The notes under the pieces were generated by a model that did not search any database, was not told where the DNA came from, and worked only from the letters and a program-made list of their open reading frames with translations. A program made the translations under genes and the position numbers. Shown in pieces: positions 1-64,000 of a DNA stretch of 64,000 nucleotides. Within the stretch, counting starts at the first letter, position 1. Each line of letters begins with the position of its first letter. Source of the DNA: an uncultured Desulfuromonadales bacterium (GTDB taxonomy: Bacteria > Desulfobacterota > Desulfuromonadia > Geobacterales > Pseudopelobacteraceae); NCBI GenBank assembly GCA_903868145.1, contig CAIPTY010000010.1:1-64000 (forward strand), written 5' to 3'.

Positions 1-28
1 ACAGTGAGCACATATCGAGGAGAAACAG

Positions 29-169
29 ATGAAAGTAATCGCGATAAACGGCAGCCCAAGGAAGAAATGGAACACCGCCATGCTGCTTGAACAGGCTCTT
101 GAAGGCGCAGCGTCTCAAGGAGCCGAGACGGAACTTATTCATCTCTATGATCTTGATTTCAAGGGATGA
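29..169 (+). pseudogene. Truncated flavodoxin-fold / iron-sulfur flavoprotein N-terminus
   Basis: A good Shine-Dalgarno (AGGAG) precedes an ATG and a 46-codon reading frame beginning MKVIAINGSPRKKWNTAML, which is the FMN-phosphate-binding start of the NADPH-dependent FMN reductase / iron-sulfur flavoprotein family. Members are normally about 180-250 residues. Here the frame ends at TGA after DLDFKG, close to where relatives have a GCxxCxxC cluster. The DNA after the stop does not continue the family in any frame I checked, so this is a remnant and not a whole protein. The gene identity is secure at family level; the cause of truncation is inferred. Confidence 0.7.
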
Positions 170-325
170 ACGATTATACTCCCGTTACATAATTTAAAAC
201 AGACTGTTTTTTTTGACTTCAAGCGAATATAGTCATCGTAGGTGGCGCACCTGTATGGATGTTTTATTGGCAGACCAGATGGACGGTGGATCTGGAAGTT
301 GGTGGCTGTACCATGGGAGGATCGC

Positions 326-424
326 ATGTCAGAGGACGTTCCGCCAGTTAATTTGCCCTTTTCGGTATTTGGTTACGGTATCGAATGTGCGGTTCTCCCT
401 TCAGGACAAAGCGAGGTGAACTGA
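326..424 (+). CDS. Possible 32-residue small ORF
   Basis: An ATG preceded by GGAGG at good spacing opens a 32-codon frame (MSEDVPPVNLPFSVFGYGIE...) whose TGA stop lies one base before the ATG of the next small ORF. The arrangement could be translationally coupled. I recognise no family and the frame may be chance, since the region follows a decayed gene. Confidence 0.2.
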   Translation: MSEDVPPVNLPFSVFGYGIECAVLPSGQSEVN

Positions 425-425
425 G

Positions 426-596
426 ATGGGAAGAATGATCGATAGAGAAAGACAGGTAAGATTCATGATTAATCTGGATCGCAGGCTCGGAGAGAGGCGG
501 TCTCAAGAAGAGGATTCCGGTGCGTGGCAGATAGTCGATGCCTTCTGGAATAAGGCCGCCTATCGAAGGCGTAGCGGTTCAAGGAGGGGTGATTGA
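426..596 (+). CDS. Small Arg-rich hypothetical protein (56 aa)
   Basis: A 56-codon frame starting MGRMIDRERQVRF with a GAGGTG stretch just upstream. The product is very basic, with two RR-type patches (RRLGERR and YRRRSGSRRG) around a short acidic and aromatic middle. Short proteins with repeated RRSGxRR motifs occur in Geobacter-type genomes, but I cannot assign a function. It is followed by a hairpin at 659-703 that could end its transcript. Moderate-to-low confidence because of size. Confidence 0.4.
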   Translation: MGRMIDRERQVRFMINLDRRLGERRSQEEDSGAWQIVDAFWNKAAYRRRSGSRRGD

Positions 597-658
597 TCGG
601 ACAGATTCAGCAGGTTGGTGGTAACGTACGGGATATTCACAAGGAGCATTACCAATTT

Positions 659-703
659 AAGCCCCCCGGCAGTGTACTTTAAAAAGTTCACGCAGGGGGG
701 CTT
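659..703. terminator. Long bidirectional hairpin between convergent genes
   Basis: Arms AAGCCCCCC (659-667) and GGGGGGCTT (695-703) pair perfectly, and the interior (GTGTACTTT / AAAAAGTTCAC) also pairs with one mismatch, giving a hairpin of about 20 bp. It lies between plus-strand small ORFs and the 3' end of the minus-strand kinase at 745, a natural place for a two-way terminator. Confidence 0.6.
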
Positions 704-744
704 CCTCATATTTCAGAGGCTGTAAGATTCGCTGTGAAAACAGC

Positions 745-2835
745 TCACTGTTTGGCGGTGATCAGGCGAGGCGGCTGATCATTCTTGAGAGAACTGAGTA
801 TAACCTTTTGTAAATCAGCCATATTGACCGGCTTGCTTATGTAATCATCCATACCGGCCTTGAGACACTTTTCCCGGTCGCCCTGCATGGCGTTGGCGGT
901 CATCGCTACTACCGGTATCGTGTGGTTGAGAACTTGGGATGCGGGGTCGCGAATGACATGCGTGGCTTCATAGCCATCCATTACCGGCATCTGGCAATCC
1001 ATCAGCACCAGGTCATATGGAATCAGCTCCAGAGCCTTTATAGCTTCGCTGCCGTTGGCGACCACATCGACTGCAAGCCCCATTTTTTTCAAGAGCGCCA
1101 CTGCCACCATCTGGTTTACGCTATTGTCCTCGGCCAGCAGCACCCGTTTTTTCAGACCGGCGGCTTCCGCGACAACATGACAGGTCACTATGGGAGCAGA
1201 TCCCGAATCGGTGGATGTCCCATGCCCCATCACGAGTGAGAGGCAGTCTCTCATCGTGTCCTGTCGGGTTGGTTTGGTCAGGTATCCAGCAAAACCGATT
1301 TTTTCCATTACCTGCCGATCACCGCGCCACCCCTGGGATGTAAGCATTATCATTCGTGTCGCGGCAAAATCAGGGTTGTTGCGGACGCGCTGACCCAATT
1401 CCGCACCATCCATGCCGGGCATCTGGAAATCTATGATAGCAGCATCAAACGGCATCCCTTTCGAAACCGCATCCTGAAGCTGATCAAGTGCGGTAAAACC
1501 GTTTGTGGCGGTGGCGTTGCGGCATCCCCAACTCTCAAGCAGGGTAATCAGCAGGAAACGGCTGGTCGCATTATCATCAACAACAAGGACGTTTTTACCG
1601 GTAATATCAGCAAACGTTGCCGCCTTGGGCTCAATGGCAGGCTCTTCGATAACTTTCTTCAATACAACGGTAAACCAGAACCGGGATCCGGAACCCTCGG
1701 TGCTTGTTACGCAGATGTCACCACCCATCAGCTCGCAGAGCTGCTTGCAGATAGCCAGACCCAGACCGGTGCCGCCGTATTTTCGGGTGGTGCTGCCGTC
1801 TGCCTGTGTGAAGGGATCAAAAATGGTATCCAGACGATCCTCCGGAATGCCGATGCCCGTATCCTTTACCGAGATTCGTATGATCGCCTGAGATTCCGTC
1901 TGCGACTCCAGTTCAGCCATGATGAATACTTCACCGGAACTGGTGAACTTGAGGGCGTTGCCGGCCAGATTGATTATGATCTGACGGATTCTTCCCGGAT
2001 CACCCTTCAACATTTGCGGCATGTTCGGATCGGTCAGGCAGAGCAGTTCCAGACCTTTCTCCAGTGCACGGGTGGAAAGCATCTCTGCCGTTTCGTCCAG
2101 AGTGGTTCTCACGTCGAACGTGATTTCTTCCAGGTCGAGCTTCCGTGCCTCGATTTTTGAGAAATCCAGGATATCGTTTATCAATGCCAGGAGCGATTCG
2201 CCGCTGGAGCGAATGATACCTGCATACGTGGCCTGAATGGGCGAGAGCAGCGTATCGAGAAGAAGCCCTGTCATACCGATCACGCCATTCATAGGGGTTC
2301 GGATCTCGTGGCTCATGGTGGCCAGAAATTCGCTTTTGGCACGTGTCGCCTCTTTCGCATCCAGCAGGGCCGCTTCAAGCTGGGCATTTTTTCCTGCCAG
2401 CTCTATTGAAAAATCATGAAGCTTCTTTTCTGCAGATTTAATCTGGGTCAGTGCGGCGTTTTTCTGTAACAGATTTTGTATGCGCAGGGTTATTTCAAGA
2501 GGGTCATACGGCTTTGTGATAAAGTCATCAGCGCCATTTTCCAGCGACCGGATGGCGTCTTCCCGATTGCCGGCCTGGACAATGACCGGGATGGAACCGA
2601 ATTGCGATGACAACCTGAGGCTGACAAGCATCTCTTTACCGTTCATGACCGGCATTTCAAGATCCAGAAGAATCAGGGCAACGTCGGGGTACTGATTCAA
2701 CAGATCCAACCCTTCACGGCCATTGACGGCCATGAGGAAATGCTCAAAATGCCCGGCAAGTAGATGCCGCAGTATTTCGCGATTCATCTCCTCGTCGTCG
2801 ACCACCAGAATCCAGCCTGCGTTCAATTTTGACAT
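745..2835 (-). CDS. Hybrid sensor histidine kinase, REC-HisKA-HATPase-REC-REC
   Basis: Cytoplasmic hybrid kinase with no membrane segment. Numbered from the longest open frame (713 codons from 2886): receiver 1 at about 25-140 (phospho-Asp 75 in LILLDLEMP), a coiled-coil linker, dimerisation/phosphoacceptor motif SHEIRTP with His193, a catalytic ATPase domain (DTGIGIP about 342, GGTGLGLAI about 371), then two more receivers with Asp486 and Asp630. The ATG at 2835 overlaps the end of the upstream response regulator by 13 bases; a GGGGAGG lies only one base before it, so the TTG at 2826, which overlaps the upstream stop as TTGA, is an alternative start. The N-terminal receiver suggests it takes phosphate from, or is modulated by, another kinase. 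Close in sequence to the kinase at 6352-9126. Confidence 0.93.
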
Positions 2836-3467
2836 GCCTCCCCAATCCTTGTACTTCCGTAATGCGACTCCAGACAGCCCGGACATATACTGTGGCTGAA
2901 TTGCGCTTCGGAATTATCGCTTATGTAAACCTCAAGCTGTTTCCAGTTATCGAAGTCGGTGCGTATCTGTTTGCAGTGCATACATATCGTGATGATACCC
3001 TCCAGCCGTCTCATTCTCGAAAGCGCTGCCTCAAGCTCCCCGTTTTTATGAACAAGCTCATCCCTCTGTCTCCTGACAAGGTCGTTGCGCCGCTTGAATT
3101 GAATGTGGTTTTTCACCCGGAGCCTCACAATTGCGGGATTAAAGGGTTTTGTCAGGTAATCGTGGGCGCCAAGTTCCAGTCCCTTTGCTTCACATTCCTC
3201 TTCTGCCATCACGGTAATGAAGAGCACCGGAATATTGTGGAGCTGCGGGTTTTGAAGAATTTGCCGGAAAACTTCAAAACCATCCATCTTCGGCAGAAAG
3301 ATATCAAGCAGGATGACATCAGGCTGCTGGGCCTCGGCAATCACCAGTGCCGATTCTCCGCACGTGGCCTGCAATATCTCGTAGTCGGGAGCAAGAAAGT
3401 GGCACAAACTTTCCACGCTTATCGGCTCATCGTCTACAATCAGCACCTTCCCTTTTGATGATGTCAT
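2823..3467 (-). CDS. Response regulator with C-terminal Cys4 motif
   Basis: A 214-residue protein: receiver domain (VDDEP acidic pair, Asp55 in VILLDIFLP, Lys in TKPF), a coiled coil at about 122-155, then a C-terminal segment with C162xxC165 and C195xxC198 around [20 protein letters not shown]. This tail, probably metal-binding, recurs at the ends of many bacterial PAS/REC signalling proteins, but its role is not established. There is no DNA-binding domain. The start at 3467 has GGAGG ten bases upstream; an earlier in-frame ATG (3497) lacks one. It precedes and overlaps the hybrid kinase, so the two are likely co-translated partners. Confidence 0.9.
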
Positions 3468-3510
3468 GGTGTCAGCGCCTCCTTCAACGCTTGTCATGAG
3501 TCAACGCCTG

Positions 3511-3735
3511 TCAGAACTTGATCTGTATCCGCTTTCTTCCGCCCTCTTCTTCTTTACACCAGAGAAGGGTTTTCCTGGCTCGAAGGCACCAGTCCCTGAT
3601 GTCGCTTTCAAATGTCGAGCAGTCCGCAACAACTTCAAGTATTTCGCCTTGTTTCATCTTGATCGCCATAACGGTTACCTTCAGGTTTGGCAGGGGACAT
3701 TTCATACCGACGCAGTTCAGAACTTGTATGGACAT
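3511..3735 (-). CDS. TusA/SirA-like sulfur-carrier family protein
   Basis: A 74-residue protein beginning MSIQVLNCVGMKCPLPNLK. The CPxP motif with Cys13 and the following alpha/beta pattern define the TusA (SirA/YeeD, UPF0033) family, whose Cys carries persulfide sulfur in tRNA thiolation or sulfur trafficking. GGGAG lies 8 bases before the chosen ATG; the longer frame from 3843 is rejected because it would run into the chemoreceptor gene. The C-terminus is unusually rich in Lys and Arg (EEEGGRKRIQIKF). It sits between a chemoreceptor and a response regulator, all on the minus strand, an odd setting for a sulfur carrier. Confidence 0.85.
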   Translation of the reverse strand: MSIQVLNCVGMKCPLPNLKVTVMAIKMKQGEILEVVADCSTFESDIRDWCLRARKTLLWCKEEEGGRKRIQIKF

Positions 3736-3799
3736 CCAGATTTTCTCCCTTTTATTGTGATGTGTATGTGCAGGAATGCTCTCCCCGGGCATACTGACG

Positions 3800-5437
3800 C
3801 TATAGCTTGAACTGACGCACCAGGCGCTGCAACTCTTCGGCATTGCCCCTCAACTGCGCCGCTGCCGTGGCGGATTCGTGGGCCCCGAGGGAGGTCTGCT
3901 GCACAACTTCGGTGATCTGCAGCATGTTGCCGGATATCTCGTGGGTTGTGGCGGTCTGCTCTTCGGCAGCGGTGGCAATCTGGTTGACCTGTATAGATAA
4001 CTCATTGATTTCCAGGAGAATATCAATCAATGCATGGCCGGATTTAGCTGCTTCCATCGTGCCGGTTTCCACCTGCTGAACACCCAGTTCCATGGCAGCG
4101 ACGGCGCCTTTGGTTTCCTTCTGGATCGCCTTGATCATTTCACTGATCTCCCTGGTGGCACGGGTGGTGCGCTCCGCCAGGGCACGGACTTCATCGGCGA
4201 CAACGGCAAAGCCGCGCCCCTGTTCACCTGCGCGGGCGGCTTCGATAGCGGCGTTCAGAGCCAGCAGGTTGGTCTGGTCGGCGATATCTTCAATCGTTCC
4301 GATGATGGCGCCGATCTGATCGGAACGGGCGCCGAGGGTTTCCACCGTCCTGGCCGATTCCTGAACATTGACGGCAATCTGATTCATAACGGCAACGGTT
4401 TTCTCAACTACTTCTGCCCCGTCACTCGCCGACTGCGATGCCTGTTGCGCCCCTTCGGCAGCCTTGAGGCAGTTATGTGCGATGTCGCTGGATGTGGCCG
4501 ACATCTCTTCTCCGGCTGTGGCAACCGTTCCAGCCTGTGCGGCAACCTCTTCAGCGCCGGTGGCGATCCGTTCGGCGGTGCTATGCAGTTGACTGGAAGC
4601 AGAGGCAACCTGGCTGGAAGTGGAGGAAATCTGGCTGATGATGCCGTGGAGCCTGTCGATGAATTGATTGAACATCCGGCTGACCTGGGCAATTTCGTCA
4701 CTGCCGCCCGCTTCAAGACGCTTGGTCAGATCGCCTTCACCCTGGGCGATATCGGTGGTGCGTTCGAGGAAGACTGCCAGCGGTCTGGTGATGGAGCGGG
4801 TAATAAGGGTTGCGAGAATCATGGCAAGAATAAATGCGATAACGGCCAGCACGACAATGGTCATCTGAATCTTTCCGCTGCTGGCAATGGCCTCCTTGAC
4901 AGTCGTTTCCATCCGCTTGTCGATCTCCCCGGCGAATTCGATTATCATTTTTTGCGCTTCTTCTGCCGGTTTCTTATACGCCTCCATTGCCTTGTTGCCA
5001 TCCTGCGGCGTGGTGATCACACCCGCTTTTATCTGCCCGTAAACCGTGACGAAGCCGGTCTCGTACTCTTTTATCAGCTTTCTGACGGCGATGATGGTCT
5101 CCTTGTCTTTCGGGGTATCCACCAGTTTTTCCAACTGATCAATCCGTTTATGAAAGCGCTCACCGTTGTCAGCGAACTTCTTCGCGTATTCTTCAATTTT
5201 GGCGCGGTCGTCGATATTGAGAAACAGATCCTTCTCGTAGCGGCGGAAGATGTTCATGTTGGCCCGCGTCCGCTGGGCGTATTCAACCTGCTTGGCATCA
5301 TCATTGGCAACGTCATGGAGGTGAAACTTCATCTTTTCCATGCCGACATAACCGGCGACACCGATGGCGGTAATAAGCAGCAACATGATGGCGAAGGCAG
5401 CAATAAGGCGAGTACTGATTTTCAGGCCTGCAAGCAT
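3800..5437 (-). CDS. Methyl-accepting chemotaxis protein
   Basis: A 545-residue chemoreceptor: transmembrane helix at about 10-30, a helical periplasmic sensor of the four-helix-bundle type (about 31-190), second membrane helix at about 191-213, HAMP, then a long cytoplasmic coiled coil with the signalling hairpin ([18 protein letters not shown]) that contacts CheA and CheW. It ends LVRQFKL without a CheR-tethering pentapeptide. GGAG lies 7 bases before the ATG. The cluster orientation suggests it is first in an operon with the TusA-like protein, the response regulator and the hybrid kinase. Ligand unknown. Confidence 0.95.
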
Positions 5438-5493
5438 ATTTTTTCTCCGTTCATTGCGGTACTGCGAAGCAGGTAAACAGATTATTGCGGCTG

Positions 5494-5558
5494 TTAAAAT
5501 ACGCCGATAGTGTCACGTTGTATATTCATGAAAACCATTAGATGGCGATTTTTTTTTG
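5494..5558. repeat. Copy 1 of a 60-65 bp element upstream of signalling genes
   Basis: This stretch upstream of the chemoreceptor matches 11480-11543, upstream of the kinase at 9126-11213, almost base for base. Shared blocks include TAAAATAC, GTCACG/GACACG, GAAAACCATTAGATGGC and a final T-run. Both copies are oriented the same way relative to the downstream minus-strand gene. It may be a shared promoter or regulator site; I could not match it to a known sigma-factor consensus. Confidence 0.6.
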
Positions 5559-5590
5559 CACCAGTGTCCCCGTTGCAGGCCATTTTGCTC

Positions 5591-5635
5591 TTGCTTTATG
5601 ACACCAAAAATCATACTATCTGATTATCTGATTAT
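5591..5635 (+). promoter_or_regulatory. VapBC promoter with tandem operator
   Basis: A -35-like TTGCTT (5591-5596) and -10-like TACTAT (5614-5619) are 17 bases apart. Directly downstream are two perfect, adjacent copies of CTGATTAT (5620-5635), then GGAGG before the antitoxin ATG. Tandem sites overlapping the start of transcription are typical autoregulatory targets for a toxin-antitoxin complex. Confidence 0.5.
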
Positions 5636-5646
5636 CGGAGGAAGCT

Positions 5647-5910
5647 ATGCAAACAGTTACCGCAACGGATCTTTCCCGTAATTTTCGCGTTATGCTTAAT
5701 CGAGTTGAATTTCAGCACGAAGAACTGCTTATCGTGCGAAATAATTCTCCCGTAGCCCGTCTTCTCCCTGACCTTGCGACAATGACGGCTGCAGAAGCCT
5801 TTGCCGACCTGTATTGCACTCTCCCAAAGGAGGCGGGAGAACAATGGCTCGCTGACAGCCGCATTGATGAAACGGTGGATGGCGAGGTGCGTAACCCATG
5901 GGCGTCCTGA
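5647..5910 (+). CDS. Antitoxin of a VapBC-type pair (Phd/YefM-like fold)
   Basis: An 87-residue protein whose N-terminus (MQTVTATDLSRNFRVMLNRV followed by an E-E-L-L-I-V-R-N-N-S-P-V-A stretch) matches the Phd/YefM DNA-binding antitoxin pattern; the C-terminal half would wrap the toxin. GGAGG is well placed before the ATG. It overlaps the PIN toxin gene by 13 bases, so the two are co-translated. It should neutralise the toxin and repress its own promoter through the tandem CTGATTAT repeats. Confidence 0.85.
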   Translation: MQTVTATDLSRNFRVMLNRVEFQHEELLIVRNNSPVARLLPDLATMTAAEAFADLYCTLPKEAGEQWLADSRIDETVDGEVRNPWAS

Positions 5911-6302
5911 TTGACACATGCATTTGGATCGACGTCGAGCAGGGAAAGCTTTCCCCTGCTGATATTGCTGCCGTCACCGGAAAAGAGCCGGTTTTTCTCT
6001 CACCGATTACAATTGCAGAGCTGAAATTCGGTGCTGAATGTGCTGCAACTGAGGCGATACGGCAGCAACGCCTGGCTTCCCTTGCCAGAATACGTATCAA
6101 ACCGGTACTGAGGATGGATGCGACTACCGGTGAAATTTTTGGTTCCCTGGCCGCCCAATTGAAAATGAGCGGTATAAACCCACGTCCACGCATACAGGAC
6201 ATCTGGCTTGCCAGTCAGGCAATTCAACAGGGGTTTTCTTTTCTTACCCGCAATCTACGCGATTTTAAAGATATTCCGGGTCTGATCGTGCTTACGGTGT
6301 AA
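5898..6302 (+). CDS. vapC: PIN-domain ribonuclease toxin, VapC family
   Basis: A 134-residue single PIN domain. The acidic metal-binding residues expected of VapC are present: Asp in LIDTCIWID near the N-terminus, Glu in TIAELKFG, Asp in RIQDIWLASQA and the terminal TRNLRDF. VapC enzymes are Mg-dependent RNases that cleave tRNA or rRNA. The gene is intact and overlaps the antitoxin gene. The pair is inserted between two minus-strand signalling transcription units, which suggests acquisition by transfer. Confidence 0.9.
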   Translation: MGVLIDTCIWIDVEQGKLSPADIAAVTGKEPVFLSPITIAELKFGAECAATEAIRQQRLASLARIRIKPVLRMDATTGEIFGSLAAQLKMSGINPRPRIQDIWLASQAIQQGFSFLTRNLRDFKDIPGLIVLTV

Positions 6303-6351
6303 TCCCCACCCTTCGACTCCGCCCAGGGCAGGCCGCTCAGGACACAGCACT

Positions 6352-9126
6352 TCACCCTTTCAACCACTTAGCCAACACCGCTGCCAGCTCATCCTTCTTT
6401 ACCGGTTTTGTCAGATAATCATCCATTCCGGCTTCAAGGCATTTTTCCCGGTCACCCTTCATGGCGTTGGCAGTTACGGCGATGACCGGCACCGAGTGAT
6501 TACGGACTTTAGAAACGGGACTCCGGATCATGGCGGTCGCTTCAAAGCCATCCATTTCCGGCATCTGGCTATCCATCAGCACCAGGTGATAATCGATCAG
6601 CTCCAGCGCCCGCACCGCTTCAAGGCCGTTGGCAACAACGTCGGCCCGGTATCCGAGTTTTTTCAGAATATGCTGGACAACCTTCTGATTGATGACGTTA
6701 TCTTCTGCCAGCAGGATACGAGCGATGGTGCCGGTGTACTCGGAAACGGTGTGGCGGGTTATTATGGCTTGTACCTGTGAAAAAATCTCCGAGGTTTTTG
6801 AATCCTCGGAGATTTGGTTTTGGTTTGCCCGCCCAAGAACCATTCCCAGGCAATCATGCAACTGCGACTGGCGCACCGGCTTGGTCAGGTATGCGGCAAA
6901 GCCGATCTGCTCCAGTTTTGCGGCATCCCCTCGCTGGCCGAGTGAGGTCAACATCACCATCTGGGTTGCATTCAGCAGGGGATCAGCCTTGATGCGGCGT
7001 CCAAGCTCGCAGCCGTCCATCCCCGGCATTTCATGATCCAGTACGGCAATGCGATAGGGCTCACCATGCTCCACCGCCTCATGCAGGAGAGCCAGCCCGG
7101 TTTCGCCATCAGCGGCGGCTTCATAGCAGCACCCCCAGTGGCTAAGCAGCGTGATCATCAGCATCCGGTTGGTGGCGTTGTCATCGACAACCAGCACGTT
7201 GGTGCCGTGGATGTCGGCGTGCGCCAAAACCTCCGAGGTTTTGAAAGCATCGAAGGTTGACTTCTCGAATTTCGCGGTAAACCAGAAGGTCGAACCTTTC
7301 CCCTCTTCACTCTCGATACCGATCTCACCCCCCATCATTTCCGTCAACTGTTTGCAGATCGCCAGCCCCAGACCGGTACCGCCGTATTTGCGGGTGGTGG
7401 AACCGTCAACCTGGGTAAAGGGGGCAAAGATTGCGGCGCGTCGGGTCTCGGGAATGCCGATGCCGGTATCGCTGACGGCAAAACGAACTACGACGACGTT
7501 GTCAATTTCCGTTTCAAGATCCGCGCTGATAACGATCTCACCGGCATGGGTGAACTTGACGGCATTTCCGGCTAGATTGGTGATGATCTGGCGCAGTCTC
7601 CCCGGATCACCCTTCAGATGGGACGGCACGGCAGGATCGATCCGGCAGATCAGTTCCAGCCCGGCGTCCGACGTTCGCAAGGAAAGCATTTCTACCGTGT
7701 CATCAAGCGTGGTGCGCAGATCGAAATCGAGTATTTCCATATCCAGCTTGCCCGCTTCAATTTTGGAAAAATCCAGAATATCATTGATCAGGCTCAGCAG
7801 GTTTTCACCGCTTTTGTTCACGATTTCGGCATATTGACGCTGCTCCGCACTCAGCTCAGTATCGAGCAGCAGACCGGTCATCCCGATTACACCATTCATG
7901 GGGGTGCGGATTTCATGGCTCATGGTGGCCAGAAACATGCTCTTGGCCTGGGTCGCATGCTCTGCGGTTATCAGAGCCCCACCCAGTTCGGCGTTTTTCT
8001 GTTCCATCAACACGGAAAAGGCCAGCAGCTTTTCCTCGGCATTTTTGCGGGCGGTAATGTCTTCCTTGATAGCCAAATAATGCGTTGTGGCTCCATGCTC
8101 ATCAAGAAGCGGTGAAATCGCGGCACGCTCCCAGAATAACGTGCCGTCCTTGGCTTTATTACGGAATTCCCCCTGCCACGTGTTACCCGACCTGATCGTT
8201 GACCATAGATCCTTGTGTAAATCGGGTGCATTTTTACCCGAATCAAGGATGCGGGGATTTTTGCCGATGGCTTCTTCGGCTGTATAGCCGGTCAGCTCGG
8301 TGAATTTGGGGTTTACGAATTCTATTGAACCCTGAAGATCGGTAATCACGATGGTCACTGGGCTCTGTTCGACAGCGCGTGACAACTTGCGCAATTTTTC
8401 CTCTGCCAGTTCGATGGTCCTGTTTTTGTTTTTCAGCATCAGATAAACCATCAGTCCGATTGAGAGGCCGGCAAAAATGAGGATGAACGATGCGCCGATA
8501 AAAAACATGATGTTGGTACGGAACTCCGTCTGAACGACCTTTTGACGCTCTTCCATAACAAGCGCGATGTCGTCAATATAGTTGCCGGTTCCCACAACCC
8601 AGCCCCAGGGCTTGAATTCAAGTGAATAACCCCGTTTGGGAAGCGGCGTATCGCTGCCTGCCTTGGGAAACCAGTAATCGGTGTATCCCCCTTTGTCCTT
8701 GCGCCCCTGATCGATAATCTCCCTTATGAGATATTTACCCTTCACGTCCTGCAGATCGAATCTGTTTTTCCCTTCGACCGCTTTGCCAAGCAGCACGACA
8801 TTGGTACCATCGACGGTATCAATCCAGAAGTAGCCTTCCTTCTGGTAGCGGAGTTGCCGGATCAGATCAGCTCCCTGTTTTTTCGCTTCTTCACGTGCGA
8901 TTTCCCTTTTGGCGGCGCGCGACTCCAACGTAGCAAGCAGGCTGACGGCGGTCTGCACCTGCCCTTTAATCATCAGGTCATAGTCATTCAGGAGAGCCTT
9001 TTTCTGACTGGCAAGCGCTGCATCTGAGATCAGATGCATGCGGTAAACCGCGATGCCGGAAAGTGTGGCGAGTGCAATTAATGAGGCGATAAAAACCGTC
9101 AGCAAAAGTTTTGCTTTGATGTTCAT
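6352..9126 (-). CDS. Membrane hybrid histidine kinase, Cache-PAS-HisKA-HATPase-REC-REC
   Basis: A 924-residue kinase: transmembrane helix about 6-28, single Cache-type periplasmic sensor (about 35-200, with the [10 protein letters not shown] and [13 protein letters not shown] motifs of sCache_2), second helix about 206-232, PAS (about 250-360), phosphoacceptor SHEIRTP with His404, ATPase domain, and two receivers with Asp697 and Asp852. sCache_2 sensors commonly bind small carboxylates. The start codon overlaps the stop of the upstream kinase gene (TGATG at 9124-9128), so the two kinases are translationally coupled. Receptor ligand and output are unknown. Confidence 0.95.
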
Positions 9127-11213
9127 CAGGCAACTTCTCCCACAACCCGCTTCATCTCATCAATCAGCTCCTCGATAACCACAGGCTTTGATACATAACC
9201 GTCAAATCCCTGCTGGAGAAATCGCTCTTTGTCACCACGCAGCGAGTAGGCTGTCAATGCTATGACTGGTTGATGGCGTGATGCTGTGTCCAGCTTCTTC
9301 TTGCGGATTTCTCTGAGCGCCTCTTCTCCGTCCATGATCGGCATCTGAACATCCATCAGCACAAGATCAAACGTGTCCTTCTCGAGTGCTGCAAGACCAT
9401 CCCTGCCATTCTCCGCAAGTACCACGTCAAATCCCAGTTTTTTGAAAAGCGCCATACTGTAGGTGATATTGATCGGATTATCCTCGACAAGCAGGATCTT
9501 CAGTTTTGGGCCATCCCATAATTCATGGGTAGCTTTCTGGAGCGGCTCTACCGTGGTGGCTGCATCCTGTGAGATGGCAAAGGGAACAGTGAGATTGAAA
9601 CAACTGCCAACCCCCGGCGTACTCTCAACGGCAATGCTCCCGTCCATGAGTTCCGCCAGATTGCGACAGATGCTGAGGCCAAGACCGGTGCCACCAAAAC
9701 GACGGGCTGTAGAACTCTCCGCCTGGACAAAGGGCGTGAAAATCTTGTCCAGAACATCGGCAGACATGCCATTGCCGGTATCGCGGACGCCTATCTGCAC
9801 AAGCAGGTTGGAATCGTGGCGTTCGAGTACCTGCATAGAAATGGTGATACCACCCTGAGTGGTAAACTTGATGGCGTTACTGAGCAGATTGCTTATTATC
9901 TGCTTGATCCTCAGTTGGTCACCCATCACGACAGATGGAAAATCGCTGGCCACTTCCAGAGTAAGGGAAAGCTTCTTTTTGTAAATGAGCGATTTTTGCG
10001 TCAGCAGAATATCGTCCAGAGATTTTTTCAGACTGAATTCAGAATGTTCGATCGTGATCATCCCGGCCTCAATCTTGGAGAGATCAAGGATGTCGTTGAT
10101 CAGTGACAGCAGATTATTACCGGAAACGCGCAGCGCCTCTGCATATTCCTTCTGTTCATCAGACAATTCCGACATCGAGAGCAGTTGAGCCATTCCGATT
10201 AGACCATTCATTGGTGTGCGGATTTCATGGCTCATATTGGAGAGAAATTCACTCTTGGCCAGATTGGCAGTCTCTGCGGCGGCTTTGGCTTCGCGAAGAA
10301 GTTCCTGGGCGATTTCGTATTCTTCAATCTGTTCTTGCAGGGTTCCCGTAATTGCCAGTAACTCTTCATTTTGACTGATGAGTTTGGTGGCACTCTCCTG
10401 AATCAATGCCTCCGTCTCTTTGCGCTCGGTAATGTCTTGCAGGGACAGGAGAATAATCTTTGAAGCGGTACTCTCCCAGACTAACTGTTTGGCACTGAGA
10501 AGGAAGATTCTGTGACCGATCACGGGAAAATTACTCTCAAATTCGTAATCTATGAACGCAGTATTAAAAGAAAGCAGTTCGTCAAAAAGCAGTCGCAGTT
10601 CAGGAATGTTCCATTGCCGGTTGCTCAGGTCATAGATGGAATTTCCAATTGTTTCACCTGACAGCACATTGAGGGTTTCGTAGAAGCCGGTGTTGGCATA
10701 GAGAATCTTCAGGTCAGAATTTAGCACTATCAGTGGCGGACGAATGTTTTCTACGATCGTTTCGATAAAGTCATATGCCAGATGCAGCTTTTTCTCCACC
10801 AGTAGTCTATGTGCACACTCCAGTAATGATTCATTAAACTTCAGTATGTCGATAGGTTTGACCACATATCGGTACGCTTCAAGATCAATGGATTGCTTCA
10901 GAAATTCAACCTGCTCAAAGGCTGTCAGGATTATGGCTGGAACCAGCCTGTCCTTGTCAAGAGTACGGATTTCCTGCAACATGGCCAACCCGTCCATGAT
11001 CGGCATGTTGATGTCAGTGATAACGATATCCGGTTTGTGTTCCTGATAAGCCTTCAACCCTTCCGCGCCATTTTGAGCCGTGAGGAGAACTCCGACGTGA
11101 GGTAACAGAAACTCGCTGCCCATTTCGCGGGTGGTCTCTTCGTCTTCGACATACAAAACCGTGAGGCTTTTGAGGTGTGCGTGTACCTCAGCGTCTGAGG
11201 TGACTATCTTCAT
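9126..11213 (-). CDS. Hybrid histidine kinase, REC-PAS-HisKA-HATPase-REC
   Basis: A 695-residue cytoplasmic kinase. Receiver 1 covers about 17-135 (Asp67 in [10 protein letters not shown]), then a PAS-like domain (about 150-265), a coiled coil, SHEIRTP with His329, an ATPase domain (note DTGNGMS in place of the usual DTGIGIP), and a C-terminal receiver with [13 protein letters not shown] precedes the ATG. It is the first gene of a two-kinase unit with 6352-9126. Its 5' region is unusually long and carries a TGTC tract, a short ORF and a terminator-like hairpin, so expression is probably controlled after initiation. Confidence 0.94.
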
Positions 11214-11245
11214 GGTTTTCTCCGTGTACGAGACTACGGTCTTTT

Positions 11246-11398
<153 letters not shown>

Positions 11399-11461
11399 TT
11401 GAGACGCCTTTTTCACATAGTTTTATGATAATTATGGTAAATTTTCATACAAACTCGGGGC

Positions 11462-11543
11462 AATGGTTTTCCAGGACCGCTAAAATACACCAATAGTGAC
11501 ACGTATGTATATCCCTGAAAACCATTAGATGGCTATTTTTTTG
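11462..11543. repeat. Copy 2 of the shared upstream element, with an inverted repeat
   Basis: Positions 11480-11543 repeat the element at 5494-5558. In addition AATGGTTTTC (11462-11471) and GAAAACCATT (11517-11526) are perfect inverted copies that can form a stem enclosing about 45 bases. Copy 1 has only the second arm. The region between 11213 and 11592 otherwise has no gene besides the candidate leader ORF. Confidence 0.6.
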
Positions 11544-11591
11544 TAAATAAATAGAGCTTCGAGGGAGAGCAGCATAAGGGAAAAGGATCCG

Positions 11592-12212
11592 TTACGTCAT
11601 CTGTTCCGCCAGAACCACCCATCGGGAAAGGCTTGCCGCGTTCGTCGCATCAAGTTTCCGCATCATGTTCGCCCGATGAACCTCCACGGTGTTAAAAGTG
11701 ATTTCCAGATGTTCGGCGATCTCTTTGGAGGTAAAACCCTTGCCTACGAGCACCAGTACTTCCAGTTCACGTGGCGTAATCCGCTGCCGGAGCGCAGCAC
11801 ATTCTTTCCGTAACACAGATTTTTCAATACCCTGGCGAAACAGTCCAACTCTCTGCAAACGGCCAGAGACAGCCGAAAGCAGCTCTTCAGCGCTAAACGG
11901 TTTGGGAAGATAATCGTCAGCCCCTTTGGACATGCCGGAACGCACATCAGCACGATCATCCAGCGCGCTCACAAAAATGAACGGAATGTCGGCGGCACCG
12001 CTGTCGCTCTTCATCAGCTCCAGAACCGAGTGCCCGTCAATGCCGGGCATGAGGATATCGCACAGGATCAGATCCGGTCGTTTTTCACGGATCATGGCCA
12101 CGCCGACTGTCCCATTTTCTGCCGTGCGGACCTCAAAACCCTCCATTGTGAGGATCAGCGCCATCGATTTACGGCAGTCATCATCATCTTCAATGATCAG
12201 AATTGAATGCAT
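11592..12212 (-). CDS. NarL/FixJ-type response regulator
   Basis: A 206-residue regulator: receiver (IIEDDDD acidic cluster, Asp52 in LILCDILMP, Lys in LPKPF) followed by a LuxR-type helix-turn-helix (ITPRELEVLVLVGKGFTSKE and NTVEVHRANMMRKL). The architecture indicates a transcription factor activated by phosphorylation. It lies 22 bases downstream of the NMT1 sensor kinase and is its likely partner. It is the last gene of the cheW-to-regulator run. Confidence 0.93.
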   Translation of the reverse strand: MHSILIIEDDDDCRKSMALILTMEGFEVRTAENGTVGVAMIREKRPDLILCDILMPGIDGHSVLELMKSDSGAADIPFIFVSALDDRADVRSGMSKGADDYLPKPFSAEELLSAVSGRLQRVGLFRQGIEKSVLRKECAALRQRITPRELEVLVLVGKGFTSKEIAEHLEITFNTVEVHRANMMRKLDATNAASLSRWVVLAEQMT

Positions 12213-12234
12213 GACTATCGGCTCCTTTCAAAAT

Positions 12235-14118
12235 TCAAACCGGCAGTTCCACCCGGAAAATCGAACCCACGCCGACCGTGCTGATCAGGGAGATGGTGCC
12301 GTTCATCAGATGAACAGCCTCGTTCACGATGGAAAGCCCCAGACCGAGTCCTCTCCGGGCATCCACATTACTGCCACGGCAGAATGCCTCAAAGACCTTC
12401 TGCTGTTCCTCTTCCGGGATACCGATGCCGGTATCGGCAACCTGAATTACCAGGCGATCTTCCTGAAGTGCAACGCTGAACGTTACAGATCCCCCCGGCG
12501 GTGTAAAACGGAGGGCATTGGTGAGAAGATTGGTTATTATCCGTCGGAAGGGGATTTCGATCAGCAACTGTTCGCCACATTCTGGATCAATAACGATGGA
12601 GAAAGTGTGCTCACGTCCCCACGCCAGAATAATTTCTTCGGCAACAGTGCGGCAGACCTCGGCGACATCAAGCAGCAGAGGAGCTTCCGGGAATGTTGTT
12701 TTTCCCTGGTGGCTGAAGACAAGCACCGAATCTATGAGCCGCGCCATCTGAACCTTCGCATTACGTATCTGCTGGTGCTGATTCTGGAGCTCTTCCGTGG
12801 AAAGCCGCTCGCTGTAGCGGTCAACAATATCAACTGACATGGAAAGAAGGGCGAGCGGCGTGCGGAATTCGTGTGCGACAATCGCCAGAAACCGGCTTTT
12901 TGCCAGATTGGCCTCTTCGGCATCACGCTTGGCCAGGCGCAGTTCTTCTGTCCGCTCCTCAACCTTATGCTCCAGCGTTGCATTGATCAGACTGATCTCG
13001 TCGAACTGTCTGTGGATATGCTCTTCACTCCGTTTCAGGTCGCGGGTGGTTTTTATCAGACGCACGGCACTGGCCAGCAGGGCAATACCGAGCAGAGCAC
13101 CAGCGATCCGGTAGTAAAGGGTCAGATCGGCATGAGGATCCGGATCGTACATGAATTTCCGGAGTTCCACCTTGTTCCATAGCATGCCCAGGCTTGCATA
13201 GGTGTCAGCGATATGCTGCCAGCGACCGGCATTCATATAGCCGATTTCAAGCAGATCCGGATGCATCAGTTGGCGGATCTGCCCGGCTTCGTATTTCAGG
13301 TGGGCACGGTTGGATTGGGGTGAATATGTGGATATGATCAGATCAATGGTGGCGTCCGGATGTTTCAGGGCATAGTGCCACCCTTTCAGACTCGCTTCAC
13401 GGAAGGCCCTGACCCTGGCGGGATGATTTCTGATCTCATTTTCAGTGGTAAAAAGGTTATCGCCATAAAAATCGATGCCGGCCGAGCGGGGCGTATAGGC
13501 ATGATACGCAAAACCGGCTCGCTCAAGCTCATGCGGATCATCGGTAATATAGCCGGACATGGCGTCAACGTTTCCGACAATCAGATCATTGATGGAAAAC
13601 GTGTGCTTGGACACCTGCAAACTCTCCAGCGAAATTCCTTCGCTTTTAAGATAGGCAATCAGCTCATCCGCTTCCGGTTCCAGCATCAGACGTTTACCCG
13701 CAAGACTGTGAATAGTCTGGCTTGCGGAAAATTGTTTGGTCAGCAGGATGTAGGGAGAATGCTGGAAGATGACCGCCAGCGCCACCACCGGCTTACCGGC
13801 ATCGCGCACGAGAAGGAGACTGCTGGTACCGACACCGTACTGGGCTTTGCCATCAATAACATCAAGAACGGGATCTTTGCCGGGAGTTGCGGGAAGAATA
13901 GTAACATCCAGCCCTGCATCACGATAATATCCCTGCTGTTTGGCTGCATAATATCCGGCAAACTGGAACTGGTGCTGCCATTTGAGCTGGAGGGTTACCT
14001 GATCGAGGGCAAAAGCGGGGGTTACGGCACAGAGAGCCAGCAAGGCTAGAAAGGGAGGGATGGTGAGCAGGATTGTTGTGAGTGTTCGCACTGAGATCGA
14101 AAAACCGGAGTCAATCAA
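12235..14118 (-). CDS. Sensor histidine kinase with NMT1/THI5-like periplasmic binding domain
   Basis: A 627-residue protein. Signal or membrane segment at about 12-38, then a complete substrate-binding domain of the NMT1/THI5 (SsuA/TauA-like) type at about 40-325 (VTLQLKWQHQFQFAGYYAA, GYYRDAGLDVTI), a membrane helix at about 334-354, coiled coil, HisKA with AHEFRTP (His416) and an ATPase domain (DTGIGIP, GLGLGLSI). No receiver. Solute-binding folds of this family bind thiamine pyrimidines, sulfonates or nitrate-like ligands, so this kinase probably senses a small soluble compound. The start is TTG two bases after the cheB stop; a GTG at 14091 is an alternative. Confidence 0.9.
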   Translation of the reverse strand: MIDSGFSISVRTLTTILLTIPPFLALLALCAVTPAFALDQVTLQLKWQHQFQFAGYYAAKQQGYYRDAGLDVTILPATPGKDPVLDVIDGKAQYGVGTSSLLLVRDAGKPVVALAVIFQHSPYILLTKQFSASQTIHSLAGKRLMLEPEADELIAYLKSEGISLESLQVSKHTFSINDLIVGNVDAMSGYITDDPHELERAGFAYHAYTPRSAGIDFYGDNLFTTENEIRNHPARVRAFREASLKGWHYALKHPDATIDLIISTYSPQSNRAHLKYEAGQIRQLMHPDLLEIGYMNAGRWQHIADTYASLGMLWNKVELRKFMYDPDPHADLTLYYRIAGALLGIALLASAVRLIKTTRDLKRSEEHIHRQFDEISLINATLEHKVEERTEELRLAKRDAEEANLAKSRFLAIVAHEFRTPLALLSMSVDIVDRYSERLSTEELQNQHQQIRNAKVQMARLIDSVLVFSHQGKTTFPEAPLLLDVAEVCRTVAEEIILAWGREHTFSIVIDPECGEQLLIEIPFRRIITNLLTNALRFTPPGGSVTFSVALQEDRLVIQVADTGIGIPEEEQQKVFEAFCRGSNVDARRGLGLGLSIVNEAVHLMNGTISLISTVGVGSIFRVELPV

Positions 14119-14120
14119 GG

Positions 14121-15212
14121 CTACCCCATAAACTTCGATATCTCAAAACCTATCTGACCTAACGCCAGCACCTCGTCAGCCACCCCGCCATCGACGCAGG
14201 CCTTGGGCATACCGTAAATAGTCGATGTGGCCTCATCCTGGGCGATCGTAATCCCGCCTCTCTGCTTGATCTGCTGCATCCCCTTGAAACCGTCGTTTCC
14301 CATGCCCGTGAGTATGACGCCAAGCATGGAGCCTCCGGTCGCTTCCGCCATGCTGGAAAGCATCAGATCAACAGACGGTATATAGACGTACTGCGGATAG
14401 TTGCTGACAGGCAGAACCTTGACAATCACCTGTCCGGCTTGACGCACCAGGGTTGTGTGCATGCCGCCCGGCGCGATCAGGGCCAGACCCGGCTTGAGCA
14501 CGTCACCATCAACCGCTTCGCGTATGGCCAGGGAACATTTTGCATTGAGACGATCGGCATAGGGGCCGGTAAAAGCTTTTGGCATATGGATTCCGACCAT
14601 AATGCCGTAGGGGAAGTTGGCCGGGATTCGCGAGAGTACTTCCTGAAGCGCCACCGGACCTCCGGTGGAAGCGCCGATACCCACATAATTGATTTTTTTG
14701 CCGCTGAAGTTGGTGGTAAGACGAGCCGGAGCTGCTGCAACCGGACGCGGCACGGTGGAAAAAGAGGCAGGCGATACGGTCTGTGAGCGGCTTAAGTGCG
14801 ATTTCTGGGCATCCTTGACCTTGCGGAGCAGTTCGTCGCGAAACGCACTCTGGGCTTCAGCCGAGTCGGTTACATTTTTGGGAATGTAGTCGATCGCACC
14901 GGCGTCAAGCGCCTCAAAGGTTGATTTGGCGCCTTCATTGGTGAGCGTGGAGACCATCAAAACCTTGGTGGGCGCCTTTGCCATGATCTGGCGGAGAGCC
15001 GAAATTCCGTCCAGTCTCGGCATCTCCACATCCATAGTGACCAGGTCAGGCTTGAGCGCTATGGCTTTTTCAACACCTTCCATACCGTCGGCAGCGACTC
15101 CCACAATCTCAAGCGAAGGATCCTTGGAAAGTATGCCGCGGATAGCCATACGCATGAAAGATGAATCATCCACAATCAGTATTCGTGTTTTGGCCTGCGA
15201 TAACGGTAGCAT
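14121..15212 (-). CDS. cheB: Chemotaxis protein-glutamate methylesterase/deamidase
   Basis: A 363-residue CheB: N-terminal receiver (VDDSSFMR, Asp in LVTMDVEMP), a linker, and the catalytic methylesterase domain with the Ser of GASTGG, His of GIHMP and Asp of GMGNDG. It removes methyl groups from chemoreceptors when phosphorylated by CheA, giving adaptation. It lies 11 bases downstream of the HDOD gene in the che operon. Confidence 0.97.
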   Translation of the reverse strand: MLPLSQAKTRILIVDDSSFMRMAIRGILSKDPSLEIVGVAADGMEGVEKAIALKPDLVTMDVEMPRLDGISALRQIMAKAPTKVLMVSTLTNEGAKSTFEALDAGAIDYIPKNVTDSAEAQSAFRDELLRKVKDAQKSHLSRSQTVSPASFSTVPRPVAAAPARLTTNFSGKKINYVGIGASTGGPVALQEVLSRIPANFPYGIMVGIHMPKAFTGPYADRLNAKCSLAIREAVDGDVLKPGLALIAPGGMHTTLVRQAGQVIVKVLPVSNYPQYVYIPSVDLMLSSMAEATGGSMLGVILTGMGNDGFKGMQQIKQRGGITIAQDEATSTIYGMPKACVDGGVADEVLALGQIGFEISKFMG

Positions 15213-15223
15213 GAGTTTCTCGT

Positions 15224-16120
15224 CTACTCCTTGGCTGTGAAAATCGAGCTGACCAGTTCCTTGACATCGGGAATGGCATCGTCAAGATCGTAGCAGAAAC
15301 GTTCCACATCCATTTCCGCAAGTTTGGGCGACTCATTTTTGAGAATCTGCCATGCCTCTTCCTCGACAAGATTGAAACTCACCCACTCCCGCCCGCCGTA
15401 ATTAAGCTCCCGCACACTGCAGAACAGATCGGAGAGGTTCACGATGGCGCACAGAATCGGATCGATGGTGGCGTCCGACGGCGTATGATGCTGCGCGATA
15501 ACCTCACAGTACGCTTCGGGAAAATTCCATTTGTGAGCCATGCACAGTCCGATCTCGCAATGAGTGGTACCCAGTTGCTGAGCCTCGGCATCGACCAGTT
15601 TGATCGGCTTGCCCTTGATGCTGTCAAGAACCGCCTGAAACTCTTCGCGCATGAAATTGCTGAGAAAAACCTCGCCCAGGTCATGGATGATACCCGCGAT
15701 ATAGGCCTTTTCAAGATCCTGATACCCGATTTTTTTAGCCATAATCCGGGACACCATTCCGACGCCGAACGAGTGTTCCCAGAAGGCGCTCAGCTCCATC
15801 GCCCCCTTGTCCTCGTCAAAGGCGTTGATAAAGGAGGTCGTCAGAGCCACTTCGCGGATATGACGGAGGCCGAGATATACCAGAGCCCGCTTGAGCGATG
15901 TGATCTCATGCTCGGGCTTGTAGACCGGAGAGTTGATCATCTTCATGACGCGGGCCGTCATGACCTGGTCGGTCAGCATCAGGTCGGCAACGTCTTCTAT
16001 ACGGACATCGGGCTGCTCAATAAGCTGGAGCACCTGTGTTGCAACGACAGGGATAGTGGGAAGATCATCCATGTTCTCCACCAGCTGCCGGGCCTTGTCC
16101 ATCATCGAGTTCTTATCCAT
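15224..16120 (-). CDS. HDOD-domain protein
   Basis: A 298-residue protein with an HDOD domain over about 15-215 (DLPTIPVVATQVLQLIEQP, ITSLKRALVYLGLRHIREVA, HDLGEVFLSNFM). HDOD is related to HD phosphohydrolases but often lacks a full metal site; its members act in signalling. HDOD genes recur in delta-proteobacterial chemotaxis operons. Here it lies between cheR and cheB. Biochemical role unknown. Confidence 0.9.
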   Translation of the reverse strand: MDKNSMMDKARQLVENMDDLPTIPVVATQVLQLIEQPDVRIEDVADLMLTDQVMTARVMKMINSPVYKPEHEITSLKRALVYLGLRHIREVALTTSFINAFDEDKGAMELSAFWEHSFGVGMVSRIMAKKIGYQDLEKAYIAGIIHDLGEVFLSNFMREEFQAVLDSIKGKPIKLVDAEAQQLGTTHCEIGLCMAHKWNFPEAYCEVIAQHHTPSDATIDPILCAIVNLSDLFCSVRELNYGGREWVSFNLVEEEAWQILKNESPKLAEMDVERFCYDLDDAIPDVKELVSSIFTAKE

Positions 16121-16137
16121 ACAAGAGACCTTTCAGA

Positions 16138-16965
16138 CTATTTTTTGTACGTGAAACCACCCGGAAAATGCACCGTTTTGAATTTGTCGTTAACCCCGTG
16201 CAGCGACTCTGACTGGCCGACAAAAAAATACCCGTAGGGCTGCAGGTTGTTGTAAAAATGCTGGACTACCTTCGATTTGGAAGCGGTATCGAAGTAGATC
16301 AGGACATTGGCGCAAAAGATGATGTCAAATGTCTTCATGAAGATCATCTTGTTGTCATCGTACAGGTTGAGTTTGTTGAAGGTGACGAATTTTTTGACAT
16401 CCGGCGAAAGGATGAACTTGCCGTTGTCTTCCTTGATGTATTTGCGTTTGTAGGCATCGGGTATGTTGCGGACGGAATAGGCGTTATAGATACCTTCCTT
16501 GGCCTGGGCAACGACGGTCTCGTTGATGTCGGTTCCGACGATCTCGATGATCCAGTCCTTGAGGAGCGTGGCCCGTTTTTCCAGGAGGATCATCGCCATG
16601 GTATAGGCCTCTTCGCCTGATGACGAAGCCGCGCTCCAGATGCGCAGCTTGCGGAATCCCATCTTGTTCTTTATCTCGACAATCTCGGGCAGAAGCTTGT
16701 TTTCCAGGGCATTGAGCTGGGGGACATTACGGAAGAAATAGGTCTCGTTGGTTGTGATCTCATCCATCAAAAACTTGAGTTCTTCACTGCCGCGCAGCGA
16801 TTTGAGAAGCTGGAAGTACTCCAGATGGGTCTTGACCCCTGTCGCATCCATCCGGCGCGCAAGACGGCTCTCAAGGAAATACTTCTTGGTCGTATGGAAG
16901 AACATCCCGCAAATGTTGTAGATGAAATCCCTGATCAGTTCAAAATCTTTATCCGCTATCGCCAC
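16138..16965 (-). CDS. cheR: Chemotaxis protein methyltransferase
   Basis: A 275-residue CheR: all-alpha N-terminal domain, then the SAM-binding Rossmann fold. Family motifs include TNETYFFRN, WSAASSSGEEAYT (the usual motif is SAGCSTGEE, so Gly-Cys is replaced by Ala-Ser here) and FDIIFCANVLIYF. It transfers methyl groups from S-adenosylmethionine to receptor glutamates, opposing CheB. There is no C-terminal TPR extension. Confidence 0.97.
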   Translation of the reverse strand: MAIADKDFELIRDFIYNICGMFFHTTKKYFLESRLARRMDATGVKTHLEYFQLLKSLRGSEELKFLMDEITTNETYFFRNVPQLNALENKLLPEIVEIKNKMGFRKLRIWSAASSSGEEAYTMAMILLEKRATLLKDWIIEIVGTDINETVVAQAKEGIYNAYSVRNIPDAYKRKYIKEDNGKFILSPDVKKFVTFNKLNLYDDNKMIFMKTFDIIFCANVLIYFDTASKSKVVQHFYNNLQPYGYFFVGQSESLHGVNDKFKTVHFPGGFTYKK

Positions 16966-17004
16966 GTGGCAATCCCCTTGATGTTAATGCAAAACTTCCG
17001 TTAA

Positions 17005-18828
17005 TCAGCGGCTGTCGCCACCATCAACAAGGCCGACCGGATCAATGATGAGCGCGACCCGGCCATCGCCCAGAATGGTCGAACCGGCTATGCCGGGAAT
17101 ATTGGCCAGATATTTACCCAACGACTTGATGGCAACCTCCTGCTGTCCGACAAGCCGTGACACAACCAGCCCCATCCGTTTCTCGGCGGTTCCCACGACG
17201 ACGACGTAGCAGAAATCATTCTTCTCGTTCTGCCGTGTTACGCCGAAAATACTTTCAAGACGGACAAGCGGCAGCACCATATCCCGCAGTTTGAGGATTT
17301 CCCTGTTACCGATCAGGTGGAACTGGCGCTGATCCACACGCAGCGACTCCAGAACCGAAGAGAGCGGAATCGAGTAGACTTCTCCCTCCACATCAACCAG
17401 CAGAGACTGGATAATGGCAAGGGTGAGCGGCAGACGCAGGATGAATTCGGATCCGCGCCCCTTTTCGCTCTTGATTTCGATCAGACCGTTCAGCTTCTTG
17501 ATATTGGTCTTGACGACATCCATGCCGACGCCGCGCCCCGACAAGTCGGAAGCCTTATCCTTGGTGGAGAACCCGGGCAGGAAGATCAGGTCGAAGAGTT
17601 CCCGCTGGCTCATGGCTGCCAGTTGCTCTTCGCTGACCAGCCCTTTTTCTACAGCCTTGCGGCCGACCCTCTCGGTGTCGATACCGTTGCCGTCATCCTT
17701 TATGCTGATGATGATCTGGTTGCCTTCATGAACCGCTGAAAGCACCAGCGTCCCACCGCGCGGCTTACCCGCAGCCAGGCGGGCATCCGGCGTCTCAAGC
17801 CCGTGATCCATGGCATTGCGGATCAGATGGATCAGCGGATCGCCGATCTCGTCAACCACCGAACGGTCAAGCTCCGTCTCTTCACCAAAGATCTTCAGTT
17901 CCACCTCTTTGCCCAGATCACGCGCCATGCTGCGGACAATCCGGGGAAACTTTTTGAACACCTTGTCCACCGGCAGCATGCGCATCTTGAGCACCTGCAT
18001 CTGCAGCTCCGAGGTGACAAAACTCATGCGTTTTGTAAGCTTGCCGAACTCTTCATTGAAATCAACTTTTTCGGCTTCGCCCTGCTGCAGATCCTGATTG
18101 ATCTGAATCATGCGGTTGCGCTCAAGCACCAGTTCACCAACCTGGTTCATCAGATCGTCCAGGCGTTTGACATCGACACGCACGGTGGTGTTGTCAGAAA
18201 GGTCATCACCTTTGCCTTCTGCCGGTTTCGGTGGTGGCACAGCCTTCTTGGCAACGATCTCACCACCGGTTTTCTGCGGTACGGCTGCGGGTGCGGGCGG
18301 ATCCTGCCGGGCGGGCGGAGGAGTTGCGGGCTCCGGCACCGGAGAGACGGTCGGTTTCTGTGGTTTTGGAGGTGATGCAGGCGTTGGCTGGGAAACGGCG
18401 GGGGGCGGTTCTACTGGCAATGGCTGGCCGGGAGGAGTATCGGAGAGGAGCGGCAAAAGTTTGGCGATAGTACCGTCAATTTCCCGTTCCTGGATCTCTC
18501 CCGCCTTGATATCGTTTACCAGAACCTTGACGAGGTCGGTTGCCTCGAGAATAATATCCATGAACTCGGGGGTAACAGACAACTCCCCCTTACGCAGACG
18601 GTTAAGCACATCCTCCGTCTTATGGGTCACCTTTACCAGCAGATCAAAACCGAGAAAACTTGACGCCCCCTTGACGGTATGGATGGATCTGAAGATGCGG
18701 TTCAGCAGATCGGCGTCATCCGACGATTTTTCCAGCGCCACAAGATCGTCGTCGAGCTTCTCCAGCAGTTCGGTCGTTTCGGCCAGGAATCCTTCCAGCA
18801 GTTCCTGATCTTCGCAATCAATTGGCAT
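17005..18828 (-). CDS. cheA: Chemotaxis sensor kinase without a recognisable P2 domain
   Basis: A 607-residue CheA: Hpt domain P1 with phospho-His50 in RSIHTVKG, a 60-70 residue Pro/Ala-rich linker (about 142-205) in place of the CheY-binding P2, dimerisation P3 (VKRLDDLMNQVGELVLERN), the ATPase P4 (HLIRNAMDHGLE, GRGVGMDVV) and the CheW-like P5. It autophosphorylates in response to receptor state and passes phosphate to CheB or a CheY. The missing P2 would slow or alter transfer to a CheY partner. It lies between cheW and cheR. Confidence 0.97.
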   Translation of the reverse strand: MPIDCEDQELLEGFLAETTELLEKLDDDLVALEKSSDDADLLNRIFRSIHTVKGASSFLGFDLLVKVTHKTEDVLNRLRKGELSVTPEFMDIILEATDLVKVLVNDIKAGEIQEREIDGTIAKLLPLLSDTPPGQPLPVEPPPAVSQPTPASPPKPQKPTVSPVPEPATPPPARQDPPAPAAVPQKTGGEIVAKKAVPPPKPAEGKGDDLSDNTTVRVDVKRLDDLMNQVGELVLERNRMIQINQDLQQGEAEKVDFNEEFGKLTKRMSFVTSELQMQVLKMRMLPVDKVFKKFPRIVRSMARDLGKEVELKIFGEETELDRSVVDEIGDPLIHLIRNAMDHGLETPDARLAAGKPRGGTLVLSAVHEGNQIIISIKDDGNGIDTERVGRKAVEKGLVSEEQLAAMSQRELFDLIFLPGFSTKDKASDLSGRGVGMDVVKTNIKKLNGLIEIKSEKGRGSEFILRLPLTLAIIQSLLVDVEGEVYSIPLSSVLESLRVDQRQFHLIGNREILKLRDMVLPLVRLESIFGVTRQNEKNDFCYVVVVGTAEKRMGLVVSRLVGQQEVAIKSLGKYLANIPGIAGSTILGDGRVALIIDPVGLVDGGDSR

Positions 18829-18877
18829 TCAAAACTCCTAGTCCGTACGAGAATACTTCGCTGATCGCCCTGCCCTG

Positions 18878-19369
18878 TTACGATCCAAACACGTTTTTCT
18901 CGTCGTGGGAAAACATTTTTTCAAGGTCAAGCAGAACCAGCAGTCTTTCGGCCTGGTTGATGACACCGGCAATGCAGTCCTGATCGATGCCGCTGGCGAC
19001 AACGGCTGGTGATGGCTGGATTTCACTGCTGGAAATGCGAATCACTTCGGAGACCGCGTCAACGATGAATCCCTTCAGTTCCCCGTCCACTTCCATGACA
19101 ATGATGCGGGTCTGCTTGTCGGTTTCACAATCCATGAGACCGAATTTTTTGCGCATTGAAATGATCGGAATAACCTTCCCGCGCAGGTTTATAACCCCTT
19201 CGACGAAGTGAGGCGTATTGGGAACGCGGGTTACGACCGGCATACGGATGATTTCGCGTACCTTGAGCACTTCCACGCCGTACTCTTCCCTGTCAAGGTT
19301 GAAGCTGACCAACTGGATCAATTCGCCGTGTGATTCGTCCGTCCTGACCGGAACAAGAGCATTACTCAT
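18878..19369 (-). CDS. cheW: Chemotaxis coupling protein
   Basis: A 163-residue single CheW domain (QLVSFNLDREEYGVEVLKVR, VINLRGKVIPIISMRKKFGL) that bridges receptor and CheA. The start at 19369 is chosen because GAGGAGG sits 8-9 bases upstream; the longer frame to 19414 has no such site. It is the first gene of the che operon. The 5' region back to the divergent activator gene (19370-19618) contains no further gene. Confidence 0.96.
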   Translation of the reverse strand: MSNALVPVRTDESHGELIQLVSFNLDREEYGVEVLKVREIIRMPVVTRVPNTPHFVEGVINLRGKVIPIISMRKKFGLMDCETDKQTRIIVMEVDGELKGFIVDAVSEVIRISSSEIQPSPAVVASGIDQDCIAGVINQAERLLVLLDLEKMFSHDEKNVFGS

Positions 19370-19618
19370 GGAATACGCCTCCTCAAACTGATGATTTAGA
19401 CCCGCAGTGCGCACGCGTCCCGACCTGATCCCCCATCAGGACCTGCCGACAAACACTTGGGGAAATTATCACGTAGACATGCATTTATCAAGTTGCTTTA
19501 TGCGGTTATATACTCTTCTCATCAATATTACATCCACAAAAAAATGGCATCAGGTGGCATGACACAGATATCAATACCATGACACTGCATCGTGTAACAC
19601 TCGGCTAAAGTCATTTTC

Positions 19619-19646
19619 TTGACATTTATATAAAATTGCTTATTAT
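19619..19646 (+). promoter_or_regulatory. Sigma-70-type promoter of the activator gene
   Basis: A perfect -35 TTGACA (19619-19624) and -10 TATTAT (19641-19646) with a 16-base spacer. Transcription would start near 19653. This leaves too little leader for the upstream in-frame TTG (19655) and supports translation from the ATG at 19697. Confidence 0.65.
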
Positions 19647-19696
19647 GGATTTCATTGACGCGTATGCAATCTATCCTGCTGAAAAAAGAGTTTTTT

Positions 19697-21097
19697 ATGT
19701 CCTCGACCAGTACACTGCTCATCATCGACAATGAACATAAAACCTGCGACCTGGTATCGGCATTTTTGACATACCAGGGATATAACGTCGTCACAGCCCA
19801 CCCCGACACAGCAATAATTGACACGATACAGAACAGGAAGATCGGCATTATCATCGCAAATCTGCAACATTTTCAAACCACCTGGCCGGAGTTCTACACA
19901 CAGGCACAAAAAATAAATCCCCTGCTGGTGATAATCGGCTACGGACGCCAGAACGACAAGCACCTGCCGGGCGATAGCAATGACAACATTTTTTTCCTGC
20001 CAAAGCCCCTCAACCTCGATGAACTGGAAAGCCTGGTCATGCGTGCCATGGAGTACCAGACCATGAAGATGCACGATCATGATGATGAGAAGGTGCGCCA
20101 TCCGCATATACTCTGTTCAACCATGATCGGCAGAAGCGGCCCCATGCAGTCGCTGTTTGAGATGATCGAGAAGGTTGCCGAGTCTTCAGCCACCATCCTG
20201 ATTCAGGGAGAATCGGGAACCGGCAAGGAACTTGCAGCTCGTGCCATTCATCAGTTGAGCGGCAGAAACAACAAGAATTTCGTGCCGGTCAACTGTGCAG
20301 CCATCCCGGATGACCTGCTGGAGAGTGAACTGTTCGGCCATGTAAAAGGCTCCTTCACCGGTGCCTACGCAAACCGGGCCGGACGGTTCGAGATGGCCGA
20401 CAAGGGCACGCTCTTTCTGGATGAAATCGGGGATATGAAGGCGAATCTTCAGGTAAAGCTTTTGCGCGTGCTCCAGAACCGGGAGTTTGAGCCGGTGGGA
20501 TCAACGCGATCTCAGAAGGTTGACGTGCGCATCATCGCGGCAACCAACAAGAATCTGGAGGAGATGGTGGCCAGCAAGGATTTTCGCGAAGACCTCTATT
20601 ACCGCCTCTCGGTCATCCCGATTATCATCCCGCCGCTCAGAGAGCGTCGCGACGATATTCCTTTGCTGATTCACAATTTTCTGTCCCGATTTAACAGTGA
20701 CCGGCGTCATGCCGTCAAAGGTTTTTCACGCGAGACCCTCAACATTCTGGGCAACTACGAGTGGCCCGGCAACGTGCGGGAGCTGGAAAACCTGGTGGAG
20801 CGCCTGGTCATACTCAAAGACAGCGGCTTCATTACACCTGACGACCTGCCGGACAAATATCTGTCCGGCCAGCAGATACATGTCCCGATGACGGAGGCAG
20901 CCATTGGCGATGTCCTCCCGGAGGGGGGAATCTGTCTTAACACGGCCGTTGATGAATTCGAAAACCGTCTTATTATTCAAGCGCTTGCCCGTACCGGCGG
21001 GAACAAAAAAGAGGCTGCCGGTCTGCTGAACCTCAAACGTACGACTCTGATTGAAAAACTGAAGAAGAAGAATCTTATTTTCAACGAGGACAGTTGA
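19697..21097 (+). CDS. Sigma-54-dependent activator with degenerate receiver (NtrC/FlrC-like)
   Basis: A 466-residue protein from the ATG at 19697. Receiver-like domain 1-120 in which the acidic pair is reduced (IIDNEH) and the phospho-Asp position is Ala54/Asn55 (IIIANLQ), so phosphorylation at the usual site is not possible. Then the AAA+ sigma-54-interaction domain (Walker A GESGTGKE, the loop GSFTGA, Walker B LFLDEIGD) and a Fis-type helix-turn-helix ([20 protein letters not shown]). It activates RNA polymerase at -24/-12 promoters. Its neighbours are the che operon and a FlgJ-like transglycosylase four bases downstream, which suggests, but does not prove, a motility role. Confidence 0.93.
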
Positions 21098-21101
21098 CAC
21101 C

Positions 21102-21905
21102 ATGTCAATAAACATCGCGAACAACCTCTTGCTGAACGGCGCCGTACCGGGACATGCCCACACCACGGGCAGTCGCGCTGTGAACCCGGGACAGCCGGAT
21201 GGCGTTTTTGCCGGGCAACTTGATCGTGCTCTGGAGACAGGTGAACCCCCCTCTCCCGCCTCCCCTTCCAAAGCCAAGGCCCTTGCGGATGCCCTCAGCC
21301 TTCAGATGCTCCACACCACACTCTCCCTGGCTGGCGACAACTCCGGCGACAACAGTCCGTCACACATCCCTTTCGACCTGACCTCCCGGCACGTCAAGGC
21401 CCTGATCAATGCATATAGCGCTCAGCAGCCAGCGGCTCTGTCGCAGGAAACCCATCCTGCAGCACAACCGACACAGCTCCAGGATATTGCACCCGCCGCC
21501 ACACACAAAATTTCGACGGGCGTTCAGGGGCTTGATCCGATCATCGCCCAGGCATCAAGCCGCTACGGTGTTGACCCAGGTCTGATCAAGGCGGTCATCA
21601 AGGCTGAGAGCAATTTCAACCCCAATGCCGTATCCTCAGCCGGTGCCCAGGGCCTGATGCAGCTGATGCCCGGAACCGCCCGTTCTCTCGGAGTCAGCAA
21701 TTCATTTGACCCTGAACAGAACGTCATGGCCGGCACCCGGTTTCTGAGTGACCTCCTCAAACGCTACAACGGCGATCTGGATTCCGCGCTGGCGGCCTAC
21801 AACTGGGGACCCGGCAATGTTGACAGGAAGCCGGATCGTCTGCCCCGTGAAACCAGGGATTATCTCGTTCGCGTTAAACAACTGTACGGTTCCTACTCCG
21901 CCTGA
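21102..21905 (+). CDS. Lytic transglycosylase (SLT fold)
   Basis: A 267-residue protein. The first 140 residues are low-complexity and Ala/Pro/Ser-rich without a Sec signal, then a soluble lytic transglycosylase domain from about 143 ([20 protein letters not shown], catalytic Glu169 in [28 protein letters not shown]). It cleaves peptidoglycan glycan strands with 1,6-anhydro formation. The lack of a signal peptide and the link to a sigma-54 activator resemble enzymes exported through flagellar or other secretion systems to open the wall locally. Confidence 0.9.
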
Positions 21906-22035
21906 TCAGCGCACCGCCATCCTTCCCGCCAACATAGCCGCTCGAATAACCAATTCAACCTTGCAAGCGGCTGTGCGGGCGTGTATTATTTTCCACCGTC
22001 CAGCGATTCGGACAGATTCTCTTTCCAGGTGATAT

Positions 22036-24363
22036 ATGGCACGACTTTTTATTGTAGGCACCGGCCCGGGCGACATCAGCCATCTCACAGAGGCAGCCCG
22101 TCATGCCATTGCCGACTCTTCCGTAATTATCGGCTATGATACCTATATCGACCTGATCCGTCCGTTGATTGACGGCAAAGAAATCGTCTCAACCGGCATG
22201 ATGAAGGAGATCGACCGCTGCCGCGCCGCGATACGCCGGGTCCGCGACGGTGACACGGTAGCTCTCGTTTCCGGAGGAGATTCGGGCATTTACGGCATGG
22301 CCGGGTTGGTATTCGAGCTTCTGGAAACCGACGACACGGCTTTGCCGGTGTTTGAAGTCTGCGTCGTCCCCGGCATTTCAGCCATCCAGGCTGCAGCCTC
22401 ACGGCTCGGCGCCCCCCTGATGCACGACTTCTCGGTGATATCTCTTTCGGACCTTCTGACGCCCTGGCCCTTGATAACCGCACGTATCGAAGCCGCGGCG
22501 CGGGCAGATTTCGTGATCGTCATCTTCAACCCCCGCAGTAAAAGCCGCGTTACGCAGATCGAGGAGGCCCGGCGCATCATCAGCGCGGCACGCCCCCCCC
22601 GTACACCGGTTGGCATCGTGCGTAACGCCTGCCGCGACAACGAATCCGTCACCGTCACAACTCTCGGAAACTTTCTCGAACACGACATCGACATGTCAAC
22701 GATCATCATCGTCGGCAATGCCAGCACCTTTGTGGACAGGTCAGGCAGGATGATCACCCCGCGCGGGTACGCCAGTAAAGTTGACTTTCAGCCTGACGTC
22801 GGTACTCCGGTCGAATTTTTGACACAGGAGGGGCCGCATCCGCAGGCCGGAGCGCTCATGTTCTGCGGAACCGCCTCTGATGTCGGCAAGTCGGTGACCA
22901 CCGCCGGAGTCTGCCGGATACTGCTGCGCAGAGGCGTTTCGGTGGCCCCCTTCAAGTCCCAGAATATGTCGCTCAACTCCTCTGTCACCCCGGAAGGGGG
23001 AGAAATCGGCCGTGCCCAGGCGGTTCAGGCACAGGCCTGCGGTATCGATCCCCACACTGATATGAATCCGGTCCTGCTCAAGCCCAACTCTGACACCGGC
23101 AGTCAGGTGATCGTGCAGGGCACAGTCGTGAGAAACATGAATATCCCGGAGTATGACGCCTTCAAGCCAAAGGCTTTCGAGAAGGTCAGGAAAAGCTTTG
23201 ACAACCTCCGCCGGAGATATGAGTTCATCGTCATCGAGGGTGCCGGAAGCATCTCCGAGATCAACCTCAAACAAAATGATATTGCCAACCTCAAGGTGGC
23301 TCTGATGGCACGCTGTCCGGTCATCCTGGTGGCCGACATCGATCGCGGCGGTGTTTTTGCGCAGATAGTGGGAACCGTAGAGCTGCTGGATCCCCTGGAG
23401 CGCAGCTTCATCAAGGGCGTTATCATCAACAAGTTTCGTGGTGACGCCTCCATTCTGGCGTCAGGTCTTGATTTCATCCGAAACCGGACCGGCATTCCCG
23501 TGCTGGGTGTCATTCCCTGGCTGGCCGACCTTGCATTACCGGCGGAGGACAGTGTCGTGCTCGGCAACCAATCCAGGGGGGGAGCTGTCATTACCGGACA
23601 GAAAAAAATTCAGATCGGCGTCATCAAACTGCCACGCATCTCCAATTTTACCGATTTCGACCCGCTCCAGGCCGAACCGGACGTCAGCTTGAGCTATGTG
23701 GACATGCCGGAGCAACTCGACGCACTCGACCTTCTGATTATTCCTGGCAGCAAGTCAACCATCTCCGACATGTATTTCCTGCTGGAGCGCGACCTGCATG
23801 ATGCGATCAAGAGCTTTAAAGGTCATATCATCGGTATCTGCGGCGGTTACCAGATGCTAGGGCGACGCATCTTTGACCCGAACGGGGTTGAATCCGCCAT
23901 GCGCGACGCCGTTGGACTTGCGCTGCTTCCGGTGGAAACGGAACTGTTGCCGGAAAAGGAGACTCACCAGTCACTGGCCTATCTGGGAGAGGCCGTCAAG
24001 AGTATTGCCTCCGATTGCGACGGCGTCATGAGCGGCTATGAAATACATTTGGGCCGGACAACACATCTGGGTGTTCCGCGACCATTCGCCCGCATTTTCA
24101 AACGCGGCGAAACCTCTGTCAGCGTCGAAGACGGCGCCGTTTCGCTCAATGGCAGAATCATCGGCACCTACCTGCACGGCATTTTCGACAACGTCCGCTT
24201 CAGGGAGCCCTATCTCAACGGTATCCGGCGGGAAAAAGGCATGCAGCCCCACTGCGGAGGAGGCAAAGCGCCGTTGGCCGATCCCTTTGATCATCTGGCC
24301 GACCATCTTGAGCGCCACCTTGATGTCAAGCAACTGCTGGCAATCTGCGGATTAGGACAGTGA
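22036..24363 (+). CDS. cobJ-cobQ: Fused precorrin-3B C17-methyltransferase and cobyric acid synthase
   Basis: A 775-residue fusion. Residues 1-245 are a tetrapyrrole methylase of the CobJ/CbiH type (IVGTGPGD at the start, SGGDSGIYGMAGLV, VVPGISAIQAAASRLGAP), which contracts the corrin ring while adding the C-17 methyl. Residues about 270-775 are cobyric acid synthase CobQ/CbiP, with the P-loop-like GTASDVGKS, and a C-terminal class I amidotransferase with nucleophile Cys602 (GICGGYQMLG) and His714 (GTYLHGIFDN). CobQ amidates four side chains using glutamine and ATP. The frame is continuous with no internal start needed. AGGTGAT precedes the ATG. The two activities act at an early and a late stage of the pathway, so the fusion is not a simple consecutive-step pair. 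Confidence 0.93.
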   Translation: MARLFIVGTGPGDISHLTEAARHAIADSSVIIGYDTYIDLIRPLIDGKEIVSTGMMKEIDRCRAAIRRVRDGDTVALVSGGDSGIYGMAGLVFELLETDDTALPVFEVCVVPGISAIQAAASRLGAPLMHDFSVISLSDLLTPWPLITARIEAAARADFVIVIFNPRSKSRVTQIEEARRIISAARPPRTPVGIVRNACRDNESVTVTTLGNFLEHDIDMSTIIIVGNASTFVDRSGRMITPRGYASKVDFQPDVGTPVEFLTQEGPHPQAGALMFCGTASDVGKSVTTAGVCRILLRRGVSVAPFKSQNMSLNSSVTPEGGEIGRAQAVQAQACGIDPHTDMNPVLLKPNSDTGSQVIVQGTVVRNMNIPEYDAFKPKAFEKVRKSFDNLRRRYEFIVIEGAGSISEINLKQNDIANLKVALMARCPVILVADIDRGGVFAQIVGTVELLDPLERSFIKGVIINKFRGDASILASGLDFIRNRTGIPVLGVIPWLADLALPAEDSVVLGNQSRGGAVITGQKKIQIGVIKLPRISNFTDFDPLQAEPDVSLSYVDMPEQLDALDLLIIPGSKSTISDMYFLLERDLHDAIKSFKGHIIGICGGYQMLGRRIFDPNGVESAMRDAVGLALLPVETELLPEKETHQSLAYLGEAVKSIASDCDGVMSGYEIHLGRTTHLGVPRPFARIFKRGETSVSVEDGAVSLNGRIIGTYLHGIFDNVRFREPYLNGIRREKGMQPHCGGGKAPLADPFDHLADHLERHLDVKQLLAICGLGQ

Positions 24364-25325
24364 TCCCTGCCGATCCGGCCGTACTGATCCTGGCACTCCT
24401 GCTCGACCTGACCCTGGGTGATCCAGGCTGGCTGCCGCACCCGGTAGTCATGATCGGGCGGATGATCCGTTTCTTTGAGATACTTTTCCGAAAAATGGTG
24501 CCTAATGAACGGGCGGCTGGCGCACTGCTGCTGATTGCCACCACCGCCTGCGCCGCCGTCGCCGCCTGGCTGCTGATACTGGTCTGTTCCCGCATCAACC
24601 CGCTGGCAGGCTTCCTTGCTGCCGCCGTCATCTCCTATACCTGCCTGGCCACCCGTTCGCTGCACCACGAATCCGCACTGGTTGCCGAGGCGCTGCGTGC
24701 CGGAAATCTCGACGAAGCTCGGCGGACGCTTGCGTTCATCGTCGGACGCGACACCGCAGGGCTTGAAGAAGCGGACATCTGGCGCGCCCTGATAGAAACC
24801 GTTGCGGAAAACAGCTCCGACGGCATTATCGCGCCGCTGTTCTGGCTGACAATCGGCGGTCCGGTCGCCGGTATGGCCTATAAGGCAGTCAATACGCTGG
24901 ACTCGATGGTCGGCTACAAAAACGAACGGTATCTTCAGGTCGGCTGGGCATCGGCGCGCATGGACGACCTGTTGAACCTGATTCCGGCACGTCTGACAGC
25001 CCTGCTGATGATCCTGGCTGCTCCGCTGGCCGGGCTGTCTCCCCGTGGCGCCCTGCGGATCACGCTGCGTGACAGACTGAACCACCCGTCGCCCAACAGC
25101 GGACATCCCGAGGCGGCCGCGGCCGGGGCCCTGGGCGTCAGACTGGGCGGCACATGTTCATATCGAGGCCGGCAGTCCTGGAAAAAGTATATCGGCGATC
25201 CGCGTGTGCCCCTTGACGAGCGTTCATATCGCGGTATGATTAAACTTATGTACCTGACCGCCCTGATCATGGCAGCAATCTGTATCACCGCCACGTATGC
25301 ACTGAAAGGCTTTCATGTACCGTAA
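24360..25325 (+). CDS. cbiB: Adenosylcobinamide-phosphate synthase
   Basis: A 321-residue membrane protein of the CbiB/CobD family (LLLDLTLGDPGWLPHPVVMIGR, ALIETVAENSSDGIIAPLFW, SYKGR-like segments at the end). It joins the aminopropanol phosphate arm to adenosylcobyric acid. Several membrane helices are evident (about 55-75, 83-100, 150-170, 215-235, 295-315). It starts with GTG overlapping the preceding stop (GTGA), which indicates coupled translation. Confidence 0.95.
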   Translation: MIPADPAVLILALLLDLTLGDPGWLPHPVVMIGRMIRFFEILFRKMVPNERAAGALLLIATTACAAVAAWLLILVCSRINPLAGFLAAAVISYTCLATRSLHHESALVAEALRAGNLDEARRTLAFIVGRDTAGLEEADIWRALIETVAENSSDGIIAPLFWLTIGGPVAGMAYKAVNTLDSMVGYKNERYLQVGWASARMDDLLNLIPARLTALLMILAAPLAGLSPRGALRITLRDRLNHPSPNSGHPEAAAAGALGVRLGGTCSYRGRQSWKKYIGDPRVPLDERSYRGMIKLMYLTALIMAAICITATYALKGFHVP

Positions 25326-26391
25326 CCATGACCACGGCGGAAATATTTTCGATGTCGCGCAGCAACTCGGCCTGGCTCCATCCGAAATTGCGGATTTCTC
25401 CGCCAGCATCAATCCGCTCGGGCTGTCACCGATGGTGAAGAAGGCTATTGTTTCAGCACTGGACAGCCTGGTACACTACCCCGACAACGGTCATCGCGAA
25501 CTGAAGCAGGCGCTGGCCGACCACCATGGTCTTTCGCCCGCAAACCTGGTCATTGCAAACGGCTCCACCGAACTCATCTACAACCTTCCCGCCACCCTTC
25601 ACGGCCGGCGGGCTCTCATCATCTCGCCCTCTTTCAGTGAGTACGCCCGGGCTCTTGCCCGGCATCAGTGGGAGTGGCACCACTTTACCCTATCGCCTGA
25701 AAATAACTTTCTGCCTGATCTCAAACTGCTTGAACAGGCTCTGTACCGGGGGTATGATGCGCTCTATCTGTGCAATCCGTCCAACCCCGGCGGCGTGCTC
25801 TACCCTCGGCAGACAATCGAGCAGATTCATGGCCTGTGTATCGCATCCGGCACGGTACTGGTGCTGGACGAGGCATTTATGGATTTCTGCGAGGATGCCT
25901 CGGCCAAGCATATCATCGTCAGGCGAGATAACGGTATTGTGCTGCGTTCCATGACCAAGTTCTTCGGTATTCCCGGCCTCAGACTCGGGTACGCCGTCTC
26001 CGGTACGGATCTGGCAGAACGCCTGAATGAAACGGGTGTTCCGTGGAGTGTCAATACTCTGGCACAGGCCGCAGGTGTTGCGGCCCTCAAAGACTCGGAA
26101 CATAACCGGCAGACCATCAGCCATGTCCGGAGGGAACGTGATTTTCTTGTTGATTCTCTGTCAGGATTCAGTCATCTGAAGGTCTATCCTTCCCATACAA
26201 ACTTTCTGCTGGTGGAAATTACCAACGGGATGACCTCGTCCGAACTGAAAAACCGCCTGCTGCAGCAGCGTATCATGATTCGCGACTGCTCCAGCTTCGA
26301 GGGCCTTTCACCGTTCTTTTTCCGCATCGCCATTCGCACCACCGAAGAAAACAAACGCCTGCTGGCCGCTCTCAAAAACACATACCCATAG
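25315..26391 (+). CDS. cobD: Threonine-phosphate decarboxylase, PLP-dependent
   Basis: A 358-residue fold-type I aminotransferase-like enzyme (HGGNIFDVAQQLG, FSASINPLGLSP, CNPSNPGG, and SMTKFFGIPGLRLGY with the PLP-binding Lys). It makes (R)-1-amino-2-propanol phosphate from threonine phosphate, the substrate joined by CbiB. It overlaps cbiB by 11 bases, so the three cobalamin genes form one coupled unit. No cobalamin riboswitch was seen upstream of this operon. Confidence 0.93.
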   Translation: MYRNHDHGGNIFDVAQQLGLAPSEIADFSASINPLGLSPMVKKAIVSALDSLVHYPDNGHRELKQALADHHGLSPANLVIANGSTELIYNLPATLHGRRALIISPSFSEYARALARHQWEWHHFTLSPENNFLPDLKLLEQALYRGYDALYLCNPSNPGGVLYPRQTIEQIHGLCIASGTVLVLDEAFMDFCEDASAKHIIVRRDNGIVLRSMTKFFGIPGLRLGYAVSGTDLAERLNETGVPWSVNTLAQAAGVAALKDSEHNRQTISHVRRERDFLVDSLSGFSHLKVYPSHTNFLLVEITNGMTSSELKNRLLQQRIMIRDCSSFEGLSPFFFRIAIRTTEENKRLLAALKNTYP

Positions 26392-26413
26392 TCTCACAAG
26401 GAGGTTTCACGTC

Positions 26414-27655
26414 ATGTACACGACAGAAAATGTTGGTAAAAACACGATTGCGATGGTGCTGGCGGGAGGAAAAGGAGAACGGCTCAGTCCGCTGACCCTG
26501 CGCCGACCCAAACCATGCGTTTCATTCGGCGGAAAATACAAGATTATCGATTTTGTGCTCAGCAACCTGTTCAATTCCGGCATCAAGAAGGTCTACATCC
26601 TGTCTCAGTACCGAGCCTACTCTCTGACAAAGCATATCAGGGAATCCTGGGGCACCTGGACCGGACTGGGTGAGTTTTATGTCGCGATTTCACCCGAAAC
26701 CAGCAGTGAGAGCGAGGAGTGGTTCAAGGGGACGGCCGATGCGATACTGCAGTACCTCAGGTTTGTCGAATCATCCGACGCCGATTATGTTGCCATATTC
26801 GGCGGTGACCACATCTACCGGATGGATATCAGCCAGATGATTGAATACCACCGCGCCAACCGGGCCGATATTACGATCGCCGCCCTTGAGGTGCCGGTTG
26901 ATGAAGCCCGCAGGTTCGGTGTCTTTTCCGTGGATGAGGATTACAAGGTCACCGGTTTTGATGAAAAACCTGATAAACCGGTTACTATTCCCGGGAGGAG
27001 CACCTGTTTTGCATCCATGGGGAACTATATCTTTTCCACGAAAAAACTGATTGATGTCCTGCAGGAGGGCAAAAAACTTTACGAGGATCTGGATTTCGGC
27101 AAGCACGTGATTCCCATGATGCTTGCGAACAACGATAAGGTTTTTGCCTATAATTTTAACGACAATCTGATACCGGGGATGAAGCCTGAAGAGAAGGGAT
27201 ACTGGAAGGACGTGGGGACTCTCGACTCATACTACGAGGCCAATATGGATCTCATCCATGTATCCCCGCAACTGAACCTCTATAATTACAAATGGCCGAT
27301 ACTTACCAATCAGGGTAATCTGCCCCCTGCAAAAACAATATTTGACGACGATGACCGACGCGGCCAGAACATCGACTCATACGTCTGTGCCGGCTGTATA
27401 ACCAGTGGCGGCACCGTGCGGAGGTCCATCATAGGTCCACGCGGGAAGGTCAACAGCTATAGCCTGGTCGAGGACTCGATCCTGTTTGAAAACGTAACCG
27501 TCAGCAGGCACGCAAAGGTCAGGAGGGCTATTATTGACAAGAACATTGTCATTCCGGAAGGCGCGACCATCGGTTATGATCTCGAAGAGGACATCAGGAG
27601 AGGTTATACCGTTACCGAATCGGGGATTGTCGTGGTGTCCGATACAAAAATGTAA
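26414..27655 (+). CDS. glgC: Glucose-1-phosphate adenylyltransferase
   Basis: A 413-residue ADP-glucose pyrophosphorylase: nucleotidyltransferase domain (MVLAGGKGERLSPLTLRRPK, FGGDHIYRMD, GTADAILQYL) and a C-terminal left-handed beta-helix with hexapeptide repeats. It catalyses the regulated step of glycogen synthesis. AAGGAGG is well placed before the ATG at 26414. It lies 22 bases after cobD, so may share its transcript, and a terminator follows. Confidence 0.96.
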   Translation: MYTTENVGKNTIAMVLAGGKGERLSPLTLRRPKPCVSFGGKYKIIDFVLSNLFNSGIKKVYILSQYRAYSLTKHIRESWGTWTGLGEFYVAISPETSSESEEWFKGTADAILQYLRFVESSDADYVAIFGGDHIYRMDISQMIEYHRANRADITIAALEVPVDEARRFGVFSVDEDYKVTGFDEKPDKPVTIPGRSTCFASMGNYIFSTKKLIDVLQEGKKLYEDLDFGKHVIPMMLANNDKVFAYNFNDNLIPGMKPEEKGYWKDVGTLDSYYEANMDLIHVSPQLNLYNYKWPILTNQGNLPPAKTIFDDDDRRGQNIDSYVCAGCITSGGTVRRSIIGPRGKVNSYSLVEDSILFENVTVSRHAKVRRAIIDKNIVIPEGATIGYDLEEDIRRGYTVTESGIVVVSDTKM

Positions 27656-27686
27656 CCGTCCGATATTCATGGAGTTGTTTCTAAAG

Positions 27687-27720
27687 AAGGGGATACCTGC
27701 AGCAGGCATCCCCTTTTTTT
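27687..27720 (+). terminator. Intrinsic terminator after glgC
   Basis: AAGGGGATACCTG pairs with CAGGCATCCCCTT (one mismatch) followed by a run of seven T residues. It lies 32 bases downstream of the glgC stop. Confidence 0.85.
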
Positions 27721-28057
27721 ATTCTCTCCACCCTGTCGTCGGCATTAAGGGCCTCCGGCGAGTTCCTTAACGGTGGAAGTCAGTATGCTGTTTCAGGCAA
27801 TTCCCGCGTATGGGGCAGCACACGGCAGCAGGGAGCGACTTCCTTTGTGTATAGCATTCCGCCCGGGCGTTTCAACCAACGAGCAGGGTAGAGAGAACGT
27901 TTGATGATCGATTATTACACTCCGCGCCGTATAATTACAAGCGAATTGTAGACACTATTCAGGGGTGGCTGAGGAAACCGGCCAGAGGATATATTTGTGT
28001 CACGCTTGCAGCGTGGCGATGAGACATTACTTGAACTGAACCGGCTCTCATCTGAAT
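27721..28057. other. Intergenic stretch without a recognisable gene
   Basis: About 340 bases between the glgC terminator and the 3' end of the minus-strand DUF1566 operon. I see only a 6-bp hairpin (CACGCT-TGC-AGCGTG, near 27998-28012), without a following T-run, which could mark the end of that operon. The plus-strand ORF from 27997 is the complement of the small secreted protein gene. Confidence 0.5.
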
Positions 28058-28339
28058 TCACTGCCCGCTGGAATTTGATGGCGGAGGCGGTGCCCCCTCA
28101 GGAACGGCGACCAACTGCCCTTCCATTTTTCTACAGGTTGCTTTTAGTTTTCCATGGGGAGTGCTTACTTCTACTGCCCCCCCTTCGCTCCTGCCTTTAC
28201 AGGCCTCATAAGCTTCCCTGGGTGGTTTTCTGTGATCTCCAGCCGGTCTTTGTGAATCTGAGGCCGACCACGCGAGATTGGGTACTATGACTGCAAGCAG
28301 GCAGACCATCAGGACTTTCTTTATGATGTTCTTCCACAT
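28058..28339 (-). CDS. Small secreted protein with PREAYEACKG motif
   Basis: A 93-residue protein with a clear Sec signal peptide (positively charged start, hydrophobic core VLMVCLLAVIVP, cleavage near AWSA-SDS). The mature part is about 67 residues and has two Cys (EAYEACKGRSEG and KATCRK), probably disulfide-bonded, plus a Pro-rich tail. Small periplasmic proteins of the pattern EAYxACKGK..ATCxxxDGKL occur beside EF-hand and Spy-type proteins in other proteobacteria, but I know no established function. Third gene of the DUF1566 operon. Confidence 0.75.
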   Translation of the reverse strand: MWKNIIKKVLMVCLLAVIVPNLAWSASDSQRPAGDHRKPPREAYEACKGRSEGGAVEVSTPHGKLKATCRKMEGQLVAVPEGAPPPPSNSSGQ

Positions 28340-28365
28340 GGTGTTCTCCTTTATGACTAAATGAC

Positions 28366-28932
28366 TTACGAGTTGACGCTGATCAATGACTTTGAACTGC
28401 TGCTATTCAGGTCGGCGTATGTGGTCAGTGCTTCCAGCAACTTCTTCAGTTCGCCTGCCTGATCATACGATGAACCGGCAGATGACTGGTCTGAAGAACT
28501 CTGCTGATTGCTCTCAGAATTTGAGGTGGTAATCTTTTCAAGTAGCGCCTTCAATGTTTCTACCAAATCTGAAACACTCTCCTGCCCAAAACTCGATGAG
28601 TTTGCCTCGTACGAATCTGTTGCCTGTTGCGGTGGTGGTGGAGGCGGAGGTCCCATCCCCTGCATCCCCTGCGGCGGCCCGAAACCACTGTTATCCAGAA
28701 CTGATTTCAACTCATCCCCGCTCAAAGAACCGTCGCTGTTACTGTCATAAGTTTTGAAAGATGCGTCACTGACCTCAAACGTTTTGCCGGTTTTCTCTTT
28801 GATCACGGTTGCCAGATTTTTCAATTCTGCCTGTGACACCCCGCCGCTGCCGTCGCTGTCGGTTTTTTTGAAAATTCCCAGCGGGTCAGGGCGCTGCATA
28901 CTGCTCATTCCAACACTTCCGATACTGCTCAT
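28366..28932 (-). CDS. EF-hand calcium-binding protein
   Basis: A 188-residue protein with two canonical EF-hand loops (DSDGSGGVSQAE and DSNSDGSLSGDE), a Gly/Pro-rich linker containing seven consecutive prolines, and a Ser/Gln-rich C-terminal third. No signal peptide is apparent at the chosen start, where GGAGGAG sits upstream. It probably binds Ca2+; cellular location is unclear. It lies 25 bases after the DUF1566 lipoprotein and before the small secreted protein. Confidence 0.85.
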   Translation of the reverse strand: MSSIGSVGMSSMQRPDPLGIFKKTDSDGSGGVSQAELKNLATVIKEKTGKTFEVSDASFKTYDSNSDGSLSGDELKSVLDNSGFGPPQGMQGMGPPPPPPPQQATDSYEANSSSFGQESVSDLVETLKALLEKITTSNSESNQQSSSDQSSAGSSYDQAGELKKLLEALTTYADLNSSSSKSLISVNS

Positions 28933-28957
28933 GATTTACTCCTCCTTTTTTGAGTTT

Positions 28958-30313
28958 TTACTGCGTGTTCCGCACCAAACGCACGTAGTTGTCGACACGG
29001 ATGGCATCGCCCTGCGGGCCGTCTGCATAGGGGTAGGTCTTTGTTGAATCTTTGACCTTGGGGTCGCTGCGCTGGGCACCCGCACCGTGTGCATCCAACC
29101 AAGCGCTCTTGGTGGGATCAGTCGGTGAGGTCATGTAACCTAAAGCCCGTCCAAAAGCGATGTAAACAGCCTTTGCGGCAGTGCCATCAGAGAGGATGTG
29201 CGTCGTACTGGTCCAGTAATAAGGATAGTCAGCAGTACCTGCTTCGTTGGTGATGCCGGTACAGGTAAAAAGTGCATTGATGGCAGCGGATGATGTTGTA
29301 GCAGGCGACCGCGTGTAATCGACGATGTTCTGGAGCTCCTTGGCGTTAGGTAGACGCCAGTCATTGTGCCCGAGATAGTTTTCGGCATTCCTGGTTTGCG
29401 CCCAAGCCAGCGCCTCCTGCCAATTCATCCCCTTGCCACTGTCACCCTTGGTCCACATCTGGCCGGTAGCACGGTCTGTGATGGTAGAGTCGCCGTTATC
29501 AACGAAATCGTTGACCCCATAAACTGAACCCCTGACAAGTCGCACATAAAAGGTTTTCTCACCCGTGTTACCAAAGCTATTGGATAAGCCGTATCCTTTG
29601 ATACGGCCATCGGCGAAATTCACTCCGAACAGGGTTTCGTCACCGGAAAAGCCATATTGCACAGCCATCATGGTTTTACTCACATAGAGATTGCTGGAGG
29701 CGTACTGTGCTTCAAGTAAACGTTCTCCTGCAGCCGTATCACCAAAGCCAAAACTGAAATAGTTCCGATCAATGAAAGGCGTCAGGGTCGCGGCCGTACT
29801 GCCGGGGCCGACATCGGTTCCCATGAAATTCATCAGTGAGTACAACTCCTTGATCGTCGGCAGCCGCCAATCGTTGTAGCCACCGTACTTGGCCGTGTTC
29901 AATACGGCCGGTCTGGCTTGCGCCTGCGTCCAGGTCAACTTGTCTTTTGAGTCGATGGTTCCATCACCCGTGGTGTCCGGGCTTTGCTGCCAGGTCAGAC
30001 CGGTGATGTTGTCTTTCACCGTAAGACCATCAGCACTCTTGGTGTAACTGGGCTGGTTACCCGAAAACTGGGCGTCCTGACCGTAGAATGCCTGCCCGGC
30101 GGAGGGTGCGGAAATCTCTACAGTGGCATTGAAAGTTTTTGTTTGCCCTGTGTCTGCAATTAAATAGGTGCTTTGCGTGGTGGTCGTTGTGGGTGTGGTG
30201 GTTAATGTCGTTGATGTCGTTGATGATGTGCTTGACGAACTGCTTCCACAGCCAAGGAGCGTGAAAGTTCCAAGTGTAGTAAGCAGCAACAATGTTAATT
30301 GCTTTTTTGACAT
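28958..30313 (-). CDS. DUF1566 (Lcl C-terminal domain) lipoprotein
   Basis: A 451-residue protein from the ATG at 30313 (AAAGGAG seven bases upstream). Lipoprotein signal with lipobox LLGC, a long Ser/Thr spacer, then two DUF1566/Lcl-C repeats, each with LTVKDNITGLTWQQ- or TITDRATGQMW-type starts and the YGGYNDWRLPTIKELYSL / YLGHNDWRLPNAKELQNI signature. DUF1566 folds are related to C-type-lectin-like domains and are found in surface proteins. Between the halves is a short DTTGDGTIDSKDK segment resembling a calcium loop. Paralogue of the gene at 35045-36274. Confidence 0.88.
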   Translation of the reverse strand: MSKKQLTLLLLTTLGTFTLLGCGSSSSSTSSTTSTTLTTTPTTTTTQSTYLIADTGQTKTFNATVEISAPSAGQAFYGQDAQFSGNQPSYTKSADGLTVKDNITGLTWQQSPDTTGDGTIDSKDKLTWTQAQARPAVLNTAKYGGYNDWRLPTIKELYSLMNFMGTDVGPGSTAATLTPFIDRNYFSFGFGDTAAGERLLEAQYASSNLYVSKTMMAVQYGFSGDETLFGVNFADGRIKGYGLSNSFGNTGEKTFYVRLVRGSVYGVNDFVDNGDSTITDRATGQMWTKGDSGKGMNWQEALAWAQTRNAENYLGHNDWRLPNAKELQNIVDYTRSPATTSSAAINALFTCTGITNEAGTADYPYYWTSTTHILSDGTAAKAVYIAFGRALGYMTSPTDPTKSAWLDAHGAGAQRSDPKVKDSTKTYPYADGPQGDAIRVDNYVRLVRNTQ

Positions 30314-30346
30314 GATAAGCTCCTTTGCACGTTTTATGATTATGTT

Positions 30347-30391
30347 GATAACAGGCAAATGTGTTGGAAGTGTGTAGTAAATGTATTTTTT
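30347..30391 (-). promoter_or_regulatory. 45-bp promoter/operator block, copy 1
   Basis: Upstream of the DUF1566 operon. 42 of 45 bases match 36847-36891, and 25 bases of it (about 30369-30392) match 37988-38012. On the minus strand it reads an A-run, TACATTTACTACA, and then a -10-like TGTTAT near 30348. The core TGTAGTAAATGTA contains a direct TGTA repeat spaced nine bases, as expected for an OmpR-family regulator bound near a -35 region. The BaeR homologue at 39548-40243 is the obvious candidate. Confidence 0.6.
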
Positions 30392-30517
30392 TGCGGGAAG
30401 AGAATAAATGATGATTTTACGGATATCAGTATGCCTGGGTCAGATGATCCTGTTTCTCATCGGAGATATACCGAATGGCTTATTTCAGAGGCCGGAGGGA
30501 TACATTGAATTGGTCGC

Positions 30518-30556
30518 AAAAAAAGGGTGCTGAAGGAGGTTAATCCCACTGCACCC
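30518..30556 (-). terminator. Intrinsic terminator after the pirin gene
   Basis: On the minus strand GGGTGC (30556-30551) pairs with GCACCC (30530-30525) around a 20-base loop and is followed by seven T residues. It lies some 60 bases after the pirin stop. The loop sequence (ATTAACCTC) recurs in the terminator at 34981-35019. Confidence 0.7.
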
Positions 30557-30618
30557 CTGGTCTGTAAAAATTACCGTGAATGTTTGTTGGTAAGTGCGAG
30601 CTTTAATAGATTCACCCG

Positions 30619-31317
30619 TCAGGCCAGATCGAAAAGAAGCACCTCTGCAAAGCCATCTCCGGATACTTTCAACTGGGAGTCATTACTTACAGCGAGACCA
30701 TCTCCATGAGCCAACTTATTATCATTCACAATTACCTTTCCCTGTGCCACTTGCAGCCAGACGTGTCGTCCAGATGAAATGGAATACATGATCTCTTCTC
30801 CCGCTTCAAGAAGCGTAGCATAGAGATTAACGTCCTGGTGTATGGTAACAGATCCATCGCGACCATCTGCCGATGCGATCAGGCGAAGTTTTCCTCTCTT
30901 CTCTTCGTCCGGGAAATACGTCTGCTCGTAACTCGGTTTAACCTCCTCCGTATCAGGTAAAATCCAGATCTGGAGAAAGTGAACCAATTCCGCTTGAGAA
31001 TGATTGAACTCGCTATGGGTTATGCCGGTACCGGCGCTCATCCGTTGCACCTCGCCGGGAACAATTACCGAACCGTTACCCATGCTGTCCTTGTGTTCCA
31101 GCGCACCTTCCAGAACATATGAAATGATTTCCATGTTGCGATGGGGGTGGGTTGGGAAACCTCTGCCCGGTTGAACCCGGTCTTCATTGATGACTCTCAG
31201 TTGTCTGAAGCCCATATGCTTCGGATCGTAATAATCGGCAAAAGAAAAACTGTGATAGGTATTCAGCCAGCCGTGATCGGCATGGCCGCGCTCGTTGGCT
31301 CTTCGTATCTGTAGCAT
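30619..31317 (-). CDS. Pirin-family cupin protein (YhhW-like)
   Basis: A 232-residue bicupin. The N-terminal cupin carries the pirin signature (ADYYDPKHMGFRQLRVINED, GFPTHPHRNMEIISYVLEG, HSEFNHS) with the His residues and Glu that bind one metal; the C-terminal cupin is degenerate. Family members such as YhhW have quercetinase activity, but the physiological substrate is unknown. GGGAGG precedes the ATG. Confidence 0.92.
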   Translation of the reverse strand: MLQIRRANERGHADHGWLNTYHSFSFADYYDPKHMGFRQLRVINEDRVQPGRGFPTHPHRNMEIISYVLEGALEHKDSMGNGSVIVPGEVQRMSAGTGITHSEFNHSQAELVHFLQIWILPDTEEVKPSYEQTYFPDEEKRGKLRLIASADGRDGSVTIHQDVNLYATLLEAGEEIMYSISSGRHVWLQVAQGKVIVNDNKLAHGDGLAVSNDSQLKVSGDGFAEVLLFDLA

Positions 31318-31345
31318 TGTAGTACCTCCCTTATTGAGACTCCCT

Positions 31346-31888
31346 TTACCATTTCATCATTGGCAGAGGATTTCGTCGATACACAAACAGTTCCTTGGTA
31401 GCCAGTCTGACCAGATTATTATGAAAGCCAAGATTGGGAAAAGCATCCTGAACGTCCTTGATTATCTGCTTTGGCAGTCCAAATCTTCTCATGCCCATTG
31501 AGGCGTCAACCCAGTCCCCTTTTCGGAAAATTTCAACCAGAGGATATTTTCCGTTCGAGACTATGCGGAACTTATGATGCAGATCAATCATCATTTCAAT
31601 TTCAGGTGACCACTGAACCTTGCCCTGTTCGATCAGATACCGTTTGGCCAGATCGATAGAAGGTGCCAGATAATCCACAACTTCACCGGGCCACATGCCA
31701 AGATCATGGAAACATCCGGCGATGATCAGCTTTTCCTTCTCCTCAACCGTTGCCCGATCATGGAAGGCAAAACAGAAGTGCAGGACGCGATAAACATGAT
31801 TCCTGTAAGGCTCATAATCCCGACCAAACATTTCCCTTCGTGCTCCAAGAATGTTTTCAAGTAGCGGAATATTTTTCTCAATGTTCAT
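31346..31888 (-). CDS. HD-domain phosphohydrolase-like protein
   Basis: A 180-residue protein with a conserved HD metal site: H..RV in YRNHVYRVLHF, FHDLG in AGCFHDLGMW, and HHKF further on. These proteins hydrolyse phosphate esters, often of nucleotides. The ATG at 31888 has GGAGG eight bases upstream; the longer TTG start contains that site itself and is rejected. It lies 28 bases upstream of the pirin gene and is probably cotranscribed. Substrate unknown. Confidence 0.85.
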   Translation of the reverse strand: MNIEKNIPLLENILGARREMFGRDYEPYRNHVYRVLHFCFAFHDRATVEEKEKLIIAGCFHDLGMWPGEVVDYLAPSIDLAKRYLIEQGKVQWSPEIEMMIDLHHKFRIVSNGKYPLVEIFRKGDWVDASMGMRRFGLPKQIIKDVQDAFPNLGFHNNLVRLATKELFVYRRNPLPMMKW

Positions 31889-32136
31889 AGTGTCAACCTC
31901 CTTCAAAAGCAGTTAGGCATCGCGTTTCAGGTACTACCATTTTGTTAAAATGCAAAGCAGGTGCAGCCGATTCCCCAACTGCCGCTTTCCCCGATTACAG
32001 TATGGGTATGCTGATGCAGCGGGTTGTGCTGCACGAACATGATTGATGGGTGTTGACGTTCGCTACTGACTGAAAGTGTGCTCCACCACAGCCCTCAGTA
32101 TTTTTATCTGCGACTTCTCTGAATTCATATTGGCAA

Positions 32137-32550
32137 TCAAACCCCTTCTGTAGGAAACTCCAGCCGCTTTAAAACAGTTCGCAATTGTGCAGCATATTCT
32201 GCATTGGACTCATCTGTTTCAGGTGGTACCAGAAGAATGCAGCAGAGTGCAGGGACAGAACCATCTCCGATGATGTGTGCTACGACTGGTTCGGCTCGAT
32301 AGACTTCGATGCCGGCCCCCCAATATAAGCTATGAATTTCTGCGTGAGTCAGTGAGTAGACCATGCCAAATGCACTTTTACCGGCTTCTCGCAAGAGTGT
32401 TACCCTTTGTCCAACGCGAATGGCGTATCCCTCTACTTTAGCTCCGCGCGGGTTTCGTGGTATTATACCTTTTTGCTCAAGCAGACTTGGATCCATATAA
32501 AGCCCATAAAAAAATACATCGATCTTTCGATCGGAAGAATTGTCATTCAT
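32137..32550 (-). CDS. Gamma-glutamylcyclotransferase-like (GGCT/AIG2 fold) protein
   Basis: A 137-residue protein beginning with the fold signature VFFYGLYMDPSLL (substrate loop, normally YGS/YGTL; here YGLYM), then GYAIRVGQRVTLLREAGKSAFGMVYSL. The fold includes gamma-glutamylcyclotransferases and gamma-glutamylamine cyclotransferases; the equivalent of the catalytic Glu is hard to place, so activity is uncertain. AAAGGA precedes the ATG. The 250 bases between it and the HD gene hold no convincing ORF. Confidence 0.65.
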   Translation of the reverse strand: MNDNSSDRKIDVFFYGLYMDPSLLEQKGIIPRNPRGAKVEGYAIRVGQRVTLLREAGKSAFGMVYSLTHAEIHSLYWGAGIEVYRAEPVVAHIIGDGSVPALCCILLVPPETDESNAEYAAQLRTVLKRLEFPTEGV

Positions 32551-32636
32551 ACCAAAATCCTTTCATAGTAATCAGCGATAAAACAGCAACGGCATAAATA
32601 CTTCTGCACGCCCCTGTGTGTGAATCGGCAAGCGGT

Positions 32637-33104
32637 CTATAACCCAAGGTCTGACAAACTTGGATTGTTTTCCGGACGTCGCCCCAATGGCCAATGGTAC
32701 TTGCGATCAGTTTCCTTGATCGGAAGGTCGTTGATACTCGCGATTCGCCGCCGCATAAGACCTTGCTCGTCAAATTCCCAATTTTCATTACCGTAGGAAC
32801 GGAACCAGTTGCTTGAATCGTCATGCCACTCATAGGCGAACCGCACCGCTATGCGCGAACCATGAAACGCCCATAGTTCTTTGATGAGGCGATAGTCAAG
32901 TTCCTTCGCCCATTTTCTTTGGAGGAATTGCACAATCGCCTCACGACCCGACAAAAACTCGTGACGGTTTCGCCATGAGCTGTCAATGGTGTAGGCAAGA
33001 GAAACACGTTCGGGGTCTCGAGTGTTCCATGTGTCCTCTGCCATACGTACTTTTTGTGTTGCAGTTTCTTCTGTGAAAGGTGGAACAGGTGCTCTCATTT
33101 CCAT
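32637..33104 (-). CDS. NTF2/SnoaL-like protein (DUF1348)
   Basis: A 155-residue cone-shaped NTF2-like domain of the DUF1348 type: [27 protein letters not shown] start, [43 protein letters not shown], and the [11 protein letters not shown] end. Start at 33104 because GGAG is 6 bases upstream. Divergent from the TetR gene and separated from it by two operator-like palindromes, so likely repressed by it. Function of the family is unknown. Confidence 0.88.
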
Positions 33105-33126
33105 AGTTTTCTCCATAACAAGTGTA

Positions 33127-33150
33127 TTGGTAGACAGGTCTGTCTACCAA
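33127..33150. promoter_or_regulatory. TetR operator 1
   Basis: TTGGTAGACAG and CTGTCTACCAA are perfect 11-base inverted arms around GT. It sits in the 90-base gap between the divergent NTF2-like and TetR genes, nearer the former. Confidence 0.75.
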
Positions 33151-33167
33151 CAGTAATCTAGCAAAAG

Positions 33168-33183
33168 TAGGCAGACCTGTCTA
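33168..33183. promoter_or_regulatory. TetR operator 2
   Basis: TAGGCAG-AC-CTGTCTA repeats the core of operator 1 with one mismatch between arms. Its end overlaps the TATAAT box (33183-33188) of the TetR gene, so binding here would give autorepression. The box is only about six bases before the ATG, suggesting a leaderless or near-leaderless transcript. Confidence 0.7.
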
Positions 33184-33193
33184 TAATGAAATT

Positions 33194-33766
33194 ATGAAAA
33201 GTAATGGGAACTCTATTTATTCAACTCTATCAGCCCGCGAACGTATTCTTAATACTGCCCATGATCTTTTTTATCGTGAAGGTATTCGGGCAACCGGAAT
33301 TGATTGGATAATCGCTGAAGCAGGCGTTACTAAAGTCACATTTTATCGATATTTCCCAAGCAAGAATGCCCTCATTTATGAATTTCTGGAGTACCGCCAT
33401 CATCGCTGGATGACGTGGTTCATCGATGCCTTACAGCGCTATGGTGGTGATATTTCCGCACTGATACCTGCCTTGGCAGAGTGGTTTCATGACGAAGGTT
33501 TCCGCGGCTGTGCCTTCATCAATTCCGTGAGTGAACTGGGCAGTAGCTTACCGGAAGTTGTAAGTATCACGCGCCGCCATAAGCAGGACATGATGTCAGT
33601 TATTGAAAATATGCTGCCGCCATCTGCAAAACGTGAGCAGGATTCCCAGGCTGTGGCGCTGGCCGTCGATGGTGCAATTATCAGAGCACAGTTTGACGTG
33701 ACACCTGATGCAGCCTTGAAGGTATTAGAAACCATTCTGAGATCGCTGCTACCAGATTGGAGTTGA
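33194..33766 (+). CDS. TetR/AcrR-family repressor
   Basis: A 190-residue regulator: N-terminal helix-turn-helix (ARERILNTAHDLFYREGIRA, ITKVTFYRYFPSKNALIYEF) and a C-terminal all-helical ligand-binding domain. Divergent from the NTF2-like gene with two palindromic sites between. The inducer is unknown; the neighbours (pirin, HD, GGCT, NTF2-like) suggest a response to a small toxic compound. Confidence 0.93.
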   Translation: MKSNGNSIYSTLSARERILNTAHDLFYREGIRATGIDWIIAEAGVTKVTFYRYFPSKNALIYEFLEYRHHRWMTWFIDALQRYGGDISALIPALAEWFHDEGFRGCAFINSVSELGSSLPEVVSITRRHKQDMMSVIENMLPPSAKREQDSQAVALAVDGAIIRAQFDVTPDAALKVLETILRSLLPDWS

Positions 33767-33867
33767 GACTTAAATGGATAGTTACACCACCTTAAATCAC
33801 TTTTCTTCGAAACACCTCATACTCTTTTCCGTTGTCAGGTATGTTTTTTTGCTATAGCTTATAACGC

Positions 33868-34755
33868 GTGGAATTACGGCATTATAGATACTTTCTCGCC
33901 GCTGCCGAGGAACTCAACATCAGCTGGGCTTCCCGTCGGCTGAACGTCTCCCAGCCGGCAATGAGCCGCCTTATTCATGATCTGGAAGATGAGCTTGGCT
34001 CGACTCTTTTTAATCGCGAACGGTTTGGTCTCGCCCTCACTCCTGCCGGGGAGAAGCTACTGGTTTATGCCCGCCAGATCCTTGACCTGAGCAACGAAGC
34101 AACCCGGGCACTCCGCAATGAACCTACAGCAGTACCGAACATTTCCATCGGCTTCATCGCTTCGTCGCTCAGTTCTTTCCTCGGCTCAGCCCTGAAATCG
34201 GTTCGCGTGAGTTATCCGGATTACACGGTGAAGATTCTTGAACTTTCACCAGCTGAACAGGGGAAGGCTTTGCGGAAGGGACAGATCGATATTGCATTGA
34301 TTGGCAATCCATGTGGCGCTGTTCATGACGAGTGCGAAACAATGGTTCTGTATGAGATGAAGCTGGAAGTTGTGTTGCCTGCCGGACATCGATTTGCCGG
34401 AAGGAAGCGAATCAATCTGAAGGATTTGCACGAGGAGGAGTTCATCGGCTACAGTGAGGACAGTTTTCCCGGCAGGAACCAGACAATTATTACAGCCTGC
34501 AAGGTGGCTGGTTTTAAGCCACACTTGAAATATCGGGCGAACAGTCTGGTTGAAGTTTTGGCGATGATCGGTGCCGGCACCGGTGTCTGTCTGATGCCTG
34601 CCGACGTAGCCAGTCTGCCGCACCCGGATTCGGTATTCGTTCCAATCAGGGAGAAACTTGAGCCAGTACGTTTTACTGCTGCATGGCGACGGGGCGATGA
34701 ACGTCCGATCATCAGACAGCTACTTGACAGACTGAAATCATCCAGCACGAAATAA
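33868..34755 (+). CDS. LysR-family transcriptional regulator
   Basis: A 295-residue regulator starting with GTG: winged helix (MELRHYRYFLAAAEELNISW, NVSQPAMSRLIHDLEDELG) and a substrate-binding effector domain. LysR proteins usually control an adjacent gene; here the adjacent gene is only the broken quinone-reductase-like fragment at 34816, so its local target may be lost. Confidence 0.93.
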   Translation: MELRHYRYFLAAAEELNISWASRRLNVSQPAMSRLIHDLEDELGSTLFNRERFGLALTPAGEKLLVYARQILDLSNEATRALRNEPTAVPNISIGFIASSLSSFLGSALKSVRVSYPDYTVKILELSPAEQGKALRKGQIDIALIGNPCGAVHDECETMVLYEMKLEVVLPAGHRFAGRKRINLKDLHEEEFIGYSEDSFPGRNQTIITACKVAGFKPHLKYRANSLVEVLAMIGAGTGVCLMPADVASLPHPDSVFVPIREKLEPVRFTAAWRRGDERPIIRQLLDRLKSSSTK

Positions 34756-34815
34756 GCGGATTCAACCATTTACCGTCAATTCAAAGTTCATGCATTCCAA
34801 GTTGCGGAGGCCTCC

Positions 34816-34974
34816 ATGAAGATTCTTATCATCAATGCCCATCCTGTGCCGCACCTCGGACTATCCCCGGAGGTGGTCCTCCAAAACCTGGCATTGGTCA
34901 CCGTTCCGCTAAAACTGCGCTTGTACTATCGGCTTGCGCAGGCGGAGCTTGTGCGGATTGCTGGAGGATTTTAG
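34816..34974 (+). pseudogene. NAD(P)H-quinone oxidoreductase start fused to a decayed Spy-like fragment
   Basis: GGAGG then ATG opens a 52-codon frame. Its first ten codons (MKILIINAHP) are the typical start of the flavodoxin-2 / NAD(P)H-quinone reductase family, which is normally about 200 residues. After that the DNA (34850-34912) is nearly identical to 36665-36727, which is the antisense of the signal-peptide region of the Spy-like gene. Read on the minus strand this copy encodes a broken SAVLAER*PMPGFGGPPPG. Both halves are therefore remnants. Confidence 0.75.
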
Positions 34975-34980
34975 GCAGTC

Positions 34981-35019
34981 AAAAGGGCGCTGATAGAGGT
35001 TAATCTAACAGCACCCTTT
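34981..35019 (-). terminator. Intrinsic terminator after the second DUF1566 gene
   Basis: On the minus strand GGGTGCTG pairs with CAGCGCCC (one mismatch) and is followed by TTTT. Loop and arms resemble the terminator at 30518-30556, including the ATTAACCTC loop, so the two are probably duplicated copies. Confidence 0.7.
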
Positions 35020-35044
35020 CGAACATCTCTTACTGATTGAAATT

Positions 35045-36274
35045 TCATTGCGCGTTCCGCACCAAACGGACGTAATTCAAACCCCGATCTTCACCACCAG
35101 AAGCCCCTTGAACCTTTGCGTCGAAGCGGACGGCCCCCGCTCCGTGCAGGTCTTTTCCATCGGAGCCAACAGCACGCCCGAAGGACACATACCAGGCGGA
35201 GTTGTACGCTGCGGTCGCGTTGGCTTTTGCGGACGTACCGGTCCAGTACCAGGGATAGTCGGCCGTTCCCGCTTCGTTGGTTATCCCGGTGCTGCTGAAA
35301 AGCGGATCGATGGCCGGACCCACCTTTGTTGCATCAGTTGCACCGGGGGAGCGGGTATAATCGACGATGTTCTGGAGTTCCTTGCTGTTTGGCAGCCGCC
35401 AGTCATTGTGGCCGAGATAGGTGGCAGCATTTTTGGTCTGGGCAAACGCCAGGGCGTGTTCCCAATCCATGCCCGAGCCGCTGTCAGCCTGGGCCCACAT
35501 CAAGCCCGTGGCCTGATCCGTAATAGTGCCATCACTGTTATTTTTGAAATTATTGACACCGTAAACATCCCCACGAACACAGCGGGCAAGATGCCTCGGC
35601 CCGGTACTGATGGCATACGCTTTGATATGTCCCGTGCCGAAATTTACGCCGAACGCCATTTCTGCGCCGGTCTCAGGCTCTACCGTGCTTTCAAGCAGTC
35701 CCGTATACTTTGTGCTGCTCCAGAAGATGGCATGACTGAGTTCCATCTCACTTGTGTAATTGACGGTGAAATAATTAGAGTCAATGTAGGGCCAGCCACT
35801 GCTGCCGTTCCAAATGGAATACAGCTCTTTGATGGTGGGGAGACGCCAGTCGCTGTAGCCGCCATAATTTTGTGCATTCAGGGCTGTAGGGACAGCTTGT
35901 GCTTCCGCCCAGTAGACCTGTCCGGTGTAGTGGTTTTGCTGCCAGGTCAGACCGGTGACGTTGTCTTTCACCGTAAGGCCATCGCTGCTCTTGGTATAGC
36001 TGGGTTGAACACCGGAAAACTGGGCGTCCTGACCATAGAATGCCTGCTCGGCAGAGGGGGGGGAAATCTCCGTAGTGGCGTTGTAGCTCTTTGTTTGCCC
36101 CGTATCGACGATGGAATAAGTGCTTTGTGCAGGCGTTGTGTTCGTTATTGCAGACGTGTCGCCTGCTGTTGATGAAGCAGTTGAGCTGGTTGATGTTGTG
36201 GTGCCGCCGCATCCAAGGAAAGTGAGAGTTCCAATAATAGCGAGCACCAATGACATGATTCTTTTGCCTGACAT
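35045..36274 (-). CDS. DUF1566 lipoprotein, second copy
   Basis: A 409-residue paralogue of 28958-30313: lipobox LTFLGC, Ser/Thr spacer, two DUF1566/Lcl-C repeats (YGGYSDWRLPTIKELYSI and YLGHNDWRLPNSKELQNI), and the same NYVRLVRNAQ ending. It is about 40 residues shorter, lacking the DTTGDGTIDSKDK insertion and a second spacer. AGGAG precedes the ATG. It lies 59 bases downstream of the Spy-like gene and shares its promoter block. Confidence 0.88.
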   Translation of the reverse strand: MSGKRIMSLVLAIIGTLTFLGCGGTTTSTSSTASSTAGDTSAITNTTPAQSTYSIVDTGQTKSYNATTEISPPSAEQAFYGQDAQFSGVQPSYTKSSDGLTVKDNVTGLTWQQNHYTGQVYWAEAQAVPTALNAQNYGGYSDWRLPTIKELYSIWNGSSGWPYIDSNYFTVNYTSEMELSHAIFWSSTKYTGLLESTVEPETGAEMAFGVNFGTGHIKAYAISTGPRHLARCVRGDVYGVNNFKNNSDGTITDQATGLMWAQADSGSGMDWEHALAFAQTKNAATYLGHNDWRLPNSKELQNIVDYTRSPGATDATKVGPAIDPLFSSTGITNEAGTADYPWYWTGTSAKANATAAYNSAWYVSFGRAVGSDGKDLHGAGAVRFDAKVQGASGGEDRGLNYVRLVRNAQ

Positions 36275-36333
36275 GATTGACTCCTTCTGTTGAAATGTTT
36301 TGCTTACCTGCTTCGGTTTTGAGATTCGCCATT

Positions 36334-36783
36334 CTATCGTGGTTCAGACATAAGATTAGCCAGCAACTCCCGCTGATCAGGCGTTAACAAAGCGTTGACC
36401 TTATTAAGGGTTCTGGTGTGTGACACAATCAATTTCACTTCAATCTGACTCTGAGCAACGGCAAGTGCCCCCACGGCAGCCTCGTCAAAGACGCTCGCAT
36501 CTGCTGCCTGTTTCAATTGTTCTCTGATCTCGTGCACCTTGTCCATAAGCGGCTTGAGCTTTTCCCGCTCGGCGTCAAGGAGGGCCTTGATCCGGATTCT
36601 TTGCGATTCTGTCAGTTTGAGAATTTTTGCCATACGCGCCTCAAAATTCTCTGCACATCTTTCAATCCCCGGAGGTGGTCCTCCAAAACCGGGCATCGGT
36701 CCCCGTTCCGCCAAAACTGCGCTTGTCCCACTGCCAATCATCGCTGCCAGGACTGCTGCTGTAGTCATCAGTTTCCGTCTCAT
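36334..36783 (-). CDS. Spy/CpxP-like periplasmic protein (LTxxQ motifs)
   Basis: A 149-residue protein from the ATG at 36783 (GAGGT upstream). Signal peptide ending near SAVLA-ER, a short Gly/Pro-rich segment, then two helical repeats with LTESQ and LTPDQ, the LTxxQ motif of Spy, CpxP and ZraP. These are periplasmic chaperones or metal-stress proteins induced by envelope stress; E. coli spy is regulated by BaeSR and CpxAR. First gene of an operon with DUF1566. A remnant of a second copy lies at 34850-34912. Confidence 0.85.
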   Translation of the reverse strand: MRRKLMTTAAVLAAMIGSGTSAVLAERGPMPGFGGPPPGIERCAENFEARMAKILKLTESQRIRIKALLDAEREKLKPLMDKVHEIREQLKQAADASVFDEAAVGALAVAQSQIEVKLIVSHTRTLNKVNALLTPDQRELLANLMSEPR

Positions 36784-36846
36784 TAGTATGTACCTCGCTT
36801 TCAAGTTGTTCACATCGCATTGATGTGTGCTGTTCTTGATTTCAGA

Positions 36847-36891
36847 GATAACAAGCAAATGTGTTGGAATTATGTAGTAAATGTATTTTTT
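36847..36891 (-). promoter_or_regulatory. 45-bp promoter/operator block, copy 2
   Basis: Upstream of the Spy-like gene. Differs from 30347-30391 at three of 45 positions. It carries the same TGTAGTAAATGTA core, T-run and TGTTAT -10-like box at the same spacing. Conservation beyond the coding regions implies a common regulator. Confidence 0.65.
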
Positions 36892-37015
36892 GGAGGGGAT
36901 AGGTAAAAAAGATGCGCAGGGTATGACTGATTAAAACCAGAAGCGGAATTTTATTAATTTATCGATTGTCATATTGCAATGCAGGCTACGAAAAATACGT
37001 TCACCCTGCCAAAAT

Positions 37016-37225
37016 TCATTCCGTTTTTCTACCTGGAATATACGGAATGAAGCCTAACCGGAATGCCTCTTCCAGCAGTTCCAAAGGGGCTCTGCGGATA
37101 TCAACGGCAAATCCGTTCACGGTAAGCATCCAAACCAGCAGATTATTATTCTGCCTGCTTGGCAGGCTCCAACGTGGATCAAGGTAACTGATGCCCCCCG
37201 AAACCGCATCAAAAACCGCCTGCAT
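37016..37225 (-). pseudogene. Possible decayed DUF6398-like gene
   Basis: A 69-codon frame from an ATG with no good ribosome site. The same frame is open for eleven codons further upstream (QNERQAKVPNA), and together with MQAVFDAVSGG this resembles the conserved KVPxAMQxVFDAI-type start I associate with DUF6398 proteins. The remaining residues (SYLDPRWSLPSRQNNN...) do not fit that family, so the gene looks rearranged or broken. The identification is from memory and weak. Confidence 0.35.
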
Positions 37226-37309
37226 AGCATTGGGTACTTTCGCTTGTCGTTCATTTTGTCACCTTTTACAAATTTTTCACAGCCTGCTTTGAATTACGAT
37301 TACTTGTGA

Positions 37310-37632
37310 TCATCGCAACAACCGCTGTTGCAAAAGAGTTTGCATATCACTTCTACCGTCCAGCACACAAAGTACAATCACTTCATTTTCGCGAATGGAG
37401 TAAATGATTCGGTATGGCTTGAAATGAATTTCCCGGAAATCCCGATTGCCAATTCTATCCAGTTCCGGTGGGTAATGGCCGCGTGCGGCATCTGGGTCAG
37501 AGAAAAAACTGCTTGAACAATGCCGTCAAGTAGTCTCTCTGCCGATTCCAGAGTGTCGTGGAACTCTACATAGTCATGAATATCGAATATATCAAATTCA
37601 GCCGTTTCGGAAAGCGTGATCGTGAACTTCAT
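37310..37632 (-). pseudogene. RelE/ParE-family toxin with a frameshift
   Basis: The frame starts MKFTITLSETAEFDIFDIHD, matching RelE/ParE toxins, and runs normally to MPHAAI near 37474. There one base appears to be missing. In the next frame the protein continues YPPELDRIGNRDFREIHFKP, then YRIIYSIRENEVIVLCVLDG and RSDMQTLLQQRLLR, ending at TGA 37310-37312. Total length corresponds to about 107 residues, normal for the family, with the conserved basic and Tyr residues in the second half. As read, translation gives an 84-residue product with a wrong C-terminus. The start overlaps the antitoxin stop (TAATG). Confidence 0.85.
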
Positions 37633-37913
37633 TAAAGGCGCCTTTGCCTGATTCGTTCTCTTATGTCAGCAAAAGCCTGTTCTGCGGGCTTTACACGCCC
37701 TTCCTCGACATCCTTGCGACTGATTGCCAAAATTTTCAGAAGTGCCAGGCTTTCCTGAATCTCTTCATATGAGGCGATATCCTGCAGAACCGCAGTAGCT
37801 TCGCCGTTCTGTGTGATGATGACGGGAGTGCGGCTTTCGGTTATGTTCAGGATAATATCGGCGGCATGCGCCTTAACGTAACTGATCGGTTTTACGGCTT
37901 CTTGTAGCAACAT
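37632..37913 (-). CDS. Phd/YefM-family antitoxin
   Basis: A 93-residue protein from the ATG at 37913 (AGGAGG six bases upstream). Beginning MLLQEAVKPISYVKAHAADI then ESRTPVIITQNGEATAVLQD, the Phd/YefM DNA-binding pattern; the C-terminal part is charged and helical and would bind the toxin. It stays intact although its partner toxin is frameshifted. Two perfect palindromes upstream are likely autoregulatory sites. Confidence 0.88.
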   Translation of the reverse strand: MLLQEAVKPISYVKAHAADIILNITESRTPVIITQNGEATAVLQDIASYEEIQESLALLKILAISRKDVEEGRVKPAEQAFADIRERIRQRRL

Positions 37914-37935
37914 GATAACCTCCTGTAGTCTTGAA

Positions 37936-37968
37936 ACTGAATTCAGTCTATATTGAGTTTTAAAACTC
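37936..37968. promoter_or_regulatory. Two palindromes upstream of the antitoxin
   Basis: ACTGAATTCAGT (37936-37947) and GAGTTTTAAAACTC (37955-37968) are both perfect palindromes, separated by a TATA-containing stretch that could be the -10 of the antitoxin promoter on the minus strand. They are probable binding sites of the antitoxin or toxin-antitoxin complex. Confidence 0.55.
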
Positions 37969-37987
37969 GGCAAGGAGAATTTATCCG

Positions 37988-38012
37988 AATTGTGTAGTAA
38001 ATGTATTTATTG
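37988..38012. promoter_or_regulatory. Third copy of the TGTAGTAAATGTA element
   Basis: The 25 bases GAATTGTGTAGTAAATGTAT plus TTATT match the core of the blocks at 30347 and 36847 with two differences from copy 1. It lies about 100 bases upstream of baeS and just ahead of a TTGACA (38018-38023), placing it where an activator of baeSR would bind. It has no matching -10 for the minus-strand antitoxin. Confidence 0.5.
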
Positions 38013-38108
38013 AGGATTGACAAGGAAAAAGCCGTTTTTGAGTATTTCCACGCGAGAATGTTTCTGGTAAAAATGGATTCAGGTATTTTGTAACACTGAG
38101 GCTTGACT

Positions 38109-39548
38109 ATGAAACTTACCATCACTCACAAGCTGTTTTTCGCGATATTTCTGGCGGCAAGCCTTGCAGTAATCAGCTCTACCCTGATTATGCAGTGGAA
38201 TCTCAACCGGGGATTTTTGCGACTGATCAATGGTATGGAAAAGAGCGGCGTATCGCGCCTGGCTTCCTTGCTCATCAATCAATACAACGTGGAATCAGGC
38301 TGGGCCTTGATCCTCCGTGACCAGATGAAGTGGCGTCAGATGGTTGATTCGTCTTTCCCGGAATTGAAACCGCCGCCTCCGACGGATAGGATTCATCCCG
38401 CTGACAGACCAGAAAACAGTGCTCAGCCACCACCTGATGTTCTCCCTCCACATCTTGCCCAGCAGTTCAGTCATCGCCTGTTTTTGCTGGATGCAACAAA
38501 AAACACGCTGATCGGACCGGATACTGTGCCAGCGGATGCCGATATAATTCCCCTGCACCATCAAGGCATAGTTATCGGTTACCTTGGAATTCGCCCTCAG
38601 AGAACCTTGGACAGTCTGCTGCATAAAGGATTTTTACATGAGCAGAGATATGCCTTTGTCATTATTGCCACAGTTGTCCTGTTACTATCTGCCGGCTTGG
38701 CGCTGCTGTTGGCAACCCGTTTGGTGAGACCGCTTAAAAACATTACCGAGGCGACTCATGTGCTGGCGCAGGGCAATTACTCAGTCCGCGTTCCGGTCGA
38801 TTCACATGATGAACTGGGACGATTGGCCGCCGATTTCAATGCACTGGCTCTGGCAATGGAGCAGAACGAGCGGGCCAGGCGGCGCTGGGTTGCTGACATC
38901 TCCCATGAACTGCGGACGCCGCTCACCTTTTTGCGGAGCCAGGTCGAGGCAATTCTGGATGGAGTGCGTCAACCGACCACTGAATCAGTCAAGGCAATCC
39001 ACAATGAAATCATGCGGTTTACGAGACTGGTGGATGATCTCTATCAGTTGTCCCTTTCCGATGTCGGCGCTCAGACCTATCGCAAGGATGAAGTGACAGT
39101 CTCCGAAGTTCTTCATCAGGCTGTCTCGATAATCAGCCCGGAATTTTCAACAAGGGACATTGCACTACAGTACGAAGCGACAGATACCATCACCGTCTTT
39201 GGTGATCCGGAACGTTTACGGCAACTGTTCGGCAACCTGCTCGACAATTCGCTGAAATATACCGATTCTGGTGGTGAGTTGAACATCAAGGTATGGAAAG
39301 ATGGCGGCAGGGTGATAATTGACTTTCAGGATTCAACACCCGGCGTAGCAGCAGCGGAACTGGAGAAGCTGTTCGAGCGCCTCTATCGCGTGGAATCTTC
39401 CCGTAGCAGAGCTACCGGAGGTGCCGGGCTTGGTCTGGCAATCTGCCGCAACATTGCCGAGGCGCACGAGGGGAGTATCATCGCGAAGACTTCACCACTG
39501 GGCGGGGTGTGGATACGGGTTGAACTGCCCTGTTACGGGAGTGCCTGA
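38109..39548 (+). CDS. baeS: Envelope-stress sensor histidine kinase
   Basis: A 479-residue classical sensor kinase: membrane helix about 10-30, periplasmic domain about 31-178 with a Pro-rich part (PELKPPPPTD), second helix about 182-203, HAMP, HisKA with ISHELRTP (His266), ATPase domain (NLLDNSLKYT, GAGLGLAI). The layout and its partner fit BaeS. The ATG at 38109 follows a TGAGG; the TTG at 38103 is rejected. The stop overlaps the baeR start (TGATG). Confidence 0.88.
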   Translation: MKLTITHKLFFAIFLAASLAVISSTLIMQWNLNRGFLRLINGMEKSGVSRLASLLINQYNVESGWALILRDQMKWRQMVDSSFPELKPPPPTDRIHPADRPENSAQPPPDVLPPHLAQQFSHRLFLLDATKNTLIGPDTVPADADIIPLHHQGIVIGYLGIRPQRTLDSLLHKGFLHEQRYAFVIIATVVLLLSAGLALLLATRLVRPLKNITEATHVLAQGNYSVRVPVDSHDELGRLAADFNALALAMEQNERARRRWVADISHELRTPLTFLRSQVEAILDGVRQPTTESVKAIHNEIMRFTRLVDDLYQLSLSDVGAQTYRKDEVTVSEVLHQAVSIISPEFSTRDIALQYEATDTITVFGDPERLRQLFGNLLDNSLKYTDSGGELNIKVWKDGGRVIIDFQDSTPGVAAAELEKLFERLYRVESSRSRATGGAGLGLAICRNIAEAHEGSIIAKTSPLGGVWIRVELPCYGSA

Positions 39549-40243
39549 TGAATGAAACCATATTGATAGTCGAGGATGAGGTTGCCACCGCAGAGATACT
39601 GGCGGATTATCTCCGTTTGGATAGCTATACAACTCATCTGCTGACGGACGGATTACCGGTTGTTTCCTGGGCTCGTGAGCATAAACCGGCCTTGATCCTG
39701 CTTGACCTGATGCTGCCGGGGAAAAGCGGACTGGACATCTGTAAAGAGATCCGCGCCTTCTCATCGGTGCCGATCATCATAACCACGGCGCGGGTCGAAG
39801 AGATTGACCGCCTTCTCGGGCTGGAACTGGGAGCCGATGATTATATCTGCAAGCCGTACAGCCCACGCGAAGTGGTCGCACGAGTCAAGACGGTTCTGCG
39901 AAGAGCAGCTGGAACTGCGGTGACTCCGTTGGAAGCAGGACTTCAACTGGATGAATCATGCTACCGCGCCACCCTGAACGGGCATGATCTGCAACTGACA
40001 GCAGCTGAATTCAGGCTGTTCAACTATCTTGCTGCCCATCCGGGGCGGGTCTATAACCGGCAGCAACTTTTGAACAATATTTACCCGGATGAACGGGCAC
40101 TGAATGACCGTGCCATTGACAATTACATCAATAAAGTCCGCAAAAAAATTACTGCCGTCAGCAATGAATGTGAGCTGATTCACTCTGTGTATGGGGTCGG
40201 GTATAAGTTTGATGTGCGGGAAGAACCTGGAGGACAAGCATGA
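39548..40243 (+). CDS. baeR: Envelope-stress response regulator, OmpR family
   Basis: A 231-residue regulator: receiver with Asp53 (ILLDLMLPG) and a C-terminal OmpR-type winged helix (LTAAEFRLFNYLAAHPGRVY, VYGVGYKF). The segment EEIDRLLGLELGADDYICKP followed by YSPREVVARVKTVLRR is almost that of E. coli BaeR as I remember it, much closer than to other OmpR-family members. It likely controls the Spy-like and DUF1566 genes and its own operon through the repeated 25-45 bp element. Confidence 0.9.
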   Translation: MNETILIVEDEVATAEILADYLRLDSYTTHLLTDGLPVVSWAREHKPALILLDLMLPGKSGLDICKEIRAFSSVPIIITTARVEEIDRLLGLELGADDYICKPYSPREVVARVKTVLRRAAGTAVTPLEAGLQLDESCYRATLNGHDLQLTAAEFRLFNYLAAHPGRVYNRQQLLNNIYPDERALNDRAIDNYINKVRKKITAVSNECELIHSVYGVGYKFDVREEPGGQA

Positions 40244-40251
40244 CCAGGCCG

Positions 40252-41265
40252 TCAGGCAAAGCCAAGAAACTTATTCAGCCGGTCTATCTCCCCCATCAGC
40301 TGCTCAAAACCGGGAAATGTAAGCGATTGGGGGCCATCTGACACGGCCTTCTCAGGGTTCGGATGCACCTCGACCAGAACCCCGTCAGCGCCAGAGACCA
40401 GAGCGGCCTTGGCCATGGGGGAGACCAGCGAGCGCTTGCCGGTGGCGTGGGAGGGATCAACCATGATCGGCAGATGGGACATTTCCTTGATCAGCGGCAC
40501 CACCGACAGATCCAGGGTGTTCCGGGTGGCGGTTTCGTAGGTTCGGATACCGCGTTCGCAGAGGATCACCTGTTCGTTGCCCTCGGCCAGGATGTATTCC
40601 GCAGCCGCCAGAAACTCCTCCACCGTGGCGCTCATACCACGCTTGAGCAGCACCGGCTTGCGGATCCTGCCCACCTCGCGCAGCAGATCAAAATTCTGCA
40701 TGTTGCGCGCTCCAATCTGCAGCAGGTCGGCATATTCGGCTACCAAGCCCACGTTATCGGGACTCATCACTTCCGTCACAATCGGCAGTCCGCTCTCTTT
40801 TCCGGCAATTGCCAACAGCCTCAGTCCCTCTTCGCGCAACCCCTGGAAGGTATGAGGCCCGGTGCGCGGCTTGAAGGCTCCGCCCCGCAGCATGTCAGCG
40901 CCACACCGCTTCACGAAGAGGGCTGTTTTAACAATCTGATCCTCACTCTCCACCGCACAGGGTCCGCCGACCACCACCGGACGGCAACCCTGCCCGACCT
41001 TGACTCCGGCCACATCGACAATCGTATCTTCGGGATGAAAATCACGCGATACCAGCTTGTAGGGCTTGGACACATGAATAACCCGCTGTACACCCGGCAG
41101 TTCGAGAATCTTGCTGTCATCCACATAGCCATGGTTGCCCAGCACCCCGATGGCAGTGCGCTCGCTACCGGGGATCGGCGCGGCGGTAAATCCCATTTCA
41201 GAAACTATGTGTGTTATTGAATCCACATCTGTCTGGGTAGCGTTGTGGTTCATGACGATCAGCAT
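40252..41265 (-). CDS. aroF: 3-deoxy-7-phosphoheptulonate (DAHP) synthase
   Basis: A 337-residue type I-beta DAHP synthase: N-terminal ferredoxin-like regulatory domain (about 1-75) and a TIM barrel (VVVGGPCAVESEDQ, GGAFKPRTGPHTFQGL, QIGARNMQNF, LLKRGMSAT, VDPSHATGKRSLV). It condenses PEP and erythrose 4-phosphate, the first step of aromatic amino acid synthesis. The N-terminal domain usually confers feedback control by Tyr or Phe. Convergent with baeR, with eight bases between stops. Confidence 0.95.
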   Translation of the reverse strand: MLIVMNHNATQTDVDSITHIVSEMGFTAAPIPGSERTAIGVLGNHGYVDDSKILELPGVQRVIHVSKPYKLVSRDFHPEDTIVDVAGVKVGQGCRPVVVGGPCAVESEDQIVKTALFVKRCGADMLRGGAFKPRTGPHTFQGLREEGLRLLAIAGKESGLPIVTEVMSPDNVGLVAEYADLLQIGARNMQNFDLLREVGRIRKPVLLKRGMSATVEEFLAAAEYILAEGNEQVILCERGIRTYETATRNTLDLSVVPLIKEMSHLPIMVDPSHATGKRSLVSPMAKAALVSGADGVLVEVHPNPEKAVSDGPQSLTFPGFEQLMGEIDRLNKFLGFA

Positions 41266-41738
41266 GATGTATCCTCACTTTCGGAGTGGCGGGAATAATG
41301 GCATGCCCCGCAAATAATGTACAACGATAATCAACTCAGGCCAAAACTACCACACTCCAGAGCTGTTTCAAAGTAGAGATGTGGTACGTTTTTGGGAGTA
41401 CCCGCCCGCTCTTTCACCGTTAACTCGCACAAGTTTGCTGAGTGCTGAAAATGGTATTCCCATGCTGTTGTCGAAAAAGTTTACAATACAATGACTCCCT
41501 TTAGAAACACCAGCGCTATATTCAATGAAATCAAGTTTTTTTATTAATGGTATATTTTGTGCGTAGTCACAGATATCAAAGTTTCACTCTTACTTGCTGG
41601 ATTCATTGCACAGTCGGCAGGAGAATATAATGTAAGGGTTTGCTTTTTTTGTTCATGGTGATGTATGATGAATTCCCTAGGCTTTTGATGAGCGCAGTTA
41701 TGAGGCATTTGCAGTGAGTTCGTTAAAAGGAGGGCTCC
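41266..41738. other. Intergenic region between aroF and the PEP-CTERM gene
   Basis: Divergent promoters must lie here. It is A/T-rich (41480-41700) with several T-runs. I see no ORF with a ribosome site and no recognisable riboswitch. AGGCTTTTGATGAGCG near 41681-41696 has GG and GC ten bases apart, a poor match to a sigma-54 site. Confidence 0.4.
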
Positions 41739-42482
41739 ATGAAATTCGCACTAAGAACATTGATCCAGGTAGCTTCGATTATTATCGTACTACTGGGCGT
41801 AGCTGTAATTTCCCATGCTGTTCAGATTAAGCCTGTAAGCTATGACATGCCTAATGGGTCCGGCATCGCTCGTGGCGGATTGTATAACTACTGGGATGTA
41901 AGCTCCACCGGTTCCGGGGAAAAAACTACGGATGGTGCCCAATTGACCGGCGTATCAGGGAAACTCACAGATGGCTTGATCGCAACGGAGAGTTGGGCAT
42001 GGACTGATGCTGACGGAACTTTTCATACGAGTGGCACCCTCGATCGGTATGTTGGGTGGACATGGGGGGACCCAACGATTGTATTTCATTTCACCAATCA
42101 GGTTAACATTGATAACATAACCTTTTATGTCGATAGCCCGTCAAATGACAAATTAAACAATCCTCAAGGTGGAGTAGCAGCACCCACAGGTTTTGAGATA
42201 GGTGGGGAACATTTCGATTCCGGTTACGACACATCCAAAAAAAACGTGCCGGGCACCGGTCCGGTAGAGATTAATATAGACAACCTTGGACTGACTATGA
42301 TCCAGGACCTGACCGTGCAAATTGACAGGGATACCTTCGGTGGAACCCGCTTTTGGCTCTTTTGCAGTGAAATTACTTTCGACGACGGTCAGCCTTCGCC
42401 CGTGCCGGAACCTTCTACAATCATTCTTTTTGGAGCAGGAATCGCGGGGTTCGCATTATTGAGGAATCGGCGCAGGAAATGA
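41739..42482 (+). CDS. PEP-CTERM sorting-domain surface protein
   Basis: A 247-residue secreted protein: signal peptide (hydrophobic VASIIIVLLGVAVISHA), a central beta-rich domain of about 180 residues with repeated aromatic and Gly residues and no Cys except one, and a C-terminal sorting signal VPEPSTIILFGAGIAGFALL followed by RNRRRK. PEP-CTERM tails are processed by exosortase and occur in biofilm/exopolysaccharide producers. AAAGGAGG precedes the ATG. It neighbours the NfrAB polysaccharide locus. Ligand or function unknown. Confidence 0.88.
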   Translation: MKFALRTLIQVASIIIVLLGVAVISHAVQIKPVSYDMPNGSGIARGGLYNYWDVSSTGSGEKTTDGAQLTGVSGKLTDGLIATESWAWTDADGTFHTSGTLDRYVGWTWGDPTIVFHFTNQVNIDNITFYVDSPSNDKLNNPQGGVAAPTGFEIGGEHFDSGYDTSKKNVPGTGPVEINIDNLGLTMIQDLTVQIDRDTFGGTRFWLFCSEITFDDGQPSPVPEPSTIILFGAGIAGFALLRNRRRK

Positions 42483-42507
42483 GCCAATCTATCAGATTCG
42501 GGAGCAT

Positions 42508-43563
42508 TCAGGGGGCGGTCGAGAGACCGCCCCCTGTGTATTTCTGGTAATCATGCAGGAGTTCCATTGCGGCACCACCACCTTCAGCTGACATATAGTC
42601 AGGGACACTGAAGGAGGTAATCCCGTCTGATGCATATTCGCCGGCAATCCGGAGTTGCTGTTTTACACGGCAAAAGGGTGCGGGCTTGGCTTCAAAGGGA
42701 GATTCTGAAACCATAGTAAAGAGTTCTACAACCACCTGAAGCTTTTTGCCATTGGCATCTGTGGTTTTTCTGAGGCCCTTCAGGTAGCGTGGAAGAATTT
42801 CGAGGGGCAGTTTCGCGGTACCGGCACCGTCTTGAAAAAGAAGGACATCCACCGATGTCCCCCCCAAAAGCTTATTCCAGAAGGCCTCATATGAATCAGG
42901 ATTCATGCGGGCATTGGAGAAACCGGACAGAAGTACCAAACCATCGGGAGACACTTTTTTCAAAAAACCGGAAAGCTGCTTGAGATGTTGAAAAAGCAGT
43001 TCCCTTAATTGTGGTGACCGCCATGTCAGATCATCGATTTCTTCCGGTATATACCACCCCTTGAACGCCTTGTATCTAGTCGCAACTACAGCTACTTCCT
43101 GAGCGACTCGCTCCGATTTCCAGCGCAAGCGTTTCAGATACTCTTGCTGACGATCAAATGATTGCCTGACCATCTCCCAGTGTTGTGATTCCGCAGCCAA
43201 TCCCAGATAGAGGTCGATGCCTCGTTTTTCCGCCAATTCGAGAATAATTTCCAGCGGCACCCGCGGCACCTGCTCGAATGTTCGGGTAGCATAATATGCC
43301 ATGTTGTCGTGCAGAGTCCATTGGACAATAACGTACCGCAGACCGATAGCCTGAAAGGAATCAAACAATTTCTCCCACCTGGCAGTATTCCAGTTGCTAT
43401 TTTTATCAAGAAGCTGGATAAATGTGCCGTCCAGTTGTGGTCTTTTTGCTGGACTGGCTGACACCTCAGCGTATGATCTTGAGATGGTTGCTCCACCAAT
43501 AAGAAGAACCAGAAAAAGTCGAAACAGCCGCAGATAAAATCTTTTTATAGGTTTTATTATCAA
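42508..43563 (-). CDS. DUF4434 glycosidase-like exported protein
   Basis: A 351-residue protein with an N-terminal signal or membrane anchor (about 8-32) and a TIM-barrel-like domain of the DUF4434 type (GTFIQLLDKNSNWNTARWEK, LRYVIVQWTLHD, YIPEEIDDLTW). DUF4434 resembles glycoside hydrolases; the EE of YIPEEID is a possible catalytic pair. It starts with TTG overlapping the NfrA stop, so it is co-translated. It probably trims or processes the polysaccharide exported by NfrA. This is inference. Confidence 0.8.
   Translation of the reverse strand: MIIKPIKRFYLRLFRLFLVLLIGGATISRSYAEVSASPAKRPQLDGTFIQLLDKNSNWNTARWEKLFDSFQAIGLRYVIVQWTLHDNMAYYATRTFEQVPRVPLEIILELAEKRGIDLYLGLAAESQHWEMVRQSFDRQQEYLKRLRWKSERVAQEVAVVATRYKAFKGWYIPEEIDDLTWRSPQLRELLFQHLKQLSGFLKKVSPDGLVLLSGFSNARMNPDSYEAFWNKLLGGTSVDVLLFQDGAGTAKLPLEILPRYLKGLRKTTDANGKKLQVVVELFTMVSESPFEAKPAPFCRVKQQLRIAGEYASDGITSFSVPDYMSAEGGGAAMELLHDYQKYTGGGLSTAP
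42511..42534. terminator. Perfect hairpin at convergent gene ends
   Basis: GGGGGCGGTC and GACCGCCCCC pair perfectly around GAGA. It ends the PEP-CTERM transcript and, on the other strand, forms the last eight codons (GGGLSTAP) of the DUF4434 gene. There is no long T-run on either side. Confidence 0.55.
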
Positions 43564-46500
43564 TAAAAGAACCCCAGACTGAAGAGTGCACTGTCATAAT
43601 CCCCACGGTAATTGCGAAATCCCTTGTCAAAAAACTTGCCATGCTTGAAGTTGATGCTGAAATCGATCACGCTCCGATAGTTCTCATAGCGAGTGTTGTT
43701 GAAGAAGTACTTCAGAGAAATACCCGCCCCCCCCTCCAAAAAATTTCCCCCTGCATTAAAAGGAGACTGCCAGTGAGCATCCATAACAAGATGGGGAGTC
43801 AGCATGTAATTGGAGAGGAAAGTAAAAGCGCGTCCCTTCCGAACTTCAACGGAAGCTGCAACTGTTGCACTACGCACGTATTCGTCAATTTCGCCGTAGA
43901 CAAGGTAATAATCCTGGTTTTGCACCAGTGGAAGCGGCTCGAAGCCTTTTCCCCGTGAGTAGAGGAGACGAAACAACCAATCATCCTGAGCATTTTTTCC
44001 GATCTTGATCAGTTGCTCCCCGCTTATCCAGAGGTTTTCGCTCTGCAGGAACTTATAGCGAAGGCCAATGCCCGCCTGGGTCGAGTCATCTTTGTAGTTC
44101 AGAGTGTCGGGCTTCAGGCTTCCGAATACTCTTCCAAAAAGTTCCAGAATGCGATCATTTCTAAAACCAATGACCGGTGGCCTGTACGATGCCTCGAAGC
44201 CAAGCTGGCCGCTCAATTCCCCACTGATCTGCTGCCCGCTTCCCAAGAGAGAGTTTGGTGATTTTCCGGTTCTATAGGCAGCATACAACGCCAAACTCGT
44301 TGTCTTAGTCAATTTGCTGATTTCGCTGCGAATCCGGTGGGCATCTTTTTCCAATCGGGCTGTTTCATCTGAAGCGCCCTGCGGCATCAGTGGAGAAGCA
44401 TCGAGTGTCTTTTTGAACCATTCAACAGCCTTCTCATTCTTGCCAATTTTAATATGCAGGTAGCCAAGCTCCTCAAGAACTTTCTGGGATTCTCGCGTGC
44501 GAGCTGCCACCAACTCGAAGATCCTGATGGCATCATCAAAACGACCGGCGGCAACGTAGGCATATCCCAGGGACAAGGCGTAGTCATCCTGTTGCGGCTC
44601 CTTTTCATATGCGTCCTGAAAAGAGTCAATCGCTTTCTGTTGTTGACCGGTTCGTTGATACAGTATCCCCAATGCATATGACCTGGAAGGTTTTGGCTGC
44701 AGCTTCCAGGTTTTCTCCATCAATGCAAGCGCATCTTCATTTTTTCCCAGCTTTTGCAAGAGGCCGGACTTCAGATCATAATATCCCGATATATCAGCAG
44801 ATAAGAGTTTGTCCGGGGCAATCGCATTCAAGGCCTTCCATGCTTCATCGGTCTTGTTGTCAAGGTAATACACATTGGCAAGATTCAGTAAGACCATATG
44901 GTCTGGTGCGAGTGCAAGCGAGCGGCTGAAAGCATCGGCCGCCTTGTCATATGCATACTCTTCCGCGTAGAGATGCCCCAATGTATCATATATCTGCTTC
45001 AACTGAGGCGGAGAAGGTTTAGATGGTTTCTCAAGTGCCGACAGCAGGTATTCCACCGCGGCTCCAGGCCTGCCGAGCTCCTTGTGGCAAAGCGCAATGC
45101 CCAGAATTGAAGCAGGATCCTTTTTCTGTCGATCCGCCAGAAGAAACTGCTGTAAAGCCAGCTCCCACTGTTGTGAACGATAGTGGGAAAGCCCCAGATA
45201 ATAATGGCGCGGCCAGTTTTCGCCACACAGCTTCAATGCGGTAGCGAGGTGGTCCGTCGCCTCCTGAATGTTTCCCTTATTGAAGGAATAAATTCCGAAA
45301 CTGTCCTCAGCGGAACATTTTTCAGCAGTTGTAGCGTCAGGGTGTTCGACAATCTTTTGTAAATAGCTTCTATAGCGCCCGTCTGTTTCCGGGTTTTCGG
45401 CAAATCGGTACAGGTTGGCCAAGATGAGAAAGATTCCCGGTGAACTATCACCAAGCGACACGACACTCTCATACGCCTGTATAGCTTCGTTCCAGTTTCC
45501 TGTTTTCTCCAGAATCAGCCCTTTTTCCCGCAGAGCAACACGCTTCTGATCATTTTTCAAGGACGTAACTGAGAGCGCCAGATCAAGATAGCGGAGCGCT
45601 TCCTCCGGTTTGCCAGCCTTGTTCAGCAAAACGGCCAGCCTGATGAGTGTCTCTGAATCAGCATTTGAAACAGGCTGGTATGCTTTTTCAAGTTCAGTGG
45701 CAGCAAGCGCGGTTTGACCAGCCTTCTCCAGAATGACACTTCTTTCTTTATAAGCCACCCGTTTAAGATCATCTGGCAAAGCAGGATCAGCAAGAGCTCG
45801 ATCAAGAAGCTGGAGCGCATCGTCCGATTTGCCGGCCCTGCCCAACAAAAGGGCACGACGAACCAATGAGCCACCTCCGGGCTTTGTCTGGCTACCGAGG
45901 CTTTTCTCCATGGCATCTGCTGCTTTCTCATAGCTGCCCGCTTTTTCATACACCAAGGCAAGATTTCTTTGTACAAGAGTCTTTTGCAGGTCTGAAAGCC
46001 TGAGAAAAAGGGTCTTCTCGAGAACCGTTCCGGCTTGGTCGAACTTTTCCATTCTGATCAATAGATTTGCATAGCGTAGCAACATATCTCCGTTTTTAGG
46101 GGTTTTCACAAGGAGCAACTTGTAGATCTCCGCACTTTCCCGAAGCATCCCTGCTGATTCATATGCCTGCGCCAGAATTGTCAAGGTTGCCACGGTAACT
46201 TTTTTTCCCTGCTGCTCCACCAACACTTTCAATTCCTGAATTGCCGCTGCATAATTGCGCCTCTTCAGGTGCAAATTAGCCAGGAACTCCCTATCATCCT
46301 GGTTCAATCCGCTAGGTTTGACCAATGTCATCCATTTTTCCGCTTCATCGTATCTGCCGCCCTGGTAGGCGATAAATGCCAGCCCGCGCAACGCCGACAG
46401 GTTATTGTTATCGTTTTCAATGACCATTTCGTAAGCCTGCTTTGCCTGCTCCATGTTGTGCAGCTTTTTGGCAACCTCGGCCAACGCGAGGGATGCCGCA

Positions 46501-47234
46501 ACTTTTTCAGCAGGCGACGTCGCTGATTTCTGGGATTCGCTAAAAGCTTTCATGGCTTCTTTCAGATGAGACGACTTTTCGAAAACAACGCCTGCTTTCA
46601 TGAAAAAGTCATGCTTTTTCTCGATTTCGGTGAGAGCCTGCAGCATTCTGCCTGCATTATCAAAATTTTTTCCGGAGAGTGCAAGATCGGCTGCCATCGA
46701 AAGGGCAAAAATTCGATCCGCTTTTTTGATATCTTTTACGGCTGCAGCCGATGAGAATACGGCAAAAGCAAGGTCCGCGTTTTCCAGCCTCTGAAAGGCC
46801 AACCCCTTGAAGAAATAGGCGGGAACAAATGTTGGCCAGCGACGAAGAATCAGATCTGCCTGGGCAATCACTTCGTTATGAAGAGCCAGCTTTTCCAAGA
46901 GCAGCAAATAGGAAACCCGAGTGCGGATATCATCAGGAGCAAGAACAAGATAAGCCTCAAACTCCTTGCGGGCCTCATGTAACTGACGTTCGCGCTGAAG
47001 CCGGTAGGCGCGTTCCAGATGGGGAAAGGAACGATATTTCTTGATCTCATCTTTAATAAAACCCCGCCCTTTAGATGGTTCGACCTTTTTCAGGTAATAC
47101 TCGAAATTCGGCTGATATGCTTGTAACTTCTCAGAAGCATTTGCGGGATTCACCCGGTTTCCAGGCAGATGAATGAGCAAAAACAGCAGCGACATCAACA
47201 TATAGGTACTGGTATTTTTCAGTATGTTACGCAT
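43560..47234 (-). CDS. nfrA: NfrA-like outer-membrane polysaccharide exporter with TPR repeats
   Basis: A 1224-residue protein from the ATG at 47234, two bases after the NfrB stop (the longer ORF to 47327 overlaps NfrB and is rejected). Signal peptide about 1-33; then about 900 residues of TPR-like 34-residue helix pairs (for example ALGILYQRTGQQQKAIDSFQ); the last 220 residues (from LALYAAYRTGKSPNSLLG to the final LGFFY) form an outer-membrane beta-barrel with the NfrA C-terminal pattern and a terminal aromatic. In E. coli NfrA is the phage N4 receptor and secretes the NGR polysaccharide made by NfrB. Here it lies between nfrB and DUF4434. Confidence 0.85.
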   Translation of the reverse strand: MRNILKNTSTYMLMSLLFLLIHLPGNRVNPANASEKLQAYQPNFEYYLKKVEPSKGRGFIKDEIKKYRSFPHLERAYRLQRERQLHEARKEFEAYLVLAPDDIRTRVSYLLLLEKLALHNEVIAQADLILRRWPTFVPAYFFKGLAFQRLENADLAFAVFSSAAAVKDIKKADRIFALSMAADLALSGKNFDNAGRMLQALTEIEKKHDFFMKAGVVFEKSSHLKEAMKAFSESQKSATSPAEKVAASLALAEVAKKLHNMEQAKQAYEMVIENDNNNLSALRGLAFIAYQGGRYDEAEKWMTLVKPSGLNQDDREFLANLHLKRRNYAAAIQELKVLVEQQGKKVTVATLTILAQAYESAGMLRESAEIYKLLLVKTPKNGDMLLRYANLLIRMEKFDQAGTVLEKTLFLRLSDLQKTLVQRNLALVYEKAGSYEKAADAMEKSLGSQTKPGGGSLVRRALLLGRAGKSDDALQLLDRALADPALPDDLKRVAYKERSVILEKAGQTALAATELEKAYQPVSNADSETLIRLAVLLNKAGKPEEALRYLDLALSVTSLKNDQKRVALREKGLILEKTGNWNEAIQAYESVVSLGDSSPGIFLILANLYRFAENPETDGRYRSYLQKIVEHPDATTAEKCSAEDSFGIYSFNKGNIQEATDHLATALKLCGENWPRHYYLGLSHYRSQQWELALQQFLLADRQKKDPASILGIALCHKELGRPGAAVEYLLSALEKPSKPSPPQLKQIYDTLGHLYAEEYAYDKAADAFSRSLALAPDHMVLLNLANVYYLDNKTDEAWKALNAIAPDKLLSADISGYYDLKSGLLQKLGKNEDALALMEKTWKLQPKPSRSYALGILYQRTGQQQKAIDSFQDAYEKEPQQDDYALSLGYAYVAAGRFDDAIRIFELVAARTRESQKVLEELGYLHIKIGKNEKAVEWFKKTLDASPLMPQGASDETARLEKDAHRIRSEISKLTKTTSLALYAAYRTGKSPNSLLGSGQQISGELSGQLGFEASYRPPVIGFRNDRILELFGRVFGSLKPDTLNYKDDSTQAGIGLRYKFLQSENLWISGEQLIKIGKNAQDDWLFRLLYSRGKGFEPLPLVQNQDYYLVYGEIDEYVRSATVAASVEVRKGRAFTFLSNYMLTPHLVMDAHWQSPFNAGGNFLEGGAGISLKYFFNNTRYENYRSVIDFSINFKHGKFFDKGFRNYRGDYDSALFSLGFFY

Positions 47235-47235
47235 G

Positions 47236-49524
47236 TTATTTCGCGTGTTCCTTTCCAGCCATCTCTTTGAAGATGGAAGCAATAATATCCGGAGCAACAA
47301 CCTGCATTTCCGTAAGAATGTCACCAAGACTCCTTAATCTCGCTTTCTGCAGGTTCATCGCGTGATCCAGTTGCTCAGGGGAAATATATCCTCTCCCGAC
47401 AAGGAAATCACCCAAACGCTTTCCGGGATTGGCAGCATGCTCTTCAAATGCCTTGTTAAGAACATCACAGGATATCAAGGATTCATCGAGCAGGATGTCT
47501 CCCAGTCGTGAATATGTTCGTCGTTGTCGTCTGAGCGCCTCGGACAACTGCTCTTGTGTTAACAGTTTTTTATCAATGAGTAGTTGTCCCAGCCTCGGTT
47601 TGGTGTTATCGCTTTCCTGTTCGGCAAGCCTTTCGTAGCCGCGCTGAATTGAAAATGAAAGACTGTTTTTTGTGGTGAGACACAGTTCGATCGGCAGGCC
47701 GACTGCAGCCTCGATCTTGCTTAACTCCTCCCGGCGTGGCACTGAGGAGGCGGCGATAATCAGTTTGTTGTTTTTCAGTTCTATGGGGAATACCGAATGA
47801 AGCACGGCAAGCTCGCGCGGCAACATGCGCAGCAGTTCAACAGGTGTTTCATAAGGATCTATCTCACGGGTTGAGATTCGCAATTGCATACCTAGGGTCT
47901 GTATCAGTTCGTCCTCGGTGACCAGACCCTTGTGCATCAGGATATCACCCAGCAAACGTCCGGTTTTCTGTTGTTCGCTGATGGCAGACTCCAGCTGTTC
48001 AAAGCTGATAACCCTTTTTTCCACCAGCATGTCGCCGATCCGTTTCCGGAATGACTTCAACTCATCCTCGCTGGGAACAACGTGAGTTGTATGATCCCAC
48101 TTGATCCAATTCCCGGTCATCAGATACCGCGAAAACATAAAGAGCGCCCGGTTGGTTGCAAAAAAATTGATGACGTTCGCCCAGACAAAATTGAGAATTG
48201 AAAGCAGTGCCCGCTTCAGGTTGTAGAACCTGAATACGCAGTACATCCTGACGGCCAGACGCATGATCAGAAAAACGGTTGTAATCTGAATTATTTTCCA
48301 GAGCAGGGTCCCTTTTTCTACAAGAGGTGGGTAGTGATAGGCATCGGGGAAGAACCGTACAGCCGTATAGTACGACAGTACGTACACGATTACCAGGTAT
48401 CCCAGCATGTTTACCTGGCTGGTCAGTAGAGCCTTGCGATCCTTGAAAAGCACATATTTTGTCAGTGCATCACCTTTCCAACCTAGGCTTTCCCACCCCT
48501 GCAAGGCAATGCCGGCGATCCAGCGGGATTTCTGCCGTACCGATGCCTTGAATTCAGCCGGGAATACATTTCTGATGGCTATCAGCTCATTTTTATCTAC
48601 CGGAATTTTTTTGCCGGTAAGTAGAGATTTTTCGGTGGTGGTTCGGGTTATCGGCAACTTTACAAAAATCGCCTTTTCCACACCTATGGCTTTCAGGCGC
48701 ATTCCCATCTCATAATCCTCGGTCAGAGAACCAAGTTTGAAAACAAGATGCTTTTCATTATCGCTCGCCAGCAACTCAAGTGCGTGCCTGCTGAATCCGC
48801 AGCCGACACCTGCACACGGGATGCCGCGACCGAAGACCTCGCGGATGACCATGTTCTTGTGGTGATTTTCGGCAAACTCATCCATGTAATGCGCTCTGGT
48901 CAGTTGGTACCAGTGCTGGGGTTCAAACGGAACGACCGGGAGTTGCACCATGTTTTTGCGGGGGATCAGGAAATTGAACAATTTGAGAGTAAGGGGATGG
49001 ACAATATCTTCGGCATCCTCCATCACAAAAACAGGAAACTCGAAATGATTTTCTTTTTCCATGTTACGGATACCCTCGTAGATCCAGTTCAGGCAGTCGG
49101 CCTTGCTGGTGGGACCCGGATCGCGGCAGACAATACAATGAATGTTGTCATGGATTTCCCGCAAGCGCGCCACCTCGCGCTGGGTGTCGGGATCGTTGGG
49201 GTATGTGCCTATAAATACTTGATAATTTGAATAGTTGAGTGTCGAGATGGAGTTACTTACCATATGGAAAATGATTGCTGACTCATTCCAGGCAGGAATC
49301 ATGACGGCGATCGGTTGTTCCGGAACACTGAGAAGTTGCTGCTCGGTTATTGGTTTATAGCGTTTTCTTACGAAGAGCGCCCGGTAGATAGTCCGGGTAA
49401 AATACATGACATCAACCACGAGTTCATCGATGCCGCTGACAAGGAATACGCAGGCGACCACAAAAAGCAGCCCCTTGAATGCCAGCATCACAAATGCGAA
49501 GTAATCGACATAGGTAAAACTCAT
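47236..49524 (-). CDS. nfrB: NfrB-like inner-membrane glycosyltransferase with MshEN repeats
   Basis: A 762-residue protein: N-terminal membrane helix (about 10-35), GT2 domain about 70-340 (AVMIPAWNES, EDAED 169-173, TEDYEMG about 268, QKSRW 331-335), further helices about 372-460, then a C-terminal region with four to five copies of the MshEN_N helical motif (for example RIGDMLVEKRVISFEQL, LLGDILMHKGLVTEDEL, RLGQLLIDKKLLTQEQL, RLGDFLVGRGYISPEQL). The first two and the following LRISTREIDPY..LLRMLP segment form a full MshEN c-di-GMP-binding domain. In E. coli NfrB synthesises NGR polysaccharide, activated by c-di-GMP. The extra MshEN repeats here are unusual. Confidence 0.9.
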   Translation of the reverse strand: MSFTYVDYFAFVMLAFKGLLFVVACVFLVSGIDELVVDVMYFTRTIYRALFVRKRYKPITEQQLLSVPEQPIAVMIPAWNESAIIFHMVSNSISTLNYSNYQVFIGTYPNDPDTQREVARLREIHDNIHCIVCRDPGPTSKADCLNWIYEGIRNMEKENHFEFPVFVMEDAEDIVHPLTLKLFNFLIPRKNMVQLPVVPFEPQHWYQLTRAHYMDEFAENHHKNMVIREVFGRGIPCAGVGCGFSRHALELLASDNEKHLVFKLGSLTEDYEMGMRLKAIGVEKAIFVKLPITRTTTEKSLLTGKKIPVDKNELIAIRNVFPAEFKASVRQKSRWIAGIALQGWESLGWKGDALTKYVLFKDRKALLTSQVNMLGYLVIVYVLSYYTAVRFFPDAYHYPPLVEKGTLLWKIIQITTVFLIMRLAVRMYCVFRFYNLKRALLSILNFVWANVINFFATNRALFMFSRYLMTGNWIKWDHTTHVVPSEDELKSFRKRIGDMLVEKRVISFEQLESAISEQQKTGRLLGDILMHKGLVTEDELIQTLGMQLRISTREIDPYETPVELLRMLPRELAVLHSVFPIELKNNKLIIAASSVPRREELSKIEAAVGLPIELCLTTKNSLSFSIQRGYERLAEQESDNTKPRLGQLLIDKKLLTQEQLSEALRRQRRTYSRLGDILLDESLISCDVLNKAFEEHAANPGKRLGDFLVGRGYISPEQLDHAMNLQKARLRSLGDILTEMQVVAPDIIASIFKEMAGKEHAK

Positions 49525-49561
49525 TGCCGTACAGACCCCTGTCCTGTTGCCATTATATTGA

Positions 49562-49714
49562 TCAAAACGCTCCTCCCAGGAACCTGTTTATGGCGCTTTG
49601 CACCTCGACGATGGAGAGGGGCATTGGATTGCCTGATGCGTGTGTAGCAGTTTCACATAAGATCGATACCAGAAGCCATCCCGCAACAAAAGCCACAAGG
49701 AAGGAATGTTTCAT
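49562..49714 (-). CDS. Secreted microprotein (50 aa) between wecB and nfrB
   Basis: An open frame of 50 codons whose ATG overlaps the wecB stop (ATGA, 49711-49714) and whose stop lies 37 bases before nfrB. The product has a signal peptide ([20 protein letters not shown], probable cleavage after THA), leaving a peptide of about 24 residues: [18 protein letters not shown] then FLGGAF. The EVQxxINxFLG pattern recalls short C-terminal motifs I have seen in Geobacter secreted proteins. The overlap, the signal peptide and the position in the locus argue that it is real. Function unknown. Confidence 0.65.
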
Positions 49715-50871
49715 TTATGGCCATCTTCTCCTCTCCTTATCAGTGTTTTCATAAGAACTTCCACGATCCGCCCGGCAGCCTGCCCATCCCCATATGGATT
49801 ATGAGCCTGACTCATGCTTGTGTAGGCGGCTTCGTCATCAAGTAAGCGGCAGGTTTCCCTGACAATTTTTTGAGTATCGGTGCCGACAAGCATGACTGTT
49901 CCCGCCAGAAGCGCTTCGGGCCGTTCAGTCGTCTCGCGCATTACAAGCACCGGCTTGCCAAGTGACGGTGCCTCTTCCTGCACGCCGCCCGAGTCGGTTA
50001 TGATCAGATAGCTCCGATCCATCAGCCAGACAAAGGGAAGATAGTCAACCGGATCGATCAGGTGAATATTCTCATGTAATCCCATCCCCAGCAGTCTCTG
50101 AACCGGTTCACGAACGTTCGGATTGAGATGGACCGGGTACAGGATTTCAACATCCTTACGGTTTGCGGCAATCTCTGCCAATGCCCGGCAGATCTGCTCA
50201 AACCCCTCGCCGAAATTTTCGCGGCGGTGACCGGTGACCAGAATCATCCGCTTGTTCATATCGAGAAAAGAAAAGGCGTGCGCCATGCGTGTCCCGATTT
50301 TGGCGTCATGTCTCACCTTGGCTACCACCGTGAGGAGCGAATCAATGACGGTGTTGCCGGTCAGATGTATCGCCTCAGGGGAAACACCTTCGGCAAGAAG
50401 GTTGGCGCGCGCCCAGGGAGTGGGTGCAAAGTGAATATCTGTCAAAACTCCGGCAAGCTTTCGATTGATCTCTTCCGGAAACGGAGCGAATTTGTTGCCT
50501 GTCCGCAATCCGGCTTCCACATGCCCGACCAGCAGGCGACAGTAGTAGGCGGCCAGCGATGCAGCCATGGTGGTGGTCGTATCACCATGAACAAGGACAA
50601 TATCAGGTTGCTCCTGTTCGAATAGCTCTTTGAGCCCCTGCAGGACACTACAGGTGACATCAAAAAGATCCTGCCCAGGTTTCATGATGTTGAGGTCGTA
50701 ATCCGGATATATCTCAAACAGGTCAAGCACCTGATCAAGCATCTGCCGGTGTTGAGCCGTGACGCAGACCCTGCTGATAATTGAACCCGGATATTTTTCC
50801 AGTTCCTTCACGACCGAAGCCATTTTAATGGCTTCAGGCCTTGTTCCGAAAACTGATATGATTTTTAACAT
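49711..50871 (-). CDS. wecB: UDP-N-acetylglucosamine 2-epimerase, non-hydrolysing
   Basis: A 386-residue enzyme of the WecB/NfrC family ([85 protein letters not shown]). It makes UDP-ManNAc from UDP-GlcNAc. In E. coli wecB is also nfrC, needed for phage N4 sensitivity, and supplies UDP-ManNAc to NfrB. Here it is in the same run as nfrB and nfrA, so the polymer probably contains ManNAc. Confidence 0.95.
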
Positions 50872-50944
50872 ATCGTGACCTTTGAGATTACACCTGACAA
50901 GCCGCCCTGGTGCCCCTCGGAAGATTCCAGTTGAAAGAATACTT

Positions 50945-51679
50945 CTACGATCTTCCGAATGTGTCTCCTCTGTCTGAAGTCGGCAGCTTCTGCTCGTGAC
51001 GTTCGCACAGCATCTGTAACCTGTCCATCCGATGGATCACAACCCGGTTGCCCTGCACTTCGATGATGCCATCGTCTTTCAGTTTTCTCAGCGTGCGGGA
51101 GATGGTTTCGCTGGCCGTCCCCAGACGTGAGGCAAGCTCCCCCTTTTTGATACCCAGATCCACATAGGTAATTCCGCCGTAGCTGGTCGATTTTTCATCA
51201 GCCCGTCTGATCAGGAATGATGCCAGCCGCGATGTCACATCGGCAAAGGAGAGTTCCTCGATCTGCCGGGCAAAACGCCGCAGCATCAAGGACAACGACA
51301 CTACAAGATTCAAAGCAAAACCAGGATTTCTGCCCATCAAACCAAGAAAACCTTCCCGTGGGAGATACAACGCCTCCCCCGATTCCAGGGCACGGGCTTC
51401 GGCAGGATATTTTCCATCGCCAAAAAACGCCGCTTCAGCAAAGGTTTCATGCGGCTGGACAAAGTGCAGCACCTTCTCGCGGCCATCGTGTGCGATCCTG
51501 CACAGCTTGATGGAACCGGAGACCAGCAGATAGAAACCGGTCGCCTCATCTCCCTCGCCAAACAGGGACTCGCCCTTTTTAAACGTGCGCCGGACGATAA
51601 TCGTGGCAAGTTCCGCCAGATCCGCGTCGTTCATTCCGGAGAACAGCAGCGATTTTTTGAGCAGTTCGATAAGTTCCAT
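50945..51679 (-). CDS. Crp/Fnr-family transcriptional regulator
   Basis: A 244-residue regulator: cNMP-binding-fold domain about 10-130 ([20 protein letters not shown], a jelly roll) and a helix-turn-helix with [20 protein letters not shown]. It has only two Cys, at neither end of an Fe-S cluster pattern, so it is not an oxygen-sensing Fnr; a DNR/NnrR-like or cAMP-independent role is possible. It starts two bases after the tkt stop. Confidence 0.9.
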
Positions 51680-51681
51680 CC

Positions 51682-53688
51682 CTATTTTTTCAAAAACACC
51701 CTGATCCGCTCAGCTACCTGCGGTGCTGTAAAACCGAACTGCTCTGCCAGAACCTTATCCGGTGCCGATGCGCCAAAATGCTCGATACCAATGAACAGGC
51801 CTTCGCAGCCGACCAGCCTGCCCCATGATTCACCACGTCCGGCCTCGAAGGCGACGCGTGGCACACCGGCAGGAAGCACCTGGCTGCGATAATCAGACGA
51901 TTGGGCCAGAAAACTCTCCAGACAGGGCACCGAAACGATCTGGCCTGCAATTCCGTCCGCAGCAAGTTTTGCAGCGGCCTCAACCGCAACATGAACCTCG
52001 GAACCGCTGGCCATAATAACGACATCCGGCTTTCCGACCGGTGTGGAGACGATGTAGCCTCCTTTAAGGATATCGTTATTGCTAGCGGCTCCACGATCAA
52101 TGACCGGAAGCTTCTGACGGGTCAGGATCAGTGCGGTCGGTCCATCCTTTCTTTCCAGAGCAGCCTGCCAGGCCAGGGCGGTCTCCAAGCCATCAGCGGG
52201 GCGAATCACCTGCAGATCGGGAATCAAGCGCAGGGAGGCCACATGCTCGATCGGCTGGTGGGTAGGTCCGTCCTCCCCGACAAAGAAGGAATCGTGGGTG
52301 AAAATATAGATGACCTGCTGTTTCATCAGAGCCGACAGTCGGATCGCCGGACGGCAGTAGTCGGAAAAGACGAGGAAGGTTGCGCCGTAAGGGATAAAAC
52401 AACCGTACAGGGACATTCCGTTCAGAAGCGCTCCCATGGCGTGTTCGCGGATGCCGAAGTGGATGTTTCGGCCTGCGAAGGCACCGGCCTGAACCGCGGG
52501 CGATCCTTTAATCTCACTGTTATTGGAGGGCGCCAGATCAGCCGACCCACCGATCAGCGAAGGGAGCAGGGCAGCGACTTTCTGCAGCACCGCGCCGGAG
52601 AGGGCGCGGGTAGCGCCATCCTTGCCATCCGTAGCTGCAATCAACTGCTCGGAAAGGTCTGCGGGCAGACGTTTATGCCACATTGAATCCCACAACTGGG
52701 CTTTTTCCGGATTGGCAGCCTGCCAGGCAGAAAACGTGCGTTGCCAGGCTGCATACTGAAGTTTTTTTGCCTCAACCTGAATCTTGCAGATATCACGGAC
52801 TTCCTGCGGTATTTCAAACGCCTCATGCCGCCATCCCAGGTTGGCGCGGGTAGCGGCAATCTCCTCAGCACCCAGCGGCGAGCCGTGAGCACCCGACGAC
52901 CCCTGACATTTGGGGCTCCCAAACGCTATATGAGTGGTCGCGATAATCAGTGACGGCTTGACGGTCTCGGCCTTGGCCTCGGCAATGGCGGCAGAAATCC
53001 GGGAATGGTCATGACCATCAACCTTAAGAACATGCCAGCCGGCAGCGATAAAGCGCCCTTCAACATCCTCCGACCAGGCAAGGTCGGTTTTCCCTTCAAT
53101 GGTTATGCCGTTACTGTCGTAGATGTAGACCAGATTACCAAGCTTGAGGTGACCGGCAAGCGCGGCTGCTTCGTAGCAGATGCCCTCTTGCAGACAACCG
53201 TCCCCCATCAGGGCATAGATGGTGTGGTCAATCGGCTTGAAATCGACCGTATTAAAACGATCAGCCGCCATCTTTGAGGCGATCCCCATTCCGACGCCAT
53301 TGGCAAAACCCTGACCCAGCGGGCCTGTAGTAACCTCAACGCCAACCGTATGACCGAACTCCGGATGACCGGGCGTTTTGCTGCCCCACTGACGAAAGTT
53401 TTTCAACTCGTCCAGCGGCAGGTCAAACCCGAACAGGTGCAGCAGCGAGTACAGCAGCATGGAGCCGTGGCCGGCCGAGAGGATAAAGCGGTCACGATTT
53501 GCCCAGGCCGGATCTTCGGGATTGAAGGAGAGATGATTACCCCACAGGGCAACAGCACAGTCGGCGGCACCCATGGGCAGCCCGGGATGACCGGAATTGG
53601 CCCTGTCAACGGCATCGGCGGAGAGAAAGCGGATAGCATCGGCGCACAGCCGCGCCTGGTCCGGGGAGATCATGATCTGCTGCATTGC
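51682..53688 (-). CDS. tkt: Transketolase
   Basis: A 668-residue enzyme from the ATG at 53688 (AAAGGA upstream). The thiamine diphosphate motif is present ([15 protein letters not shown], with GDG and the NSNG-like DSNGITIEG), the HPGLPMGAA start, and the C-terminal pyrimidine domain ([37 protein letters not shown]). It transfers two-carbon units between sugars in the pentose phosphate pathway. Placed directly after thiL, whose product makes its cofactor. Confidence 0.97.
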
Positions 53689-53701
53689 AATTCCTTTCAA
53701 A

Positions 53702-54745
53702 CTATCGGGTAAAGTGATTGAATCCTTGATTTTTTTGGTTGCAGCGCGTGCCGTCTGCCGCACGGGTACAGACTTCGGGCGAGGTGGTCACTATACCAAC
53801 AGGTGTCGCCTCAATGCCACACTTTTTCATGAGAAGCGCGATTTTTTCTCGACGGGATGGGGGGGAGGTAAAGCAGAGTTCATAATCCTCACCACCGGAG
53901 ATTGCTAAATTGTAGGGAAATTCGGATATATACGAGGATGCGGCCCGGAACCCTGCTGACAGCGGCACGGCATCCAGATTGATTGTGCCGCCGACGGCCG
54001 ATTGTTCGGCAATATGCCCGAAATCTGCCAGCAGACCGTCACTGATATCGATCATGGCGGTGATCATTCCGGTTTCAGCCAGGGCAAAGGCTGCAGCAGT
54101 GCGGGGTGACGGGTCGAGCAGGCGGGATATGAGGATAGATCCCCCTTCACCCCAACCCTCACCCTCATGGAGAGGGAGCTGTTCGAGCAACCTCAGCCCC
54201 ATGGCCGCATCGCCCAGCGTGCCGGTCACCCAGATATCGTCCCCAGGCTGTGCCCCAGAACGACGAACCACCAACTGTGGGTACTGCTCCCCCATTATTG
54301 TTACCGAGATAATCAGGCCGCCGCGGGAAGAGCAGGTATCGCCGCCGATCAGTGCTACACCGTGTTCAGAAGCCATGGCAAGGAAACCACGGGTGAATTC
54401 GTCTATAAACTCAAGCGACAGGTCGGCGGGAATCCCCAGAGACATAAGCGCCCAGCGGGGAATACCGCCCATGGCGGCGATGTCAGAGATGCTGACGGCA
54501 AGCGACTTACGCCCCAGGCGATACGGGTCATGCCAGGATCGGCGGAAATGCACGTTCTCCAGCAGCATGTCGGTAGAGGTCAGGAGTTGCATGCCGGGGG
54601 ATACATCAGTCACTGCGGCATCATCGCCTATGCCGGTTATGACACCGATACCCGGTTTTGATGCTGAGGCGATGCGGGTTATAAGGCCGAATTCGCCCAG
54701 ATTGGAGATGTCTTTCACTGTTTGGTCATCATGCGATATCTTCAT
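53702..54745 (-). CDS. thiL: Thiamine-monophosphate kinase
   Basis: A 347-residue ThiL ([61 protein letters not shown]). It phosphorylates TMP to thiamine pyrophosphate. Start at 54745; the longer frame uses a TTG and has no ribosome site. Between LLEQLPL and [12 protein letters not shown] the sequence [10 protein letters not shown] is extra and encoded by a repetitive element (54141-54180). The fold should tolerate it as a surface loop. Confidence 0.95.
54141..54180. repeat. Repetitive GC-rich element inserted in thiL
   Basis: The plus strand reads CCCCCTTCACCCCAACCCTC followed by ACCCTCATGGAGAGGGAGCT, which matches the widespread proteobacterial intergenic repeat whose halves CCCTCACCCCAACCCTCTCCC and GGGAGAGGG I recognise. 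It lies in frame within the thiL coding region and encodes [11 protein letters not shown]. Confidence 0.7.
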
Positions 54746-54780
54746 GTAATCTTTGGAGTTCCTCTCACACAAAGCCCCGC

Positions 54781-55230
54781 TCAGTACGTGATTTTAAGTG
54801 AGTTCATCTCGTCCTTGGTGACATCTTTCCAGCGTTTCAGATTCCAGTTGCCGACCCAGGCCTTGAATATATCCAGGTTCGCCTTCCGCTCCGCATCGGA
54901 ACTGCCAAGGTTCTCGTACATGTTTCCCGCTTTTTTATCAGCCCTGCCGCTGCCGTCATCAAGGCGCCGCATCAGGGCACCGGTATCCGGCCACCCAACA
55001 AATGAGATCATAGTGCCATAGCTATTCATCCGCATGCCGACGCTGTTGTCTGTCCACTTTTTCTTGTCCTTGTCGAACTCCTCGATTTCCGGTGAGCCCG
55101 TGCCGTGGCAACCGGCACACTGCTTGTCAAAGATGGGCTTGATATCCTTCTGCCAGGTAACTTCTGCCCCGGCTGCCTGTGCGCCCCACACGAGTGCCAC
55201 TGCCCCCAGTCCCAAAATCAGTTTTTTCAT
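54781..55230 (-). CDS. Periplasmic monoheme c-type cytochrome
   Basis: A 149-residue protein from the ATG at 55230 (GGAG six bases upstream) with a signal peptide (LGAVALVWGAQAAGA) and one heme motif CAGCH followed by an 80-residue helical domain with Met residues (MRMNSYGTM, MRRLDDG) that could supply the axial ligand. It probably carries electrons in the periplasm. First gene of a run with thiL, tkt and crp, which has no obvious metabolic reason. Confidence 0.9.
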   Translation of the reverse strand: MKKLILGLGAVALVWGAQAAGAEVTWQKDIKPIFDKQCAGCHGTGSPEIEEFDKDKKKWTDNSVGMRMNSYGTMISFVGWPDTGALMRRLDDGSGRADKKAGNMYENLGSSDAERKANLDIFKAWVGNWNLKRWKDVTKDEMNSLKITY

Positions 55231-55311
55231 AGCACGCTCCTCTGTCATGTTCGGCCTAAGGCCTTGTTTTCGTTTTTTATAGCTAACCGTAACCCGCTTT
55301 GCCTCGCTTAA

Positions 55312-55342
55312 CAACAAAAAAAGGCATGAAACCAATCACGCC
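55312..55342 (-). terminator. Intrinsic terminator after lon
   Basis: On the minus strand GGCGTGA pairs with TCATGCC (one G-U) around TTGGTT, followed by seven or more T residues. It lies about 30 bases after the lon stop. Confidence 0.75.
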
Positions 55343-55373
55343 CTCTTTTTTAAACGTATTTCATTTCAGCTTG

Positions 55374-57848
55374 TTACCCGCGCGCACCTGCCGAAATCTC
55401 TTTGCCGGGACGGATGAGCATCTTGGGAGTTGTAATCGCCACACGTGGTGGTTTGGCTGGTTCCTTGCTCCCTTTCGGTGCCGGGGGAGGGTATTTTTCC
55501 AGCGCCAGTTTCAGCACTTCGCTTACCTCACTGACCGCAACAATCCTGACCTTTTTGAGGATGTCAGCCGGTATATCCTCCAGATCCTTCTTGTTCTGCA
55601 GGGGGATGATAACCGTTTTCATCTCCGAACGCACCGCTGCCAGAATCTTCTCTTTCAGGCCACCTATGGGCAGTACCTTGCCCCGCAGCGTCACCTCACC
55701 GGTCATTGCCACATCTTTTCTGACCGGAGTGCGGGTGATGATCGAAACCAGAGCCGTTGTCATGGCAACCCCGGCTGAGGGGCCGTCCTTGGGTATGGCT
55801 CCGGCGGGCACATGCACGTGAATCTCGTGCTCCTGAAAAAATTCGGGTTTGATATAGAGCTCATCGGCATGGGCGCGAATGTAGGAGTGCGCCGCCTGGA
55901 CCGACTCTTTCATGACATCGCCCAATTGTCCGGTCAGTGTCAGTCCGGCCTTGCCCTGCATCAACGAAGCCTCAATATGGAGGATTTCCCCCCCCACCGG
56001 CGTCCAGGCCAGACCATTGACCACACCGATTTCATTATGATCCAGATCGTCCTCACGCAGATATTTTGCGGCTCCCAGGAAGATGTGCAGATTCTTGACG
56101 GCAACCTTCACGCTGCGCCGGGAGCCCTCCGCCACCTTGCGCGCCACCTTGCGGCAGACCGTGCCGATCTGCCGCTCCAGATTACGCAGACCGGCTTCAC
56201 GGGTGTATTTGGCGATGATTTCACGGATTGCATCATCCTCGAAGGAAATATACTTGTCCTTGAGCCCGTTCTCCTTGATCTGGCGAGGAACCAGGTAACG
56301 CTTGGCGATTTCGAGCTTTTCCTCCTCGGTGTAGCCGGAGAGATTGATCACCTCCATGCGGTCGCGCAGGGCCGACGGCACCGGATCAATCTGGTTGGCC
56401 GTGGCGATGAACATGACGTTTGAGAGGTTGTATGGCTGATTGATGTAATGGTCGGAAAAGGAGTGGTTCTGCTCCGGATCCAGCACCTCCAGAAGCGCTG
56501 ACGAAGGGTCTCCCTTGTAGTCGTAGCCAAGCTTGTCGATCTCATCCAGCATGATCACCGGGTTGGTTGTGCCGGCCTGCTTCATGCCCTGAATGATCCG
56601 TCCCGGCAGTGCGCCGATGTAGGTGCGACGGTGGCCGCGAATTTCAGCCTCATCCCTCACCCCTCCCAGGGACATGCGAACGAACTTGCGCCCCATGGCC
56701 CGGGCAATGGACTTACCCAGTGAGGTCTTGCCCACGCCGGGAGGACCGACAAAGCAGAGAATCGGGCCTTTCATTTTCTTCCTCAGCTTACGCACCGCCA
56801 GAAATTCAAGGATGCGCTCCTTGATCTTGTCCAGGTAGAAGTGATCGTCGTTAAGGATTTTTTCAGCACGGGCAATATCCAGATTGTCACGGGAGGTCTT
56901 GCTCCAGGGGATCTCGACCAGCCAGTCCAGATATGTTCTGATGATACCGGCCTCGCCGGCATCCTGGTGCATGTTCTCCAGGCGGCCAAGCTGTTTAAGA
57001 GCCTCCTTCTGGACGTTCTCCGGCATTTTAACAGATTCAATGGCCTTGCGAATCTCGACCAGTTCCTCTTTCTCCCCACCGTCGCCAAGCTCCTGCTGGA
57101 TAGCCTTCATCTGCTCCCGGAGATAATATTCCTTCTGGTTCTTGCCCATCTCTTCCCGCGCCGCATTCTGGATCTTGGCCTGCACGCTGAGAAGCTCCAC
57201 TTCGCGACTGAGAAATTCGTTAACTTTGGTCAGGCGAACAATCGGGTCGTTGATCTCCAGCAACAGTTGCGCGTCCGGCACCTTCAATCCCATATTACTG
57301 GCGATCAGGTCGGCCATACTGCCCGGATCCTGGATATTTTCAAGGATTACCAATACTTCTGGCGACACCTGTTTGCCCAGCTCGATGACTTTCGCCAGTT
57401 GCTCACGCACAGTGCGAAGCAGCGCCTCTGTCTCCAGAGAAACATCCAGCAGCAGATGGTCAACCTGGCGCTCGGTACGGACGGTATAGAAGGGCTTGTC
57501 CGAGATATATTCCGTGATTCGTGCCTTTGCCAGCCCCTGTACCAGAACCTTGACCCGTCCGTCCGGCAGCTTGAGCATACGCATGATCATGGCAACCGTT
57601 CCGACTTCATAGATCTTGTCAGGTGTCGGGTCTTCGTCGCCGATATCGTGCTGGGTTGCCAGCAGGATCATGCGGTCGCCCGCCAGGGCGTTATCCACAG
57701 CCTTGACCGACATCTCGCGGCCAACAAAAAGCGGTATGATCATGAACGGATACACCACCACATCCCGCACCGGTAGCAACGGCAATATCTCGGGAATGCT
57801 CAGTTCTTCAGCTTCCTGCTTATCGGTATCCTTCTCACGTTCGCTCAA
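55374..57848 (-). CDS. lon: ATP-dependent protease Lon
   Basis: An 824-residue LonA: substrate-binding N domain (LPLLPVRDVVVYPFMIIPLF), coiled coil, AAA+ module with Walker A GPPGVGKT (Lys374) and LDEIDKLG, and a protease domain with Ser691 (KDGPSAGVAM) and Lys734. It degrades damaged and short-lived proteins, including antitoxins. The C-terminal tail (about 786-824) is Pro/Lys-rich and dispensable. Overlaps the Hsp20 gene by four bases, an unusual link to a small heat-shock protein. Confidence 0.97.
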   Translation of the reverse strand: MSEREKDTDKQEAEELSIPEILPLLPVRDVVVYPFMIIPLFVGREMSVKAVDNALAGDRMILLATQHDIGDEDPTPDKIYEVGTVAMIMRMLKLPDGRVKVLVQGLAKARITEYISDKPFYTVRTERQVDHLLLDVSLETEALLRTVREQLAKVIELGKQVSPEVLVILENIQDPGSMADLIASNMGLKVPDAQLLLEINDPIVRLTKVNEFLSREVELLSVQAKIQNAAREEMGKNQKEYYLREQMKAIQQELGDGGEKEELVEIRKAIESVKMPENVQKEALKQLGRLENMHQDAGEAGIIRTYLDWLVEIPWSKTSRDNLDIARAEKILNDDHFYLDKIKERILEFLAVRKLRKKMKGPILCFVGPPGVGKTSLGKSIARAMGRKFVRMSLGGVRDEAEIRGHRRTYIGALPGRIIQGMKQAGTTNPVIMLDEIDKLGYDYKGDPSSALLEVLDPEQNHSFSDHYINQPYNLSNVMFIATANQIDPVPSALRDRMEVINLSGYTEEEKLEIAKRYLVPRQIKENGLKDKYISFEDDAIREIIAKYTREAGLRNLERQIGTVCRKVARKVAEGSRRSVKVAVKNLHIFLGAAKYLREDDLDHNEIGVVNGLAWTPVGGEILHIEASLMQGKAGLTLTGQLGDVMKESVQAAHSYIRAHADELYIKPEFFQEHEIHVHVPAGAIPKDGPSAGVAMTTALVSIITRTPVRKDVAMTGEVTLRGKVLPIGGLKEKILAAVRSEMKTVIIPLQNKKDLEDIPADILKKVRIVAVSEVSEVLKLALEKYPPPAPKGSKEPAKPPRVAITTPKMLIRPGKEISAGARG

Positions 57849-58285
57849 TCAACTATCTCCTTTATCTCTACCTGCTGGTCACCGTTTTTTTGACAGGTCA
57901 CCCGCAATACTCCCCGCCGGTATTCCGCCGTAATAGAGCAGGCATCAATGCTGACCGGTATATGTACTGCATGGTGAAACGTGCCATGGCTGCGCTCAAT
58001 GCAGACAAAACGCACATCCTCTTCGGCCTTCTCACGAGGGCGCTGTGCGCTCAGAACGAGTGTCATTCCTCGTATTGTCAGGGTGATGTCCTGCCGCTTA
58101 AAACCGGGAAGATCAAATTCAAGAACAATCGTTCCAGCCGTTTCGTACATATCCATCAGCGGACGATTTTCACCTTCGTCAAGGATATCCCGCAGCTCAA
58201 GGGCGTGAAGCAGATTGCGTATCTCACCGACGTGCCTGCTGAATATTTCCTGCTGAAACGGTTTCTTGCCCGAAAAGCGTGGCAT
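57845..58285 (-). CDS. Hsp20-family small heat-shock protein
   Basis: A 146-residue alpha-crystallin-domain protein: N-terminal tail about 1-45, core with ETAGTIVLEFDLPGF and DITLTIRGMTLVLSAQR, and the conserved YRRGVLRVT near the end. The C-terminal IxI/V tail is represented by VEIKEIVD. These proteins hold unfolding proteins in a soluble state. Coupled to lon by a start/stop overlap at 57845-57848. Confidence 0.88.
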   Translation of the reverse strand: MPRFSGKKPFQQEIFSRHVGEIRNLLHALELRDILDEGENRPLMDMYETAGTIVLEFDLPGFKRQDITLTIRGMTLVLSAQRPREKAEEDVRFVCIERSHGTFHHAVHIPVSIDACSITAEYRRGVLRVTCQKNGDQQVEIKEIVD

Positions 58286-58394
58286 ATCATCACCTGCCTG
58301 CCTTGGTAATCCGATTACGTCATGAAGATGTAACCATTCCTGCCACCATTGTCAAGGCCAGCGACCTCCGGCAGCCCTCTGATCCAAAAATGAA

Positions 58395-58423
58395 TTGACA
58401 TTGCGGACGGTATACACGATATT
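58395..58423 (+). promoter_or_regulatory. Probable speA promoter
   Basis: -35 TTGACA (58395-58400), 17-base spacer, -10 GATATT (58418-58423). It lies about 90 bases before the speA ATG, in a leader with no other recognisable feature. Confidence 0.5.
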
Positions 58424-58512
58424 TTTTCATTTCTGCCGCATGTCGTCATGCTGCATCAAGCATTGTTTCGGGAGTTTCCCGCTCGCTGACAGAGAAAGTT
58501 GAGGGGTAAAGG

Positions 58513-60420
58513 ATGGAACGCTGGACTGTAAATGATTCCGCTAAAACATACAATCTGGACAACTGGGGTGCCGACCTTTTCTCGATCAACAAGAAGGGTA
58601 ATATCTGCGTTCACCCTTCGTCCAACTCCAAACAGTCCATCGACATGCGAGCCCTGGTTGATGACCTGATCAAACGCAAAATCAAGCCCCCGATCCTGCT
58701 CCGTTTCATGGATGTTCTGCAGGGGCGCATCGCCAGCATCAACCGCATCTTTAAAAATGCCATTGCCGAAAATGACTATCCGGCCAGATACCAGACATTT
58801 TACCCGATCAAGGTGAACCAGCAGCGCCAGGTGGTGGAAGCCATTGCCAGCTATGGCAAACGTTACAACATCGGCCTGGAAGTGGGTTCCAAGCCGGAAC
58901 TGGTGGCGGGCATTTCCATCTCAACCGGTAACGGTCTGCCGATCATCTGCAATGGCTATAAGGATGCCGAATACATTGAGACGGTACTCTACGCGACAAA
59001 GATCGGTTACGACATAACCATCGTCATCGAAAAGCTCTTTGAGCTGGAAAAGATCATCGAACTGGCAAAGAAAACCGGTATCCAGCCCAAGCTTGGCATC
59101 CGGGTCAAACTGTCCTCCAAAGGTACCGGCAAATGGGCAACATCTGGCGGTGAGGATGCAAAGTTCGGGCTGCGCATGTCCGAGATCATGGCCGCCATCC
59201 GTCTGCTTCAGGAGCAGGGCATGCTCGAATGCGTCAAGCTGCTGCACTCCCACATCGGCAGCCAGATCACCAAGATTGACAAGATAAAGACCTCGCTGAT
59301 CGAAGCCACGCGCATCTACACCGAGATGCGCAAACTGGGGGTCGGTATCGAATATCTGGATATTGGCGGCGGCCTGGGCGTAGACTATGACGGCTCCAAA
59401 TCAAGCTATTTTTCCAGCGTCAACTATACCATTGAAGAATACGCCAACGACGTCATCTACCAGGTAAAGAACATCTGCGAAGAAGCCGGGGTGCAATGCC
59501 CCAATATCATTTCCGAATCAGGACGTGCAACGGTTGCCCACTATTCGGTCATGGTGACCAACGTGCTCAACACCAATACCCAGAACCTGATGCCCGACTT
59601 CGAAGACATGCTGGCCCACACCGAAAAGATTGTGCCAACGGTCAAGAAGCTGCTGGATATTAACAAAAGTATCGACCGGTATTCGCTGCGTGAGGACTAC
59701 CACGACGCCCTGCAGCTTATCAACGAGGCGGTCAGCCTCTTCAATCTGGGGTATCTGACCTTGCAGGACCGGGCCATCGCAGAGTGGCTCTACACAAAAA
59801 TCATCCGCAAGATCAGTAGCATCATTGAAAAGATCAAGCCGATTCCCGAAGAACTGCAGAATTTCCAACTGCATCTGCGCCAGACCTACTTTGCCAACTT
59901 TTCGCTGTTCCAGTCCATACCCGATTCCTGGGCCATCGATCAGCTTTTCCCGATCATGCCGCTGCAACGGCTCAACCAGAAACCGGATGTCATGGCCTCC
60001 ATCGCCGATATCACCTGCGACTCGGACGGCGAGATCACCAGCTTCGTGGGAGAGCATGGCCGCACCAAATCCCTGCCCCTGCACAAGATCAGAAAGGACG
60101 AAGATTATTACATCGGCTTCTTTCTGATCGGCGCATACCAGGAAATCCTGGGGGATCTGCACAACCTCTTCGGCGACACCAACGCCGTTCATATTACCTT
60201 CAACAAGAAAACCGGCTACATGATCGACACGGTCATCAACGGCGACGCCACCTGGGAAACCCTGAAATACGTCCAGTACAAGGGGCCGGAGATACTCAAG
60301 CACGTCCGCGACAACCTGGAGAAGAGCGTGGCACTGAAAAAGATTTCCATCGAGGAGAGCAGCCATTTCATCGAACTGCTTGATCGGACTTTGCTGGGGT
60401 ATACCTACCTGGGGGAATAG
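58513..60420 (+). CDS. speA: Biosynthetic arginine decarboxylase
   Basis: A 635-residue PLP enzyme of the SpeA type: TFYPIKVNQ with PLP-binding Lys100, LLHSHIGSQ, ISESGRATVAHYSVM, and a helical insertion in the C-terminal half (HFxLRQTYFANFSLFQSIPD-like). It converts arginine to agmatine, the first step of a polyamine route. AGGGG precedes the ATG. No agmatine-using gene is adjacent. Confidence 0.95.
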   Translation: MERWTVNDSAKTYNLDNWGADLFSINKKGNICVHPSSNSKQSIDMRALVDDLIKRKIKPPILLRFMDVLQGRIASINRIFKNAIAENDYPARYQTFYPIKVNQQRQVVEAIASYGKRYNIGLEVGSKPELVAGISISTGNGLPIICNGYKDAEYIETVLYATKIGYDITIVIEKLFELEKIIELAKKTGIQPKLGIRVKLSSKGTGKWATSGGEDAKFGLRMSEIMAAIRLLQEQGMLECVKLLHSHIGSQITKIDKIKTSLIEATRIYTEMRKLGVGIEYLDIGGGLGVDYDGSKSSYFSSVNYTIEEYANDVIYQVKNICEEAGVQCPNIISESGRATVAHYSVMVTNVLNTNTQNLMPDFEDMLAHTEKIVPTVKKLLDINKSIDRYSLREDYHDALQLINEAVSLFNLGYLTLQDRAIAEWLYTKIIRKISSIIEKIKPIPEELQNFQLHLRQTYFANFSLFQSIPDSWAIDQLFPIMPLQRLNQKPDVMASIADITCDSDGEITSFVGEHGRTKSLPLHKIRKDEDYYIGFFLIGAYQEILGDLHNLFGDTNAVHITFNKKTGYMIDTVINGDATWETLKYVQYKGPEILKHVRDNLEKSVALKKISIEESSHFIELLDRTLLGYTYLGE

Positions 60421-60482
60421 ATGGACAGGCGCCTCTCATGTAACCACAACTCCCTTTCTGCTTGAGTCTTTTTTGAACTCAT

Positions 60483-60499
60483 GATAGCATTATGCTATC
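60483..60499. promoter_or_regulatory. Palindromic operator of the FitAB-type module
   Basis: GATAGCAT-T-ATGCTATC is a perfect 8+8 inverted repeat lying 17 bases before the antitoxin start and overlapping a probable -10 region. It resembles the inverted repeats bound by FitAB/VapBC complexes. Confidence 0.65.
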
Positions 60500-60515
60500 G
60501 TGAGGAGGTATGAAT

Positions 60516-60746
60516 ATGCCCCAGTTGCTGATCAGAAATCTGGAAGAAAAGACCGTGGAAAACCTTAAAGCACGGGCGAAACGCCATAACCGCTCGTTGC
60601 AGGGGGAAGTAAAGCTGATTCTGGAGGAATACGTTGCCCGCCCCGACGAGTCGCCGTTGGCGATTGCCGATCGCTGGCAGGGTTATTTTGCCGGTCGCGC
60701 CTTCAGTGAGAGCGCTGAACTGCTGCGGGAGGATCGTGAACGATGA
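60516..60746 (+). CDS. FitA-like ribbon-helix-helix antitoxin
   Basis: A 76-residue protein with the FitA-type N-terminus MPQLLIRNLEEKTVENLKAR and RHNRSLQGEVKLILEEY. The ATG at 60516 is preferred to 60510 because GAGGAGG would be only one base from the latter and seven from the former. It binds the toxin and probably the palindrome upstream. Overlaps the toxin gene by four bases (ATGA). Confidence 0.88.
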   Translation: MPQLLIRNLEEKTVENLKARAKRHNRSLQGEVKLILEEYVARPDESPLAIADRWQGYFAGRAFSESAELLREDRER

Positions 60747-61165
60747 ACACTCTGGTGATAGATGCCAGCGTTGCCATCAAGTGGTTTCTGCCGGAGCGCT
60801 ATTCCATCAATGCCATCAGGCTGCTTGATGCAGGAAACGAATTGGTAGCGCCGGATCTTATTTTTCCCGAATGCGGAAATGTGCTCTGGAAAAAATGGCT
60901 GCGCCAGGAACTTGAAGCCGACGTCATTCCAGTTCTGCTGGGTGATCTTCGCCGAATGAATATCCGCATTGTGCCATCGTTTTCTCTTATCAACGAGGCT
61001 TCCGGAATCGCCGTTGGCTGGCGCCGGAGCTTTTACGACAGCATCTACCTTGCCCTGGCGGTCGCTTTCAATTGCCGTATGATAACTGCTGACGAGAAAC
61101 TGTGTAATGCGCTCAAGGGTACTCCCCTGGCGGAGCGGATGGTAATGATCGGGGATATGGTGTGA
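60743..61165 (+). CDS. PIN-domain RNase toxin, VapC/FitB family
   Basis: A 140-residue PIN protein with the four expected acidic positions: VIDASVAIKWFLPE, FPECGNVLWK, YDSIYLALA and MITADEKL. The start overlaps the antitoxin stop. It should act as an RNase on tRNA or rRNA when not bound by the antitoxin. Different subfamily from the module at 5647-6302. Confidence 0.9.
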   Translation: MNTLVIDASVAIKWFLPERYSINAIRLLDAGNELVAPDLIFPECGNVLWKKWLRQELEADVIPVLLGDLRRMNIRIVPSFSLINEASGIAVGWRRSFYDSIYLALAVAFNCRMITADEKLCNALKGTPLAERMVMIGDMV

Positions 61166-61251
61166 CAACCCGCAGTTACGATGACGGCTCCGGGTTCCGG
61201 TCTGTGGACACGGAAGGGGCTGTCAAGAAGGCTCCAAATCCTTTTTCGAAA

Positions 61252-61749
61252 TCAATACGGCACAATCCCAACCCGCAACGATTGTGCCGTATGCACGGCG
61301 TGCCCCTGTAACAGAACCTCACCATCGGCTACTGCCATGGCGATGGGTCTTTTCACAATCCTCCTGATATCGAGATGGTACGTGAGTATTCCTGATGTCG
61401 GCACTATTTCGCCCTTGTATTTGACCTCACCTATTCCCAGGGCACGTCCCTTCCCTTTATAGCCTTTCCACCCGAGATAAAAGCCCAGCAGTTGGCAGAG
61501 TCCATCAAGCACGAGGCTGCCCGGCATAACAGGGTCATCTACAAAGTGGCAGGCGAAAAACCAGGAATCCGGATTTACCTCAAACTCCGCCTCAACCTCA
61601 CCGCGACCGTATCTGCCTCCGGTGTCGGATATTCCGGTAATACGATCCAGCATAAGCATGTTCGGCAATGGCAGGCGTGGATATTGGATGCCGTCCAACT
61701 CGCCGGTACCGCATTTCAATATTTCATTTTTGGTGAAGGTTCTTTTCAT
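61252..61749 (-). CDS. fabA: Beta-hydroxydecanoyl-ACP dehydratase/isomerase, FabA-type
   Basis: A 165-residue hot-dog-fold enzyme matching FabA along its length (LPLPNMLMLDRITGISDTGG, FFACHFVDDPVMPGSLVLDG with catalytic His, GFYLGWKGYKGKGRALG). FabA dehydrates and isomerises 3-hydroxydecanoyl-ACP to the cis-3 enoyl form for unsaturated fatty acids. ATGs at 61749 and 61755 are alternatives, neither with a clear ribosome site. There is no fabB in this window; FabA without its usual partner nearby is of interest. Confidence 0.9.
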   Translation of the reverse strand: MKRTFTKNEILKCGTGELDGIQYPRLPLPNMLMLDRITGISDTGGRYGRGEVEAEFEVNPDSWFFACHFVDDPVMPGSLVLDGLCQLLGFYLGWKGYKGKGRALGIGEVKYKGEIVPTSGILTYHLDIRRIVKRPIAMAVADGEVLLQGHAVHTAQSLRVGIVPY

Positions 61750-61857
61750 GTGCATAGCTATACATTCCACTTGCTGCTTAAATGCCGTCTTGAGCAACTG
61801 TACCCCAGTGGGATCACGATCAAAAGAAATAATTACAAGAGGTATTCCGGATAAGTT

Positions 61858-62202
61858 TCAGGTTTCAAGGCCCTTCAGCATCCCCTTAAGTCCATTCAGC
61901 AGCAATTCTCGCCTGCTCGCTTCCAACCTGCGTATTTTCCCGGAAATATCGGCTAGTTCATTCTCAAAAAGCCGATCAAGGTTTGAGCTTTGAAGGTTCA
62001 AAACATCAGCCAACTCCATTCCCAACACATTGGTGATGAGAAAAATGCTGTAGACCGAGGCATTAACGCGGCCTCGTTCTATCTCGCTGATGTAGGTTGG
62101 ATGCAGGTCTGCCAGTTCGGCAAGTTTTTCCTGCGACATCTCTCGCGCTTTTCGTCGTGCTCGTATCGAGCTCCCCAAGGCTATCAGAAAATTTTCTTGT
62201 CT
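61858..62202 (-). CDS. XRE-family transcriptional regulator
   Basis: A 114-residue protein from the ATG at 62202: helix-turn-helix with SIRARRKAREMSQEKLAELA and HPTYISEIERGRVNAS, then a helical C-terminal dimerisation region (LFENELADISGKIRRLEASR). An upstream in-frame ATG at 62268 gives 136 residues; neither has a good ribosome site. Divergent from the three-lipoprotein operon and may control it. Confidence 0.82.
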   Translation of the reverse strand, partial: RQENFLIALGSSIRARRKAREMSQEKLAELADLHPTYISEIERGRVNASVYSIFLITNVLGMELADVLNLQSSNLDRLFENELADISGKIRRLEASRRELLLNGLKGMLKGLET

Positions 62203-62340
62203 CATAAATACTGAACATAAGCAAAATCTCGGATAAGGTAATAGGCTATTGGAGTTACTATTTGACATTTAAGTCTATATATGAAATTGTTCTGAAAAAT
62301 TCAGCAAAAGATAGAACATTACTGTTACGAGGAGGGTACT

Positions 62341-62634
62341 GTGAAAAAACTTTTGTGTTTCATGTTTCTGATGGGCGCTGTCTCTGGTTGTGCGAAGCCT
62401 GTAGTAATTGAAAACGGAACTCAAAGCAGGGTGTTTACGCCATGCACGAGTGATAACCTGTGTTTCCGGGATTCGTATAACATCGCATGGGATTACTGGT
62501 GCACCTCCAGCCAGCGTGATTATCCGATATCATACAGAACCAAACAGTCAGAATACGAGTCAAGCAGGGTTGAATATATTTTATTGCCAAAATCTGTCGT
62601 GCTGGAACAGGGACACGCGGGGAGGGTAAGATGA
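62341..62634 (+). CDS. Small lipoprotein, first of a FlgO-like operon
   Basis: A 97-residue protein starting with GTG after a strong GAGGAGGG. Lipobox VSGC after FMFLMGA; mature part about 80 residues with several aromatic residues and three Cys (TPCTSDNLCF, WCTSS). I recognise no family. Its last four bases overlap the start of the next gene (ATGA). Confidence 0.78.
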   Translation: MKKLLCFMFLMGAVSGCAKPVVIENGTQSRVFTPCTSDNLCFRDSYNIAWDYWCTSSQRDYPISYRTKQSEYESSRVEYILLPKSVVLEQGHAGRVR

Positions 62635-63311
62635 ATTGTTTGTACGCTAAGCAGATTATCTCCTTTTTACTGTTTCTTATAATAGCCGTTACCGCTTCCG
62701 GCTGTGTGAATTCTGCCTCGTATCCTCCTGCCCACGAATATCAGACGAGGCTACTCGACGCAAACCAGCGCTACATAGTGGATGAACCATTGAGAGTCCA
62801 GCGTAGCCAGTCTACCGTTGGCCGTTTTAATGCGCAAATAATATTCATGGCTGACCAGATAGAACGGAACGCAGACCGAAAAAGTCTCGAGAACACCTTT
62901 ATAGTGACCAGTTTTGCCAATCTCAACAAGCTATCGCAAACCAACGCTTTTGGGCGACTGGTGGCAGAGAATGTCATTCATGAGCTGCAAGTGAGAAAAT
63001 GGAAGGTTTTTGAAGTGCGGCTGACCAAGGACGTAATTATAAACGAAACCGGGGAATTTTCGCTGAGCCGTGATATCAATAAAATCAGGGAAATGTACAA
63101 GGTTGGCGGCATTGTAACCGGTACCTATTCGGTGGTGAACGACCATATAATGGTAAACGCGCGGGTAATTGACATAAACTCGGGTCTGGTGGCTTCGTCG
63201 GCACAGGCGAATATGCAGGTAAACTGGTTCACCGACGCGCTGCTGTTCAATGAAGACAATCTGAGGTCGATGAAGATTGTTGGTGATGTACCTTCAGGTG
63301 CTAAGCACTGA
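62631..63311 (+). CDS. FlgO-family outer-membrane lipoprotein
   Basis: A 226-residue lipoprotein (lipobox ASGC after SFLLFLIIAVT). The FlgO domain spans about 60-190: MADQIERNADRKSLENTFIV, SFANLNKLSQTNAFGRLVAE, GGIVTGTYSVVNDHIMVNAR. In Vibrio FlgO is an outer-membrane protein that stabilises the flagellum base; in other bacteria the domain is found in unrelated surface proteins. Followed by a stop/start overlap (TGATG) with the next gene. Confidence 0.88.
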   Translation: MNCLYAKQIISFLLFLIIAVTASGCVNSASYPPAHEYQTRLLDANQRYIVDEPLRVQRSQSTVGRFNAQIIFMADQIERNADRKSLENTFIVTSFANLNKLSQTNAFGRLVAENVIHELQVRKWKVFEVRLTKDVIINETGEFSLSRDINKIREMYKVGGIVTGTYSVVNDHIMVNARVIDINSGLVASSAQANMQVNWFTDALLFNEDNLRSMKIVGDVPSGAKH

Positions 63312-63949
63312 TGCAGCTGCGGCTCGTCATCCCAATTCTCGCGGGCATGTTACTGGTCCAGGTATTGGCGGGTTGCGCAATCTACCATCCCGATACATAT
63401 AGTGCCTGCTATGGAAAGTCGTTGTCGGTTTTGCTCGATTCAACGGATCTCAAAGCACTGTTTCAGGATATGGCCGCAGAACTCTGTGTAGATGTGTGTT
63501 CAGATTGTGCGGGACGAACTCCTGATGACAAAAAAAACGCATCAATCTGTGCGGATCGCGACGATGCAAGGCGTTTGTCCGTTCTTGTCACTGACTTTGC
63601 CGACATCCAGACCTTTATTCCAAATCAGTCCGGTTTGCTGATGGGGGAGCTGATGCGAGGCAGTTTGAACAAAGCCTGTTGCTACAAGATTATTCAGGCA
63701 GAGTTTGCAAAATACTTCAAGCTGTCTGAAAACGGATTGGTAGTACTGACTCGCAAAGTAAATGAAATCAAGAAAGATGAGTATTCCCAGTCAGAGGCGA
63801 TAGTAGGAACCTACAGCTATCTGGGCAACAACAAGGTTCTTGTGTTTGTTAGAAAGATCAATATGGAAACCGGTAAAATATCAAGCATGGTGACCCGTGA
63901 AATCGAGTATTCCTGTCTTGGGAGGTCGGTCAGTCACACAGTAAAGTAG
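63311..63949 (+). CDS. FlgO-like lipoprotein, Cys-rich
   Basis: A 212-residue lipoprotein (lipobox LAGC) whose second half (SVLVTDFADIQTFIPNQSGL, LMGELMRGSLNKACCYKIIQ, GTYSYLGNNKVLVFVRKINM) follows the FlgO domain pattern. The N-terminal half has a Cys cluster (AELCVDVCSDCAGR...ICADRDDAR) not seen in its upstream neighbour; it may bind metal or form disulfides. Last gene of the operon; the window ends 50 bases later. Confidence 0.82.
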   Translation: MQLRLVIPILAGMLLVQVLAGCAIYHPDTYSACYGKSLSVLLDSTDLKALFQDMAAELCVDVCSDCAGRTPDDKKNASICADRDDARRLSVLVTDFADIQTFIPNQSGLLMGELMRGSLNKACCYKIIQAEFAKYFKLSENGLVVLTRKVNEIKKDEYSQSEAIVGTYSYLGNNKVLVFVRKINMETGKISSMVTREIEYSCLGRSVSHTVK

Positions 63950-64000
63950 TCTCGCAACGTCTTGATATGCAAAAAGAACAGGGCGGCCTACTCCGGGTCG

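Follow-up and report, generated by a model that had tools for sequence, protein, structure and literature searches.

The window (the whole 64,000-nucleotide stretch of DNA that was analysed) carries five open reading frames (ORFs) on its minus strand between positions 42508 and 50871. An ORF check recovered every gene named there by the original prediction, and the four large ORFs all gave curated family matches. The features are as follows.

49711-50871, minus strand: wecB (nfrC), non-hydrolysing UDP-N-acetylglucosamine 2-epimerase, 386 residues, making UDP-ManNAc.
49562-49714, minus strand: 50-codon ORF with a signal-peptide-like start; an orphan, probably not a conserved component.
47236-49524, minus strand: nfrB, membrane GT2 glycosyltransferase, 762 residues, with three predicted C-terminal MshEN-type motifs.
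43560-47234, minus strand: nfrA, with a signal peptide, a TPR array and a C-terminal outer-membrane beta region.
42508-43563, minus strand: ybcH homologue (DUF4434), with a signal-peptide-like start and a TIM-barrel glycoside-hydrolase-like domain; putative catalytic residues E175 and E280.
41739-42482, plus strand: PEP-CTERM surface-protein gene, convergent to the operon and within the inserted block.
41267-50993, unstranded: inserted block of 9.7 kb that carries the operon, flanked by crp and aroF/DAHP synthase.

The nfrA and ybcH genes overlap by 4 nt, and nfrA begins one base past the nfrB stop, at an ATG at 47234 that was checked and is the most likely start. A 1255-residue reading of nfrA from a TTG, in an ORF reaching 47327, was rejected as too long. 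The overlapping or abutting ends originally described are therefore found for these three genes; wecB and nfrB are separated by 186 nt, and the description extends to them only if the 50-codon ORF is real. The spacing of these two genes ranges from -254 to +117 nt in 46 linked loci elsewhere, making 186 nt the longest compared. A ybcH gene lies directly after nfrA, as we required of an Nfr-type locus. The gene order and strand are beyond chance: of 80 other loci, 58 have nfrA and ybcH after nfrB, and 40 have the complete order wecB-nfrB-nfrA-ybcH. Promoter-like sites at the locus were no more frequent than in shuffled sequences.

The start of the 50-codon ORF overlaps the wecB stop by 4 nt. 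Its translation matched nothing in Pfam up to E 10, and its best tblastn match outside its own genome among the nfr loci compared had E 0.14. A search of 38 other related genomes reached E 0.0024 at best, with 15 of the 38 giving something at E ≤ 1. We rejected it as a conserved fifth component, since it is an orphan and since the nearest relative with the link, Geobacter sp. UBA9964 (L023), has overlapping wecB and nfrB genes. By eye, and without further support, its tail looks dockerin-like.

The wecB product matches TIGR00236 at 1.5e-155 (517.8 bits against a cut-off of 210), and its nearest PDB chain by sequence is 1vgv. It is the only copy found in its own genome. Counted by domain, 47 of the 80 loci, from many phyla, have wecB as the gene immediately before nfrB, and in one of them (L036, counted here as upstream-linked although labelled 'near' in the wecB trees) the two are joined within one open frame. 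The linkage and the occurrence outside enterobacteria, which had been presented as unusual, are thus common in our neighbourhood survey, and a section of PMC8669469 (section 11) already describes the linkage, with Pseudomonas soli as an example. The published rule is that a genome with nfrB contains a WecB, whose gene is linked to nfrB when it is the only copy. The present genome has its single copy linked. Of six further nfrB genomes, two lack an unlinked wecB above the cut-off, and both carry a linked copy; in the remaining four an unlinked wecB is present, so that they have no bearing on the rule.

The history of the linkage was followed in wecB trees. A tree test, run after the first tree had been seen, rejected a single clade of 31 upstream-linked wecB rows (p 3e-48); 25 of 87 rows had been removed beforehand as long branches, near-copies or, for L144, as the gene of L023 itself. 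Since the upstream-linked genes do not form one clade, the link must have been formed, or formed anew, on several occasions. In a quick tree the wecB genes of the window and of L023 nest among unlinked Geobacterales wecB. When these two were constrained to a clade with 11 unlinked Geobacterales wecB, the tree was not rejected (p 0.85) and scored above the free tree. Grouping the same two with the linked wecB of another genome of the phylum (L021) was equally compatible with the data (p 0.76), while a clade of five linked rows of the phylum was only marginally rejected (p 0.044). These comparisons are no more than suggestive of wecB having been recruited locally, from the Geobacterales.

It could be argued that the polymer is not based on ManNAc, that NfrB uses another UDP-sugar, and that WecB belongs to another pathway and lies here by chance. 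WecB is a generic epimerase, whose family is matched in 36 of 57 genomes (including the present one) as against NfrB in the present genome only, and the E. coli product is itself described in PMC8669472 as postulated, without chemical characterisation. However, the 47 loci with wecB immediately before nfrB come from many phyla, the link was formed more than once, and the sole wecB of the genome is the one in this operon, with no match in that genome to the WecG transferase family, another possible consumer of ManNAc. We therefore regard a polymer of another kind as improbable.

NfrB is 34% identical overall to E. coli NfrB. The alignment shows that the GT2 active-site motifs DAED, TED and QxxRW, expected of an Nfr-type synthase, are retained: D169 of E. 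coli corresponds to D170, TED 265-267 to 268-270, and Q326/R329/W330 to Q331/R334/W335. Together with the family matches, these residues bear out the proposal of an Nfr-type synthase and exporter with its own UDP-GlcNAc 2-epimerase in the operon. The C-terminal region matches the MshEN domain (PF05157, 4.2e-8; NF053729, 4e-47 over three stretches), predicting three c-di-GMP-binding motifs at residues 495-547, 644-696 and 703-754, through which the control by c-di-GMP first suggested for this locus would act. Two of the three residues mutated in E. coli are identical here (G491 as G497 and L537 as L544), the third, L490, being I496; in PMC8669469, L490 is one of the mutated residues regarded as crucial for binding c-di-GMP. 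No GGDEF gene was found among the neighbouring genes scanned, whereas PMC8669469 associates such a gene with the nfr operon in most pseudomonads. A search for NfrB on viral contigs gave four pattern matches, of which none was confirmed. In the NCBI equivalog model for NfrB (NF008411) the protein scores 626 bits against a cut-off of 1170, and the NfrB of all five non-enteric relatives scanned likewise falls below 1170.

The nfrA product matches NfrA_C (PF13283, 6e-23) and many TPR families. Its last 404 residues were modelled with a pLDDT of 91.7 and are predicted to be beta-rich at the C-terminus; the top Foldseek match of the model is BcsC (9b8a, E 1.3e-10), and a further match is 4y25 (2e-7), a polysaccharide porin. 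The barrel similarity proposed for NfrA is thus upheld by the model, which suggests the expected combination of TPR array and outer-membrane barrel, with 12 strands counted against 16 stated for E. coli. The matches of the NfrA model in VIA-align are mostly to the TPR part and have little bearing on the barrel. We think it most unlikely that N4-like phages enter this host by way of the locus: it is homologous to the genes that N4 exploits in E. coli (PMC8669472), but the C-terminal regions of the two NfrA proteins share only about 19% identity. Against the NfrA equivalog NF007302 the protein scores 56 bits with a cut-off of 1223, and the YbcH homologue scores 122 bits against 344 for NF007404. 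Because all three proteins miss these strict cut-offs, conservation of the exact E. coli product is not supported.

The last gene of the operon matches DUF4434 (PF14488, 1.5e-53), and its product is 30% identical to that of E. coli ybcH (4e-19), which occupies the same position. The original prediction had DUF4434 take the place of an additional E. coli gene; nothing has been replaced, because ybcH is that gene, and it too encodes a DUF4434 protein. The YbcH model (pLDDT 92.1) is a (beta/alpha)8 barrel, consistent with a clan GH-A fold. Glycosidases of this clan have their catalytic Glu residues at the C-terminal ends of strands beta-4 and beta-7, and the acid/base Glu is usually, although not universally, preceded by Asn. 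In the model, E175 (strand 167-176; present in 44 of 44 aligned sequences) and E280 (strand 274-280; 43 of 44) lie at the ends of beta-4 and beta-7, and W63, Q81, W82, D178 and Q244 are also invariant. The residue before E175 is E174, and Ala in E. coli YbcH. VIA Z scores are approximately 18-20 to GH5, GH164, GH42 and PgaB structures, within a set pre-ranked by Foldseek in which 993 of 998 chains reach at least 8.

The modelled fold and the conserved Glu pair suggest that DUF4434/YbcH is a periplasmic polymer-cutting enzyme and not a scaffold. The published view differs: the E. coli protein is described in PMC8669469 as a putative periplasmic scaffold, and the same source has ybcH dispensable for N4 infection, with only a partial effect on motility. 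On this reading the machine is otherwise identical, but YbcH lacks catalysis and holds the growing chain as a scaffold or lectin, which would also fit the missing Asn. Such a protein has, however, no obvious need for the Glu pair or the five further invariant residues, and we consider this reading somewhat unlikely. We found no mention of DUF4434 in open-licence PMC papers, and none that brings ybcH together with 'glycoside hydrolase'.

The operon lies within a block that is absent from close relatives. Upstream is crp (50945-51679, minus strand) and downstream aroF/DAHP synthase (40252-41265, minus strand), and in all three other genomes of the same genus the site between them is empty: homology stops at 50994 and restarts at 41266, 41184 or 41178, with a spacing of 18, 100 or 192 bases. 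The tail of crp is replaced by 15 codons. NfrB was found in no other of the 57 genomes searched, and the 9.7-kb block was probably acquired horizontally. A mobile-element origin was rejected: the ORFs scanned in 28.4-36.9 kb and 38.1-42.5 kb and the neighbours up to 63.9 kb include no integrase or transposase family, and searches for tRNA genes and Rfam families gave no match.

Such an acquisition might have decayed or fallen silent. The GC content of the insert (0.48-0.52, against 0.54-0.59 in crp, tkt, thiL and aroF), the 186-nt spacer, the restriction to one genome and the lack of promoters above chance would all be compatible with this. Yet the four long frames are intact and their catalytic residues kept, wecB starts 73 nt after crp and runs in the same direction, so that read-through from crp could occur, and a similarly low GC is found elsewhere in the window, in a gene at 9126-11213 (0.483). 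We therefore consider a defunct operon decidedly unlikely.

We conclude that the locus is very probably an Nfr-type synthase-dependent exopolysaccharide operon, wecB-nfrB-nfrA-ybcH, working by the following steps. WecB would supply UDP-ManNAc; NfrB, with c-di-GMP bound to its C-terminal MshEN motifs, would polymerise a chain, probably containing ManNAc, and extrude it across the inner membrane; the TPR array of NfrA would guide the chain through the periplasm and its barrel would export it. YbcH, either free in the periplasm or anchored there, would hydrolyse the chain in trimming, release or quality control, as the GH domain of PgaB does with PNAG. Activation by c-di-GMP, the identity of the polymer and its export are what we infer from homology and from work on E. 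coli. More tentatively, Nfr systems may be synthase-hydrolase-porin machines in general, with YbcH an active clan-A-like glycosidase that cuts a ManNAc-based chain in the periplasm, a Geobacter/desulfo-type synthase gated by three c-di-GMP modules at once as a steeper switch than in E. coli, and a UDP-ManNAc gene attached to the operon several times independently; this is a plausible rather than a probable extension.

The Nfr gene set is already known from many bacteria. The present analysis adds the insertion absent from relatives, the sole wecB, the enzyme-like fold predicted for YbcH and the three MshEN-type motifs. With a complete Nfr operon, a Geobacter-like bacterium might export a polymer that influences how its cells attach to minerals and electrodes. 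In addition, ybcH, the unassigned gene of the phage-N4 receptor pathway, becomes a candidate enzyme gene whose two putative catalytic residues are named and can be tested in K-12.

The nearest named loci are those of Geomesophilobacter sediminis (L022) and Geobacter sp. UBA9964 (L023), in keeping with a Geobacteraceae-like setting; no open-licence PMC paper was found that mentions NfrB together with Geobacter. Both have an NfrB with three MshEN-type motifs. In Geobacter sp. UBA9964 NfrB is 78% identical and wecB lies upstream as here, but it overlaps nfrB by 4 nt, so that there is no spacer. In G. sediminis NfrB is 74% identical and a PEP-CTERM homologue (51%) is convergent to ybcH as here, whereas the 10 kb preceding nfrB lack a wecB and two wecB above the cut-off lie elsewhere in the genome. 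A pattern search for PEP-CTERM genes near other nfr loci was too strict, missing even this known gene. Pseudomonas, betaproteobacteria and others have wecB-linked nfr operons like the present one. E. coli K-12 has nfrB-nfrA-ybcH in the same order and direction, with a DUF4434 homologue in both, but its wecB is in the ECA operon (3.97 Mb as against 0.59 Mb) instead of heading the nfr operon, and its NfrB has one MshEN-type motif by NCBIfam or two, the second weak, by our own model, compared with three strong ones here. In E. coli this polysaccharide set (NGR) is the entry route for phage N4 (PMC8669472); nfrB, nfrA and wecB are needed for infection and ybcH is not, and the ECA pathway contributes UDP-ManNAc only, according to PMC8669469 and PMC8669472.

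Among solved structures, the nearest fold to YbcH is BT_0435 (PDB 4h41; Z 34.5 over 288 residues at 2.5 Å; 8.5e-11 by sequence), a Bacteroides protein labelled by its depositors as a putative alpha-L-fucosidase. The PgaABCD (PNAG) and Bcs (cellulose) systems likewise combine a GT2 synthase, a TPR-barrel porin and control by c-di-GMP, which is predicted here. The C-terminal domain of PgaB is a periplasmic TIM-barrel glycosidase that acts on PNAG, with a Z of 18.7 to the YbcH model. The Bcs and Pga systems sense c-di-GMP through PilZ or PgaD; in the present operon, which has no deacetylase gene, the predicted sensor is the MshEN region of the synthase itself, and the gene for UDP-ManNAc supply is part of the operon.

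The four large proteins of the minus-strand operon are all matched by Pfam and NCBIfam families. ORFs are present at 42508-50871 in the gene order of the original prediction (wecB, small ORF, nfrB, nfrA and DUF4434 on one strand), as follows:

49711-50871, minus strand: wecB, NCBIfam TIGR00236, above cut-off
49562-49714, minus strand: 50-codon ORF between wecB and nfrB
47236-49524, minus strand: nfrB, GT2 and MshEN (Pfam, NCBIfam)
43560-47234, minus strand: nfrA, TPR array and NfrA_C (6e-23)
42508-43563, minus strand: DUF4434 gene (ybcH homologue), DUF4434 (1.5e-53)

The gene ends had been described as abutting or overlapping. This holds at the nfrB/nfrA junction, where the nfrA ATG lies one base past the nfrB stop (the nfrA end at 47234 assumes this ATG as start); between wecB and nfrB it holds only if the 50-codon ORF is real, as 186 nt separate the two genes. 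In the 46 linked loci whose spacing was compared, the distance ranges from −254 to +117 nt, so the window has the longest spacer. Family searches, and homologue searches of the compared loci and genomes, gave no family and no convincing homologue for the 50-codon ORF, which is an orphan and possibly untranslated. The Nfr-type operon is real, complete and probably functional, and it lies on an insertion within a genome of Geobacter-like type.

The insertion is delimited by three same-genus genomes (G001, G002 and G003), in which aroF directly follows crp. Homology to the window ends at 50994 in all three, and resumes at 41266 in G002, with 18 bases between, at 41184 in G001 (100 bases) and at 41178 in G003 (192 bases). 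At this border, the frame of the window crp (a CRP/FNR-type regulator, 50945-51679) extends 15 foreign codons past the stop of its relatives. The GC content of the block genes is 0.48-0.52, compared with 0.54-0.59 for crp, tkt, thiL and aroF; another window gene, outside the block, has an equally low GC. Among 57 genomes searched, only the window's own contains NfrB at E ≤ 1e-40, and at E ≤ 1e-60 it occurs in 7 of 395 genomes of the phylum, its own included. A gain of the block in the window's species, which is the inferred direction, needs fewer events than repeated loss. A quick tree of NfrB groups the window with Geobacter sp. UBA9964 (L023) and Geomesophilobacter sediminis (L022) in one starred clade.

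The same block carries a convergent PEP-CTERM gene (41739-42482), whose homologue in Geomesophilobacter (51%) is likewise convergent to ybcH. Across the window's genome, PEP-CTERM is matched six times and an exosortase once. The Nfr polymer may therefore be connected with a surface protein anchored by an exosortase.

G002 and G003 also lack another stretch of the window, about 12 kb long (27948-40288): the sequence matching window 27.9 kb sits 48 bases from aroF in G002 and 1,045 bases from it in G003. aroF therefore has insertions on both sides. Lcl_C, pirin, LysR, TetR and BaeS-like genes lie in this second block; none of the ORFs scanned in it was recognised as a mobility gene. Two adjacent FlgO-family genes lie at 62631-63949.

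The proposed gene-neighbourhood survey of nfrB-wecB was carried out by scanning genome contigs with an NfrB alignment, which gave at least 587 confirmed relatives. Gene order was counted in the best 80 of these, which are the nearest to the query and some of which are closely related among themselves. Among these best 80 of at least 587, wecB lies directly upstream of nfrB on the same strand in 47 loci and elsewhere within the locus in 8, and was not seen in the other 25, of which 7 are short loci. Downstream of nfrB, nfrA was found in 64 and ybcH in 63, with 58 loci having the two together; all four genes in the order wecB-nfrB-nfrA-ybcH are present in 40/80. The window's genome has a single wecB, the nfrB-linked copy, and no match to the WecG family. 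Six further nfrB genomes were checked: the linked wecB is the sole copy above cut-off in G367 and G445, G444 has both linked and unlinked copies, and G130, G443 and G446 have only unlinked ones. According to PMC8669469, organisms without another WecB carry one directly associated with nfrB; three genomes are informative for this rule (the window's own, G367 and G445), and it is obeyed in 3/3. A single clade of nfrB-upstream wecB genes was rejected (AU p 3e-48; 62 of 87 rows), which implies that wecB became joined to nfrB, or was joined to it anew, on more than one occasion. The window's copy may derive from Geobacterales stock. In one compared locus (L036, 7309-10089), wecB and nfrB share one uninterrupted frame of 926 codons, possibly a natural epimerase-synthase fusion.

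Several other loci depart from the window in nfrB or its surroundings. One E. coli strain (L073, 9989-12226) and Hafnia alvei GB001 (L056, 9977-12211) have the gene in two pieces, each a separate ORF; PMC8669472 reports broken nfrB in some E. coli. Two Nitrosomonas loci (L029 and L030) have a short nfrB ORF of 538-539 aa, which carries one MshEN-type motif and is separated from the nfrA ORF by 400-500 bases. The tblastn match to the query NfrB extends beyond this short ORF, to residue 743-755, so the rest of nfrB may sit in another frame. Upstream of nfrB in the Geomesophilobacter locus (L022) is a 1059-codon ORF with Ig-like domains (6105-9284), and no wecB was seen upstream of nfrB within that locus.

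MshEN-type motifs, each a putative c-di-GMP-binding site, were counted with our own motif model in 87 NfrB rows, some of them incomplete: three motifs were found in 15/87, two in 62/87, one in 5/87 and none in 5/87. In the window, and in a further ten rows (L015-L018, L022-L027), all three motifs are strong and do not overlap; motifs two and three overlap in the remaining four three-motif rows. E. coli NfrB has two motifs in this model, the second weak. NCBIfam finds three MshEN stretches in the window NfrB and in 5/5 non-enteric relatives scanned, and one in E. coli; the pilus ATPase PilF of Thermus (6f8l) is likewise matched in three stretches.

The model of the last 404 residues of NfrA, made from 40 aligned sequences (pLDDT 91.7), consists of a TPR array and, after it, 12 strands. 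Foldseek ranks the cellulose porin BcsC first for this C-terminal model (1.3e-10); the polysaccharide porin 4y25 (PgaA) matches at 2e-7, and the other matches listed are mostly TPR proteins. The 12 strands of the model differ from the 16 given for E. coli NfrA in PMC8669472.

The YbcH model, a (β/α)8 barrel with pLDDT 92, was built on an alignment of 44 sequences, in which 43 of 65 candidates were joined to that of the window. The nearest solved structure is BT_0435 (Z 34.5, 288 residues, 2.5 Å). Matches at Z of about 18-20 are Cwp19 of Clostridium difficile, GH5 mannanases, GH164 β-mannosidase, β-galactosidases, β-glucuronidases and the C-terminal domain of E. coli PgaB. The catalytic Glu pair of clan GH-A is placed at the ends of β4 and β7, and the first, the acid/base, usually has Asn before it. 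In YbcH, every aligned sequence has E175, where β4 ends (44/44), and all but one have E280, where β7 ends (43/44); the usual Asn preceding the first Glu is absent. Because of the modelled barrel and these conserved residues, we propose that YbcH is a glycosidase of the periplasm with the exported chain as its substrate. A TIM barrel shared with other proteins shows no function by itself, and the mannan-type matches are not counted as evidence for ManNAc. PMC8669469 describes YbcH instead as a putative scaffold.

In E. coli K-12, nfrB-nfrA-ybcH lies at 0.59 Mb, with wecB apart at 3.97 Mb. The DUF4434 gene had been thought to replace the extra E. coli gene; its product and E. coli YbcH align at 30% over 260 residues (4e-19), and it is therefore a homologue and not a substitute. 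NfrB is 34% identical to E. coli NfrB (6e-148), and the C-terminal part of NfrA 20% to E. coli NfrA over 420 residues (4e-10); the window proteins fall below the strict NCBI equivalog cut-offs for E. coli NfrB, NfrA and YbcH. In the alignment, the active-site residues mutated in E. coli NfrB are conserved in the window; two of the three mutated MshEN residues are identical, and the third, L490, is Ile in the window. A receptor role of the locus for N4-like phages, as the original prediction suggested, is considered unlikely. Two 2021 mBio papers (PMC8669469, PMC8669472) describe NfrB as a c-di-GMP-binding glycosyltransferase and NfrA as the pore, with UDP-ManNAc as precursor and N4 infection as readout, and the former places NfrB homologues beyond E. 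coli in 406 species, delta- and epsilonproteobacteria among them. The operon adds one more case to this already published kind of system.
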